Assembly (NCBI GenBank): GCA_963971425.1
Contig: OZ020517.1
Coordinates: 2,606,501 to 2,670,500, forward strand
DNA: 64,000 nucleotides
Reading direction: 5' to 3'
From: Bryoerythrophyllum caledonicum
Lineage: Eukaryota; Streptophyta; Bryopsida; Pottiales; Pottiaceae
Shown here: in pieces, positions 1-64,000 of the stretch
How positions within the stretch are numbered: the stretch's first letter is position 1
How the letters are laid out: every line of letters starts with the position of its first letter
Position numbers and translations under genes: made by a program
Notes under the pieces: model-generated
What the model was told of the DNA's origin: nothing
Databases searched by the model: none
Seen by the model: only the letters and a program-made list of their open reading frames with translations

Positions 1-1029
1 GTTGAGGAGGCGGTAGTCGACGCCGCAGTCCTCGCACTGCTCCCGGTCTAGGTGTGTCATGCAGCAGCAAATTCCATTGAGGATGTACACACCGTCCACG
101 ACTCTGCCTCTGTTGGGATCCTGCACTCCATAAGAAAGAGCATACGATTTAAAACCTTAACTTGATAGGAGCATTATAATTCAAAACCTAAACCAGTTGA
201 GAGCATCCACCTTGTCGACAATCCAAACTCTGTTCAGCGCAAAACTCTTCAAGGAGAAAGGAAGAATACCTCGCATTCTTCCGCATCGACTCTATCAAGA
301 GCTTCCTTGACATCAGCCCTCAACTGCTCGCGAGACGAACTGGAGGTCTCGGAGGAGGACGCAGCAGCTGAACTCCCCGTTTCCAACGCCAGGAGCATCG
401 CCTGCGCCTGCTCGTGCATGGCCACGACCTGGGGAAGCCGCTGGAACCGCTCCATGATGCGCTCGCACATGGACACGCACTTCCTGAGCAAACTCGCCGT
501 GTCGATGGTCGGCTTGTTCTCGTACACCGCCTGGAAGACGTTGAGCAGCTCCAGCATCTCGGAGCGCAGCTCGGAGTCCATGTCTGCAGGCTCCGAAAAC
601 TGGAACCTACTCTTGCTCGAACCAGAAACATGCGCAAAGTCATCTGTGAGCACGGGTTTTGGCAGCTCAACCTGCGTGAGACCAGACTCCGGAGTTTGGA
701 CGCCGGTCTGAAGCTCCGGCTTAGGAGTTTCAAAAACGCCATTCCATGCGGAGAAATCTTCCAACTCGCTGCTGTACTCGTACAAGCGGCCGTAGTCGCT
801 CACTTCTTGTAAACTGAAAGGCCCCTGCGCAACCGATTGGCACCGATCTATTCAAACCCCCTGATCGAGAAATAGCCAACACAAAGGAAGAAAAAGGAAG
901 AACAAAAAGCTCATCCTGGCCAGATCCAACATGATGCACAAACACACGTAGAGAAGTCACAACACGTGCCTGCACTGCATCGGGATCGTCCACCAATAAG
1001 TCGGCGAAAGGAGCCAGCGGGTCCTCCAT
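1..1029 (-). CDS. Cys-rich protein of unknown function (3' end outside window)
   Basis: I do not recognise the family. A spliced reading frame starts at the ATG at 1029-1027 (MEDPLAPFADLL). Best-fitting exons are 1029-944, 813-270 and 120 to beyond base 1; the first donor (944) is the weakest call, the other borders fit GT-AG and reading phase. The middle exon has an acidic N-terminal half and a helical stretch (ELRSEMLELLNVFQAVYENK, then CVSMCERIMERFQRLP), followed by a Ser-rich linker. The last visible exon carries a compact Cys/His cluster (GICCCMTHLDREQCEDCG) that could bind zinc, followed by VDYRLLN. It is divergent from the metallophosphoesterase gene, with about 1.1 kb between starts. 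Seen: exons and Cys cluster. Inferred: zinc binding. Confidence 0.6.
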
Positions 1030-2146
1030 GTTCTCCTCAGAGCCTGCTCATCAAATGCAACAAAACCAGACGCAAAACATACGCCTAGAAAGGCCTAAAC
1101 ACTTAACCCTAGACCTCAAAACCTGCTCATCATGCTACATACAGACGCGAAACGCACACCTTGAAAGATTAATCAGTCGAAATCCCTGCACACTAAACCC
1201 TAAACCTCGACACCCTAGAAATATTTTCTGCCTCTCTCTCGACTACAATCTTAAGAATCATGACTAATTCTCGTTTGAAATGCGCCAACATCCTCGAAAA
1301 AAGCCCACTCTTTAAAACCCATGCCTGATTCAGCTCTCATACTCCTCAAAAACCAGCACACTGCTGCCTTACAATCAAAACAGACGCATTCATCAACAGA
1401 TAATATATTCCATAAGCGCTTCAAAGCCAAACAAGCACAAAAAGTACATCCTGACACCAGATACAGTCCAAACTCTTTCCGAATTCAGGATCATCACCTG
1501 GATGAATAAAATATCTTACAAACGCAGTTATCACATCACGAGGAGTGTTGTGAGGTGGACGAGTGTGCGCAAGATTGTGGAAAAGAGGAGCTGTTTTCTG
1601 AACGCATTGTGGGATGCGGGCTTCCGCGTCCAGCATCGTTGTGGCCCGGAATTGTTATGGTTTCAACATTGCAGCTCATCAACAGCGCATCTACCCATTG
1701 TAAGTCTCAATTGCGCATCACCCATCTCACATTTGCAGCTCTAGTTTACAGATGATGTTCGTGGAATTGTTTTTCCAGGAGCAGAAGACCGTGGTGGCGA
1801 CAAACTCATTTGCAGCCTTTTCCATTCTCGACGTGTAAGCGTAAATCTCTCAGCAGGTATAGAATTTCAAGATGGCTTGTTCTTTCTGCTTTTGGGATTG
1901 TAGAGATTCTGAAGGGGTGTCTGAGTTATGTTTGCAACTTGTAAGAAAAAAACTGTCCACGCTAACCAGACTCATCTTGTAACTCTTCTTCGCGACTAGG
2001 GTTAAGCTAGTTTCCTGCAAATTTAGGGAGATTTGTCACCTTGTATTGGCAGATGTATGCGAGAAGGGAAGTCTAGGAGGCGAGGAAAGGGCCTGATGCC
2101 CTCGATACCCAAGCAAGACACGCAGCCTGCGCGGAGCGCGGCCACC
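1030..2146. promoter_or_regulatory. Shared upstream region of two divergent genes, with telo-box motifs
   Basis: This gap separates the starts of the Cys-rich gene and the metallophosphoesterase. It holds AACCCTA/AAACCCTAAA motifs near 1104 and 1193-1210, the plant telo-box found near transcription starts. No credible exon was seen. An in-frame ATG at 2057 could extend the metallophosphoesterase N-terminus by 30 residues; this is less likely than the ATG at 2147. Confidence 0.45.
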
Positions 2147-4233
2147 ATGAGGATTTATGCCATCTCCGACCTGCACACAGATCATGAGGCCAACATGGAG
2201 TGGGTGCGGAACTTATCTTCCAGCGCGTACAAGGCACACACGCTCATTGTGGCTGGCGATGTGGCGAATTCCCTGGAGACTTTCACCACCACGATGCGCA
2301 TCTTGAAGGAGAAGTTCCAACATGTGTTCTTCGTTGCTGGAAACCATGACTTGTGGTGCACGAGCACCGAGGGCTCTGATGTAACTACAGACAACCATAC
2401 TTTGGGCAATTGTTGATGTTTTAAAGGCTTCACTTGAAGCAGCTCCATTTGTGCCTGATCATTAGTTTATGTGGTTGATGTTTGTGCGCTTGTGATGCAG
2501 CTGGATTCTGTGACGAAGTTGAAGATGCTGAACGAGACGTGTGAGTCGCTTGGTGTGTGCACGTCGCCTCAGAAGCTGAACGGGGTCTGGATTTACCCGC
2601 TTCTTTCATGGTATCACAAGGCAATGTTCCTCTTCTCCTTGTTGCTCTTCATAGTTTTATGCTGTTATCATTGAACTAAGCCTTGTTTGTCATGGCTTGT
2701 TCTAACTCGTTTCCCTCTTCGTGTGATGCAGAGTTTTGATAAAGAGAGGGACATTGAGGGGTACAACATTCGCCCACCAGAGAAGGTATCGTGATGGATC
2801 TAGCAAGCTTGACATGCTACACTCTTTATTCTGATCAGTGATGTTTTGTTTTTAATCTCTAGCATGCTACTTAAAAGTGAAATAACTCACCTTAACTATT
2901 TGTGAATATAGTGCTGATGTTGTAAGACCTTTACATACGCTCCAGGCAAAAAGTTTACATGTTCCTACTCTAGGTCAGTAGAAAGTGAATGCACAATAAT
3001 TTGAATCGTTATGTGCATCTGTGCAGGCTGCTTCTGACTTTCGGTTATGTAAATGGCCACTTCCTCTGGACCACATGATTGATGGCAGCCTTGCACGCTA
3101 CTTTGATGAACTCAATCTAGACGAGTTTCAAAGTGCAGTTGCAGACGACCAGGATGCGTACCAGATTATCACTTTTTCTCATTTTTTACCTCGGTATGGT
3201 TCTGATATCGTTACCAAGATTTCTGATTTGAAAAATTCCGATTGTAAACATTCAGTGTGTCTTAAATAATACCGATATGTGTACTACGTCACGAGCCTTT
3301 ATTTCAAATTCTTGATTGAATTTAGCATAGACTTATTATTTCTTTTCAGCCTGAAAGAATCATGTTGGTTAGAGATTGAGGCTCCAACATTTTCATGTAC
3401 TTTAGTTGTTTGTAAAGTCAATAAGATATCCCGCTTGTGACTTACAATACTACTCTTTCCTCACTCTTAATAGCTACTAGATCAATGGAAGAGCTTGGTG
3501 GTCCCTCAAGTAGAGTCCTTAATTAAATACAGAATAGTTGTGGTCTTTAAACTCAAGTTTAAGCTAGGTCTAGTCGCCTTTGAGAATAGAGAAAGAGATG
3601 TCATGTTGTATCTGAATCTTATCCGCCTTTTTCCTCTTTAAGCTGATAATTTAAAATGAGAAAAGAGGTATCTTTGCCTTAGCTTCATGGACTTATGTTC
3701 TTCCAGGTTTGAGTTATGCCCAGAGAAGCGCATGTTGTTTTATCCCAACCTGCCCAAAATCATCGGCTCCGATTGGTTGGAGGTCAGGCTGCGCACTATT
3801 CATGGACGCCATGGTAGCCCAACTGCTTGTCATGTGTTTGGCCATACACACTTCTGTTGGGATGCAACCTTAGACGGCATCAGGTATACCTCCTCTTTTG
3901 ATTGGAGCTTTCAAAGCATGTGAGCCATAGAGTCTGCATGAGAAGATTAGCTACCTTTCAGCTGCTCTGTGATGATACGAAATGCTTCTGGATTTGTGCA
4001 GGTACGTGCAATCGCCTCTGGCTTACCCGAAGGAACGAGACAGGCGCATCAACGGAGGAACAGACTGGTTGCCGCTGTGCATCTACGACTCCGACAAGGG
4101 TGGATTAGTGGAGGGTCCACTGGATTGTCACTGGTCGAGTTACTATCGGCAGAATGAGAGGGACCCAGACAACACGGAGCTTGCGCCGTGGGTGGCGAAG
4201 CTGTACCGACCTGTTGGAAAAGTAGAGACGTGA
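2147..4233 (+). CDS. Calcineurin-like metallophosphoesterase
   Basis: Six exons: 2147-2380, 2501-2620, 2733-2785, 3027-3193, 3707-3883 and 4002-4233, about 327 residues. The start is chosen for its strong context (gccaccATGa) and because the first metal motif follows at once. Metal-binding motifs are SDLHTDH (D8, H10), AGDV (D38), GNHD (N66, H67), FSHFLPR and GHTHFCWD, the order expected of the family; the product should be a two-metal phosphodiesterase or phosphatase, substrate unknown. No signal peptide or membrane segment, so probably cytosolic. Intron 2 starts with GC (CACAAG|GCAATG), which keeps WYHK|SFDKE in frame. Exon 3 is odd: SFDKERDIEG and YNIRPPEK lie in different frames, one base short at the GGG at 2759-2761, which may be a sequence error. 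A 44-base tandem array follows the stop. Confidence 0.88.
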
Positions 4234-4261
4234 AGCAGGTGTGTCTGTACTGCGGCAAGTA

Positions 4262-4548
4262 GATTATCATACATAATCGGTTGCCGCTCTGGATCTCAAG
4301 GATCAATCCTTGGTCTTCATACATAATCGGTTGTTCACTCTTGATCTCAATCTTTGGTCTTAATACATTATCGGTCGTTCACTCTTCATCTCAGTCTTTG
4401 GTCTTCATACATAATCTGCTGTGTACTGTTGATCTCAATCCTTGGTCTTCATACATAATCCGTTGTTCACTCTTGATCTCAATCTGTGGACTTCATAAAT
4501 AATTGGTTGATCACTCTTGATCTCAATCCTTGATCTTCATTCTCCAAG
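4262..4548. repeat. 44-base minisatellite, about six units
   Basis: Units of about 44 bases (core CTTCATACATAATCGGTTG, then TTCACTCTTGATCTCAAT) repeat head to tail with a few changes each. The array starts 29 bases after the metallophosphoesterase stop, so it probably lies in its 3' untranslated region. Confidence 0.85.
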
Positions 4549-5276
4549 GGAGTTGGAAAGAGAGGGGGTTACGGGTTACAATTTAGAGTTTTTCTAAAAT
4601 ATATTCCAGAAGTGGAAAGAGAAGAGAAAGATATGGTGAGATTTAGATAGAGAATGAAAGGGAGCATGAGAGAATTCATGCAATCTTTTTCTGCACCAAT
4701 GAAATGCATGAGTAGTACTAACAATCAATGTTCTCGGGCCCTACCCAATGCAAGCTAAAGCTCCCCCTTAGTATCCTAATTTCTTAAAGAGTTGATCGTT
4801 CGTGACCTCCACCTTTTTCAAGCCAAGCCATGGTCTCCATGTGGTCTTGGTGATCAACATAATACTATAAAGTAGGTGTGACATATGGGGCCATCTCCTT
4901 CTTACTTTGAGATATTCCTCGTGATAGGTGGTCAATAAGAGGTAGCCACATTGGTGCTAAAAAGACAACTAGTTATGTACAAAATCAGGTTTGAAGGGAA
5001 TGGGGAAAAATTGTAATAGAATTATGTGAGTTTTCAATCATGTGCAACCTTAGAAATGTTTATGTCGGTAATAACTCTGAACAATATTCTATTACCATGT
5101 ATAATCATGCAAAGAGGTGATGCTCATCCTTTTGTATTGAAACGACCACCTCGTCTATGAAGTAAGCAACTTGTTTATTATGATCTTATTAACGGACGGT
5201 TGCACACGCATAGTGGAGTGACTTGATTATGTCTACCACATCATTGTAAGTCTCTACACGGGCATGATATGAACTT
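4549..5276. repeat. Intergenic stretch with a diverged TA-flanked MITE copy (family C)
   Basis: The part from about 4690 to 4935 matches the interior of the complete family C element at 35.5 kb (shared landmarks: CACCAATGA, CAATGCAAGCTAAAGCTCCCC shortened here, CCAAGCCA). Its ends are not recognisable. The rest up to the carboxypeptidase stop shows no gene. Confidence 0.5.
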
Positions 5277-8000
<2,724 letters not shown>

Positions 8001-8071
8001 CGTGTGACTAACACATGTGACTCTGTCCAAGCTTTCATAAATGAATTAGGACTCTGCTGCAAACCAGCCTC

Positions 8072-8080
8072 CTTTATATA
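8072..8080 (-). promoter_or_regulatory. TATA box of the carboxypeptidase gene
   Basis: On the minus strand the sequence reads TATATAAAGG about 73 bases upstream of the chosen ATG, a fitting distance for a core promoter with a short 5' leader. Confidence 0.55.
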
Positions 8081-9643
8081 TGTGGAAGTGCAGCACCCTT
8101 GACGAGGCAACCAACTGGGAATTACCACATGATCTCAGCTGGAGCCTCGAAGGGAGGCTAGTGAGTGAGGAGTCTCGGTGGGCGGATGCAGATTCCATAC
8201 AGTAATGAAATCAGCTCAATCATATATTGTAAAGTCCAATTCCTTGGAGATTAATTCTCATATGGAGACCAAGTGGACGACTCATATTCTTTGGAAAAAT
8301 GTGAAGTAAAGGTGCCCTTGTGTGTTTAAAAAAAATGTAATGTAGAGTAGGCAATAGATATTAGCAAAGGGAGGCTGAGCACACATCTTTAAAAAGTGAT
8401 AAGTTTGTTGCCAAGGTATTCAAACCATGCTTCTCTTTAAGAAGTCTACGACGCTGGTGGCACTTGTATCTAGAGTTGGATACATGTCGTTGGTTCCCGT
8501 TTGGTGATCCAAACAACATTCTCTTTGCTTGTACCAGAATCCTCGATGGTACAATTTTTAACATCGGGGAGGTTTGTTTTTTATGATAAGCTCGACAATG
8601 TTGGGGTGATTTTTTCAGGTGTTGTATTTGAATTTTAGCACTTGTGAATTCTTTTTTTTTTGGTGAGCGTTTCTTGTCAGAAGCTGGACGTGTTCTGTTG
8701 TCTGGAAGTGGAGCTTGCTGGAGGCGGCAAGAGAGGTTCCTCTACAGAGGCATAATTGGACTCCGGACGCACATTACAAGCAGGTCCTTCTTGGAAGAAG
8801 TCTGAGTTTTGTGGAATGCGGAACACGGTCCTCCACAGCTGCTGCAACCTCGGGGTTCCAATCCTCTGCCTAAACAGGTGAAGTAATGTCCAAATTGTCA
8901 GCTAAAATGTGGAAATTAATGTCCTCTGGGGTTCATGAATTGGTTCAAAATTAATCTCTTGAATATCCTATCCAATATCCATATGAAAACTGTTGTACAA
9001 GTATGTTATGCAACTGTTATCACAACTTACAGAAACACAGAGAACCGTTCTCTGTCAATGATCGGCTGCACCACAGCACCTTCACAGATAATCCACCACA
9101 CGTTCATGTAAGAGTTGAAAGGGAGGATTTATACTAGAAGCCTCTAACAGTGTAGAAGAACTCATAATCGTACTTGTTAGGAAGAAAAGAATGCTGACAA
9201 CAGACTCTTGGTTGCGACCATTGTCGTACTTTCAGGAAGAAAAAAAAAGCGCCACACAGAGGTCCTAGTTTCAAATCGACTGACGCATTAGAAAAGGAAA
9301 ATGTGACATGCACACTCAGCTCTTTATTTGAATGAGATAAGAAATAATAAGATTTAATCACAACTTGTGGGGGTTATTTCAAACCATACCGGCTGTTTGA
9401 GTGCTTAACCTTTAGCACCTGCAAACATCACAGCAATTCTACGTAGAGATAGTTTATCGTTATTGATGAAACTGACATGCTTAAATGACCAAAGTTAATG
9501 CTACCAGCAAATAATTAAGCTGGAGAATGACCACTGGACATTCTACCCAGTAAGACAGAGCATGATGGCTACTCCTGTACACTAGCTGTACACTAAAGAA
9601 GTGTACTGTACCTTAAAAAAAATCTAAGGAGTTGTGTACAGAG
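8081..9643. other. Intergenic region, no gene seen
   Basis: Upstream flank of the carboxypeptidase and downstream flank of the DeSI gene. Short open frames here have no recognisable motif. The 3' untranslated region of the DeSI gene probably occupies the last few hundred bases. Confidence 0.5.
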
Positions 9644-11759
9644 CTAAGGAAGAGGATCTGAAGATGGTGGTGATGGTTGGTCACCATCGTCATCATCATC
9701 AGAAGTGTCGGAGGTGGAAATCACACTTCCATCTCGACTACCACTGTCCTGAGATGAGCAACTTTTGAAAGAAAGCTGAGTGGGACTTCCCACTAGAGGT
9801 GAAGTGATGGTTATTGTGTTACCAGGCACCGGAGAGTCCAAGAGGGGAGGAGCGGATGACGACGCAGGCGATCCAAACATGAACTGCATTGCATTCCTGC
9901 TCGCTGAAAGCACGTCCTCTTTGGCTTGCTTCAACTGCCATCAGGAATAACGCTCATGTCAGAGACAATGCAGAAGAAGAAAAAAAAACCCGAGACCATG
10001 TCCTCATCTTATACACTCATCATGCAAAGGACTAAGCTTGAAGACCGATCATTGAGTTGTAGCCCTGCAAAAAGGAAAAAGGAAAGGATTTCAGACTTTG
10101 TACCCTTGCCATGGTGTTATCAACCGCTTCAAATGCGGCATCGCCAGCATTTGCAAATCTGTTCACCCATACTGTTACAAATACGTCCAAAACAATCATC
10201 AGCTTGAATGGGAAATGCTGGACTATATCCCAATACAAATAGTCCCAGAAATTCAAGTGACGTTCAAATCCCATAACAATGCTAGGGTGGCCTCTTGATT
10301 TTCTGGAATCACTGTTGAGATTAAACGATTCTAATGGGCCATGTTCATGCCTTCATTGACACCCTTCAATGATACTCATCTATTTCTTCCACCTGCTTCA
10401 TTTTCTTTAACCTTTGGCAGTTGGTTCAAAAAGATCTACGCTCGTTTATAAACTTGCCTCCTCCTCAGAGATTCCCAAATGGAAGGCCTCCCTAGCACTA
10501 GTTCTAAAATGTTATGACGATATAGGTCCATGGTATAAGAATGATGGATACTTATTATACTTACAAGGTACTCTCTGCACGCCCAGTCTGACACAAAAGG
10601 AGTCGCAGAAATGGTTGCAATTCCGAGAGAGAAGGTCGTAGGAGACGCCCGGCCACTCTCGACTCAGCTCTTGCATCACGCCTTCCACCCGAATGCGTGA
10701 CAATTGGGTCCTCCCCAAAGACAGGCTCTCTCTGTAAGTGTACATGGGGTTGCGCTTCGGTGGACAGCTGAACACGCCGCTCCCACTTTCGCAGTACCCA
10801 AACGACCATTCCGTGTTGTACACCTGCCAGAGAATCCGACACATGTTGAGGAAGATTAAATTTTTTTTAAAACGGTGTCAAATTGTTGATAATACGAGAT
10901 GAAAGACCTATTTCCTTGTGCCCTACCCAACCTGACATTTGGAGCATGAGTTCACTGGCTATGCATAATTCCTGCACTGGAAAAGGACGTGTATTGAGCT
11001 TCTCTAATCATATAAAAAAGTTGCAAGTACTTCACTAATCATATGAAAAAGTTTCAACTAGTTGAATGTCGTTTACACTCCCTGCTAGCAAGAAGTAGGA
11101 ATCCTATTTCACGAAAGTCTCCTGCTGAATTATTGCTGAATTTTGCAGGCCAAAAGCCATGTTTACATGGTAGGAGCCTTCGAAATTCAGCAGGAGACCT
11201 ACTGGATATGTGCTTCCTGCTCCAGCTTGCAAAGTGTAAGCCGGCCCCCACAATACCAACAAAGTATCGAATGACATGTTTTTGATGTAATTATCAATTC
11301 TCAGAACAATCGTCCAGAAACTCAACCTGTTGCTACTGATGATTGCAAAACCCATCAACTTCTGCGGAAAACCTAACCGATAATTGGACCGCATACAAAT
11401 CGCAAACTCTACGGATTGGATGCGATAAGATATCAAAAACCTTGTCCAAAGGAAGGTAAGTGATTCACCAGCCACGTCTCAAAACAAACGTCCAGAAATC
11501 AACCTATTACTACAAACCTGCTATTATTGCAAATGTCACACGTCTGGGGAAACCCTAACCGCGAATTGGACCAAACTCTGGATCAAATGCAACACTGTAT
11601 CAAAAATCAAGGCAATTCACCAACCTCGACAGCGCCGTGGAAGATGCCTCCGATTCCGATCCCGCCGCGCATGACGCGGTTGAGGCCCAGGATGGCCGAG
11701 TTCGCCCGCACATTCACGCTGTTGGTCACGTCGTACACGTGCAAGATCACCTCCGCCAT
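9644..11759 (-). CDS. PPPDE/DeSI-type cysteine isopeptidase
   Basis: Four exons: 11759-11625, 10823-10565, 10171-10104 and 9934-9644; 250 residues, phases consistent. The product matches the plant DeSI-like (PPPDE) family, which removes SUMO or ubiquitin from proteins. It starts MAEVILHVYDVTN and carries IFHGAVEV (catalytic His41), VYNTEWSFGYCE, and YDLLSRNCNHFCD (catalytic Cys114); both catalytic residues are present. The third exon gives PLWVNRFANAGDAAF, a conserved plant segment after the catalytic domain. The C-terminal ~95 residues are low-complexity, Ser/Pro-rich, with an acidic run (TSDDDDDGD) near the end, probably disordered. Intron 1 (about 800 bases) contains a short hairpin. Telo-box motifs lie just upstream. 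Assignment to deSUMOylase rather than deubiquitinase is inference. Confidence 0.92.
11117..11198. repeat. Hairpin inside DeSI intron 1
   Basis: A perfect 15-base inverted repeat (GTCTCCTGCTGAATT at 11117-11131, its complement at 11184-11198) with a ~52-base loop. Flanks show weaker pairing further out. It could be a small MITE remnant or an RNA fold-back. Confidence 0.6.
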
Positions 11760-11910
11760 CGCTGGTCCTCAAACCCTAAAACCACTTGTCGGCCCAACCC
11801 ACACGGATTATGTCCCCGCCACAACGCAGATTCCTCTCACACCACCTCGCCATCGCGAACGCTAATCGTCATGGAAAACCCTAAATTTCATTGCAAACCC
11901 TAATCAACAT
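11760..11910 (-). promoter_or_regulatory. Telo-box cluster upstream of the DeSI gene
   Basis: Three or four AAACCCTA-type motifs occur on the plus strand here (near 11768, 11877 and 11900), within 150 bases of the start codon. Such motifs are common in plant 5' leaders and core promoters. Confidence 0.5.
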
Positions 11911-13512
11911 CGCCATTGCAAACTCCAAACATCAATCACGGTTGATGTTCCACAACATCCTGCCAACATGCAATCGCTTCCCTCCGAGTTTGAGAACGAA
12001 TCTGATCTAACGGACACACTGGAGCGGGAATCAAACTAAAATCTGAGAAAAAGCACAAAAATAATTAGATAGTTTGAATAATAATATTAATAATCAGGAC
12101 GACTCAAAGTATGCATAACGTATGAGGACATCACCGGAGCATATTCAGACGGATCCGGGAAACAGGACCCCATGAATGAAGGACTCGGACGAATCTCACT
12201 CTCTACGAAATATCACTGGAACTATTCCTGATTCCTTCCTCAACTTATTGCCAAACTGTGTATATTTAGATAAAAGGTGAATGTAAAACAACTTTAAAAG
12301 AGAATGTCTATTCATGGATTTGCGGGATCCTCCTTCGAAGTGAGGTTTCTCCCAAAAGAAGGGTTAATTATTCAGTGTGGAAATCTGTGACGGCAAGGAA
12401 GGAGGAGTTCCATGTGGGATTGATAAGATTTGATGCCCAGATAATGTCAATCGGGGATTTGGTTGATCAGCTCACATGTATGTTCCTGGCAGCTAAGTTG
12501 GTTACAGAGAGCTGTGCGCTCGGGTTTATCGTTCCCATAATCACAGGCTGAAAATCTGGCGCCATCTACACCAACGACGAGGAATTCCAATACGTCAGGT
12601 CCAGTTACCAATCCAGCAATGTATCGTTAACGGCAGGAGACTTTTATTGAAGTTGAGGTAGCAATGGCCTCGTCTGGGCGCCCACACAGATTGGTGGCAG
12701 CACCTGATTATTTTTCGCGGGTAGAATCCACTGCTGACAAGCTACCTGTGAGCCTGGAAATCAGTGATCTACTCAGCAAAAGAGCCACTGCAAAATGACT
12801 AACTACACACTAACCAAGATATTCTATCTAGTAAAGAAATACTGAGCTAGGACCCCTCATCTGATCTGGTTTGAGCGTGGGAAAATCCACCAGACGCGAG
12901 AGAGCTAGCGCTGAGGAGCAAATTATCGGCTGCGGAAGACACAATTTCCCACCTTCCAGGAGAGACAGAAACACCACGGCTCACACTCTACTTTGTCCGA
13001 CAAAACATTCCCTGACATTTTACAACTTGGCTTACTTTTTGTGCCACATTCAATAATTACAAGCATGTGCTCACTGACTGCCTCGCCGACTCACGTTCTG
13101 ATATGGTTGGGACCACCGCCTACAGTTCTGGACACCGCAACTCCATCGGCACCCTCATCTATCTCGAATACAACGCATAAATGACCACTGCAACACGATT
13201 ACATGATAACGCCTCCCCCAGACCCACTCTCTAGGACAATTTGGCGGACTACAAGGTTGGGATAAAAAAGATTACTTCAGAGCAGCTTCGTGCCCTTCAC
13301 TCTTCTATAAAATACGCCACCTCCGGACCGTGTATAGCTGGTATTCAGAATATTGCGTCATTCTCTCCTCCAAACAACAAAACGCCCCCAGCTTGAAAGG
13401 TTTGATAGATACTGGTACCACGATGCATAGCTAGCAGTGAATTAGTTGGTGAAAGATGCTGACCGGAGCCCACGACGTTTAACCATTGAGCAGTGCTCCG
13501 GTGAACTCAAAT
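11911..13512. other. Intergenic region, no gene seen
   Basis: No exon chain, repeat or RNA gene could be supported. It contains the DeSI promoter on one side and the 3' flank of the CCT gene on the other. Confidence 0.5.
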
Positions 13513-16500
13513 TTACATACTGTTGACTGTGCGGTGCTCCAACTTGACAGATGTGAGCATGTCAGAATACTCTCCTGAAGAATTCTCGAAGTGGTACCCG
13601 TTGGCTTCTCCGCCGACGTGCGAATCGCCCTGCCCCAACATTGGAAACAAGATCAGTGCCAGAGCAGAAATCACCTGTGGACCAGGAAGGAAAAACAGAA
13701 TAAAGCAAGCATATTCGAGGCTGGTGGTCTATCCCGATCCAACATCGACATGATGTCAAATTGATCTAGAGATACATGTCCCGCAGCTAAAAGCATACCC
13801 AACTCTCAAACATACCTCCTCATCGTCATCATCTTCGCGCTTACGCCCATTAAGGATAGCCATTGGTATGTCGTCATCCATGTTCTTTGCAAAACGTCCT
13901 CGCACCCGGGGGCGGCTGTCTGCCAAAGTTTTGCGGCAGGCGTACTGAAAGAACAAGAGAAAGAATGGTTAGTGCTCACCAATCACCGAGATGGCTCCTT
14001 CAGCTATTGCAACTGGACGAGTAGAAAACCAGACTATTATAATCCTTCCTCACAGTCGGCCGCTGTAGCCTCACTGGACTGATTTCCTGGGAAATGAACG
14101 ACCTCCTCCAGCACTACACGTTTCCAGTACGAAGTGTTGGTCATAGAAAACGGTAGCATGAAAACTAGAGGCCAATCGTACCTTTATTTTCTTGTTGAAA
14201 TTGCGCTGGGTGCGCTTCTGCTGATACCGGTGTATCCTTATTTTGCGTTCCTCCATGCTATATTTCCCAACCCTATAATTGCCGTCCTCAAAACTTGGGG
14301 ATGCGCTTCCACTCAGTCCACCTTGCATTCCGTTCAAGGTCTGCATGCAAACCGTGACATGAGAAAAAAAAGCTTCCAACTAAATTAATTCTAAAGTGGT
14401 CATGTCAATATCCACAAACAAATCATGATATGTAGAGACTTTCACGCACAAATAAGCGTTCCAAAGGGCATATAATATCTCATCGGCCATTGATTCCTGG
14501 CTTTTACCTGTATGTCCCCGGCACTGTAGACGCGACGCATCATGGGGCGCATGCCCATGCTCTGAAACTCCGCCAGGTTGGGCAGTAGGCGCGCTCCTGG
14601 ACTCGTCAATCCTCCAGAGGAACGATCGATCTGTGACTGGCGAGAATTCACACCGTTCTCGGACGAAGGGGGTGCAGATCCCATGTGGCGCAGCCCACCC
14701 AAGGCATGACTGCTGAAACTGCGCTGCATGCTCGGCCGAGTCATCTGGGGCAGAGGCTGCAATCCATCGCCATCTCCATCCACCTGCACTCAGGCAGAGC
14801 AACTCCATTATTTTGGAAACGTTCTGCTGACGTGAACAGATCCTAAACCACAACAAACGGCTCTCCGTGAAATCTGATGGCCCCTTCAGGAACCAGGAAT
14901 GTCCACGACTAAATAGAAATGCAAACCAACACTGGGCCTGTTCAGGGCATTGCCACGACAAAGATCAATACCTGGTCAACGAAATCCGCAGTGTCAACCA
15001 CTCGTTCCCGCTGCATCACGCCTTGCGGATGCATGCCATAGTAAGACTGCTTCGCGTCCAGCGACATCTTCATCCCGTTTTCAGCGGCCATGAGCCTCTC
15101 CACTTGCTCTTTGCCATCGGACGAGTTCGGGGACAGAGTCGGAGAAGTGCTCTGGGACAGACCGCTGCTCTCCGCAGCAATAATCAGCATCTCCTGGCTG
15201 CCAAACCGGGACATTCCATTCGCGGTCGGCTGCACCTGTGCAACAGGTGACGTCTGCGAGGACGACAGAAATGGCTTCGTCCCTGCACTGGCAGGCATGG
15301 CTCTCGCAGACGAGAAATTCGCCATCCCGGGGTGGAACCCCATGCTGATTGCCGTGGTGGTCACCGGGCAGTAGGAATGAGGCGCGAGCGTCAACCCGTT
15401 GAGCTTCTCGGATGCAACTATGGACGGCGACAGTAAGCCAGACTGGCTCATGGATGGGCTGGAGGGAGATCCCAACCCTGTCACCCCATTTCCCTGCTGC
15501 TGGTAAAGCCCGGAGATACCATATGCCATGCCCATATTCTCCAGGTCCAATGTCGGCTTGTTGAACATGTAGCTGTTGGTATGTAAGGTTCCATTAGAAT
15601 AAGCTGCGGCTGCGCCCCCGTTTGCCGATAAATCCTGCTGCTGCTGAATTATCAAATTCGAATCACACTTCGCCTCCACCTCATCAACAAACGAATCTCC
15701 ATTCGGCTTGAAAATGTCACGGGTTTCGTATGAAGTCAAACTGGCCCCTGTAATGCCGTTAAACGCGCCATCCTGGAGACAATTTACAAGACGAGCATGT
15801 TAGCTAGCTTCACCAAAATTTCATCGCCATAGTACCAAAACCATGGAACCATCCACGCTTTAACGGGAAAGAGCTCATGAACTCATTAATCTCCTTAGTA
15901 AAGATAAGACAAAATAGAACGAACTTCACAAACCACGACTGTCAAATCCCTAAAGCCACCCATACAAGCAAAGCATTTCCGATTTTAAATAGCTGCAAAT
16001 TCAGGCGTTAATGTCCCGCTCTGCAGAAGCAAAGGAGAGCGAACAATATCGACAGCAGCAACTTCACGAGAGAAGAAAAAATGAAAAGAAATGAAATGAA
16101 ACTTGACTTTGCTAAACAACATCCGCGCCTTCAAAAGATTCGCGAGGTCGAAAAATTGTTCACCCGATAGACTCACGAACAACAAGACACAACATCCTAA
16201 CGAAATTTCGAGTGCGCACAATTCAGACGAAACTTAAGAGATCGATGCGACCACAACACACGCCGCGGCTGTCTCTTCCACACCTGCCTATCACTTCCCT
16301 TCACGAAAAAAAGAAATCTCAAAGGCGAGAAAGAACTCTCCACATAATTAAGCCGACCTCTAGCCAAGCACAAGAGACGAAGAGGCACTCACATCAAGTC
16401 CACTAGCGTCGCCAAATGACTCAAAGTCAAGCTCATCCGCATTGCCAAGGAGCGCATCTGAGAAAAAGAGCGCCTCCGCTTCAGACTGATTGAGGTACAG

Positions 16501-16518
16501 ATCTTCCTCTCCAGACAT
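13513..16518 (-). CDS. CCT-motif family transcription regulator
   Basis: Six exons in phase: 16518-16393, 15772-14972, 14783-14508, 14340-14182, 13944-13816 and 13674-13513; 550 residues. The first exon is short and acidic (MSGEEDLYLNQSEAEALFF), typical of CCT-motif proteins with a single CCT domain and no B-box or receiver. The middle (~45-420) is low-complexity, rich in Ser, Gln, Gly and Asn, probably disordered. The CCT domain lies at about 431-474: RKIRIHRYQQKRTQRNFNKK, split by an intron from YACRKTLADSRPRVRGRF. CCT domains bind NF-Y type partners and DNA and carry a nuclear signal, so a nuclear regulator is expected; the pathway is unknown. An acidic run (EDDDDEE) follows. The last exon has a second in-frame acceptor 45 bases on. 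Nearest relatives from memory are plant CMF genes outside the CONSTANS group. Confidence 0.92.
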
Positions 16519-16920
16519 TTAGAGAGACGACCGCGAGGAGAATCTCCCACGAGCAAACCCCGACGCCCTCACTCACCTTCGCTCTCTTCCAACTTCACCC
16601 TGCCAACACTCCCATCAGCCTAACCTGTTGTCCCCGCTCATGGTGGCCGACTGCTGCCCCTGCCTCCTCAAAAAATCTCCAAATTCACACACGAAAACTC
16701 GCGAACAAACAAAAAAACGCGCTCCACCGTTGCACAATTGCAGATTGTGAACCGCTTCTTCTTCTTCTTCCTCCTCTCTCGTCTCTCTCTCGCGCTCTCG
16801 CTCTCTCGTTTCTCTCTCTCTCCCTATTCCTCGCTGTGCTTTTGCGGCGAGGGCTTTCGGAGTCAAGAGGAGCGAGCGCAAGTGGGAGAGAGATCGCACG
16901 CAAATCTTCGGCGACGATGG
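16519..16920 (-). promoter_or_regulatory. Upstream region of the CCT gene with a GA/CT-rich tract
   Basis: A pyrimidine tract (plus strand CTCTCT/CTTCTT, densest at 16755-16825) reads GA-rich on the gene strand about 240-300 bases upstream of the ATG. Plant GAGA-binding (BPC) factors use such tracts; that role here is inference. The overlapping open frames are artefacts of the repeat. Confidence 0.5.
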
Positions 16921-19499
16921 TGAGCTTGTTGTTGTCTATGTCTCTCGCGTGGGTGGGAGGCTCCCGCGGACGGACGGATCGTCGGGGAATCCTCTTTCTC
17001 TGGTTGCTTTGCGGACGAGGTTTGGTACTCCGTCCGACGGAGGGGGACGAACGGAGGCGGAGTGGAGTCGTTTACCGTGCCGGGACGTTTGACCGCGCAT
17101 TCTAGAACCAGTGCTGGGTGGGCTTCCATTTAGGAGAGAATTATTCCTATATGCGCTTTGAACTTTTCTGTTTCTTTTGGAACACAAGACACACTTTGTT
17201 CCAAACAAGAAAAGTCCCAGAATCAAGTTGCTTTCAGGGCAAGTTCTCTCCCTTTCCATGTGCAATGTTTACTGTATAATTAAGTTTTAAAAATGGCTTT
17301 TCATTATGATTTCATTTTGATGGCATTTTTTCATTTTATGTTTCGCTTCTTCTTTTCAAGTTTTGGAATGAAGCGTGCTACAACACTTGAGCGCCTATGA
17401 ATCCGTGGCAAGGTTGATTTTGGTGCTTTTGCTCTTTCCACGGTTGGTCGTTTCTTCTTTGAGCTCCTCGTTAGCTTTTCGTAGATCTCTCCAATCTCCC
17501 TACACGGATTAGCAAACTACGGTGATATCCGCGCAATGAGATCGTGCTGACATGTATCCAACATGTAGATGATGTTTTTGCTTAATATAGTACCCTTGTA
17601 GATTCCTCCAAGCTCTCGTGGTTCATGCGTTAGAGGGTTAAGTTTGGCCTATGAATGGGCTCATCCATGGAGTAAAAGAATAACCAAATTGTCTCAAGAA
17701 GCTCCATTGGCAATTGCAATAAACCATCGTTGCATTTTGATTGAGATCTGTTCTATTTTGCAGGAGAGAGTGTTAGAGGGAGGGACAAAGTACAATAGTT
17801 GGATGTATTTATTGTGTATTGTTGAAGGTGCCCAATGGAGCAGAAGGGGGGCCTTTCTCCGTGGCAGGCCATGATTATCAATAATCATTAACAGAAGCAG
17901 GGGCCAGTGCAATCAATAGTACATTCCCGTTGTACAAACCCATGCCGTATTGTGGCATCTCCCCATTATTGTTAAGGTATTTTCATCATTGCCTTTCATC
18001 TCCATGGTTTCTCAGGTCCGGTTGTAACCACCGATTTCCTCAACTGGCTCAAATTAGTTGAAAAAACTACCCAAATAAACCTGGTAGTACACTGTGATTT
18101 TTTTTGGAAACCAATGAAATTTCATCAAAATGTTGACCAACATTATAAGTATTGAGTCCTTTCTAAGATGATATCCACAGATATCACATTTGTACACCAG
18201 GATATTGTAGTGTATCATCTAGGTATCTCCACGTATTATATGCTTGAATAGCTTTCTTAACTTCTTCAAAGTGTAGGTTGTAACATTTATGCTCATTTTC
18301 ATAAATGTAACTACTAATGATATTTAGTGGAACCATACCAGATGTTTTGGAAATGCTATTACTTCTTTTTTTTTATTGTTGAAGAATATTCTCATTGACA
18401 ATACAACTATCTAAGGTATCCGAGCCCATCACTGCCATCTTCCTATCAGTTCCATTCTACATATGGTTCCATTTCGGTCGCATTTCCCCCCATTCACTCT
18501 TACACACTTCCCAATTAAGTCTCGCTATTGGTCAAGACCCTTACGTATGGTCTGCGCTAATGGAGGTATGGAAAATCACACTGAAAATTCATGAGAAATT
18601 CACATTTTAATGGAAAAATATGAAATCACTTGGAATAAAATTGTAATACTCAATACTATCATTGATGGATCACTATGGATCTTCTCCAAATATGCACATT
18701 ACTTATTGTGGTGGTAATAGGTTGGGCGACCATCTTCTCCACTCGGGGTGGGTAATTAGTGTGATTATTGAAAAGGGCGGCATTATGGACCAAAAAGTTG
18801 GTGTAGGGTAGAGAGAGAGAAGAGGACAAAATATGCTAAGTTTCTTTTTCTTTTTTTCTTTTTTTTTCTCTTTTGGAAAATATGCTAAGTTACAAGGGGC
18901 TTTCAAGATTGGGACGTGTCCATGTTGCGTCAAAGGAAATTGGGGTCGGTTCATTTCTGTCCAAAACACATTTAAAGCAGGAGCGTGGTGGAGGAGTAGG
19001 CAGTAGGCACCTCTTTTCCCTGACTAGTCTAGCTCCGTCGTCTTCTGTGGACACTTGCACTGAAAGAAACAAAACATAGGGACTTCAGTTGTAGGTGCCC
19101 CGGAACAGGCTGCCCCAGCTTTTCAAGGGACGTCTTTTCCTTTGGCCATTCCAATAGAATTCCCTTCCCTGCTTTGACACCAGCTTTTCCAACATCTGCC
19201 ATGGCCAGCGCAATGACCGTAATTCCTCAAAAGTGACCCCTACAGGACCAAGGTATCTCAGAGGAATCTCTGCTCCAGAAGAAGAGGAATTCCGAAGGAG
19301 ACCGGCTTGAATATTAGGTAAGGCCCCCTAAAACCGACAAGTTAAAGAATGTGCATATATGGAGAGAGGAGATAATTATTCTATTATTTTTCAGTGATAG
19401 CCAGTAGAATTACAATTCCAACCCAAGTGATTTCATGTTTTTTTTATGAAAACTGAATTACTTATGAATTTTCAAACTGTGCAGCCATGTTTAGTCGGT
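16921..19499. other. Intergenic region, no gene seen
   Basis: AT-rich, with poly-T runs (for example 18842-18872). I found no exon chain, RNA gene or paired repeat ends. Confidence 0.45.
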
Positions 19500-19682
19500 G
19501 GCCAGCAGTAGGTACCCCCCATAACCAACGACCAAAAGTAAGGGTCTTGACTAATAGCAAACTTCCATTTGGAGGTGAGTTGGTGGTAATGGGATGGAAG
19601 AGGGTTGGATATACCTCAATTTTAGAGGGGTTGGCTATGGGCTTTTGTTGGTTATGGGCTTTTGTTGGTTATGGGGAGGCTT
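19500..19682 (+). repeat. Dispersed repeat, shared with the copy at 49.05 kb
   Basis: Starts GCCAGCAGTAGGTACCCCCC and shares order and spacing of landmarks (CTAATAGCAAAC, GGTGGTAAT, GGATGGAA, TTGGTTATGG) with 49051-49210. Within this copy a short TTTTGTTGGTTATGGGC unit is doubled. Family unknown; no ends with target duplication found. Confidence 0.6.
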
Positions 19683-19685
19683 ACC

Positions 19686-20000
19686 TTAGTGTTTGTTCAT
19701 TCTCTTTACTAAGAGTATGGCCACGGGACATAGGCTAGTGTAATAGAACTACTTCCCCCTCTTGAGGGTAAACACTTTTCGACACTATGTGTGTTTCCCT
19801 ACACTAATTGCCTTAGAGACAACCGACATGTCATCTCCCCCAGGGACTTTGTGGGTCCCCATACAACGAGGCCTTGGGACCCCCCACCATAATTGGGTGG
19901 ACTATGGTGGTAGGCACCACCCCAACAATAGGACTTGAACTCACAACCACCTCACCGGTGTGCCATGACCCAAACCACTACACCAAGGCCGTGGTGCCTA
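19686..20000 (-). repeat. tRNA-derived SINE, copy 1
   Basis: On the minus strand it starts with a tRNA-like head holding an A box (TGGTGTAGTGG) and, about 40 bases on, a B box (GTTCAAGTCC). The body follows (GGGGACCCACAAAG, GATGACATGTCGGTTG, CTAAGGCAATTAGTGTAGGG) and the copy ends near AACAAACACTA. The body recurs at 29.15 kb and in fragments at 32.76, 33.06 and 34.8 kb. The CCA-stem folds poorly as a tRNA, so this is a SINE and not a tRNA gene. Confidence 0.75.
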
Positions 20001-20029
20001 TCTCTACTCCATTCTTTACAAACTGCGTT

Positions 20030-20178
20030 TTGAGAATGTAAAATCTTCTGAACTTAAATGTGACGATTTGTTAAAAAAAGAATGAAAATTTGTGAGTTTT
20101 GATCGTAGGAGTTAAAAGTTATTTACAATCGAGGTAGAAAATATCGGTCCTCAAACAGACTCCTGGTCCTTCACGGGT
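20030..20178. repeat. Truncated right end of a type I TTAA element
   Basis: Ends CCTGGTCCTTCACGGGTTAA, the right-end pattern of the complete copies at 20.35-21.55 and 36.6-37.5 kb. The left part is lost. Confidence 0.5.
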
Positions 20179-20349
20179 TAAGGGTTGTTGGCAGGCTAGG
20201 GGGGAATGGTCTCCTTGTTGCTTCCAAGGGGATGGATAGAGACGAACGGGGAATCATCCCCTCCCTGTCCCTCCAAGGGTTCAGGGTTCATGGATCAAAA
20301 TTTTGGATTTAGGGTTACATATCACGGATTTATTGGTGAATTTCAGGGT

Positions 20350-21554
20350 TTAACCCCTAAAGTTCCTTGACAATTTCTGTCAAAAACTAGTCCAAAACTG
20401 CCATTGTCAAACATGGCTGCAATAATCACATTTTTGAGAAGAATTCTCAACTTTTAACCATACGATCTAAAAATAGACTCATGTATAACTATCCTACAAA
20501 ATTATGGTTGCAATCCATTGCACAGATGTGAAGATTGTAGTGTTTGAAGTGCAAGAAATAGTTTTTTTTCCCTCTTGCCCAACAAAGTCAGCTCACTTTG
20601 ACTAAGCATATCTTCTAGTATTTACACTACATTGTGTTGGAGACCATTACCAATGCAAAGAATATGATGTTAGCTAAGTGTGTGCAAAATTTGAGGTCAT
20701 TTCAAAGGGTACATCATGCTCAAATAAATACTTTAGTGAAAGGGGGTATAAAACAATGCAAATGACTACAAATGAAGTGAGAAATTAGTTGCTACCTACA
20801 AATTTACAATTTTGGAAATCCGTATAGTTGAAATGTGGAATTTAATTTTTTACTTATTTTAGATTTATTTTTCTTCTGAAATGGGTTAAATCTCTCATTT
20901 TAATGAATTTATTGAATTATCCAAATATTGTAGGTGAGGGTAGGGCTTCAAAATGGGGACCCTTCAAGAAATGCAGGGCCACGTCATTCACCCACTCCCC
21001 CTGTGCGGGACCCGCGCAGCTCCTCGGAGGTGGCCCACCACTGCAAGGAGGCATTTTTTATTTATTTTTTGGCACGTGCCATCTCTTTCATTACCTGGGC
21101 CCCGCCACAGCCCCTGCCATGCGCCACTTGCCATGAGCCACTTGCCATGAGCTACCAGGCCGGCCGGAATTTTTATTTATCCTTTTTAAAAAAATTCTAT
21201 TTATCCCTTTTCTTGGAATTCGTGGGGTCTTCCCTTCCACCATTCTTCCCCTTGATTTAGGCTGCCCCACCCTCCCTCCACCCTTTGTGCCCCTACTTAC
21301 TGTCCCTCTTTCACACATGTGTTTCATTGGTTCCCAGGGGTGCCTGGGCTGCCCAACGTCCCCATTTTTTAGTATAGGTGGTACTAACTTTCAAACCGTA
21401 AATCCAAAAAAAGATTTAAAAATACCTCCACGAAGCTCTTATTAGGGGCAATCTAGAATTAATATTATTTTTTAAAAGGATTCTTTTTTTAATTTTAGGA
21501 ACCTGCCCTAAATCTGAAATCCCCCGAAGGAGACTCTGGTTCTTTAGGGGTTAA
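20350..21554 (+). mobile_element. Type I TTAA element (piggyBac-like, non-autonomous), copy 1
   Basis: Bounded by TTAA at 20350-20353 and 21551-21554, with ends TTAACCCCTAAAGTTCCTT and, inverted, TTAACCCCTAAAGAACCAG. Interior left segment (CCAAAACTGCCATTGTC) and right segment (GGTACTAACTTTCAAACC, CCACGAAGCTCTTAT) recur in the other type I copies. A GC-richer stretch at about 20938-21350 is absent from the others and may be a later insertion. No open frame of note: it carries no transposase. Confidence 0.75.
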
Positions 21555-22096
21555 CATTTGAATGGGGATACGGAAACGGGCAGGAGAATAGGGATGGGCA
21601 AGGGAAACGGGGATGACCCCATCCCTCTCCATCCACCTCCTCGGGGCAAACGAGGGGTCATTCCACCCTGGCCTTGTTGGCACCTGTGTGGCAGAGGGAA
21701 AGGGTTATGTAGTACTAAGTACACACTGAAAGTGTAAAGAAACTCGTACAGGGAGACATTCTTTGTCAATGGGACGGGATTGTAGAAAGTTATGATCAGG
21801 GGGACCCCAGGGTGGTAATGTCACATTTCTCCAAATATGCCTGCAGGCATATCATGTATTGTAAGCAATTCAACAAGAGCAGATTTTGGATAGTTGTGCA
21901 AGTGGTTGCAAGATTTGGATTCCACAGTACTTTTTTAAGTCGAATGCTCCACTTGACTTGTGGAACTACAGTATCAGTCAAAATAGCTATCTGTCAAAAT
22001 ACCTTATTAGTTTTCTCGCCACTGCAGTCCAAACTCAACTCATTTCCCATTCTAGAGTATTCCTCCCATCCAGCTACAACTAGGTTTAGATACTAC

Positions 22097-22373
22097 GCCC
22101 AGGGCAAATTGACCCTCTCATTGGGAGTTACCCGAGATGGGTCCCGACTTTGTTGTACGGGGTCATTTTTCTGGCCCTCTTATCTTGGGGGGTCCGGAGG
22201 CTTTATTTGGATTTTTTGGACAGATTTGGGGTCGACGGCCATTGTTTACCCTACAAGATCCTCCCTTGCTATAATTAGGGTCCCATCCTCCAAAAAATAG
22301 GGACCAAGTTTGGTGCCACCACCTTGTAGCCCCCTCGGGTAACTCCCAACGAGGGGGTCAATTTGCCTTGGGC
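22097..22373. mobile_element. MITE family A, copy 1
   Basis: Inverted ends of about 35 bases: GCCCAGGGCAAATTGACCC at the left and its near-complement (GGGTCAATTTGCCTTGGGC) at the right, followed inward by GGGAGTTA/TAACTCCC. The same first ~30 bases open the Mutator-like element at 24.56 kb, so this is probably a MULE-derived MITE. Confidence 0.8.
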
Positions 22374-22382
22374 GCTCTACTA

Positions 22383-22599
22383 CACTGATTTTGATGTTTA
22401 CTGTCATGGGTAGTAAATGACTTGTAAATGCTGTAAGTTTTTACTTTTGATTTAATTTTTTACTAAGAGCACATCAATCTATACTATTCAAAGAGGGGGA
22501 TCATAGTGGACATGGTCGGTAAAAATATTCATCAAGAGTGAAAACTTATAGCATTTACAAGTCATTTACTGCCCATGACACTAAACATCAAAATCAGTG
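22383..22599. mobile_element. MITE family B with ~65-base inverted ends
   Basis: Ends CACTGATTTTGATGTTTA and its complement, the pairing running about 65 bases inward with few mismatches. TA lies on both sides (22381-22382 and 22600-22601), as for Tc1/mariner-type insertion. It sits in the 13-base gap between the two family A copies. Confidence 0.85.
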
Positions 22600-22605
22600 T
22601 ACTAT

Positions 22606-22863
22606 GCCCAGGGCAAATTGACCCCCTCGATGGGAGTTATCCGGGGTGGGTCCCGTTTTTATGGCATGGGGTCATTATACTAGCCCTCTTATTTTGGAGT
22701 CCAGAAGATTTTTTTAGGACAAATTTGGGGTCAACGGCCATTGTTTCCCCTAATGGATCTCCCCTTGTTATAATTAGGGCCTCCAAATAGGGGCCAGGTT
22801 TGGCCCCACCACCTCATGGCCCCCTCGGCTAACTCCCAACGAGAGGGTCAATTCGCCCTTGGC
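22606..22863. mobile_element. MITE family A, copy 2
   Basis: Same orientation and ends as copy 1 (GCCCAGGGCAAATTGACCCC at the left, GGTCAATTCGCCCTTGGC at the right), with an interior alike base for base over long runs. Confidence 0.8.
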
Positions 22864-22930
22864 GCACTAGTACTGCCTGACAAAGTGCATCTACCATAAA
22901 TGAGTATACCATAGCAACATAACAAGGTTG

Positions 22931-23005
22931 CTAAATTCATATACCCTAGCACGTTCTCTAAATTCATATACCCTAGCACGTTCGCTAAATTCATGTACCA
23001 TGTCA
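22931..23005. repeat. 27-base tandem repeat, ~2.7 units
   Basis: Unit begins CTAAATTCATATACCCTAGC; starts at 22931, 22958 and 22985, the last copy diverged. Confidence 0.8.
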
Positions 23006-23359
23006 AGTTTGTTGGAAAGCATTATAAAAAATATACAAAAATTTGGGAAATGATCAAGATGGGCCAAAGAACTAAAATAGAGTAAGTTTTTTACGGTGAT
23101 ATTTCCTATTTGTAAGCCATTTGAGTCAATTTCGGGAAAAAAATTCAATAGAGAAACATTTTGAAAAAATCATTTTTGAGGGGTGAATCTTCATTTTTCT
23201 TGATACATACGATATATACGATTCAAAAAATTGGTGGACCTGATATGATGCTACAATGTACCAGCATGTTGTTTCCATGTAATTTAGACTATGCCACGAT
23301 TAGACAGACACTTGTGTGACAAGTCAATATTATGTTGTTCAATCTACAAGTATGCAATA

Positions 23360-24516
23360 GAGTTTTCCTGAAAGTACTCAGGGTTTAACCCTTAAACGAC
23401 GGAGCCTATGACCGTGGCATCAATCTAAATTTTCAATCAACTGTATGCTCTAGTTTCTCATAAAAAATAAGTGGAATTTTTTTAAAAAAAAACTCAGAGA
23501 TGAGATCATATGTCTCAATTATGTTACTAAAATCACAGATTTTTTTTGTGGAAATTTGAGTTTATTGTGATTTTCTGAAGAGAAAGTGAAGAAAATTCAT
23601 ATCAAATGCAAATTATGCTAAAAAATTCTGAAATTTTCACCAAAGGTGGACATTATAGTGCCAAAACTTGTGGTGTAAATGAAAGTTATGTGTTCGGCTA
23701 AAATTAGAACCACGGTAATAGGTCCAAGTTCAAATTGCAATAACTTATTTAATTTTACATATTTTTTGAATTTTCAAAATGGTATGGAAACTAGACATCA
23801 TTAGCTTTATTTCATTAGTTGGACTCAAATTCAAAAAATATCATTTTGATGGCTTGAATTCAGATGTAGAACTAAAGCTAGAAGTTTCTCAATTTCAATG
23901 TATTGAGATCCGTGTCACAAGCATTTCCTTTCTTAGATAAAACATGATTACCTCAATGAGGCCAGTTTCATCATCATCTAATGCTTGAACATACAAGGAA
24001 CTCTCATTAAAAAAAAAATGGACGAAAAATAGTTGTTTACGTTGATTATCATTCAACAATGTCATCCGAGAAGCCAATTTTTGGCTGCTTCGGCGTTTAA
24101 GGATTAAACCCTGACTGTCACCCCAAAACGCTGATAGGGGTTGTATACCTGAAAGTCCACTTGTTTTTTAGAAACATGGTGGTTTGGTTAACTTTGGGGT
24201 TGATTCCATAAATTATGGTCTTTTGCCAGCCAACCAACATGCTACATCATCTAGGCAGAGTCACCGTCCAAACATAGATGCAAGGTGGCATTGGTGACTC
24301 CAATTTTACTAATTTCGTTACATTAGCTTGTTCCATGCGCGTGGCCCATAAAATATGGAGGGTGAGAATTTTCACCCTGCAAATATTGTCGTATTTAAAT
24401 CTCATCCTACTTTGGTGAATAGAGAAAGACAGAAGGTCCTTAAAGGATGTTGCACTGGGTCTTTTTGGCTGACACAAGGTAGCTACCCTTTAAAACTCAA
24501 ACTTTCAGGAAAACTC
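23360..24516 (-). mobile_element. TA-flanked element (family C/C'), split by a TTAA element
   Basis: Ends GAGTTTTCCTGAAAGT and ACTTTCAGGAAAACTC with TA on both sides (23358-23359, 24517-24518). The right 400 bases match, inverted, the copy at 29.8 kb. The middle is occupied by the TTAA element listed next; without it the element would be about 430 bases, the size of the sister copy. Confidence 0.8.
23385..24108. mobile_element. Type II TTAA element nested in the family C element
   Basis: TTAA at 23385-23388 and 24105-24108. Ends TTAACCCTTAAACGACGGAG and, inverted, TTAATCCTTAAACGCCGAAG. It interrupts GGTT|TAAACCCTGACTGTC, which is whole in the sister copy at 30.2 kb. No coding sequence. Confidence 0.75.
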
Positions 24517-24563
24517 TAATATAAGTTGTAAGAATTGCCGGCTTGGTGCCTACCACCACAGTC

Positions 24564-27176
24564 GTCTAGGGCAAACTGACCCCCTCGTTCTCCCTCGTGG
24601 GATGAAGGGGGCAGTTGCCCAGGCCCATCTTCGTCCCTCCCTGCTTGGTTGGCCAACACCCACAAACCACAACCGGCATACAAAATCTCTTGCCTGCTCA
24701 ACATGTGCCTTGGCCCGTGCGCTCTTCTCGCCCATCGTGACACATTTCTGTACGAAATACCCGTGACGAGTATTGCCACGATACATTTATCTACGAAATA
24801 CCCGTGATGGATATTGCCTCCTATGAAGCTTGTATGTGTAGGAGCATGTGTAGGGTTTGTTTCTGTACCGCCCCAAGTGTTCTCAAGTGCTATCCTTTGT
24901 GTCCATTTGACACTAATGTTGAATATATTATTTTCTTTGATGGTTTCCATTACGTAGAAAATGATCTTTCGAGCTCATCTTTTGTATCTAGGTATGTTGT
25001 CATTGAGAAATAGGGTTTGAGTTTTATATTGTCAAGTTTCTTGAGTGAAACATTAGTTTCTTCAATAAGTGATTTATTATAGTTTAGGGTATGAGGCATA
25101 TTTCAATCATTCCATTTAGTGTGATTTAGGGTTTTACTGACACAACTTTATGCTACATGCATCATAGACATAGACAGTGACGTATTTCTTAAATTTGATT
25201 TTGTGCGTGAGAGGTATTGCGTTTAAATGCAAAGGCTCCCAGGGACGTTTTAGGGGACTTTTACTGCACGTGGCGGGGATTGCCTTTTAAATGCTCACTC
25301 AAGTAGATTTATTGAGACCTTTTTCCTTTGTGACGGATATTGTGATAAGAAACCAATGACGTTTAGTTTCATACTCTTGTAGTGTGACACGTATTTTGCT
25401 TGAAAAACAAAGTAAGTAAGGGAATGTTTTTTAGTTGTCATCTCCGTGAAGTGTATTGCTATGTATATTTTGTCTTCCCCAACCTCAGAATTACAAAAAT
25501 TTCTCATAATTCAAATAAAATTCTTTTCATATCTACCGCATTAAAAATAATGAATATTTATGAACTCAAATTGACCTATCCACCACTTTACTTTCCATTA
25601 CTCAAATTGCTTTTCTTACATTCTAATTTTTTCTAATAGGGTCAACATGCCAAAATCACGGAAGACTATCAGCGTCTAGAATTCTCCGCCTCGACCTATT
25701 TCATTCCATGACATTATATTACATGGGAGCATGCTAGTAGACAAGGATGGGGCAATGCAAGTGCAATCATGCATTCATACATTCCTTTTTTTGGTTGAAA
25801 ATGTGGTGAAGATCCTTCAATTGCGCAATCTCCAACTCGTCCGCACCACCGCCCAACTTCAACTCCGTAACCGCATTGGCAAAATTGGGATGGCGCGGTT
25901 GTGCGTCAAGGCATGCCGCATCCAATTCTCTAACTCCTTCCTTCTTTGCCCTGAGGTGAGTGACATACTTCTTTCCCATTGCTATGGCAATAAAAGATTT
26001 TTCTGACACATTATGGTCAAAGGTGGCCGCCAACTCCATCCATGCCCATAACACCTCCGTCGCCTTCATCCACGCTTGGAATTTTTCCCAAACCTCCTTT
26101 CATTGTCTCTTGAACGGCTTTGTTAAAATTATTGCATTCATTTGGCGAGAATTGATGTTGCAAAGTCGTTTTACCTTTCGCGGACAACTAAATGTTTGCG
26201 TGGTGAGTTCCATGCGTTGGCGATGGCAAAGATGATTATTCAAGTGTTGCCAATTCTTCCACGGATCCAAGCGACAATTCTCAACCATGCAATGCCATGG
26301 CTTCTCCGCACGAGGAACTTCCTTGTAGTCTCGGTTGAGAACGACAAGTGGTAAGCTAGATAACTCCATCCTACGGAATGGAAAAAACCACACATACGCA
26401 AGAATGAAATATGAATCTTACATCTTCAAATCTCTCTAAGCACTACAAGACCTAATCACAACATTAAGAAGAATAAAAGAGAGTACCCTAAAATAACGAT
26501 ACTCGTCATGATTTTAAAACACACCAAATACAACATAATTATGTAATGGAAATATTGAAGCAATACTTGTTGGGACCGCAAAAAAAACATAAAGTTGTGC
26601 CACAAAAATCCTAAGTCACACTATATGGAATGATTGAAATATGCCTCATACCCTAAACTATAATCAATTACTAATTGAAGAAACTAATGTATTACTCAAG
26701 AAACTTGACAATATAAAACTCAAACCCTAGTTTTCCATGACAACATACCTAAGCACAAAAAGATGAGCTCAAAGGATCAATCTATGCAGAATGGAAATCA
26801 TGAAAGAAAATAATATATTTTATATTTATGTCAGATGGACACAAAGGATAGCACTTGAAAACACTTGGGGAGGTACAAAAACAAACCCTACACGTGCTCC
26901 TACACATATAAGCTTCACATGGGGCAATACCCGCCACGGGTATTTTCTAGATAAATGTGTCATGGCAATACCCATCACGGGTATTTTGAACAGAAATGTG
27001 TCACGATGGACGAGAGGAGCGCACGGGCCAGGGCACATGCCGGGCAAGGGGGAGGATTTATGTGTTGGTTGGGGTTTGTGGGTGATGGCCAACCAAGCTG
27101 AGAGGGATGAAGATGGGCCTGGGAAATTGCGTCCTTCATCCCACGAGGGGAACGAGGGGGTCAATTTGCACTGGGC
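24564..27176. mobile_element. Mutator-like element with ~590-base terminal inverted repeats
   Basis: Terminal arms 24564-25155 and 26585-27176 pair along most of their length; tips read GTCTAGGGCAAACTGACCCC and, inverted, GCCCAGTGCAAATTGACCCC. A 10-base target duplication with one mismatch flanks it: CACCACAGTC (24554-24563) and CACCATAGTC (27177-27186). The flanks are two halves of a SINE body, so the element landed in a SINE. Long arms and a 9-11 base duplication are Mutator (MULE) hallmarks. No MULE transposase is visible; the 1.4-kb centre holds only the remnant frames listed next. Open frames in the two arms (24.5-24.95 and 26.79-27.2 kb) are mirror images of each other, not genes. Confidence 0.8.
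25767..26393 (-). pseudogene. Unidentified coding remnant inside the Mutator-like element
   Basis: Two minus-strand frames follow one another and look protein-like: 26393-26100 (PFRRMELSSLPLVVLNRDYK, later KPWHCMVENCRLDPW) and 26069-25767 (KATEVLWAWMELAATFDHNV, later HPNFANAVTELKLGG). A stop separates them. I do not recognise the family; it could be a captured host fragment or the remains of an accessory transposon protein. Confidence 0.35.
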
Positions 27177-27204
27177 CACCATAGTCCACCCATCTATAGT
27201 GGGC

Positions 27205-27325
27205 CGTCTTAACCCCTAAATTACCAAGCCAATTTTAAACCGAAAAGACTCTAGAGTGCAATGAGTAAAGATAATAACCAATTTTTTTGTTTCTAGTTTG
27301 AATTGTAGGATCTCAATTAAGGGGT
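27205..27325. repeat. Truncated type I TTAA element
   Basis: Opens TTAACCCCTAAATTACC and continues with AGTGCAATGAGTAAAGA and GTAGGATCTCAATTAAG, as in the complete copy at 36.6 kb; the interior and right end are lost. Confidence 0.5.
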
Positions 27326-27874
27326 TTTACACAATGGTGGAGAGCTCCACCGATTGGTCGAGAGGTTTCGGCCAAGACATGGTTATTTGAGGCAAGCGGT
27401 GGATGTTCGACAAGATAAAAAGACAACAATATATAATGCATGAAGAGGTCTTGACAAGTTTGTAGTGTAAATACCATCCAGTGAAGTCCACCGGCCAACT
27501 TCACCACCAAGAAAGTTTAGGCTAGTAAATAGGAACCACAATCCCTAATAGTCCCCATGGACATATTATGTACGTTTTTGGGCTGTAGTCAACTTTGACA
27601 ATCTATAACTTTTGCATCAAGTGTTCAAATCTAGTCAAAATTGTTGGGAAAATGCGCCTACTTGTCTAGTTTGTAAGGTAAAATTTTCAATTGATTCAAT
27701 ATACAATGTAATTTTGGGACTCATTTTAGTTCTACTTCTTGTAAGGAAAACATAGTCAAGGATGGAGAAGAGATATCCCACATTTATTGTGTGAAAAACT
27801 ACTCTTCTCCATTAAATAGTTCTCTCCTTATTCCTCCTCTCCAATTTTCCTCTCTTTTATATTGGTCTAACATC

Positions 27875-29560
27875 ATGGATGGTAGAAGGGGAAAAATCTT
27901 ACTTGCTCTTGCAATTCTTATGATTATGAGACATGTTATTGTTTCAACTATGGCGGTTCAAAAAGTCATCATACATCAATACAATGCTTCAATTATGATG
28001 ATGGCCTTCTTTATATTTGGGAGCAAGGAGTCTAAGAAAGTATGGGCATTTGATCGGCGAGGTGAATTTGTTTCACAATTTCTTCTTGGATCATATAGTG
28101 CAAAAATGTTCAAGAATTGTATTAGGGTGAGTAGACCAACATTTTCATACTTGTGCAAATTGCTTTCACCCATTTTGAGCAAGAAAGATACTCAATGGAG
28201 ACGTTGCATTCCAGTAGAAAATAGAATTTCTTTGACCTTGCATCGATTGGATTCTGGTGATGCTTTGCAAACACTTGCCAATTTATATGGAATGTCAACA
28301 CCAAGTGCTTCAAACATTGTTGGAGAAACTTGTTTGGGAATCAAAAGTGTTCTAAGACCGTTGGTTTTCTAGAGACCTATATTACCTCGGATGAAGCAAA
28401 TTTGTGTAGAATTTGAGAGTTTGCATGGAATTCCTTATTATCTTGGGGCAATAGATGGTAGCCGCATTCCGATTATTGCTCCAAGTGTAGATCTTGCTTC
28501 ATACTATTGTAGAAAGGGATTTTATTTGGTATTATTGCAAGGTGTGGTGGATTATCAGTGCAAATTTTGGTATTATGATTTCGGTTGGGCTGGAAGTATA
28601 CGTGATTGGACATTATTTCAAAAGTCACAAATCATAAAGAAAACCATGTCGGGAGCTTTATTACCATATAAATTGATTGGAGATGTTGCATATCCAATGT
28701 GTCCATGTTCTATTCACTTTTCAAGGGAGAAAAGACAAATTTATCAAGAGAAAAGGCGCATTGGAATTTTATTCATTCTAGTACTAGAATGACTATTGAA
28801 CGTGCTTTTGGCATTTTAAAGGAAAGATGGAGGATATTATTGAAGATGATTGATATGCCACTTAGAAACATTCTGGATATTGTTATAGCTTACTTACATT
28901 TCCATAATTTATGCATTATACATAGAGAAGAATTTGATTTGGATTGGGTATAGACTGTTGAAGAAGATATGAGAAAGGCTAGCACTGAAGCATTTGGTGT
29001 ATTGAAGAATGCAGATATATTCCATGCACTTGAAGTAAGCATACTTCAAATAAGAAGCATAAAAAAGAAGTAGTGCAAGTAGAATTCAACGATCTTGTGA
29101 AAAATGACACAACAAACTATGAAGACATAGATATTGGAGATGAAACGAGGTGGTTGTGAGTTCAAGTCATATTGCGGGCGTGGTGCCTACCACCATAGTC
29201 CATCCAATTATGATGGGGGTCCAAAGGCCTCATTGTATGGGGACCCACAAAGCCCTTGGGGGAGATGACATGTCAGTTGTCTCTAAGGCAATTAGTGTAG
29301 GGAAGCACTTAGTGTAGAAAAGTGATTATCCTCGAGAGGGGGGAGTAGTTCTATTATACTAGCCTATGTCCCGTGGCCATATGTTTAGTGAAGAGAATTA
29401 ACAAACACTATATTCATGCCAATCTCCTTCGGAAACCAGAGTTCTTCTTATTTTGGAGATGAAACAAAACTACATCGTGAAGAGAGGATCAAAGCCATTT
29501 AACATGAAGCTACTTGAACTCACATGATGTTGGCCAAAATATATTTTAAGGACCATTTTT
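27875..29560 (+). pseudogene. PIF/Harbinger transposase, decayed, with a SINE in its 3' part
   Basis: Starts at the ATG at 27875 (MDGRRGKILL). Recognised as a DDE_Tnp_4/PIF transposase: an N-terminal helix-turn-helix-like part (SRPTFSYLCKLLSPIL, LHRLDSGDALQTLANLYG), then the catalytic core YLGAIDGSRIPI (first Asp), GSIRDWTLF (second Asp) and TIERAFGILKERWR (Glu), and HNLCI near the end. It has one in-frame TAG at 28370-28372, a frameshift near 28705 and stops after 28953. The coding sequence continues to about 29560 on either side of the inserted SINE. Terminal inverted repeats and the 3-base target site were not found. Confidence 0.8.
29147..29454 (+). repeat. SINE copy 2, 5'-truncated, with 11-base target duplication
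   Basis: GGAGATGAAAC lies on both sides (29136-29146 and 29455-29465). The insert begins just before the B box (GAGTTCAAGTC), carries the same body as copy 1 on the opposite strand, and ends in a T-rich tail (TTCTTCTTATTTT). Target duplication plus 5' truncation point to LINE-driven insertion. Confidence 0.85.
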
Positions 29561-29804
29561 AGAAAACATCAAAAGAAGAAGAAGAACTTTGGTCCCACTT
29601 AAGGGGCCGGAGTGAATAAAGTGTATGTTTGTTCCACCACTAAACCAATGTCCACAAAAACATCAATGGTAGCATTTCTTGTGAACTCTAGTTATGACAT
29701 AGAAGAAAACTAGAGTTTGTTAGTGAGACAATCCATTTAGAGATCTACCTTTTATAGCGATTTGTTGGTTTTGCTAAAATGCTCTAACATTTGTTGCTCC
29801 ATTA

Positions 29805-30248
29805 GAGTTTTCCTGAAAATCTGAGTTTTAAAGGGTAGCTACCTTGTGTCAGCCAAAAAGACCCGGTGCAGCATCCTTTAAGGACCTTCTATCTTTCTCT
29901 ATTCACCAATGTAGGGTGAGATTTAAATACAGTAATATTTGCAGGGTGAAAATTCTCACCCTCCGTATTTTATGGGCCATGCGCATGGAACAAGCTATTG
30001 TAACGAAATTAGTAATTTGGAGTCACCAATGCCACCTTCCATCTATGTTTGGACGGTGACTGTGCCTAGATGATTAACCCTGTAGCATGTTGGTTGGCTG
30101 ACAAAGGACCATAATTTATGGAATCTACCCCAAAGTTAACCAAACCACCATGTTTCTAAAAAACAAGTGGACTTTCAGGTGTACAACCCTTATCAACGTT
30201 TTGGGGTGACAGTCAGGATTTAAACCCCAAGTACTTTCAGGAAAACTC
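29805..30248 (+). mobile_element. TA-type element (family C/C'), sister of the one at 23.4 kb
   Basis: Ends GAGTTTTCCTGAAAATC and GTACTTTCAGGAAAACTC. TA precedes the left end; the right neighbour is CA, a decayed duplication. About 440 bases, inverted relative to the sister. Confidence 0.8.
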
Positions 30249-31311
30249 CATTGTCTACCATTTTTTCCAAAATAAAATAGAGCTTGATCTTGGAATTTGG
30301 CCTTTCTTGGAGACTCATGAACAGTGGACAAAATAGAGCTTGATCTTGGTGACGATTTAGGTTGGCACTCATGATCATGTGATAAATCTTGAGATTCATC
30401 ACAAGCCACATGTTCACTATCATCTTGTATACCACTATCTATATTGTCCACTGTTGTTGCACTCACATGTTTCATAACAGATCCTGCTTGATGCCACCAT
30501 TGATCTAAAGAATCATAGAACTTACATTCATTTCTCTCATTCCACCAAGATTGAATTAGCAAGCAGGTCCTCTTTGTAAGACTTGAAAATGGTCTCAAAT
30601 ATCTTCCAACATGCTTCTGGAGTGCGGGAAAGTTGAAGAATTGGTGCAAACATTCTTCCTTAAAGTCAAGTTTAATTATTCTCTTCCTGTAGAAATATAG
30701 CATGGTTTTATAAATATAATTGTTTCTAAATGTTAATGCACACTAAAAATGGACACTGCAAAATCAATACAAAATTACATGCAGTAAAATGATTTCCAAA
30801 ATTTTAATACTTGTAATCATTTTGAAAATTTAGTTACAGTGAATGAAGAGCACACCTTGTTTTTTAGCATTCTTCTAAAACTCTGCATGCATTTCACCTC
30901 AATTTGCAATAAGCTGCTCGCATCACTGTCCAACAAATTCTTCTTCTTCTTGTATATGTCTCCTTCTTCAACCTTCACTATTTTGGCTCTCTTCTTGACT
31001 AGTCTTCTTCTTCAACCTTCACTATTTTGGCTCTCTTCTTGACTAGTCTTCTTCTTTGAAGGTCCACCTCTTCCCTTCTTTGTGGGTTCAACAATCTAAC
31101 AATCTTCATGTACATGTACTTCCTTTCTTTCAACATCCAAATTGTTCTCACATGGTTCATTTTCGTCAATCAAGGTTGTACTGGATGAAGAAGGTTGTTG
31201 AATGTAGGTCTTGAAGGCATTCTCACTTCGAATTGCAGGATTGAAAAAAATCTCACTACCCACATACTCTTCTTCTTCGTTGCAAGTTGAACAGTAGTTG
31301 TGAGAAACCAA
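30249..31311 (-). pseudogene. Unassigned coding remnants downstream of the Harbinger gene
   Basis: Minus-strand frames at 30703-30249 (KRIIKLDFKEECLHQFF, later LIQSWWNERNECKFYDSL and an acidic DDSEHVACDESQDLSH) and 31311-31050 (acidic, then KKGRGGPSKKKTSQEES) read like pieces of one spliced, acidic and Lys-rich protein. Harbinger elements carry a second, Myb-like gene on the opposite strand, which fits position and charge, but I see no clear Myb repeat. A 44-base tandem duplication (units starting near 30967 and 31011) interrupts the frame. Confidence 0.3.
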
Positions 31312-31529
31312 CCATCCTCAAGGAGAAAAAAAAAATAGTGAACTTCTTCCTAAAACACAAGCTCCACAATCATGTCACTGACAATTCAAAAACAACGGAA
31401 ATTCAATGGAAATACATCAGCCTAAGTATAAAATTACTGTAAACCTCAGAAGCACAGCATGGATCAAAATGCAAGAACCTCAAATGGCAAGAAAATTTGC
31501 AAGAAATCCTTGTAAGGCTGAACCTCCTT

Positions 31530-32215
31530 ATACAAAATTGCATGTCAGTCACTCAAAACGCATTGGACTGATTTGAAATTTACACCACTAAAATTAAATA
31601 TATATGTGCAACCTTTGCAACAAAAACTATTGAAGATAAACCTTGCATCACAAAGATACAACATGCCAAAGTTACAACTTTTAAAACTCACCCAAAACCT
31701 CTTTGCAGTAAATTGCAAGTCAGTCACTTGAAACACATCGGGTTGATTTGAAATTTGAACAACTAATACTAGACAAAAATGAGCAAGCTGCACATCAAAA
31801 AATATTGAAGATGGACTATACATCAAGAAGATAGAGCACGCCAAATTTACATCCTTACAAATCCACCCTGAAACTTCTATGGCTAAATCTCCTTCCAGTA
31901 AATTGCTCGTCAGTTACTAGAAACGCACTGGATTGATTTGAAATTTGAACTGCTAAAACTAGACACAAATGTGCAACTTTCACAACTAAATTATTGAAAA
32001 TGGACCTTGCAATGCTTGCATCAGGAAGATACAACACGCCAAACTTATAACTTTGAAAACTCACCCTGAAACTTTTGTGGTTGAACGTCCTTGCACTAAA
32101 ATGAAATTGAATCACTCGATACGTATCGAAATGATTTGAAATTCAAACCACATAAACTAGATAAAAATGTGCAACTTACCCAACAATTCCATTTGAAAAT
32201 TGACACTCAAGGAAA
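31530..32215. repeat. Diverged 175-200-base tandem repeat, four units
   Basis: Units begin near 31544, 31719, 31909 and 32109. Shared landmarks: GTCAGTCAC, GATTTGAAATTTGAAC, ACAAATGTGCAACTT, ATTGAAGATGGACCTTGCAT, GATACAACACGCCAAA and ACTCACCC. Open frames across the units are by-products of the repeat. Confidence 0.75.
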
Positions 32216-32761
32216 AAGAAGCAAAAACTCAATTTTGGTATAATCCAAAAAAATAAAAATAAATTGAAACATCAAACTTACTATTTATGGATACGGTTTA
32301 GGAAACTCACCAAGAGCACTTTGGAAAATGAAGACCTTTGTAGAGTAGTGCAAAGCCAAACACCTCTTTGGTGATGCAAATTGTAAGAGGAAGAACTCTA
32401 ATTGCAATGCTGTCGGAAGGGGAAAAAATCATATTTTAATGAACTTTGCTCTTCACTCATGGTTTGGTTTCTTCTCTAGGGGGTTGGGGCCGAACAAGAA
32501 ACGAGTCCACCGGAGAAAAACTCTTCAAAAAGTGTTGCCACACAGACGGCCATGTCATTTTTTCATCCATGCTTGGAGTTCTCCACCGGTCAAATCTTGG
32601 CGGTAGTGTAAATCCAATCTTGTGAAGAACAAATTTTTCTCCAATAATATTGCTCCATTTTCCTTGAATTCTTGACCGGAACTTCCCCACCGTATGTAAA
32701 GCGACCCTAAGACTTATTAAGTAACAAAGAAGAACTCCGGTGACCAAAGGAGACCTACGTG

Positions 32762-32815
32762 AATATAGTGTTTGTTCATTCTCTTCACTAAGCATATGGC
32801 CACGGGGTCAAAACA
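32762..32815 (-). repeat. SINE 3' fragment
   Basis: Matches the SINE tail (GTGTTTGTTCATTCTC, CTAAGCATATGGCCACGG on the plus strand). Confidence 0.55.
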
Positions 32816-33054
32816 ATTGTGCAAGGAGTGAAGGATTTAGGAAAGAAAATTGATCTTTTTCATTAAATGTCAGATTCAGGAAAGAATTGGACTCACACAA
32901 AGCTTTTAGTTATGTCCATTTATAGTTTTTTTTAAAAATGGTATAAAGTGACACCGCGGGAACCTGCCCGAACCTTCAAGAATCCCGTGAGGAGACCCTT
33001 GGTAATTTAGCAGTTTAGACCTTGTTGTATGGTTACCAAAAAAACCATTTAGGG

Positions 33055-33440
33055 GGGGGGTGATGTGTCGGTTGTCTCTAAGGCACTTAGTGTAGGAAAA
33101 TATTTAGTGTAAAAAAGTGTTTTCCCTTGAAAGGGGAAAGTACACTAAACATCGCATTTAGTGTCGTCTACACTAAATACGAACCCTTACACTAAATGTA
33201 AGAATTATAATTAGTGTAATGACACAACATTACACTAAATGTGAAACATTACACTATATGTGAATGGCAGTAAAAATGGGTGTTTTTTTTACTTGTGCAC
33301 AATTAGTGTATGAAAAAGCTTGCCGCAGTGAATAAAATCACTACTAGTGTATGAAAAAGCTTGCCGCAACAAACACTAATTGTGAACTTCTTCGCAAAAG
33401 GGTAGTAGGGTAATTACACTATTTGTGTGACTACTTAATG
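33055..33440. repeat. SINE mid-fragment followed by a TACACTAA-rich array
   Basis: 33055-33140 matches the SINE body (GTCGGTTGTCTCTAAGGCA). From 33155 to 33440 short ACACTAAAT / ATTAGTGTA motifs recur on both strands, and a 44-base unit (TAGTGTATGAAAAAGCTTGC) is doubled at about 33305 and 33348. Confidence 0.6.
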
Positions 33441-33446
33441 CGATGT

Positions 33447-34243
33447 TTAGCCCCTAAAGGACAACGACCTATTTCGCTCTAAAACCAGTCCAAAACTGCC
33501 ACTGTCAAAAAGAGACATGAAAATCACATTTTAAAGTGAATCTCGGATTTTCAACCATAAGATCTTTAAATAGACTTCCATATAAACATGCCATCAAATT
33601 TTGGTTGCAATCCACCGCACGGATTGATAGATTTTAGTGTTTAAAGTCAAAACAATGGTTCATTTTCATCCCTGCGTTGAGTAGATCAGCTGACTTTGAC
33701 TTCATTTTGTATCAAATTTTTGCATTGTACAAGGTCTAAATCTTTTATCATTGTCTTAAGCATGATGTTATTTCCCAACACACCAATTTTTAGAGGTAAA
33801 AATGGGGTGTAGCATATTCAAAACAAGTGTGCAAGGAGTGGAGGTTCAAAAATTGTCATTTCACGTTTTATTTTTTTGTGAACTACGTATGTATTTAAAT
33901 GATAATCCAAACGGCCAATAAGAAGGTTTTCACCACGTATTGTTGTTGAAAAAATAAAAAGTGAAAAATATGAAGATCTCTAGGTTTTATGTAGAAAATA
34001 TGATTTTTTTTTCCTCGTTGCCCGACAATGTGTGAAAATGTTTGACTTGGAATAAAATGCCTATTTACACTAAAGACAAGAATTTTTTTGGGAAATTTCT
34101 AAAAGGAAATATTCTTTATATGTGTGAAAAATCTCAATGTCAATAGAAACTTTAGTCAAAAATTTTGGAGGTGCCTGGAGTCCCCACTTTTGGCTTAAGT
34201 GGTACTAACTTTCAAACCACAAATCCAAAAAAATAAAAAAATA

Positions 34244-34309
<66 letters not shown>

Positions 34310-34430
34310 CACGAAGCTCTTATCAGATCATATCTTGAAGAAAAAATCCAATTAAAAAGGATTTTTTTTCGAATCATAGGTACATGCCCAAATTCACCAG
34401 AGGACCGTTTTGGTCCTCTTAGTCCTTTAA
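33447..34430 (+). mobile_element. Type I TTAA element, copy 2
   Basis: Left end TTAGCCCCTAAAGGAC, right end TTAGTCCTTTAA at 34427-34430. Interior in the same order as copy 1: CCAAAACTGCCACTGTC, the ATCCACCGCACGGATTG block, the TGAGTAGATCAGCTGAC block, GTGGTACTAACTTTCAAACC and CCACGAAGCTCTTAT. A long (AT)n tract interrupts the right part. Confidence 0.75.
34240..34307. repeat. (AT)n microsatellite
   Basis: About 68 bases of pure AT dinucleotide inside the type I TTAA element. Both strands give spurious open frames here. Confidence 0.95.
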
Positions 34431-34804
34431 CCCTTAAACGTCAGAGCCAGCCCAAGGGGCTTGGTTTCTACAGAATCTTCTCTGTAGCTCTTCCTGTACT
34501 CAACTTTTCGCTTATTTTTTTATATCATTCTAATCACCTTCTTTTGATGCATTCACAAAGTGAAATTTTACAATCCAAATCACAATTTGTATGAGTGATT
34601 TGTGCTTTGAAAGGATTGTGGTAGGTAGGTTGAAACTTGATAAGGTTTATAACCTTGTAGGAGGTTGCAAGCTCATCATTGATTGGTTTATTCATGATGC
34701 CCAAGTTCAAAAAGTGCACTATTCATTGATGTCCAAGTACAGAAGATGCCGTGATCCAATTTCGGGCTGCCCGCTCAGGCCATGAATTGTCGTTTAAGGG
34801 TTAA
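34427..34804. mobile_element. Type II TTAA element, 378 bases
   Basis: TTAA at both edges; ends TTAACCCTTAAACGTCAG and, inverted, TTAACCCTTAAACGACAA. Its left TTAA is shared with the right edge of the preceding type I element, so the two are back to back. Confidence 0.75.
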
Positions 34805-34925
34805 GGGTTAGTGTAGTTCTGTTACACTAACCTATGTCCCATGGCCATAGGCTTAGTGGGGAGAATAAACAAACACTGTATGCACATCTGTGCCCTTCCT
34901 GTACCAAACTTCTTCTTCTTCAACT
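34805..34925 (+). repeat. SINE 3' half
   Basis: Carries GTTACACTAACCTATGTCC, ATGGCCATAGGCTTAGTG and AACAAACACTGTATGC, ending in CTTCTTCTTCTTC, a tail comparable to copy 2. Confidence 0.65.
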
Positions 34926-35359
34926 GTAAGAATCTGGAGCTTCATGCTGAAAGCTCATGGTGTTATTATGATAGCATTTTTCGAATTCCAGTTGTTGTCA
35001 CTTTCACTTTTGCCAATTGGCCGAGTTTTACAAAGTAGCAAAATATCATAGGTGATGGTAAATTGAGGTTGACAGGGATGTGCACATGGGTGGATTCATC
35101 ATTCATGGCTGCCTATTACAAATTCCAAGAACTGTTGCACAGATTAGGAATATTGATGCATGAGACAAGGAGCATATGCCAAAAAAGGAAAAAAAGAAAA
35201 AAAGGAAAAAAAGAGACAAAGAGCATGCACTTCTGGGCCTCTGTTTCAGCCAGTCAGACAAATGATTGTGATTTACGGAGGAACCTGCCATGCTGTCAAA
35301 CTTTTGTTTCTTCAACTCCATGTTGATTTTCTGAAATAATTCCCACACTTGTACCCATT

Positions 35360-36480
35360 TAACCCTTTACTGCCTAGGAAGCCCGAAATGGGACTCCGGA
35401 GGTGCTAAAACTCAATTTGCATGAAATCCATGAGGAGTTAGGCTTCAAGATACCGGGATTAGATTTGAGCACACATTAGAGTTTTCCTGAAAGTGCACCC
35501 CGAAGAGGAAAGCCAATAGGAATATGGTGCTAGACAAGACGAAACTTTTTTATGCACAAGAATAGACGTCCAAAAATTTCATACTCCCTTCTTCTACACC
35601 AATGAGATGCACAACAATCAATGCTCTTGGGTCCTACCCCATGCAAGCTAAAGCTCCCCTGTAGGACTCCAAGTTTCCAAAAGGTTGACTGGTGATTCCC
35701 CCACACCTTTCCCAAGCCAAGTCACCATGTGCATGTGGTCCTAGTTACTAACATAAGACCCTAAGATTCGTGGTGAAATATCCTTTACTTTCAGGAAAAC
35801 TCTATGACATGAACACTTTCCAACGATCAGATCATGATTTGGAATCATAAAACTCTTGGAAAAGCTAGGAATACAACACAAAATACATCAAATACACTAA
35901 GATAGAGGGAATATCATGCCTAATACTATGTTGTATTTCACGCACATGCACATTGATTTTGGTCTTAAATTTTGATTGAACTTTGTCTTTAAGACATTGT
36001 TCATTGTTTTGTGATTACTGATCTCTCCTTACATACAAGACTTCCGCTTTGATTTGTATAAAGTTGGAACATTTTTGTATACAATCAAGTAGAAAAAGCA
36101 AAAAAAACACCAATAATTGTGTATAATTATTTTCTTTACATATGATATGTCAATGTGAAGCTATCAACCTAGTGCACATGTGAACCACTCTTTCCATAGT
36201 ATTTTTTTTTTGAAAGAACCTATTGATGGTTGAAGTAGTATACCCTCCAAAATCCATATTTTTCACTTCCAGTATACGGTAGCTCTTAACGCTATAATCT
36301 ATTCCATCAACCTTGGATGTCGTGCAAAATTTCCCCAAAGCTTAGGTCATGGGTTAAGTTCAATTTTATAAGGTTAGATATTAATATTAGTCATTGTATT
36401 TCTATCAAATCCGGTTCAAAGAAAAAAACCAGCTGAAATCTTGGTTTTTCCAGAAATATAGCTGAGCGGTAGAGGGTTAA
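35360..36480. mobile_element. Type III TTAA element, copy 1, carrying a nested family C MITE
   Basis: TTAA at 35360-35363 and 36477-36480. Ends TTAACCCTTTACTGCC and, inverted, TTAACCCTCTACCGCT. Without the nested MITE it is about 795 bases, matching the 801-base copy at 49.4 kb. Shared landmarks: TTTGCATGAAATCCATGA, AAATACATCAAATACACTA, CAATGTGAAGCTATCAACC. Confidence 0.8.
35479..35802. mobile_element. Family C MITE, complete copy
   Basis: 324 bases with ends GAGTTTTCCTGAAAGTG and ACTTTCAGGAAAACTC and TA on each side. The interior matches the copies at 4.69 and 44.4 kb. The uninterrupted site is visible in the sister type III element (GCACACATTACATGA), which confirms the boundaries. Confidence 0.9.
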
Positions 36481-36601
36481 GCCTTAATTCTTTAAGGCGG
36501 TGGTGGCTATGGCTGACAAAAACTCTACAAGTGTAGAATATGATATTCTGTAGAATCTATTTGGTTCATAGAATCAACCATCAACCATAGCGAGCCCAGC
36601 C

Positions 36602-37524
36602 TTAACCCCTAATGGACTATGACAATATCACACCACAAACACTCCAAAATTGTTGGTCTAGTGCAATGAGTAAAGAAGGAAACAAAACCTTATATTTATA
36701 CATTTGACCGTAGGATCTCAATTAAGATTTACTAAGTAACATACTCACTAATTTTCAAAAACTTTGACCGCACGGATTGAAAGATAATAGTGTTTGAAGT
36801 CCAAAAAATGGTTCATTTTCTTCCCTGCGTTGAATGGATCAGCAAGTTTTGACTTCACTTGGTATCAAATTTTTGCGCTACACAAGGTCTAGATCTTACA
36901 CCATGATTGTGTTAAGCATGATGTTAGTTTTCTATTCACCAATTTTTAGAGGTAGAGAAGGGGTGTAGCATATTCAAAAGAAGATTGCAAGGAGTGTAGG
37001 TTCAAAAATTGCTAATTCACGTTTTATTTTTTTGTGAACTTAATATGTTTTAGAATGATAATCCAATTGGTCATAAGAAGGCTCTTACTACATATTGTTG
37101 TTGAAAAAATACAAGTAAAATATATGAATATCTCTAGGTTTTATCTGGAAAGATGAAGTTTTTTCCCTGCTTGCTTGAAATGTGTAAAAATGTTTGACTT
37201 GAGTTAAAGTGTTTTGTTACTCTAAAGACAATTTTTTTTGACATCTTCAAAGAAGATAATATTATCTATATGTATGAAAAATCTCAATATCAATATAAAC
37301 TTCTAGCAAAATTTGAAGCTGCCCGGAGTCTCATTTTTTATTTTTTGTGGTACTAACTTTCAAACCATGAATCCAAAAATAATAATAAAAATAACTCCAT
37401 AAAGCTCTTATCAAGGAAAATCTAGTACATCATTTTTTTTAAAAATATATATTTTTAAAATTTTAGAAACCTGCCCAAAATCAAAATTGTCCGCCCAAGG
37501 GACACTTGGTCCTTTAGAGGTTAA
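36602..37524 (+). mobile_element. Type I TTAA element, copy 3
   Basis: TTAA at both edges; ends TTAACCCCTAATGGACTA and, inverted, TTAACCTCTAAAGGACCA. Same interior order as copies 1 and 2. About 923 bases, no coding sequence. Confidence 0.8.
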
Positions 37525-38336
37525 AGGATCAAACGTCAGTTAGGAATCATATGTACATGCACGTATTTTACTCTATAAAATACAAAGTATGTATTAAAGT
37601 TTAGCGGGACTAACAACTTTGGATTGAAAATTCTTCAATTAACATCTTTCATTTGGAGGTCATTTCAATATTTCAACCTTATCATGTTCAAATTCAACAC
37701 CACACAGGTAGAATACTATGGTCACCAATGGCACCTTATGATGTTTAACCCTTCAAAATAAAGGATGCTTGAACTACACATTAGGAAAGAAAAAAATTGA
37801 GCTGATTCAAGCTTGTGCTTGGCAAAATACACCTTATGGAGATGGACACTGGTATGGCAAACATACTAGTTTTAGTAAGGATTCTTTTTGTTGAAGAAAT
37901 CATGCGATAAAAATTTGATAATAATTTTTTTATATTTTTAAAGAAGTTGACAAGAACAAAAGACATTACCACAGTAAGTTAAAATCCTTGGATACATCTT
38001 GCCCTTGAAAATATTGCAAATGTTTAATGTGGTAGAACTTATATCTTAAAAGCACAATGTCCAATTATACTATTCTTTTTATGAAATTTGTGAGTACGTG
38101 CCATGCTTTTGTAGTAAGGATAATTTTTTTCATATTGTAGGCTTTGCTACTCTTCTTTTTACTTCTCCCTCACATGCTTATCTTCTTTCCAGAAAAATTG
38201 CAAGTAAATTATTATGAATATCATTGAGCAACAAACTTGGTGGTTTGTGTGATGTGTGTCAGAATTTGACATCTACCGTATTGTCTTCTCTATATACTGT
38301 CAATTCCCTTTACTCATATTACAATTCACCATTGGT
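37525..38336. repeat. Repeat-derived stretch, no gene
   Basis: 37525-37750 matches, inverted, 48840-49010 (CAAATGAAAGATGTTAATTG on one strand) and ends ATGATGTTTAACCC, suggesting another TTAA-ended family. The remainder has no recognised feature. Confidence 0.45.
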
Positions 38337-39245
38337 TTAACCCTTAAACGACCAAGTGTCAAAAATGGGCTATTTGAAAGTTCCGTCAGGTTCCTTTGCT
38401 GTCAATTACCAACATTCTACTTTGAAATTTTTACTAGAGAAGAACATTACTAAGACCTCGGTGAGAGAATAATTTTTTTCCTCAATGTGACATTTATTGA
38501 AAAAGTTATAGGGTTTTGAATTTCAAATGGGGAGAGCGGGCATTTCCGGCACCTCCAAAAACTTTTGCTAGGACACTCTATTGAATGTGAGATTTCAAAT
38601 TCTAGCAAGTCATATTTTTTCCCTTCATGATGTCAAAAAATAAATCTTGTTTTTAGTGAAAAATAGCATATTAACCCAAGTCAAACATTTTCACACATTG
38701 TCGGGCAAGGTATCAAAAAAACTTATTCTTTTCCACATAGAGATCTTCATATTTTTGACTTTTTTTTTGTTCTACAACAATACGTAGTATAAATCTTCTT
38801 GTTGACCATTCGGATTATCAATCTAAAACATACTAAGTTCACAAAAAATTAAAACCCAAATTGGCAATTTTTGAACCTCCACTCCTTGCATAATTGTTTT
38901 GAATATGCTACACCCCTCCTCTACCTCTAAAATTTGGTGTGTAAGGAACTAACATCATGCTTAACATGATGGTAATGGATTTTGACTTTGTGTAGTGCAA
39001 AAATTTGACACCAAGCGAAGTCAAAGTCTGCTGATCCACTGAACGCAGGGAAGAAAATAAACCATTTGTTCGACTTTAAACGCTATCATCTTTCAATCCG
39101 TACAATCAAAGTTTATAAAATTTTGTGAGTATGTTACTGAATAAGTCGTATTTGAGATCCTATGGTCAAAACTAGAAATCAAAGTTTTGTTTCCTTCTTT
39201 ATTCTTTGCACTAGAATCCAACAATTTTGAAGTGTTTTTGGATTG
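38337..39245 (-). mobile_element. Type I/II TTAA element, one end lost
   Basis: Left end TTAACCCTTAAACGACC. The interior is the type I interior reversed (GGGGAGAGCGGGCA, CACACATTGTCGGGCAAGG, CTCCACTCCTTGCA, GATCCACTGAACGCAGGG, CCAACAATTTTGAAGTG). The right end is missing. It is closest to the copy at 59.4 kb. Confidence 0.6.
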
Positions 39246-40235
39246 CAATGAAACTTGTTGCATCTAGAGGTGAAGGTTCGCTTTGAAGGTCACAATTGTC
39301 CAATTCCTTTACAATATATGCATGTTGATTTGTTTTTGGTAGTAGAAGATGTCCCATTGATGATTCCAAATGACAATGCAGATCACGAGAAGTTAAGTGA
39401 TGCTTTTCTTGTCAATATATTATAGATTAAAGGGGTAGTATTCCTTGAAACATGACACTTTGTGACACAATTGCAAGTAAATGGGAATCTTAAAGAATTA
39501 ATCAAGGATGAATTGAAATTGGTACAAAGGTTTAGAGACTCTAGATATGATGAAGAATCAAGGTTTTGTATAGCTTACACAATATGCAATCTTAAAGAAA
39601 TTTTAAGGATTGTTGGATTTATGATATTCAGTCGGTAGAAGGTCCAACATATTTTTGGTAGGCATGATGTAAAGTCTTGCAAATGTGCAAATTTCTTGTC
39701 GTAAACAAGTGTGCATAATTTTGACAAAATTGCATGTACACTAGCATAGAGCTCAACACGTGCAATAATTTGACTGTTTTTAGAAGAAGAGGAGAAAATA
39801 TAAACTCCACATATGTTTTTTTGAAATACACAGTACATGAACATGCGAACCTAGATACCAAGATGCTCGCCCTCGTTGTTGTTGCAAAGTATGTAGAAAA
39901 TGCATTGAACACACCTACTTCTATGTTTATAAGGGGATAATAGAGCATTTGAAAATGATGTTTGCAAATTGGACTTACAAGCCTTAAAAGTTGGTCCAAG
40001 ATGATATCAATAAAAGAATGACTTCTTCATATTGACACAATACAATGGCTAGCAAAAATAGTTGTACAAGAAAAGCTTCTTTAAAAATCAACAATCAAAT
40101 CTAAGTCAACTCTCATAAAACAACAAGAACACAGCCACAAGAGCATAAAGTTGCAACAAGCATGAAGCTCAAAGTTTTCTATGAAAACTTGAACTAGAAA
40201 AACATAGGATAATTCAAATGTGCAATAAGTATGTA
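39246..40235. other. AT-rich stretch, no feature supported
   Basis: Short open frames here have no recognisable motif and no matching partner in the window. Confidence 0.4.
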
Positions 40236-42360
40236 TAGTGGGGTGACACCCAAATTGGCGCCTTGTGCAATTCTAGGGATAGTGTCCACACTGCTACCAA
40301 CTTTGACACCTTCTCAAGGGTTGAAAAACTGTTATTTTACCATGAAATTTTAGACACAAGATCACCTTTCTGTTGAAAACATGTGTACCAAATTTCAAGG
40401 CCGTAAGATTTATTTAAAAAAAAATCAAGATTAACCAACAAGGGGTAGCTTTGACACAGATTTTCACATATTTTGCTACCAACTTTCACATATATTGCTG
40501 CAATGGACGGGTGCACTATCTTCCATGAGCACTACATGTGGAACTTTACTTATGAAATGAGAAAACTCCCCTTCGTAAACCACTTCCACAAAATCCTTTG
40601 CAGAACGTCAATTTTAAAGCTTAAAATCAAGTCTTGACTTTTTCCCTTTAGCAAATGTACCCCAAATCATCAAGGAAGTCCGTCCACTTTTAATAGTTGG
40701 AACTATACAATCCGATGAATAACGCTCATATGCAGTTCTCCAAACATGAACTTGTCTCAAATTTTTCCCAATTTAAAAGGTAGATACATATGTCCAAACA
40801 ACATGCTCCCAATCTTTTGCGCTCCATCCACGGTACTTTTGAACAAAAGCCAGCCTTTAATACACGTGACAAGGTGTCAAAAAAGGTTTTTTTGACTACA
40901 ATTGGACTGAAAGTTCCAATTCTACGTAAGAGCCTTTGAATGGTACATCTACACACTAGAATAGGGCATATACTGGCAAACTCTGATAGTGACGCGTGGC
41001 GGTTATTTTTTGCAAAATGCAAAACACTACGCACATCTCTATCACTGAGTTTTATAGTGTGACTTCCACCACAAGGTTTGCGCTTATAAGTTGAATTTTT
41101 TCACCAATCTCTGAATTGTTCTAATGGAAATGCCAATAGTGGCTGCAATTTGAACATGAATACTCCCTCCCTCACTCATACCGATATTACGTCCCTAAAT
41201 TTCATCTAAAATCGCCATAAGAAATATGTTGGACTTCTTTTAACAAGCTAACAAAACCTTAAACTCTCATTAACAACATTAATAATTTCATATAGAATCA
41301 GTCACTCAACATCAGTAACTCAATCACATCACTCATTCTATTAAGCATTACCACATACACATCACTCAGCCTAGTAGGAATAACAACATACACATCACTC
41401 AGCAGGCATAAGCATGTGGTACTAAATTATATGTTAGCACGCATAAGCAAGCATGAATAAACACATTACTCCATGTCTCACACAAAACACACTCTTTCTC
41501 TTTGCTCTCACCATTAATCCAGCATTCTATAATCACAAATCACACTCAATATTTCCTTAAGTTCACACAATAGTGCTCAATTGATATTCAGAAGGGGAAA
41601 CTTAGTCATACATGTATGATGCAAGTGGTTTCTTCTTGATGTGACAACTCCACACTTCTACATTTGGATGTTACTAATTTTTTTAAGATTAATTTATGAT
41701 TAGGCGTTGTGTCACATGAATAAGTTCAATGAGGAAGCATGAGGTGCCAAAGATATTTCAACATTTTCACCATGTCCTTGAATTAACTACTATAGTTACA
41801 TACATTGGTAGATTTTGAATAAATATTTTGGTGTGTATCTTTTGGCCTTGAAAATTTTCCCGCATGTTATCAGCATAACAATGATCTTGTGACAAGAATT
41901 TCATGTTTAAATAACAAATTCTCAGCCCTAGGGAGGCTGCCAAAGTTGGAAGTTGTGAAACGATTTTCCCCTTTGTTTCTCACAACTATACCTGTTGGTA
42001 GATTTGAAATATCATTTTTTGTGAGTATTTTAGACTTGAATCTTTTCATACGTGTAATTAACATAAAGATGTTTTCACTCCAAAATTCCATGGGAAAAAA
42101 AATCTTCAATCCTTGGGAGGGTGTCAAAGTTGAATATTTTGTTACAGATACCCCTTGTTGGTAAATCTTGATTTTTTTTTTAATAAATCTCATGGCCTTG
42201 AAATTTGGTACACTTGTTTTCAATAGAAAGGTGATCTTGTGTCTAAAATTTCATGGTAAAATAACATTTTTTCAACCCTTGAGAGGGTGTCAAAGTTGGT
42301 AGTAGTGTGGACACTATCCTTGGAATTGCACAAGGCGCCAATTTGAGTGTCACCCCATTG
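40236..42360 (-). mobile_element. Tc1-like transposon, copy A, internally deleted
   Basis: Outer ends TAGTGGGGTGACACCC and, inverted, CAATGGGGTGACACTC; TA lies on both sides (40234-40235, 42361-42362). The transposase part runs from about 41240 to 40500 on the minus strand with the helix-turn-helix and first catalytic region recognisable but many breaks. Relative to copy B, about 600 bases covering the last catalytic motif and most of one inverted arm are gone. Confidence 0.8.
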
Positions 42361-42479
42361 TAAAATTCTTAATGCAAAAATTGATTTCATCATGTATCAA
42401 CTATAGTCACGTTTTCTATAGTTACAAGATACCATTATAACTCAATGATTCAATTCTTAAGCACTCACAAGCACTACCA

Positions 42480-43340
42480 CCGTGTGTAGCCACCTTTTTC
42501 TAGGTAGACATCGAAAGTCACCTTTGAGGCATAGAGCATTTCAACTTCCTAACAACATCAATGTCTCTTTTGTACGAAATCTCTTAAATCTTCTTACAAA
42601 AGTCACTACTGCTAGTGGGTTTCCTTTTAGACCTTCTCAGACGGCGATCTACTTCACTGCAAAATGTTATATTGGATTGAAGTTAGGTGATTGTAGAGGG
42701 TGCCTTATAAGGTGAAAAGCAAACAATCAATCTACAGAGTAATGTGTAGTATGCTTTGGGTCATAGTCATGTTTGGAAATAACCTTATTTTCTTCTAAAC
42801 CTTGCATTTGTATAATGCCTAGAAGTTTCGTCTTTAAAATATTGTGATACACATATTTATCCATCTTCTATTTAATCAAATGAAGCTTGCCAACTTCTTC
42901 CCATATTATATGACTCCAAAGTATTATGCTTCTTTCCCCATGTTTAACTATAGATTGCACATGTTGATCTAAAAGACGTTGTCCACTCTTTTTCCAATAA
43001 TATTGATGTCATCTAAGTAATAAGATTGAATTTGGACTCATCACATAAAATGACATGAGTCCAAGTTCCTTTCCAATCTACATGGTTGCACTTCTTGGCC
43101 CACCGCAAACAACGTGCTCAATGTTTTTTTGGGTCAAAAGTGGCTTCTTGGTCTTCATACATGCTCTTAACTCTTGCCTTCGGAGACTCCTTCTAAGCGT
43201 GTCATCACTCAAATGCATGCCCTGAGGTTATAATGCGCTTACCACAACTGCTGCTGAACTAGTATTTTGATCATTTAACCTCCTCAAAATTTGATAGTCA
43301 CGACGTTCATAAAAAATAGTAGGTCTCTGTAATTATCGTT
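42480..43340 (-). pseudogene. Remains of a second, different Tc1-like transposase
   Basis: Minus-strand fragments in shifting frames give KKPLLTQKNIE, WTHVILCDESKFNL (first Asp), VKHGERSIILWSHI, KHDYDPKHTT (second Asp) and SPNFNPI (third motif), in the order of a Tc1-family transposase. Many stops and shifts. It differs from the enzyme of copies A and B, which reads WTDESTFEI and MEDGAPVHR at the same points. Confidence 0.65.
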
Positions 43341-44409
43341 TTGGTTCCATTGGAAATAAACCCAAAGCACCAAATCAGTATAGGTGGATTCGTTCGTGGG
43401 GAAAGACTATTTCTATGAATGTATCGTGTTATTGTCACGATTGATTATACACCTGCTTACTAACTTCTCTTAACGATTACAATCACTTAATTACTCTCTT
43501 GCATCACTCTAAACCTAAACATTTTCCAATTATCCATTCTTCATGATCTCATAATCATATCAATTTCTCTCTTCTTCATTGTATTCACAGTAAATTATAT
43601 TCAATTATTCGTGATTATCTTCCGTAATCACATTCAACAACCAATTCTGTCACACATATTACAATCTCTTCACATACATCATTCAATTATCTAACTTTTC
43701 TATCTGCACAATCCTCATACAATGCTCATAAACTTCACTTTCAATCACACAATCACACTTCTTTAATTCCAAATTCATTGATACTTCATACTAATCACAA
43801 TCCTACAAAAGAAAATAGGAAAATCCAAAGAAAATAAGAGGTAGCACCAAGCTTGCCCCGGCTTACGACTATCACAGTTTGGCCCCGAATCCATCTTCTA
43901 CAAAGTCTTTATCCAAAAACAAAATCTAACTTCCAGATTCCAACAGTCACATGCTTGTTCGTCTCTTAACCAACTTTTCACGTAACTTCCCAATCTCACT
44001 ACTGAACTACAAAATTACCATGCTAACTACCGAATCTAACCAATTCTAATCCGTATGTGAACACAAAAACTAATTACACATTCTACAGTCTTAAAGTGAA
44101 GTTTTGTCTTTCAAATTCCCTCTCTCACCAAACCTTTGCGCTATGTGACAACAAGTGCTTCTAGGAATGCCCAAAACTGCTCAAATTTGGCCATATGAAT
44201 GTTTAGGGAGATGAATGAGTGTTTAGTGCTCACTCATTCATCTCAAAAAACACTCATTCATCTCAAAAATTGCCCTACAATAATTTTTAGACTTTTTAGC
44301 AGCCATAGAAAATCACCAAAGGCATCTCTAAAGTTACAATTTTTTTCCAAAACAAGAAAGCCTCACTCTATTATGAAGAGAAGTTGTGCAAACCACAATC
44401 TTCTCAATG
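43341..44409. other. AT-rich stretch, no gene seen
   Basis: C-rich, G-poor plus strand with no exon chain or paired ends; the doubled ACACTCATTCATCTCAAAAA near 44225 is a short local repeat. Confidence 0.4.
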
Positions 44410-44675
44410 CAAGTCACCACATGCAGATGGTGACTTGGCTTGGGAAAGTTGTGGGGGAACCACATGTCAACTCTTTGGGAACTTGGGGTACTTCCCCGGT
44501 GCTTTAGCTCGCATGGGATAGGGCCCAAGAGCATTGCCTGCCATGCATCTCATTGGTGCAAAAAAAAAGAGTATGAGATTTTCGGAAGTCTATTCTCATG
44601 CATAATTTGTTTGGTCTCGTCTGGCACCATATTCCTACTAACCTACCCATTCGGGAAGCACTTGCAGGAAAACCC
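44410..44675 (-). mobile_element. Family C MITE, one end lost
   Basis: Reads inverted relative to the copy at 35.5 kb. The right end (TTGCAGGAAAACCC, then TA) is diverged; the left end is missing beyond GGTGACTTGGCTTGGG. Confidence 0.65.
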
Positions 44676-44880
44676 TATTAAGTTGTATACACTACTTCAT
44701 GATCTTTGCATGTGTAATCCCTACAAGTGGCAAACTTTGAAGGTATCAAATTTAATTTTGTGCCATGTGTTACACTAATTAAAATTGGCCAAAAAAACTG
44801 CCACCAACCCCATTGCTAGCTAGGCCACTATCACTTTCAGAAACTGCCTCCCTATCAGAAGACTTATGCTAACCACTGTA

Positions 44881-47568
44881 CAATGGGGTGACACCCAAAT
44901 TGGCACCTTGTGCAATTCCAGGGATAGTGCCCACACTGCTGCCAACTTTGACACCCTCCCGAGCGCTGGAAAATTGTTATTTATACATGAAATTTTAGAC
45001 ACAAAATCACTGTTATGTTGACAACATGTGTACCAAATTTCAAAGCTAGAAGATTGATACAAAAAAATATATTCAAGATTTACTAACAAGGGGTAACTGT
45101 AAGAAATGTTTCACAACTGCCAACTTTGACACCCTCCCAAGGATTGAAGAATTTTTTTTTTCATATGAAATTTTTGGAGTAGAAATATCTTTATGTTGTT
45201 TACACATTTGAAAAAATTCAAGTCCAAAAGACCCACCAAAAAAATGATATTCCAAATCTACCAACAGGTGTAGTTGTGAGAAACAAAGGGGAGAATCGTT
45301 TCACAACTTCCAACTTTGAGTCTCCCTAGGGCTGAGAATCTGTTATTTCAATATGAAATTTTTGTCACATGATCTTTATGATGTTGACCACATGTATGAA
45401 AATTTTCAAGGCCAAAAGATACACAAAAAAATAGTTATTTTAAATCTACCAACGTGTATGTCCTCCATTAGCATCAATCACTGTTTGTAACCTAGAGGGC
45501 ATAGAATGACATAATTGAAGGAGCTTTGTTTCACTAATTGACTTCCACTCTCTTTCAAGAACTACCTTCAATCCATCTATGTTTCTAGGACATGTCTTGT
45601 TACGTTGTACTGCATCTTTTAGAATCTTCCACAAGTTCTCAATTGGATTGAGATCGGGAGAGTTTGCAGGCAATTGAGCTTTTCAAGAAGGCGCAGTTGT
45701 CTCCATTCTTCACATATTTTTCTACGATGGACGGGTGCGCCATCTTCCATGAGCACTACATGTGGAACTTTAACCATGAAAAGAAATAATTCCCCTTCGT
45801 AAACCACTTTCACAAAATCATTTGCAGAGCGTCGATCTTTAAGCATATAAACAAGTTTTGACTTTTGGCCTCCAGCAAATGCGCCCCAAATCATCAAGGA
45901 AGTCTGTCCACTTTTAAAAGTAGGAACTATACAATTTGATGAATACCGCTCATACGCAGTTCTGCAAACACGAACTTGTCTCGAATTCTTCCCAATTTCA
46001 AAGGTAGATTCATCTGTCCATATAATACGCTCCCAATCTTCTGTGCTCCATCCACGGTACTTCTGAGCAAGAACCAACCTTTGATATATGTGACGAGGTG
46101 TCAAAAAAGGTTTTTTGACTGCAATTCGACTAAAAATGCCACTTCTATGTAAGAGCCTTTGAATGGTACGTCCACACACTGGAGTAGGATATACACTAGC
46201 AATCTCTGATACTGACGCGCAACGGTTAATTTTTTAGAAACGCAAAATACTACGCACATCGCTATCACTAAGTTTTGTAGTGTGACTTCCACCACAAGGT
46301 TCGTGCTTGTAAGTTCCATTTTCTCTAAATGTTTTCATCAACCTCTTAACTGTTCTAACAAAAACTTTGATAGTGGGTGCAATTTGAACTTGAGTACTCC
46401 CTCCCTCACTCATACCTATAATACGTCCACGAATTTCATCGGAAATTTCCATCTGAAATATGTTGAACTTTCTTTTACTAGGCTAACAGAACCTTAAACT
46501 CTCATTAACAACATTAACAATTTTATACACAATCAGTCACAAAATCACAGCATTTAGTCCATTACGCATAACCACATGCACATCATTCAGCCTAGTAAGA
46601 ATAACCACATGCACATCATTCAACATGCATAAGCAAGCATGACTAAATTACTCACACAACACATCACTCCATGTCTCACACACAACACATTCTTTCTCTC
46701 TACTCTCACCATTACTCCAACATCCAATGATCACAAACCACATGCAACATTCCCTTAAGTTTATACAATAGTGTTCAATTGATATTTAGAGGGGGAAACT
46801 TCGTCATGCGTGTATGATGCAAGTGGTTTCTTCTTGATGTGACAACTCCACACTTCTACATTTGGATGTTACTGATTTTTCTTAGATGCATTTATGATTA
46901 GGCATTGTGTCAAATGGATAAGTTCAATGAGGAAGCATGAGGTGTCAAAGATATTTCAATCCTTTCACCATGTCCTTGAATTGGTTATTGTCATTACACA
47001 CGTTGGTAGATTTAAAATAACTATTTTTTTGTGTATCTTTTGGCCTTGAAAATTTTCATACATGTGGTCAACATCATAAAGATCATGTGACAAAAATTTC
47101 ATATTGAAATAACAGATTCTCAGCCCTAGGGAGACTCAAAGTTGGAAGTTGTGAAACGATTCTCCCCTTTGTTTCTCACAACTACACCTGTTGGTAGATT
47201 TGGAATATCATTTTTTTGGTGGGTCTTTTGGACTTGAATTTTTTCAAATGTGTAAACAACATAAAGATATTTCTACTCCAAAAATTTCATATGAAAAAAA
47301 AAATTCTTCAATCCTTGGGAGGGTGTCAAAGTTGGCAGTTGTGAAACATTTCTTACAGTTACCCCTTGTTAGTAAATCTTGAATATATTTTTTTGTATCA
47401 ATCTTCTAGCTTTGAAATTTGGTACACATGTTGTCAACATAACAGTGATTTTGTGTCTAAAATTTCATGCATAAATTTTCCAGCGCTCAGGAGGGTGTCA
47501 AAGTTGGCAGCAGTGTGGGCACTATCCCTGGAATTGCACAAGGTGCCAATTTGGGTGTCACCCCACTG
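44881..47568 (-). mobile_element. Tc1-like transposon, copy B, with ~575-base inverted ends
   Basis: 2,688 bases; ends CAATGGGGTGACACCC and, inverted, CAGTGGGGTGACACCC; TA on both sides (44879-44880, 47569-47570). Inverted arms 44881-45450 and 46990-47568 are nearly identical, so the 63-residue frames at 45.1 and 47.2 kb are mirror copies of arm DNA, not genes. The transposase lies between the arms on the minus strand. Near-identity of the arms suggests a fairly recent insertion. Confidence 0.9.
45446..46452 (-). pseudogene. Tc1-like transposase (DD34E) of copy B
   Basis: Starts MEISDEIRGRIIGMSEGG at 46452 with the paired helix-turn-helix region (TVKRLMKTFRENG, TIQRLLHRSGIFSR), then WERIIWTDESTFEI (first Asp), VVLMEDGAPVHR (second Asp) and PANSPDLNPIENLWK (Glu). 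Spacing from second Asp to Glu is about 34 residues, the Tc1 signature. Cut-and-paste transposase binding the arms and inserting at TA. An in-frame stop near 46234 and a frameshift near 45672 break it. Confidence 0.88.
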
Positions 47569-47570
47569 TA

Positions 47571-49050
47571 TGTCTGACTCATTCCAGAACATTGCCATAC
47601 CAAAATGACAAGATTTTGAGACATTTCACTTGTCTTTATATTGCACTATTCTACTAGTGCAGGCACACCATCAGTTCATTTGCCCAAACAATTCTCGGCA
47701 GGCAACCTTTGAAAGCCACAACCAGGTCGTCTCCCATGCCACATTCACGAGTGCGCCACCAAAAAGGGATCATTGTGGATGACATGTACCGAGTCACTAT
47801 AGTATGGTCAAAGTTGACCATGGCTTGCATGGATGCGGATATAGACACCACCAACGTGGAGGATGGGGTGCATGGAAGGAAGGAAATAAAAACTTGTGAG
47901 GAGGAGGGGAAGCAATTGTATGTTTCGTAGGATCCCAAGCAAGGCATACATCAGAGCAGTGCAATTTCTTCTCGCCTCATTACACACTAGTACAATGAGC
48001 AGAAGTACAAAGCTGGAAGATTGGGTGAAAGAGGCTATGAGAACTTTGGTGAGCATGATGTGAATGAGGAGGTTGGTGAGCAGGTGCATCAGAGTGCTGA
48101 CTGGTGGGGAAGGTGTTGGGCATCAGCAAAAGGCACATAAATTACATTTCAGTGTCAGGCCAAAGCAACAAATGAGATGGAGGACATTGTTAAAGATGAT
48201 GACCCATTTTTTTGGGCCGATCTAGCAGCCTTTGGTCTCTGCTCCATGCCCATATCAGCTTGCCCACTCACTTGGAAGTTCTTAATATTGTAGAATCAAA
48301 AGAAAATTGTAGATCTGAGGAGACATTGGCCCAGCAGGCAGCATCTTTGACGCAGAGTTGACTTTCTCCATGACGTTCTCCATGACGCAGAGCTAGTGCG
48401 AAAAACCGTCATAAACCAGAATTCAAGAGAATGCATGATTATTTTCATTTGAGTTCAAAGTTACAGGAATTTTCACAAATAGCTGCTGAAGAATCCTTAA
48501 GTTGGTGGCTATAGAACATCCAATATTAGTCATAGTTATGGTCATGCATGAAAGAATTCCCTGACAGGGACCCAGATTTGTAATGCAGCATGCATACTAA
48601 CCAGGGAATGTTTTCCACCAACTAAAGGGGATGGAAGTGATGGCCACTAGTCACTTTAGCCATTGCCACAAAGGCTATACACTGCTATAACTTCATTCAG
48701 ATGCCAAGACTTCTCGCCTATTCATTAGTTTCATGGCAGGCGCATGCATGCATGCCTGCATGCATGCAGTTGAGAAGCGCACTCTGAACAAGTTGATTGG
48801 TCATGTCACGCAACTTGTGGTTTAACCCTTAAATGTCAGAAGGTGGCCACAGTATTCTACACATATGGTGTCGTATTTGAATATGATAAGGTTGAGGTAT
48901 TGAAATGACCTCCAAATGAAAGATGTTAATTGAAGGATCTTCATTCCAAAGGTGTAGGTCCTGCTAAACTTTGATACATCTTTTGTATTCCACAGAGTAA
49001 TACGTATACATTTGGCTATATATGTACAGAGTAATACGTGTACATATATA
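47571..49050. other. Mixed repeat remnants with a weak coding trace
   Basis: 47650-48260 has a plus-strand trace with stops (AHQSADWWGRCWASAKGT-like, then DPFFWADLAAFGLC) that I cannot assign. A palindromic GCATGCATGCATGCCTGCAT stretch lies at 48742. At 48832 a TTAACCCTTAAATGTCAG end opens a sequence matching 37.5-37.75 kb inverted. Confidence 0.35.
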
Positions 49051-49210
49051 GCCAGTGGTTGCCAATAGGTACCCCCATTAGCGCCGATCCAGAGTAAGGA
49101 ATCCTAACTAATAGCAAACCTCTATTTAGAACTGAATGGGTGGTAATTGGATGGAAATGGATTGAATATACTCCATTTTTATAGATGTTGGTTATGGATT
49201 ATGGTGTGTT
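49051..49210 (+). repeat. Dispersed repeat, second copy
   Basis: Starts GCCAGTGGTTGCCAATAGG; matches 19500-19682 in landmark order. Confidence 0.6.
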
Positions 49211-49410
49211 TCCACGGGGTTTACCATATTTGTTGTCTTGGTGGTTTTCACATTTCTTTGGACCAAATTGTAAATTTTCCTTTGCTCACATGACAAATCT
49301 AACATTCCTTGTTGGATCTACATAATATGTAAGCCTATTTAGAATATAGAAATGATATCAAATGATAAAAAATATTTTATTACACTGCTTAGAATTTGCA
49401 TCTAGGAAGG

Positions 49411-50211
49411 TTAACCTGTTGGTGCCCACGAGACCCAAAATCGGACTTTGTTGGTGTTAAAACACAATTTGCATGAAATCCATGAAGAATAAGGTTGTGA
49501 AATGTGAAGTTGAGATTTGCGCACACATTACATGATATCTCTCGAATAACCAGATCATGATTTGAAGTTATAGAACTCATGTAAAAGCTAGGAATACAAT
49601 ACAAAATACATCAAATACACTAAAATATAATGAATACCATGCCGCATAATATGTTGTATTTCATACACATGCAAAATGATTTTGGTCTTTGATTTGATTG
49701 AAATATGTCTTTAAGACATTCTTCATTGTTTTGTGATTGTTGATCTCTCTCATTGCATACAAAAACTTCCTTTTTTAATTTGTATAAGTGTAGAACATTT
49801 TTGTATACAATCAAATAGACAAAAGTAAAAAAAATCTTCAAAAATCATGTATAAATGATTTCCTTACGTATGATATGTCAATGTGAAGCTATCAACCTAG
49901 TGCACATGTGAACTTCTTTTCTTCAAAGTACAAAATTCTTGCAAAAATCTATTGATGGATACAGTAGTATACCCTCCAAAGTCCACAATTTTCATTATCT
50001 ATAGACCGTATCTTTAAACATTGTAATCTATTCCATCAACTATTGGATGCTATGCAAATTTTCATCCAACAGTCATGGCTTATTTAGGTCATGGCTTGAG
50101 GTCACTTTTGTAAGGTTTGATACTAACCTTAGGCATAATATTTCCATCAAAGAAAAAAAGCATCACATATATTGGTTTTGTAGAAACATGACTTGGGCGC
50201 TATAGGGTTAA
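49411..50211. mobile_element. Type III TTAA element, copy 2 (uninterrupted)
   Basis: TTAA at both edges; ends TTAACCTGTTGGTGCC and, inverted, TTAACCCTATAGCGCC. 801 bases. It shows the empty site of the MITE nested in copy 1. Confidence 0.8.
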
Positions 50212-51148
50212 GAGCATTGTTGATAGTCACGACAAAAGTTACTACAAGAAAAATATAGAGTCATCTTATGTGAAAAGTAGAAAACCACTCTCCACCAACA
50301 ATGCTCCAAAACTCTAACGACACTATGTGTTGTTCCAATGGTAGAATCAAACGCCAAATGGGAGTCCATATAGCGTTAGATTTATGCCTCATTCTATCTT
50401 GGTCAAAGTAATGAGGGCTACATGTCCTCAATCTTTAAAGACGTGTCTCTCCCTGGCATTTTTTTTTGCGAGTTGGTGGAGACAATTTGCCCAAAGATTT
50501 GACCCGCCACGTCATTTGCCCCGCCACTACCTTTTCAATTGCCACATCTGACATTTCTACTAAGGATGCTTTTACCCAAAAGTGTGACTGGCAGTAAAAA
50601 CCACCAATATAACAAATATAGCTATAGTATCTATACTCTGCCTAACGACCTGTATGAATTGGTTTGGTTTGTGACTCTTAATATGATTGCAATTGGATCA
50701 AGGTCATGAGAATGGGTCAATTGTAAGATAGAGTTATTTCTAAAGTGAGGCAAAGACACCATGAGTTTTTATCCTTATCAACCTTAATCATTGACCCCAA
50801 AGAGCCTAACCATCCACATATTAGTCCGTGAACAAAATCTTTCATACTTAATTTCCTATTTATGGATACCTTATTATTCTTCCATTTCTTGAAAATTAAT
50901 AATCTTTTTTTATACGGGGAGGTGATTCAAATACTTTAAAAATTATTATTATTATTATTAGATATTGAATTCTAAAATGGGGATTTCTATTTTGAATACA
51001 TGCACTTTTGAATTTTAATCATGTCTTGAATTTAAAATCAACTCATGGGTAGCTAAGATTCATGGTACAACATGACCTCTCTCTCCCTCTCAATGGCACT
51101 TAAAACTAGTTTTAGCTTAACTTAAAAGATCATTGGGTCCTTACATAC
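50212..51148. other. AT-rich stretch, no gene seen
   Basis: Contains a short (ATT)n tract at 50942-50960 and a poly-T run at 50460. No coding or mobile feature could be supported. Confidence 0.4.
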
Positions 51149-51958
51149 TTAACCCCTAAAGGACTAGAGTCTCCTCGAGGGACACTTTGAGTTTCAATTG
51201 AGTCCCTCAATCTCAAATACTAGCACAATTTTTTTGAGATTGTTTATTGAATGAGCAACTTTTTAATAGCTTTTTGTTGGCATAGTTTTTGTAGAAATCT
51301 TACTTACGTTTCAAAAGTTACAAACAATTTTGAGTAAATACAAATACAAACACTGCAGGGGCTAAGTGTGACATATATCAAATAGGAAAACTTTAATTAA
51401 TTCTAAATTTAATAGAAATTCAAGTTTTTGTCCATTTAAAAAATAAATAAAAAAACCACTTGGGAAAGGGAATGGAAATCTTTGCATCTACCATACGGAT
51501 TTTTAAAATTCAAAAATATGAGAAGGATATGATATATGCAAAACTTGTTAGTGTATTGTTAATTCTCAACACATACTAGTTGCGTTGCAGGATTTTTAAA
51601 GACATCTTCTACCCCTCTTCTACTTCTAAAATTTGGTGCACATGATCCTTTTAAGTTAAAATAAAAAAAATTACGGCCCGTAGTGCAAAAATTTGCTAGA
51701 AAAGGTGGTCAAGGTTTGTTGAAGGTGTTTAGTATGACCTCATGAAGAGTTTATGTTTCACTTCAAAGGCTAATATCTTTCTATCAGTGCGATCAAATTG
51801 AAGAAATTTTTTACCACACACACTTGTACAATCCTAGTACAAGATCCTATGGTTAGATATGTAAAAACTTTGTATATTTGTATTTTGTGTTGAATGCATT
51901 GAAAGTGGCAGTTTTCAATGAGTTTGGGTGCTTAAATGTCAAAGATTTTAGGAGTTGA
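51149..51958 (-). mobile_element. Type I TTAA element, diverged copy in reverse
   Basis: Left end TTAACCCCTAAAGGACTAG then GTCTCCTCGAGGGAC; right end decays to TTTTAGGAGTTGA, which inverted aligns with the left end of copy 1, including AAAACTGCCACTTTC. Confidence 0.65.
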
Positions 51959-52742
51959 TAAGGATTCATCACAATTTAACTCTTCCATTCATCTTATAGC
52001 TATTAAGAATAAACAAATATTAGTATTGTTAGTGGAAAAACCGTTCTCTTATTGAAATTTTGGCTAATTTTACAGATAACTCGAATGTATTAAATTCTTT
52101 GGAAGACCATTGGGTTCGGCAACTTAGGCTAGTTTTACACTAAAAACACGCAATTAAGCAATTATGCACTTAGCCAAGTGCACTGGTTGGTGGTAGAAAG
52201 CCGCAAGTTATTTGCCCATAACTTTTTTTTAAATCAAAATTTGGCAAAATTTTAGTATGTTTTTTGTCAAATTTTTTTGGTGTTTGTTGTATCATACATT
52301 GGCATCTTTATGTTCATATCAGTAATATATTTTTTCCATTCGCTAACTTTTTTTAGAAAATATATGATTTCTACTCTAGTTTGCAAATCATGCTACAAAA
52401 TTATGATCATGTGCCCAAAGAGATTATAAATGTGTTATGAGTTATTATAGGATTTTAGAGTACTGCACTACAAACACAATGTGTAAGAGATACAAAAATA
52501 TATATGCAAATTCCTAAGACAGTGTAAAGTACCTCACTGTATTTTATAATGCAAAAACATACATAATCAAGCAATTCCACACTATTGCTGAGGAATTCTA
52601 AAATCAAACATATCATATGGACCACCCAATATATAAATATATACCACCAACCGAACGATAGACACATCTCAAACTGCATAATACTAACGTACTTGCCACC
52701 TAAACTGCGTGCATGCTCTACTATAGTATAAAGCTCCACGGC
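51959..52742. other. AT-rich stretch downstream of the long minus-strand gene
   Basis: Probably the 3' untranslated region and flank of the neighbouring reading frame; no repeat ends or genes recognised. Confidence 0.4.
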
Positions 52743-55700
52743 TCACAGCTCATCTGCTGGCGGAACGACTCCCTCCACGTGTCCAATGGCGCTACCTACC
52801 ATAGCGGATAGTTCATGATCCTCCACTGGACGATCTCCCACATCTTCGATGCCAATGGACGCACACTCAACAAATCGGTAATTGCCATGAACACCCTCCC
52901 GCGTATGCCTTACCCTATCATCATTATAGAAAAAGCCATCCTTTGCATTGAAGGACATCTCTCGCTCTGATGAGAAGGCCCCCTGAAATGCAATGATGTC
53001 CTCGGATACGCTAGATCTTGGAACGGGAGGCAAACCTGGTCCGGTATCACTCTGAGTACCTCCAAACGTCTCTTGTGTCTCCGATACAGGCTCTGATTGA
53101 GAAGGCATCGAAGGCTGTCGCATCCTCCTCTGCACCGAAAAAAATTCACATGAATCCAATCCTTCTTCCTCCATCTCCAACCTAGGACCATCAAATGTAC
53201 GCCCCCGTCCTGCCCCTGCCGCCAAACTAACATCTACTACACCTGTATCTTGCATCCTCTCTGTAGGTGTTGCAGACGTCGCCCCTAAAGTATCTCCTAC
53301 CGTCCGCTGCGTTGATGGAATTCTCTCTCCATCCTCATCGGCGTCTGAATCACTGCCAGATGAGAAATCTTCAGTGGTACCTGAACGTGGCAATCTCTCA
53401 TGTAAACCACCTCCATCCTCATTGTCCTCTTCATTCCTCACTCCACCAACCGCATCTTCGGTCTCAGGTATGGTGTTGCAACCAGTACTTGTTCCACCAG
53501 TCCTGACCAACAGTTGTCTTTGGAAATTGTCGGACAACTCATTGTACAGGAATGAAACTCTGTCTGTACAATCGTCAATGATGAAAACCTCAGATCCCTG
53601 GAAATCTCCTTCAAGGATCGTGGGAATGGCCGTAGATATGTTACACGCCACTAAACCCCAACCACGGGGCAAGTATGAGCCCACTAGTCTTGCGAGCTCT
53701 GATGGAGATCTCTCAAGTGAATCAACTTCAGAGGGTTGGCGTGCCTCACTCCAGTGATCCAAGAATACAAGTGGAAGTGGAACGTCTCCAGAAACATAGT
53801 TCGGGCCAGGAGATGTACCCACAGGGTGTTGCATATAAATCACAACATCGCCAATCGGTTCTACTACTTGCTCCAGACGCCCATTCTCTGTAAAATCAAG
53901 AGCATAGGGATTAACCGAGTTGGGATCAAAGGCCCAGCATCCACGTCGCGTAGTACATCCCTCTGGAAGCTTCACCTTCGTGAAAAACTCCTCATTGGCA
54001 TACACAGCCGCTGGTAACAAGAAGATGACGTTCCATCGTTCAATATTTGCCATCCATAATGTCAGCTGTGCAAAAGCTGCGGATAATTGGGCGTCTCCCC
54101 AATGACCATCTCCATGCCTCCCACCGCCACGTCGACAATCAATCACCCACAAACATGGTTTCCCCAACTCTATGTAGTCGGTGCGGAATAATCCTCTTCT
54201 ACACCGAACCGGAAGAAGATTCTCTGTGTCGCTCTGCCCTGGCCTCTTGACTTCCATCTGCCATTCCCAATTAGCAGTAGCCAATTCTCCCACATCCACG
54301 GACAGTCCAATGTATCCACGCCCCCCTGCTGCAATGTCACCATAATGAAACCTGATGGAAGGGGGGATGAGGTAGCCTATGTCTTCCAGTTTAGACACCT
54401 TCCCTCGCACAGGAGCACTCGAAGCTTTTTTCGTGGCAGCATTCAAAAGCTTCTCAAAGGTATCAAGTTGTGCACTACTCCTCGGAAAATACTTCGCTAC
54501 ACGGATACGAAAGAACTCTTCCATGGAATCAGGTGTACTTTCCTTGTTCTCCACCATCAACCAACGGATCGAATTCATCACAGCTTTTCGTCTCTGATAT
54601 CGGTCAACCACACCGGCAATCGTACGAGGATGTGGATTCTTGTCTTTTACACCGTCGAAGTAATATGCTTGAGAAGGTCTTACTCCATCCTCCCTCACCG
54701 GCTTCGCTGCAGCAGACTTTGCCAACCGAAGATAATATGGATTCGGAACCCTACCTAGAGGCCTCAACCAATTCTGCGTCATCTCCTTTCTTGTTGGTCG
54801 TACGTCCACATTTGGATCGAGCTCTTTCTTCCTCGCCATGTCCTTCCACTTGTCCTCTTCCTCCTTGCTGTAAAAGAGAATGCCGTCTTCGTAGTCCTTG
54901 CATACTTGAATGATAGCTTCGAAGCAGTCATTGCTCGGATTCCATGCATGATTGGTCAGATCCTCCATGTTTTTGGCCAACCTCTTCACCGTGACAACTC
55001 CATCCCCCTTGGGCAACTTATGCACTGCACTTGCCGCACTCACCAAAGCAACAGCCCTGCGTACATCGTCCGCACGTAGTGTGCTATCAGGCCTCCCGTA
55101 TAGATCCCAAATCTGACGGATCTTCCTCAAATCCTCCTCCATGGTAGAATATGAATGTCTCTGGAACTCCGCCACGTTGATCCGCGCAGACTTCTCAATG
55201 TAAAAGCGACGATCATCATACACCACAAAAGAGGCCTCCCGCCGCTCAAACGTGTCCAGATACTCGTTTAAAGGCATAGTACCATCTCTCCACTGCTGCT
55301 GTGCAAACTTGCAAGCTGCTACTATGTGTTGCCCATCCACCGATTCCCAAATGATATGATCTTGAAGCCAAGAATACTGGGATCCCATAGCACCCTGTGC
55401 AGATGCACTCCCGTGTGCAATGAACATGCGCTCAAACTCTCGTGCGGTTCCTACCAACGGAAATGGCAGCTCTTCCTTCTCAACGACACCATCATCGGTG
55501 GTAGTATGCACGATGTATCTGATCGGTCGAAGTACCAATCTACTCACCCGAGTCGCGCATTCTGGGTCCCGTAAGCGGTTGAATACTTCTATGACCCTCT
55601 TCTGTGATAAAACCCGGTGGTTGGTTTCTGGATTCTCCACAGAGACAATGCGGTCTATGTGTGCCTTAAACACAAATTCCCCCACACTGATCCTTTCGCA

Positions 55701-56685
55701 ATCTCCTCTGTTGTAGGCACTGGTGCTTTTAAATTCATTGGAGTTGGAAGATCCTGTGGTATCTCCGCATTGTCTTCAAAATCCTCTGGTATACTGTCTG
55801 GAAGGTTGTGAAAATCTTCTTCCTCCGGCGCCATGGCTGACAAATCAGCTAAATCTCCCGGTGTAGATGTAGGGGCCCTACGATGACCATCAGACGTCAT
55901 GAGCCCCGACCTAGGAATCCTGGCACCTAATCTTGCACTTCTCCCAATCAACCTCCTCCCACTTGGATCCAAACTTGATGGGCCTTCTCTTGAACCAGAA
56001 GCTACATCAATGTCTGCACGTCGTGGCCTCTTCGTAGGACGTCTACTCGTTAATGGAGGATTCGGTAATGTCTGTACCTCAAAAGTTGTGGCGGGATGTT
56101 GGCCTCCACTTCCTCTCCCCCCCTCCAATGGTCGCCAATCCAGTTGCAACGGCTCAGCAAGAATTCGATAAACTTCTGTTTCTTCCGGTTCCGCTGGTGG
56201 GGCTTGAGTTGTCGCACGTGATGGGTCCCTCTCCCGAAATGCCTCATATCTAATATGTTCCTCCATAATCTTCTTAGCCTTCAGCACCATCTCCGGTGAT
56301 AACGCTAAACAGGCTAAGACGTTGTTGTGTCTAGCAGTACGTACTGCAAGAGAGATGTTCAACCAAAACGTCTGCAATGATTTGAGGAATCTCACTTGAC
56401 CTGGATTTTGAAGAAGATTCAAAGGGACAGGTGCAAGAAGCAACTTCTTCGAAAGAGAAGTCTTCACCTCCGATTGACCTGGACCCACGCGCAAGTAATG
56501 TATACCATATCATCACGTCGAAGAGTGATTGCTTGGATTTTGCCAAAACTCTTCCCCAACGCCGATGTACGCTTTCCCAACTCAAAATGATAATCCGTCA
56601 CCCACAAGAAGGCGTTCGACTCATCCACTTCCGCGATCCACCAGCCGTAGCTCTCCCAGATTCTATCAATATTTGGTGGTGCCAT
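52743..56685 (-). CDS. Long unknown protein with a methyltransferase-like fold region (three frame segments)
   Basis: Starts at the ATG at 56685 (MAPPNIDRIWESYGWW); three segments in different frames follow directly: to about 56490, to about 55690, and the uninterrupted 980-codon segment to 52743. Each change is one base short at a G run (GTGGGTCC near 56490, GTGTGGGGGAA near 55680), so an error or a recent mutation are both possible. Together about 1,310 residues. The first ~70 residues look like a compact domain; a disordered Pro/Arg linker follows. In the long segment (numbered from 55685) residues ~430-720 hold PCLWVIDCRRGG, NVIFLLPAAVY, DVVIYMQHPVG, SPSELARLVGSYLPRGWGL and EVFIIDDCTDRVSFLYNEL: strand-helix order as in a beta-class amino-methyltransferase, but with DCRR where DPPY is expected and no glycine-rich motif. 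The C-terminal ~250 residues are acidic and disordered. Divergent from the DUF7869-type gene. Confidence 0.6.
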
Positions 56686-56747
56686 AACGCAACACTCAAA
56701 AAACCTGTATATCATTACAAAACGATAGTCACTATTAGTATGGAATA

Positions 56748-57478
56748 AGAATTTTTGAACCACCACTGATTGCACAATTTTTTTGAACATGCAACACCCC
56801 TTGTCTACGTTTAAAAACTTTTGCACTACGGAAGATCTAAATCCAATACCATTGTGTTAAGCATGTTGTTAGTTCTTTGGTGAAATAGCATATTAATCCA
56901 AATCAATTATTTTCACACATTGTCACACATTTTCGGCCAAAGTACCAAAAACACTTCTACCTTTCTACATAAATCTTCGAGATCTTCGTATGATTCACTT
57001 TTGATTTTTCCTACGGCATTATGTCATGTAAACCTTCTAATTGACCATTTAGATTCTAATTTCAAACAAAATGAAGTTAAAAAATAAATAAATAACGTGA
57101 ATTAAGAATTTTTGAACCTCCACTCATTGTACAATTTTTTAGAATATGCTACACTCCTTTTCTACCTCTAAAAACTTTTGCACTATACAAGATCTAAATC
57201 CAATAGCATCGCGTGAAGCATGTTGTTAGTTCTTTGGTAAAATAGCATATCAATCCAAGTCAATTATTTTCACACATTGTCACACATTTTCGGCCAACGT
57301 ACCAAAAAAACCACTACCTTCCCACATAAAACTTTGAGATCTTCGTATTATTCACTTTTGATTTTTCCTACAACATTATGTGATGTAAAACTTCTTATTG
57401 ACCATTTGGATTCTCATTTAAAACAATATCGAGTTCCCCAAAAAATATAACGTGAATTGAGAATTTTTGAACCTCCAC
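56748..57478. repeat. ~355-base tandem repeat running into the assembly gap
   Basis: Units start GAATTTTTGAACC at 56748, 57107 and 57461 (spacing 359 and 354). Each carries ATATGCTACAC, TCTACCTCTAAAAAC, GCACTA..AAGATCTAAATCCA and TTTTCACACATTGTCACAC. The unit is derived from the interior of type I TTAA elements. It begins 63 bases upstream of the long gene's start codon. Confidence 0.8.
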
Positions 57479-57678
57479 NNNNNNNNNNNNNNNNNNNNNN
57501 NNNNNNNNNNNNNNNNNNNNNNNNNNNNNNNNNNNNNNNNNNNNNNNNNNNNNNNNNNNNNNNNNNNNNNNNNNNNNNNNNNNNNNNNNNNNNNNNNNNN
57601 NNNNNNNNNNNNNNNNNNNNNNNNNNNNNNNNNNNNNNNNNNNNNNNNNNNNNNNNNNNNNNNNNNNNNNNNNNNNNN
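57479..57678. other. Assembly gap of 200 N
   Basis: Exactly 200 N, a placeholder length, at the point where the third tandem unit begins. True size unknown. Confidence 0.98.
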
Positions 57679-58300
57679 GTGGAGAGAAGAGTTGTGAGGG
57701 AGAGGAATGGAGGGGAGGTGTGAGGGAGAGAAATTTGGTTGCGGCTAGGGTTTGGGAGAGAGAAGAAAAAAGATTGGGGGTTGTGAGGAATGGTGGGGAA
57801 AAAAAAAAAAAAAAGTAGCCGCCGCGCCTGGGCCAGGCGGCAGCGAGGGCTGCCGTGCGGGCTGCCGTGCGGGCTGCTACGCAGGGCTGCCGCGCAGGTA
57901 GTGTGCTACTCATCATGATGGTTTTGGTATGGCCTCACAGAAACTCCGGGCGCAGAAACTTTTAGTGTTGATTGTAATGGTGTACAGGAACCCACGAAGC
58001 TCTTTCTCACTTTCGTCGAGAGGAATCACGAAGGTCCTTGCATGAGGTTTGAGCCAGGAAGTTTTTGGATGGATGGAGGAGCACCAGGAGTTGGGGGTGT
58101 GCGCGCGCACACCCCATGAGGCGTCACGCGAACGCCATGGAGAACGAGGGGACTAGGGTTTGATTTTAGGGTTTGGGTTTCTAGTTGCGGCGGCTAGGGT
58201 TTAGTTGTGGCGGCTAGGGTTTGGTTCTGGCGGCTAGGGATTGGTTGCGGCGGTTAGGGTTTGGCTGCGGCAGCTAGGGTTTGAAGTAGTGTGCTGATGT
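57679..58300. promoter_or_regulatory. GC-richer stretch with telo-box minisatellite
   Basis: 57679-57800 is GA-rich; a GGGCTGCC-type array sits at 57840-57895; 58150-58290 has a ~20-base unit (GGCGGCTAGGGTTTGGTT) repeated about six times, each unit holding a TAGGGTTT telo-box. The composition resembles host promoters in this window and differs from the flanking AT-rich repeats. A short minus-strand frame at 57913-58110 has no recognisable domain. No gene is claimed. Confidence 0.5.
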
Positions 58301-59390
58301 GCCATTCCATAGATTTAGTGCCACACTACGGGCTACTCACATTACTGAAGTTTTCAGTGGGTTTTGGTGTCACTATTTGATGTTACTAGTTGACTGACTA
58401 GTTGTAAACAAATAACTTCTGTTGTATTTGTAATTTTTGAACATACTGAAGGTGTCCTCGTTTGTATGCTCAAATATTGGTACTGCTGACCTTACACTAT
58501 TGTAAATCTGACCGATCTATTATCATCATGAACCTAACCCTGGAGTTCCCTCGGATTCAGAATTGAAACAAGGTTAGAAGCTTACCAAATTTGCTGAAGT
58601 CTCCTCGATGTGCAAATTTCCTTCAATCTACACAGTCCACACAAAGTTGACAGAAGTCAGTGATTGAAGTAAAAACGCACATGGCCTTGAGCTTTCGATT
58701 GCAAGAGAGCTTACCTTAGGTACTGGGAAGAGAAATGACCTCCAGATTTTCACAGAAACCTTATATCCATGCTGGAAACTTGTGCCTGAAGTGTACTAGT
58801 CAAAATTTGACTTTCGAAATTTGGACCTTTTGCTTTGTATTTTCTTATGTTTAAACTTTTTACATAATATATTAAAATTTTGGGCTATATGTAATACGAA
58901 GATACATAGGAGTTATTATCACATAGTTTACCATATAAATTTTATGCATGTGTCGCAGGTAAAGTGGGAAGGGTTAAAAAACATGTCCAATAACGACAGA
59001 ATGGTGATTCAATGTTTAACGCCATCAAGCATCAGTGCGTGTACCACTAATACCTGCTACGTATCTTGAGGTAAACATTTATTTTTATACAAGTTTAAGA
59101 TTGATTATTGATTGATCTTCTATACTATGTTGTTTGTAGAATAACTTTTATGTGGATGTACAAACCTTTCTTTTATTAGGGATTGTAACAAGTTCCAATG
59201 GTTGCAGTAATAGCTCGTAGACAACATGGTTCACTTTCTTCCCTAGGTTCAGTGGATTCCCTCCGTTTTCAGTTCACTTGGATTCAAAAGATTGCATCAC
59301 ACCTGATCTAGATTCATTATCATCATGTCAAAACTGATATAAGTTCCATTTTACACCAATGTTTAGGGATACAATAGAGGTGTAGCATAT
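58301..59390. other. Intergenic stretch with one exon-like segment
   Basis: 58956-59068 is bounded by GTCGCAG and GAGGTAAAC and contains an ATG (58983); it could be a 5' leader exon of the downstream gene, but no join keeps a frame. Nothing else seen. Confidence 0.35.
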
Positions 59391-60337
59391 TTAGCCCCTA
59401 AAGGATCATGTGTCATAAATAAGATTTTTCAAAATTTAGGCACGTTCCTATGGTGTCAGTTTCCAACATTCCTTCTTTGAAAATTTTACTATAGAGAGGC
59501 ATTACCAAGACTTCAGTGGGAAAACAATTTTTACCTTAATTGGACATTTGATAAAAAAGTTTAAGGGTTTTGAATTTCAAATGGGGAGAGCGGGCAAGTC
59601 CGGCACGTCCAAAAACTTTTGCTTAGACACTCTGTTAAATGTGAGATTTTCAGTACTTGCAAGTAATATTATTTCCTTTGACGTTGTCAAAATAAGTTCT
59701 TGTCTTTAGTGAAAAATAACATACCAACACAAACATTTTCACACATTGTCAGCCAGTGTTGGGCAAGGTATCCACAAAACGTCTTGTTTTTCAAATAAAA
59801 CCTAGATATCTTTTTATTTTTTAGTTTTTATTTTTTCCAGAACAATATGTGGTGTAAACCTTCTTATTGACCTTTTGGAGTACCAATCTAAAACATATTA
59901 AGTTCACAAAAATCTACAGAGTGAATTAACAAATTCCAAACTTCCACTCCTTGCTCAATTGTTTTGAATATGCTACACCCGTTCTCTACCTCTAAAAATT
60001 GGTGTACAAGGAACTAACATCATGCTTAACAAGATGGTTATGGATTTAGACCTTCTGTAGTGCATAAATTTGACACCAAGTGAAGTCAAAATCTACTAAT
60101 CCACTCCACGTAGGGAAGAAAATGAACCATATGCTTGACTCAAACACTATTATCTTTCAATCTGTGCGGTCAAAGTTTATGAAATTTTGTTTATATATTA
60201 CTTAATAAACCTTAAGTGAGATCCTATGGTCAAAACTAGAAATTAAATTTTTCGTCTCCATTTTTGTTTATTGCATTAGAATCCAACAATTTTGAAGTCT
60301 TTTTTTGTGTAAGACTGTCATTGTACCTTCAGGGTTA
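59391..60337 (-). mobile_element. TTAA element related to the copy at 38.3 kb
   Basis: Left end TTAGCCCCTAAAGGATC, right end TACCTTCAGGGTTAA. The interior follows the 38.3-kb copy closely (GGGGAGAGCGGGCA, CACACATTGTC, CTCCACTCCTTGC, CCAACAATTTTGAAGT). It lies between the two divergent long genes and carries no coding sequence. Confidence 0.7.
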
Positions 60338-60556
60338 AAGACTCCGTGCAAGGAATTCATGCTCTACAAATTCTTATTTTTTTCATTTCAAAGCAGTTTT
60401 ATCAAAAAGTCCAATTTCATCATCATATTTTGAACAGTAAATATGTGTTTAGAAACATTTCTTTTATTAGATGAATGGTGCTTTGAAGGTTTAGAATTAG
60501 TACATGTATTTTGACTAATGTGCAGCCATAATGTTCCTATGTTTTTAATAGTGATA

Positions 60557-63500
60557 ATGGAGAGCCGCACGATTCAGACTCCTTCGATACGGCCACACAT
60601 CCAAATGGATAATATACATTCCAATAGCTCAGTGGGGGCTCGTTTAGTACAAGCAGCACGTGCAAGGCAAATTCAACAGAGATCTGTTGGGATCATGACA
60701 TCTGAATTAGATACGGCCGTAGAATTGCTTTCTGAGAGAGGAGATGTGGTGGGCTTAGCAATTAGGGAGCATGCATTCAAAAGTGGCATGGAATTGAATG
60801 GGTCGAAGTTGTTCCCATACGAGGTGGCGGTGCGTATCACTAGGGTAGATGATGCATTGCATTGGACCGGAGAGATTGTAGGAGAACGCCTTGGCATGTG
60901 TATGGGCTTGATCATTCGTTGGCATCGGTCTTTGCTACGTGTAGTGGCTGTAGAACCTGATATTACAGGTGTCCATGGTGACATTGGATCACAGATAGCG
61001 CCTGCACAAGTGATGGCTCCAGAATTTAATTTCCATGAGTTCATCACCACACCTGGATCCACCCAGAGGTCTCGACGCATTAGTCAAGCTTCTAACGCCA
61101 TAGATAAAAATTCGTCGTTTTTCCAGCCTACTCCCTCAAATATCCAAGATTTGCCCCATGTAGATGGATTTTCTTATCTGAGACCAGCACGTCGTCCCTA
61201 TTCTATGCAAAATAGGAGAAGGAGAGATTCAAGGGAGACATCATTGACAGAAGCTGCACCATTTAAGGTATCGCTTAGAAGCGTGCAAATTGCAATGGCA
61301 CAAGGAGGATGCAAACGCAATTGTTTGAGGGACGTTCCAGCAAGGTATCTATTGGACATGCGATATAATGCATGGGCTACTGAGTTTTCAGTACGAAGTA
61401 CGTGGATGAGACAGATGCTGGTTTCTTTTTATACAAGGACGGAAGGAACTCGTCGAGACAAGTTTGTAACAAAGTTAGATGGAAAAGAAGTTTGCAATGC
61501 TTGCTACGCTCTTGGGGTTGGATATTCACAGAGGCGCTTTAAGCAATTGAAGAAAGACTGTCTAATATATGGGAGAGTGACATCGATTCACGGCAATACC
61601 CTTTCAGATCCGATCAGAGAGAGCACTAGAATGTCTGCAGCAGATGCTTGCTTTAAATCATTTGTTGATGAAGCTGGTTGTCCTCAACCTCATCGTTGTA
61701 TTCGCCGTAAGAGTGACAACGAAGTGGTGCCTCTCATTCTCCTTCCTATGAATACAGCCAAATTTGATGTATTCAATTACGTGAACGAGGAGGTCAAGAG
61801 AATTTGTAATGGAGAAACCATTTCTATGAGTTCGTTCCGGAGGATGTGGCGCATCAAGTATCCCCACGTTTAGGTACCTCCATTCTCAAGATTCTCAAAG
61901 TGTTATCATTGTTGGGAGTATAAATGTGCCATGGAGGGAACCACCAATGCGGATGCAAGGATAAAAATAAAGGAGTTGTTTATGTTGCATCTGCGCAACC
62001 AGATGGAAGAACGTAGGCATTATTGGATATTCAAGAGGTCGTGTTATATTAGCCCTGAGTTGTACATGTGCATCATAGTGGATGGCATGGACCAAAACAC
62101 GACCATGGTACCGAGGATGCGTCAGACTGTGAAGAACATTGAACACCGATTTGTGAAGACCCATCTATGTGGTGCTCTTGTACATGGGATTGGTTTATAT
62201 TGCGACGTGTGGTTTGGGGCTCACCACAAACACGATAGCAACCAAGTCGTGAGTACATTGTTGTACGTGATAGGAGATGTGTTGCGGAGGAGGGGCTTTT
62301 TGCCACCAACACTGCGAATTCAGGCGGACAACTGCACACGTGAGAACAAAAACATTTATATGTTTGCTCTATGTGCTACATTGGTGGGATTGGGGTTTTT
62401 TCAGGAGGTAGAACTATCTTTTCTCATAGTGGGCCATACACACGAAGATATTGATCAACGCTTCAGTTGTATATCAAATACGTTGAAGAGGTCGGACGTG
62501 GATTCGTTGAAGGAAATGATGAGTCTTATAGAACGAGGAACATCCCCTACGGAGGCATTTGTTAGCGCGCGGCTGCTAGAGAATGTATGGGATTGGAAAA
62601 TGTTCATAACTCTTCACTTATTGACAGGTCAGGATTCATTGGTGGGCATAACATTTCCGCACCACATGCGATTCTACATGGACAATCGAGAAGGGACTCG
62701 TGAGGTTCGAGTACAACACAAGCATTATTGCAAGGATCCATGGGGACCGGAGGCAGGGACGAAAACTTTGAGGTCATTGCCAAGTAGGGATGAACGACCA
62801 TCGTTTGCGGAAGTATTTGCAGCGGACGAACGGGAGTTAAAGGCGTTGGATGACTTCATTACATATAAACAAAGGTGCATTCAACGGTTGCAGCATGAGG
62901 ACAAGAATCGTGAGGCAAAAGTAGAGGCTGAAAGATTGAAACTCTATTTAGCTCAATTTCCACACAAAGACCGTAGCAATGAGCATCGTACCTCACCGTT
63001 TTGGCCTTCAGAGTTCTCCAACATCGGACCTACAGAGAGTGCATCTTTGGATGTAATGGATGGTGCAAGTGAAGAAAATCGCGAGGTACATGTCGTAGAG
63101 CAGGTAGTGGCCATGCTTCCAAATGCCGAGGCTCGAGGATACTTTGGTCCTCGTAGAGGAAGACCCTCTAATCAAGCAGTGCGTAGGGCACAACAAACAG
63201 AGCGCAACTATGTTGAGGAACGCGCCGAAGAAGGAGCAATGTATGAAGGTAATCACGACCCATTTCCACCATTTAATCCACAATCTGATATCCGTTGTGG
63301 ACAGTTTGTAGCCTTGAGTGTTGATCGAGCAGAGATAGAAGGCGGTGTACCATTCTATGTGGGGAAAGTGATTGAGGAAGGAAAAAACCGATGGAGACTT
63401 AAGATTAAAGTTTGTTGGTATTGGCCCATCATCCAAAGGGGGGTTGCTGATGGACATGGATCTTCTGCACAACGATATGCGAATTGCATGGATTCATTCT

Positions 63501-63748
63501 GGGAGCCATCTGGGGAGAACCATAGTTGGGTAGAGAAAGATGCATGCATTTTTTCATGGGTAGACACACCGGAAAGAACCATGTCCGGGGCCAACGGGTG
63601 CAGAAAGCGCAATGTATTTGGAGTGCAGGTTGAAAGCAGGATTCGCATTCTTCAATCGGCAAAGGCTCACATCCTACAATATATTGCAATGCAAACCGAA
63701 GCTATCGATGACGATCGTTTGCAAGCAGCCCTAAATTCTATGGAGTAG
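60557..63748 (+). CDS. DUF7869-type protein with RNase H-like catalytic core; one internal TAG
   Basis: From the ATG at 60557 (MESRTIQTPSIRPH) one frame runs to 63748, broken only by a TAG at 61871-61873; the 18 codons after it (VPPFSRFSKCYHCWEYKC) are protein-like, so this is one gene, not two. About 1,060 residues. Order: a novel N-terminal part; the family's zinc-type segment (GGCKRNCL..., then VCNACYALGVGYSQRRFKQL); SKCYHCWEYKC; the core with IIVDGMDQN, LRIQADNCTRENKN and FLIVGHTHEDIDQRFS (Asp, Asp, His/Asp); a coiled basic stretch; a C-terminal domain (FYVGKVIEEGKNRWRLKIKV) like the chromo/BAH-type tails of relatives. From memory, DUF7869 proteins are multi-copy in many eukaryotes and look like DDE transposases; transposition activity here is inference. 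The TAG could mark a pseudogene, readthrough or a sequence error. Confidence 0.75.
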
Positions 63749-64000
63749 ATAGTGTGCCTTTTTTAGAGTATACTAGTTGTGTATGGTAATTGATATATAC
63801 TGTATGTGTAAGAGTAGTATATTCTAAGGGTGATGTAAGACGTTATGTCATTAATCCTTTAGAGTAAAGCTGTGTTTACTATCGGTGCTAAGTCCAATTG
63901 TTGAAGCATCTATATTTAGTTTTCACCATTGTATGCATTATCTACTATGTAGAATATCTTTTAATCAACTGCCAACCCTTGCAAAAAGTATGTTTTTTTG
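63749..64000. other. 3' flank of the DUF7869-type gene
   Basis: AT-rich, no repeat end recognised. I compared it by eye with the flank at 52.0-52.7 kb and found no inverted match. Confidence 0.4.

Follow-up and report, generated by a model that had tools for sequence, protein, structure and literature searches.

Two long reading frames standing back to back in a 64,000-nucleotide stretch of the Bryoerythrophyllum caledonicum genome (contig OZ020517.1; hereafter the window) raise the question of whether a methyltransferase-like gene, on the left, and a gene for a DUF7869 protein, on the right, form a single mobile unit and, if so, what the left gene contributes to it. The reading that we favor, with a probability of roughly 0.6, is that of a class II transposon carrying two divergent genes, one for a DUF7869 transposase and the other for a DNA-binding cofactor, non-catalytic or catalytically altered, derived from a ParB/methyltransferase protein.

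Both genes lie within a transposon with common ends

The region is delimited by terminal inverted repeats (TIRs) that define an element of 12,198 bp at 52145-64342, the last 342 bases of which fall outside the window; the ends are common to other copies and extend the module beyond position 63748, where the first-pass annotation had placed its limit. The left TIR, AACACGCAATTAAGCAATTATGCACTT (52145-52171, plus strand), begins with AACAC as in the other copies, the right TIR ends at 64342, and the whole is flanked by a TAAA target site duplication (TSD) at 52141-52144 and, beyond the window, at 64343-64346. The left end maps to 52139-52145 in all seven other copies, and the right TIR was found at 20 of 20 loci, at one of them with one mismatch. 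TSDs of 4 bp flank each of the four copies for which both flanks were available (TAAA, GTAA, TATA and TGAA), and an element of a second family, F52, has a length of 10,998 bp, contains both genes and is bordered by AATA. All five elements read at both ends therefore combine TIRs with a TSD of fixed 4-bp length, as defines cut-and-paste TIR DNA transposons. The TSD of Sola1 transposons is likewise 4 bp, and the elements described here agree in this respect with both Sola1 and Sola2.

The same region had been described as a repeat desert, yet it is repetitive in its own right: genome searches turned up 697-787 first-look candidates, of which 40 were scored in each. A genome search with the 27-mer of the TIR, allowing up to one mismatch, returned 815 and 845 places (about 1,660 ends), compared with none for the reversed control. 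Elements read whole measure 11-13 kb. Among the first 100 of the 1,660 TIR places, 27 TIR pairs could be drawn, with gene content taken from the left and right matches typed for C1 and C2; 12 of these pairs span 11.3-14.4 kb and 11 only 2.2-7.1 kb, which leaves no room for both genes. Elements can thus move in trans without two genes of their own.

The DUF7869 protein is very probably the transposase

The right gene (60557-63748, plus strand) encodes about 1,063 amino acids from its ATG in open copies, a single open frame being present at 6 of 20 loci; in the window it is read as two frames, 60515-61873 and 61874-63748, separated by an in-frame stop at 61871-61873. Its assignment to DUF7869 (PF25273) was borne out by Pfam with an E-value of 2.6e-50 and 171-173 bits, the curated cut-off being 26 bits. 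DUF7869 was the only Pfam match of the protein, and it is at the level of Pfam that likeness to KDZ was considered. A predicted RNase H-like core (62081-62695) opens with DGMDQ (62081-62095) and continues into DUF7869 proper (62147-62695), within which lie the motifs QADN (62321-62332) and GHTHEDIDQ (62432-62458). Four aspartates (D523, D605, D645 and D647) are invariant, with all nine aligned rows carrying them. In the predicted model (pLDDT 55), strands and helices follow each other in RNase H order; no Foldseek match reached an E-value of 0.001 with this model, and nine of its ten top PDB fold matches are PIWI/Argonaute or SPARDA-complex chains. Our literature search found no paper mentioning DUF7869. 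With its invariant aspartates and predicted RNase H-like core, the DUF7869 protein is very probably the transposase of the element.

The two genes recur as a divergent pair under purifying selection

To what extent the two families occur apart is informative with regard to their association. Comparison of 133 left loci (a merge of overlapping sets of 95 and 45 left matches) with 150 DUF7869 matches found at least 54 divergent pairs within 15 kb, together with three tandem pairs and no convergent one; these counts are lower bounds, the best 40-150 of 684-3611 candidates having been scored for the two genes. When loci were placed at random on 13 large contigs, the mean was 1.4 pairs and no more than 6 arose in any of 1000 runs; the number observed on these contigs was 53. 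Co-occurrence is accordingly far above chance, and many loci (76 of the 133 left loci) are without a partner within 15 kb among the 150 DUF7869 matches listed. The close divergent pair is found in three families, namely the window family, F56 and F52, the latter with a transposase identity down to 36%. The ends of the other copies fall outside both genes rather than between them. Common ends, 4-bp TSDs and divergent pairing in diverged families strongly support the original proposal of one transposon with a putative transposase and a back-to-back partner.

More distant pairs were found in two further families. In F55 and F53, no partner was found in the upstream DNA next to the right gene. Wider searches located a left locus in divergent orientation at a distance of 14-59 kb for 4 of 8 and 3 of 7 right-gene places, respectively (expected, about 0.05 per place), and one F53 place has a convergent left locus as well. 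These places are the best 8 of 42 and the best 7 of 40 rows, second pieces left out, the remaining rows belonging mainly to other families (68-71% identity). With all 139 left loci considered, 4 of the 8 F55 and 4 of the 7 F53 places lacked one within 80 kb. Element ends were searched for in both families and none were found, so that the distant gene pairs remain candidate single elements. In F54, the partner gene was not found in the 8 kb read.

Purifying selection acts on both genes. Within the window family, median dN/dS is 0.32 for the left gene and 0.27 for the right, values computed from pairs that are not independent; of 190 pairs for each gene, 7 were excluded for the left and 1 for the right because their dS did not exceed 0.005. 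Between the window family and F56, dN and dS are 0.24 and 1.27 for the left gene and 0.13 and 0.88 for the right.

Both genes of the window copy are disrupted

The frames of the window copy are long, divergent and separated by a gap of about 3.9 kb, as first noted, but both genes are broken, the right one by its in-frame stop and the left one by being split over three overlapping frames (L029); this copy is a dead member of its family. The gap contains, on the upstream side of the left gene, a satellite (56746-57478; period 357, 2.1 copies), followed by 200 N (57479-57678) and an internal repeat (59390-60304) that is 76-80% similar to the window at 33.6-34.1, 36.6-37.3 and 38.3-39.2 kb. The satellite and a TTAA element had been thought to have entered the gap since the module arose. 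The satellite and the other repeat of the gap are present in another full copy, which is 98.6-98.8% identical around them, and were therefore not gained after the insertion in the window. The satellite is found in many, not all, other copies: homology ends at 56750 in 6 of 20 loci of this stretch, and it may thus have been acquired inside a sub-lineage.

The left protein resembles ParB-methyltransferase proteins in layout

The left gene (52743-56685, minus strand) encodes about 1,310 amino acids from its ATG in open copies, and 21 of 45 places are open (no stop, frame of at least 1300 amino acids); its main reading frame in the window covers 52743-55775 on the same strand. A ParB-like region, recognized from alignment A4 and its motif, lies at 55326-55682 and includes VDGQH (55340-55326). 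The motif reads ESVDGQH in the window copy and EPxDGQH in all five left sequences covering it elsewhere; the arginine of DGxHR is absent. A methyltransferase-like region follows at 53535-54152; it runs from LWVIDCRRGG (54152-54123), which occupies the motif IV position, to SFLYNEL, which closes a motif X/I-like part. The same order, DGxHR and then a methyltransferase region in one protein, is seen in the adenine methyltransferase of Natrialba phage PhiCh1 (MK450543, L076), whose DGxHR we take to be a ParB-like motif. Unlike the left protein, in which neither was found, the phage enzyme has DPPY and FAGSG.

Homology searches yielded little. Scans of Pfam, NCBIfam and PHROGs with the left protein gave nothing significant, and no profile comparison (HMM or hhalign) with ParB proteins or methyltransferases was significant, including hhalign against phage methyltransferases such as that of PhiCh1; the ParB-type comparison gave a probability of 0.3%. 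PDB sequence searches and a PADLOC scan produced no useful match, and no relative was found in the viral contigs searched. Across the genome, PF02195 had no match, and the eight PF01555 places above cut-off all lay more than 20 kb from any left locus. At the place of motif IV, where DC[RN] is conserved, [DNS]PP[YFWH] is missing from all five covering sequences (L030, L061, L072, L073, L080), as is [FL]xG[ST]G at the place of motif I from all four (L030, L061, L072, L080). We note that the two patterns detected only three and two, respectively, of four phage methyltransferases used as controls; strict patterns overlook real enzymes, and their absence is no proof against a methyltransferase. A structural model (pLDDT 46) placed METTL3/14 or MTA1c among seven of its ten top PDB fold matches, with E-values of 0.10-0.38 across the ten and none significant; in a viral fold library the best match was unnamed (E 0.012) and a phage adenine methyltransferase ranked 12th. 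The earlier label of methyltransferase goes further than its bases, namely the layout, where the motifs lie, and fold matches short of significance; the catalytic motifs were not found. Judged from sequence and model, the left protein looks related to DNA-binding, DNA-methylating enzymes, seemingly without their catalytic signature.

Precedents and alternative explanations

The first-pass annotation knew of no described plant element with such a pair. A precedent for the arrangement exists in Ectocarpus, where the giant DNA transposon Sola1-1_Ec32 (21.5 kb) is described as carrying, on the strand opposite the transposase, an accessory gene for a 1104-amino-acid protein with ParB-like and N4/N6 methyltransferase parts, proposed to methylate the element's own DNA (Genome Biol 2025, PMC12477816). 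The moss elements share with it the large size and the opposite-strand ParB-/methyltransferase-like partner, and differ from it, as there described, in being 11-13 kb long and in that catalytic motifs were not found; the likeness is one of layout and description, transposase sequences forming no part of the comparison. Sola2 elements, likened by description only, also have a 4-bp AT-rich TSD, short TIRs and a large transposase (888 amino acids in one case); the accessory protein that some of them carry is Fanzor1 (PMC3627910) rather than a ParB-/methyltransferase-like partner. Fungal DNA transposons with TET/JBP dioxygenases (PMC12730594) similarly combine a DNA transposon with a DNA-modification-type protein, albeit of another enzyme class, the superfamilies of that paper being set beside our element by description only. 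A literature search at the level of titles and abstract openings found no such element in land plants. The kind of arrangement is already described in algae.

Could the left protein instead be an unrelated second transposition protein, such as a DNA-binding subunit, resembling ParB and methyltransferases by chance? The lack of significant homology in HMM and hhalign comparisons would fit, and conserved pairing would suit any essential subunit. We consider this unlikely, as hhalign, albeit insignificantly, sets DGQH on the ParB-like motif of the PhiCh1 enzyme, adenine methyltransferases form most top fold matches, and a matching architecture and orientation is published in Ectocarpus (PMC12477816). 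A working N6-adenine or N4-cytosine DNA methyltransferase marking the element's own DNA is slightly less likely still: the succession of ParB-like and methyltransferase-like regions, the predominance of METTL3/14 or MTA1c among the fold matches, none significant, and the proposal made for Sola1-1_Ec32 (PMC12477816) speak for it, while both strict motifs are absent wherever covered, by patterns that also overlook real phage enzymes. That the element has merely picked up the left gene as a passenger of no use to it, or that two neighboring elements are involved, is compatible with the 11 short TIR pairs and yet very improbable, given that the same ends enclose both genes, that the pairing recurs in F52 and far exceeds random placement, and that the left gene is under purifying selection.

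A probable transposase with a proposed DNA-binding partner

Under the favored reading of a transposase and its ParB/methyltransferase-derived cofactor, the DUF7869 protein would be a transposase of the DDD/E type, cutting at the TIRs and joining the element to target DNA with a 4-bp stagger. The partner would descend from a protein with ParB-like and N6/N4-methyltransferase parts and bind element DNA, at its ends or internal repeats, as a non-catalytic or catalytically altered cofactor. Its most likely role would be to aid transposition of the element or its escape from silencing, in which it would, catalysis excepted, parallel the accessory ParB-methyltransferase encoded opposite the transposase in Ectocarpus Sola1-1. 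More tentatively, the elements may represent a large two-gene lineage whose transposase came to require, as a non-catalytic partner, a degenerate ParB-methyltransferase that assembles at the ends as a reader of DNA or modified bases or shields the element from silencing. Such a lineage would have diverged inside a single genome until its transposases shared about 35% identity and its giant forms had genes 14-59 kb apart.

These findings identify DUF7869, a domain of unknown function, as that of a probable transposase whose element has defined ends and a target duplication. They also widen a notion from algae, that of a transposon equipped with a ParB-methyltransferase, to an abundant and diversified group. 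Selection on the partner combined with the apparent absence of methyltransferase motifs poses a testable question, namely whether transposons retain such proteins for methylating or for binding DNA, for which the many near-identical copies in one genome are good material.

Structure and copies of the element

The long reading frames named in the first-pass annotation are present in the window sequence and belong to a transposon with terminal inverted repeats (TIRs) and two genes, spanning 52145-64342, its last 342 bases beyond the window end. Homology to other copies ends at 52139-52145 on the left in all seven copies and reaches 64342-64356 on the right in 18 of 19 other loci; at the remaining locus the alignment runs only to 63945, the right TIR nevertheless being present. 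The right TIR (...GCATAATTGCTTAATTGCGTGTT) occurs in 20/20 right loci, with one mismatch in locus L014, and the left TIR starts AACAC[GA]CAATTAAGCAATTATGC in 8/8 left loci. All four copies with both flanks read have a 4-bp target site duplication (TSD): TAAA in the window copy, GTAA in L002/L015, TATA in L005/L013 and TGAA in L008/L010. The copies thus share the common ends and target duplications looked for across them.

The right frame matches DUF7869 (Pfam, 2.6e-50) and the left frame has no significant family match in Pfam, NCBIfam or PHROGs. Both genes are damaged in the window copy, the right by an in-frame stop at 61871-61873 and the left by a split across three frames. Single open frames occur in other copies, such as L050/L051 (a right frame of 1077 aa and a left one of 1371 aa, each measured stop to stop), so that no introns are needed, as originally proposed for the main parts of the frames. 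The window element (12,198 bp) and L050/L051 (12,772 bp) are colinear and 98.6-98.8% identical except around 57479-57999, a stretch including 200 N in the window sequence. The 357-bp tandem repeat upstream of the left gene (56746-57478) and the repeat at 59.4-60.3 kb are common to both copies and were therefore not added after the window insertion, contrary to the earlier view of the satellite as a later gain. Homology breaks off at 56750, before the satellite, in 6 of the 20 loci read over this stretch; hence the satellite is not universal. Elsewhere in the window, 33614-34111, 36602-37286 and 38336-39239 are 76-80% similar to the 59.4-60.3 kb stretch, in both orientations, and may be debris of related elements. 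The window also holds a Tc1/mariner-type transposase fragment (45622-46233, minus strand; HTH_Tnp_Tc3_2, 2.8e-10) and, at 27695-28369 (plus strand), a weak HTH_Tnp_4 match (0.0056, below cut-off), maybe a Harbinger-type remnant.

Across the genome (437 Mb, 894 contigs), the 27-base TIR was found with at most one mismatch at 815 + 845 places, and its reversed control at none. The first 100 of these 1,660 places yielded 27 inward neighbouring pairs no more than 30 kb apart, 12 spanning 11.3-14.4 kb, 11 spanning 2.2-7.1 kb (probably internally deleted, non-autonomous elements), one 9.9 kb and three 19-25 kb. Among the matches listed, at least three of the 27 hold both genes and three only one. 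Two copies about 65 kb apart (G000:C14:1676553 and C14:1741706) scored identically in several searches and are perhaps a segmental duplication.

Recurrence of the divergent gene pair

Left-gene loci (the best 45 places merged with 95 from a distant left relative, 133 altogether) were compared with the best 150 of 3611 DUF7869 candidates within 15 kb. Among the matches listed, at least 54 left loci lie divergent to a right gene, three in tandem and none convergent, and 76 of the 133 have no partner among them. On 13 large contigs 53 pairs were observed, against a mean of 1.4 and a maximum of 6 in 1000 random placements. At C14:4780656, one of these tandem loci, a divergent gene of the diverged DUF7869 family F53 lies 27 kb away as well. 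The suggested side-by-side recurrence in one orientation is borne out: it far exceeds chance and extends to diverged families.

The genome's DUF7869 families are 35-79% identical to L010, the right protein of the window family. The divergent partner is present in F56, whose right protein is 78% and left protein 55% identical, and in F52, with 36% identity on the right and, on the left, two stretches at 31% (E 6e-20) and 21% (E 5e-12). An F52 element of 10,998 bp holds both genes between its ends (TIR AACACCGGTT..., TSD AATA). F53 and F55 at first appeared partnerless, an impression offset when 139 left loci were searched over 80 kb: a divergent left locus lies 13.9-27.0 kb away at 3/7 F53 places (the three best matches) and 15.9-58.8 kb away at 4/8 F55 places (the four best), chance predicting about 0.05 left loci per place over the same 80 kb, whatever their orientation. 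The remaining four F53 and four F55 places had none of the 139 within 80 kb, and one F53 place has an additional convergent left locus at 29 kb. Each distant pair likely lies within one giant element; ends were looked for in F53, F54 and F55 and not found. F54 showed no partner in the 8 kb read. Upstream of its DUF7869 gene, L060 has short weak matches to the left-gene upstream stretch every 2.0 kb, which suggests a tandem array with a period of about 2 kb.

Within the window family, the left gene has a median dN/dS of 0.32 over 183 retained pairs of 190, and the right gene one of 0.27 over 189 of 190. Comparison with F56 gives dN 0.13 and dS 0.88 for the right gene, and dN 0.24 and dS 1.27 for the stretch of the left gene that was compared. 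Both proteins were constrained during the spread of the elements.

Features of the two proteins

An alignment of nine right proteins reveals invariant Asp residues in DGMDQ, QADN and GHTHxDIDQ. The right model (mean pLDDT 55) has the RNase H order of strands and helices (b517-524, b554-559, b563-566, a575-593, b599-605, a610-626, b631-637, a643-656), and PIWI/Argonaute proteins or SPARDA complex chains, which contain an RNase H fold, account for nine of the ten best PDB matches to it, none of them significant. The DUF7869 protein is a probable transposase. Towards its C terminus (residues about 925-1015), L010 is rich in strands and has conserved W and P residues; this region may resemble chromatin-reader barrels of the Tudor/BAH type. 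DUF7869 was named in no paper of the literature searched.

The first part of the left protein carries EPxDGQH (all five sequences covering the place), reminiscent of the ParB motif DGxHR; its later part has LWxxDC and RWN or similar, and a C-terminal stretch corresponds in position to motifs X and I in N6/N4 methyltransferases. For the left model, a poor one (pLDDT 46), METTL3/14 and the adenine methyltransferase MTA1c of Tetrahymena make up seven of the top ten PDB matches (E 0.10-0.38). The left profile was not significant against four phage methyltransferases or the PhiCh1 enzyme alone. Of the left sequences that reach the relevant place, 5/5 lack [DNS]PP[YFWH] and 4/4 lack [FL]xG[ST]G; the two patterns, which are strict and also miss real enzymes, detect 3/4 and 2/4 phage methyltransferases respectively. 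We infer descent from a methyltransferase and predict that catalysis was lost. A ParB-methyltransferase derivative acting by DNA binding rather than methylation is likely, if unproven. The genome search with PF01555 gave 8 places over the cut-off (235 candidates seen), none of them having a left locus within 20 kb. L074 (G000:C3:23900-25900) contains an N6_N4_Mtase fragment with a broken frame (577-936 and 1208-1669; PF01555, 3.6e-7) in a separate repeat family, perhaps a further transposon that carries a methyltransferase gene.

Relation to known transposons

PMC12477816 describes Sola1-1_Ec32 of Ectocarpus, a 21.5-kb transposon whose opposite-strand accessory gene encodes a 1104-aa protein with ParB-like and N4/N6 methyltransferase domains; the authors cite relatives from green and red algae and propose that these proteins bind the element that encodes them and modify it. 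The DUF7869 elements resemble Sola2, for which PMC3627910 gives 4-bp AT-rich TSDs, in having a 4-bp TSD; a relationship of DUF7869 to Sola transposases would fit. We assign a probability of roughly 60% to the whole explanation, that of a two-gene transposon with a DUF7869 transposase and a non-catalytic or catalytically altered DNA-binding partner derived from a ParB-methyltransferase. Transposons with a ParB-methyltransferase gene are already known in algae; what is new here is that catalysis appears to be lost, that the elements are abundant and that they have diversified so deeply.
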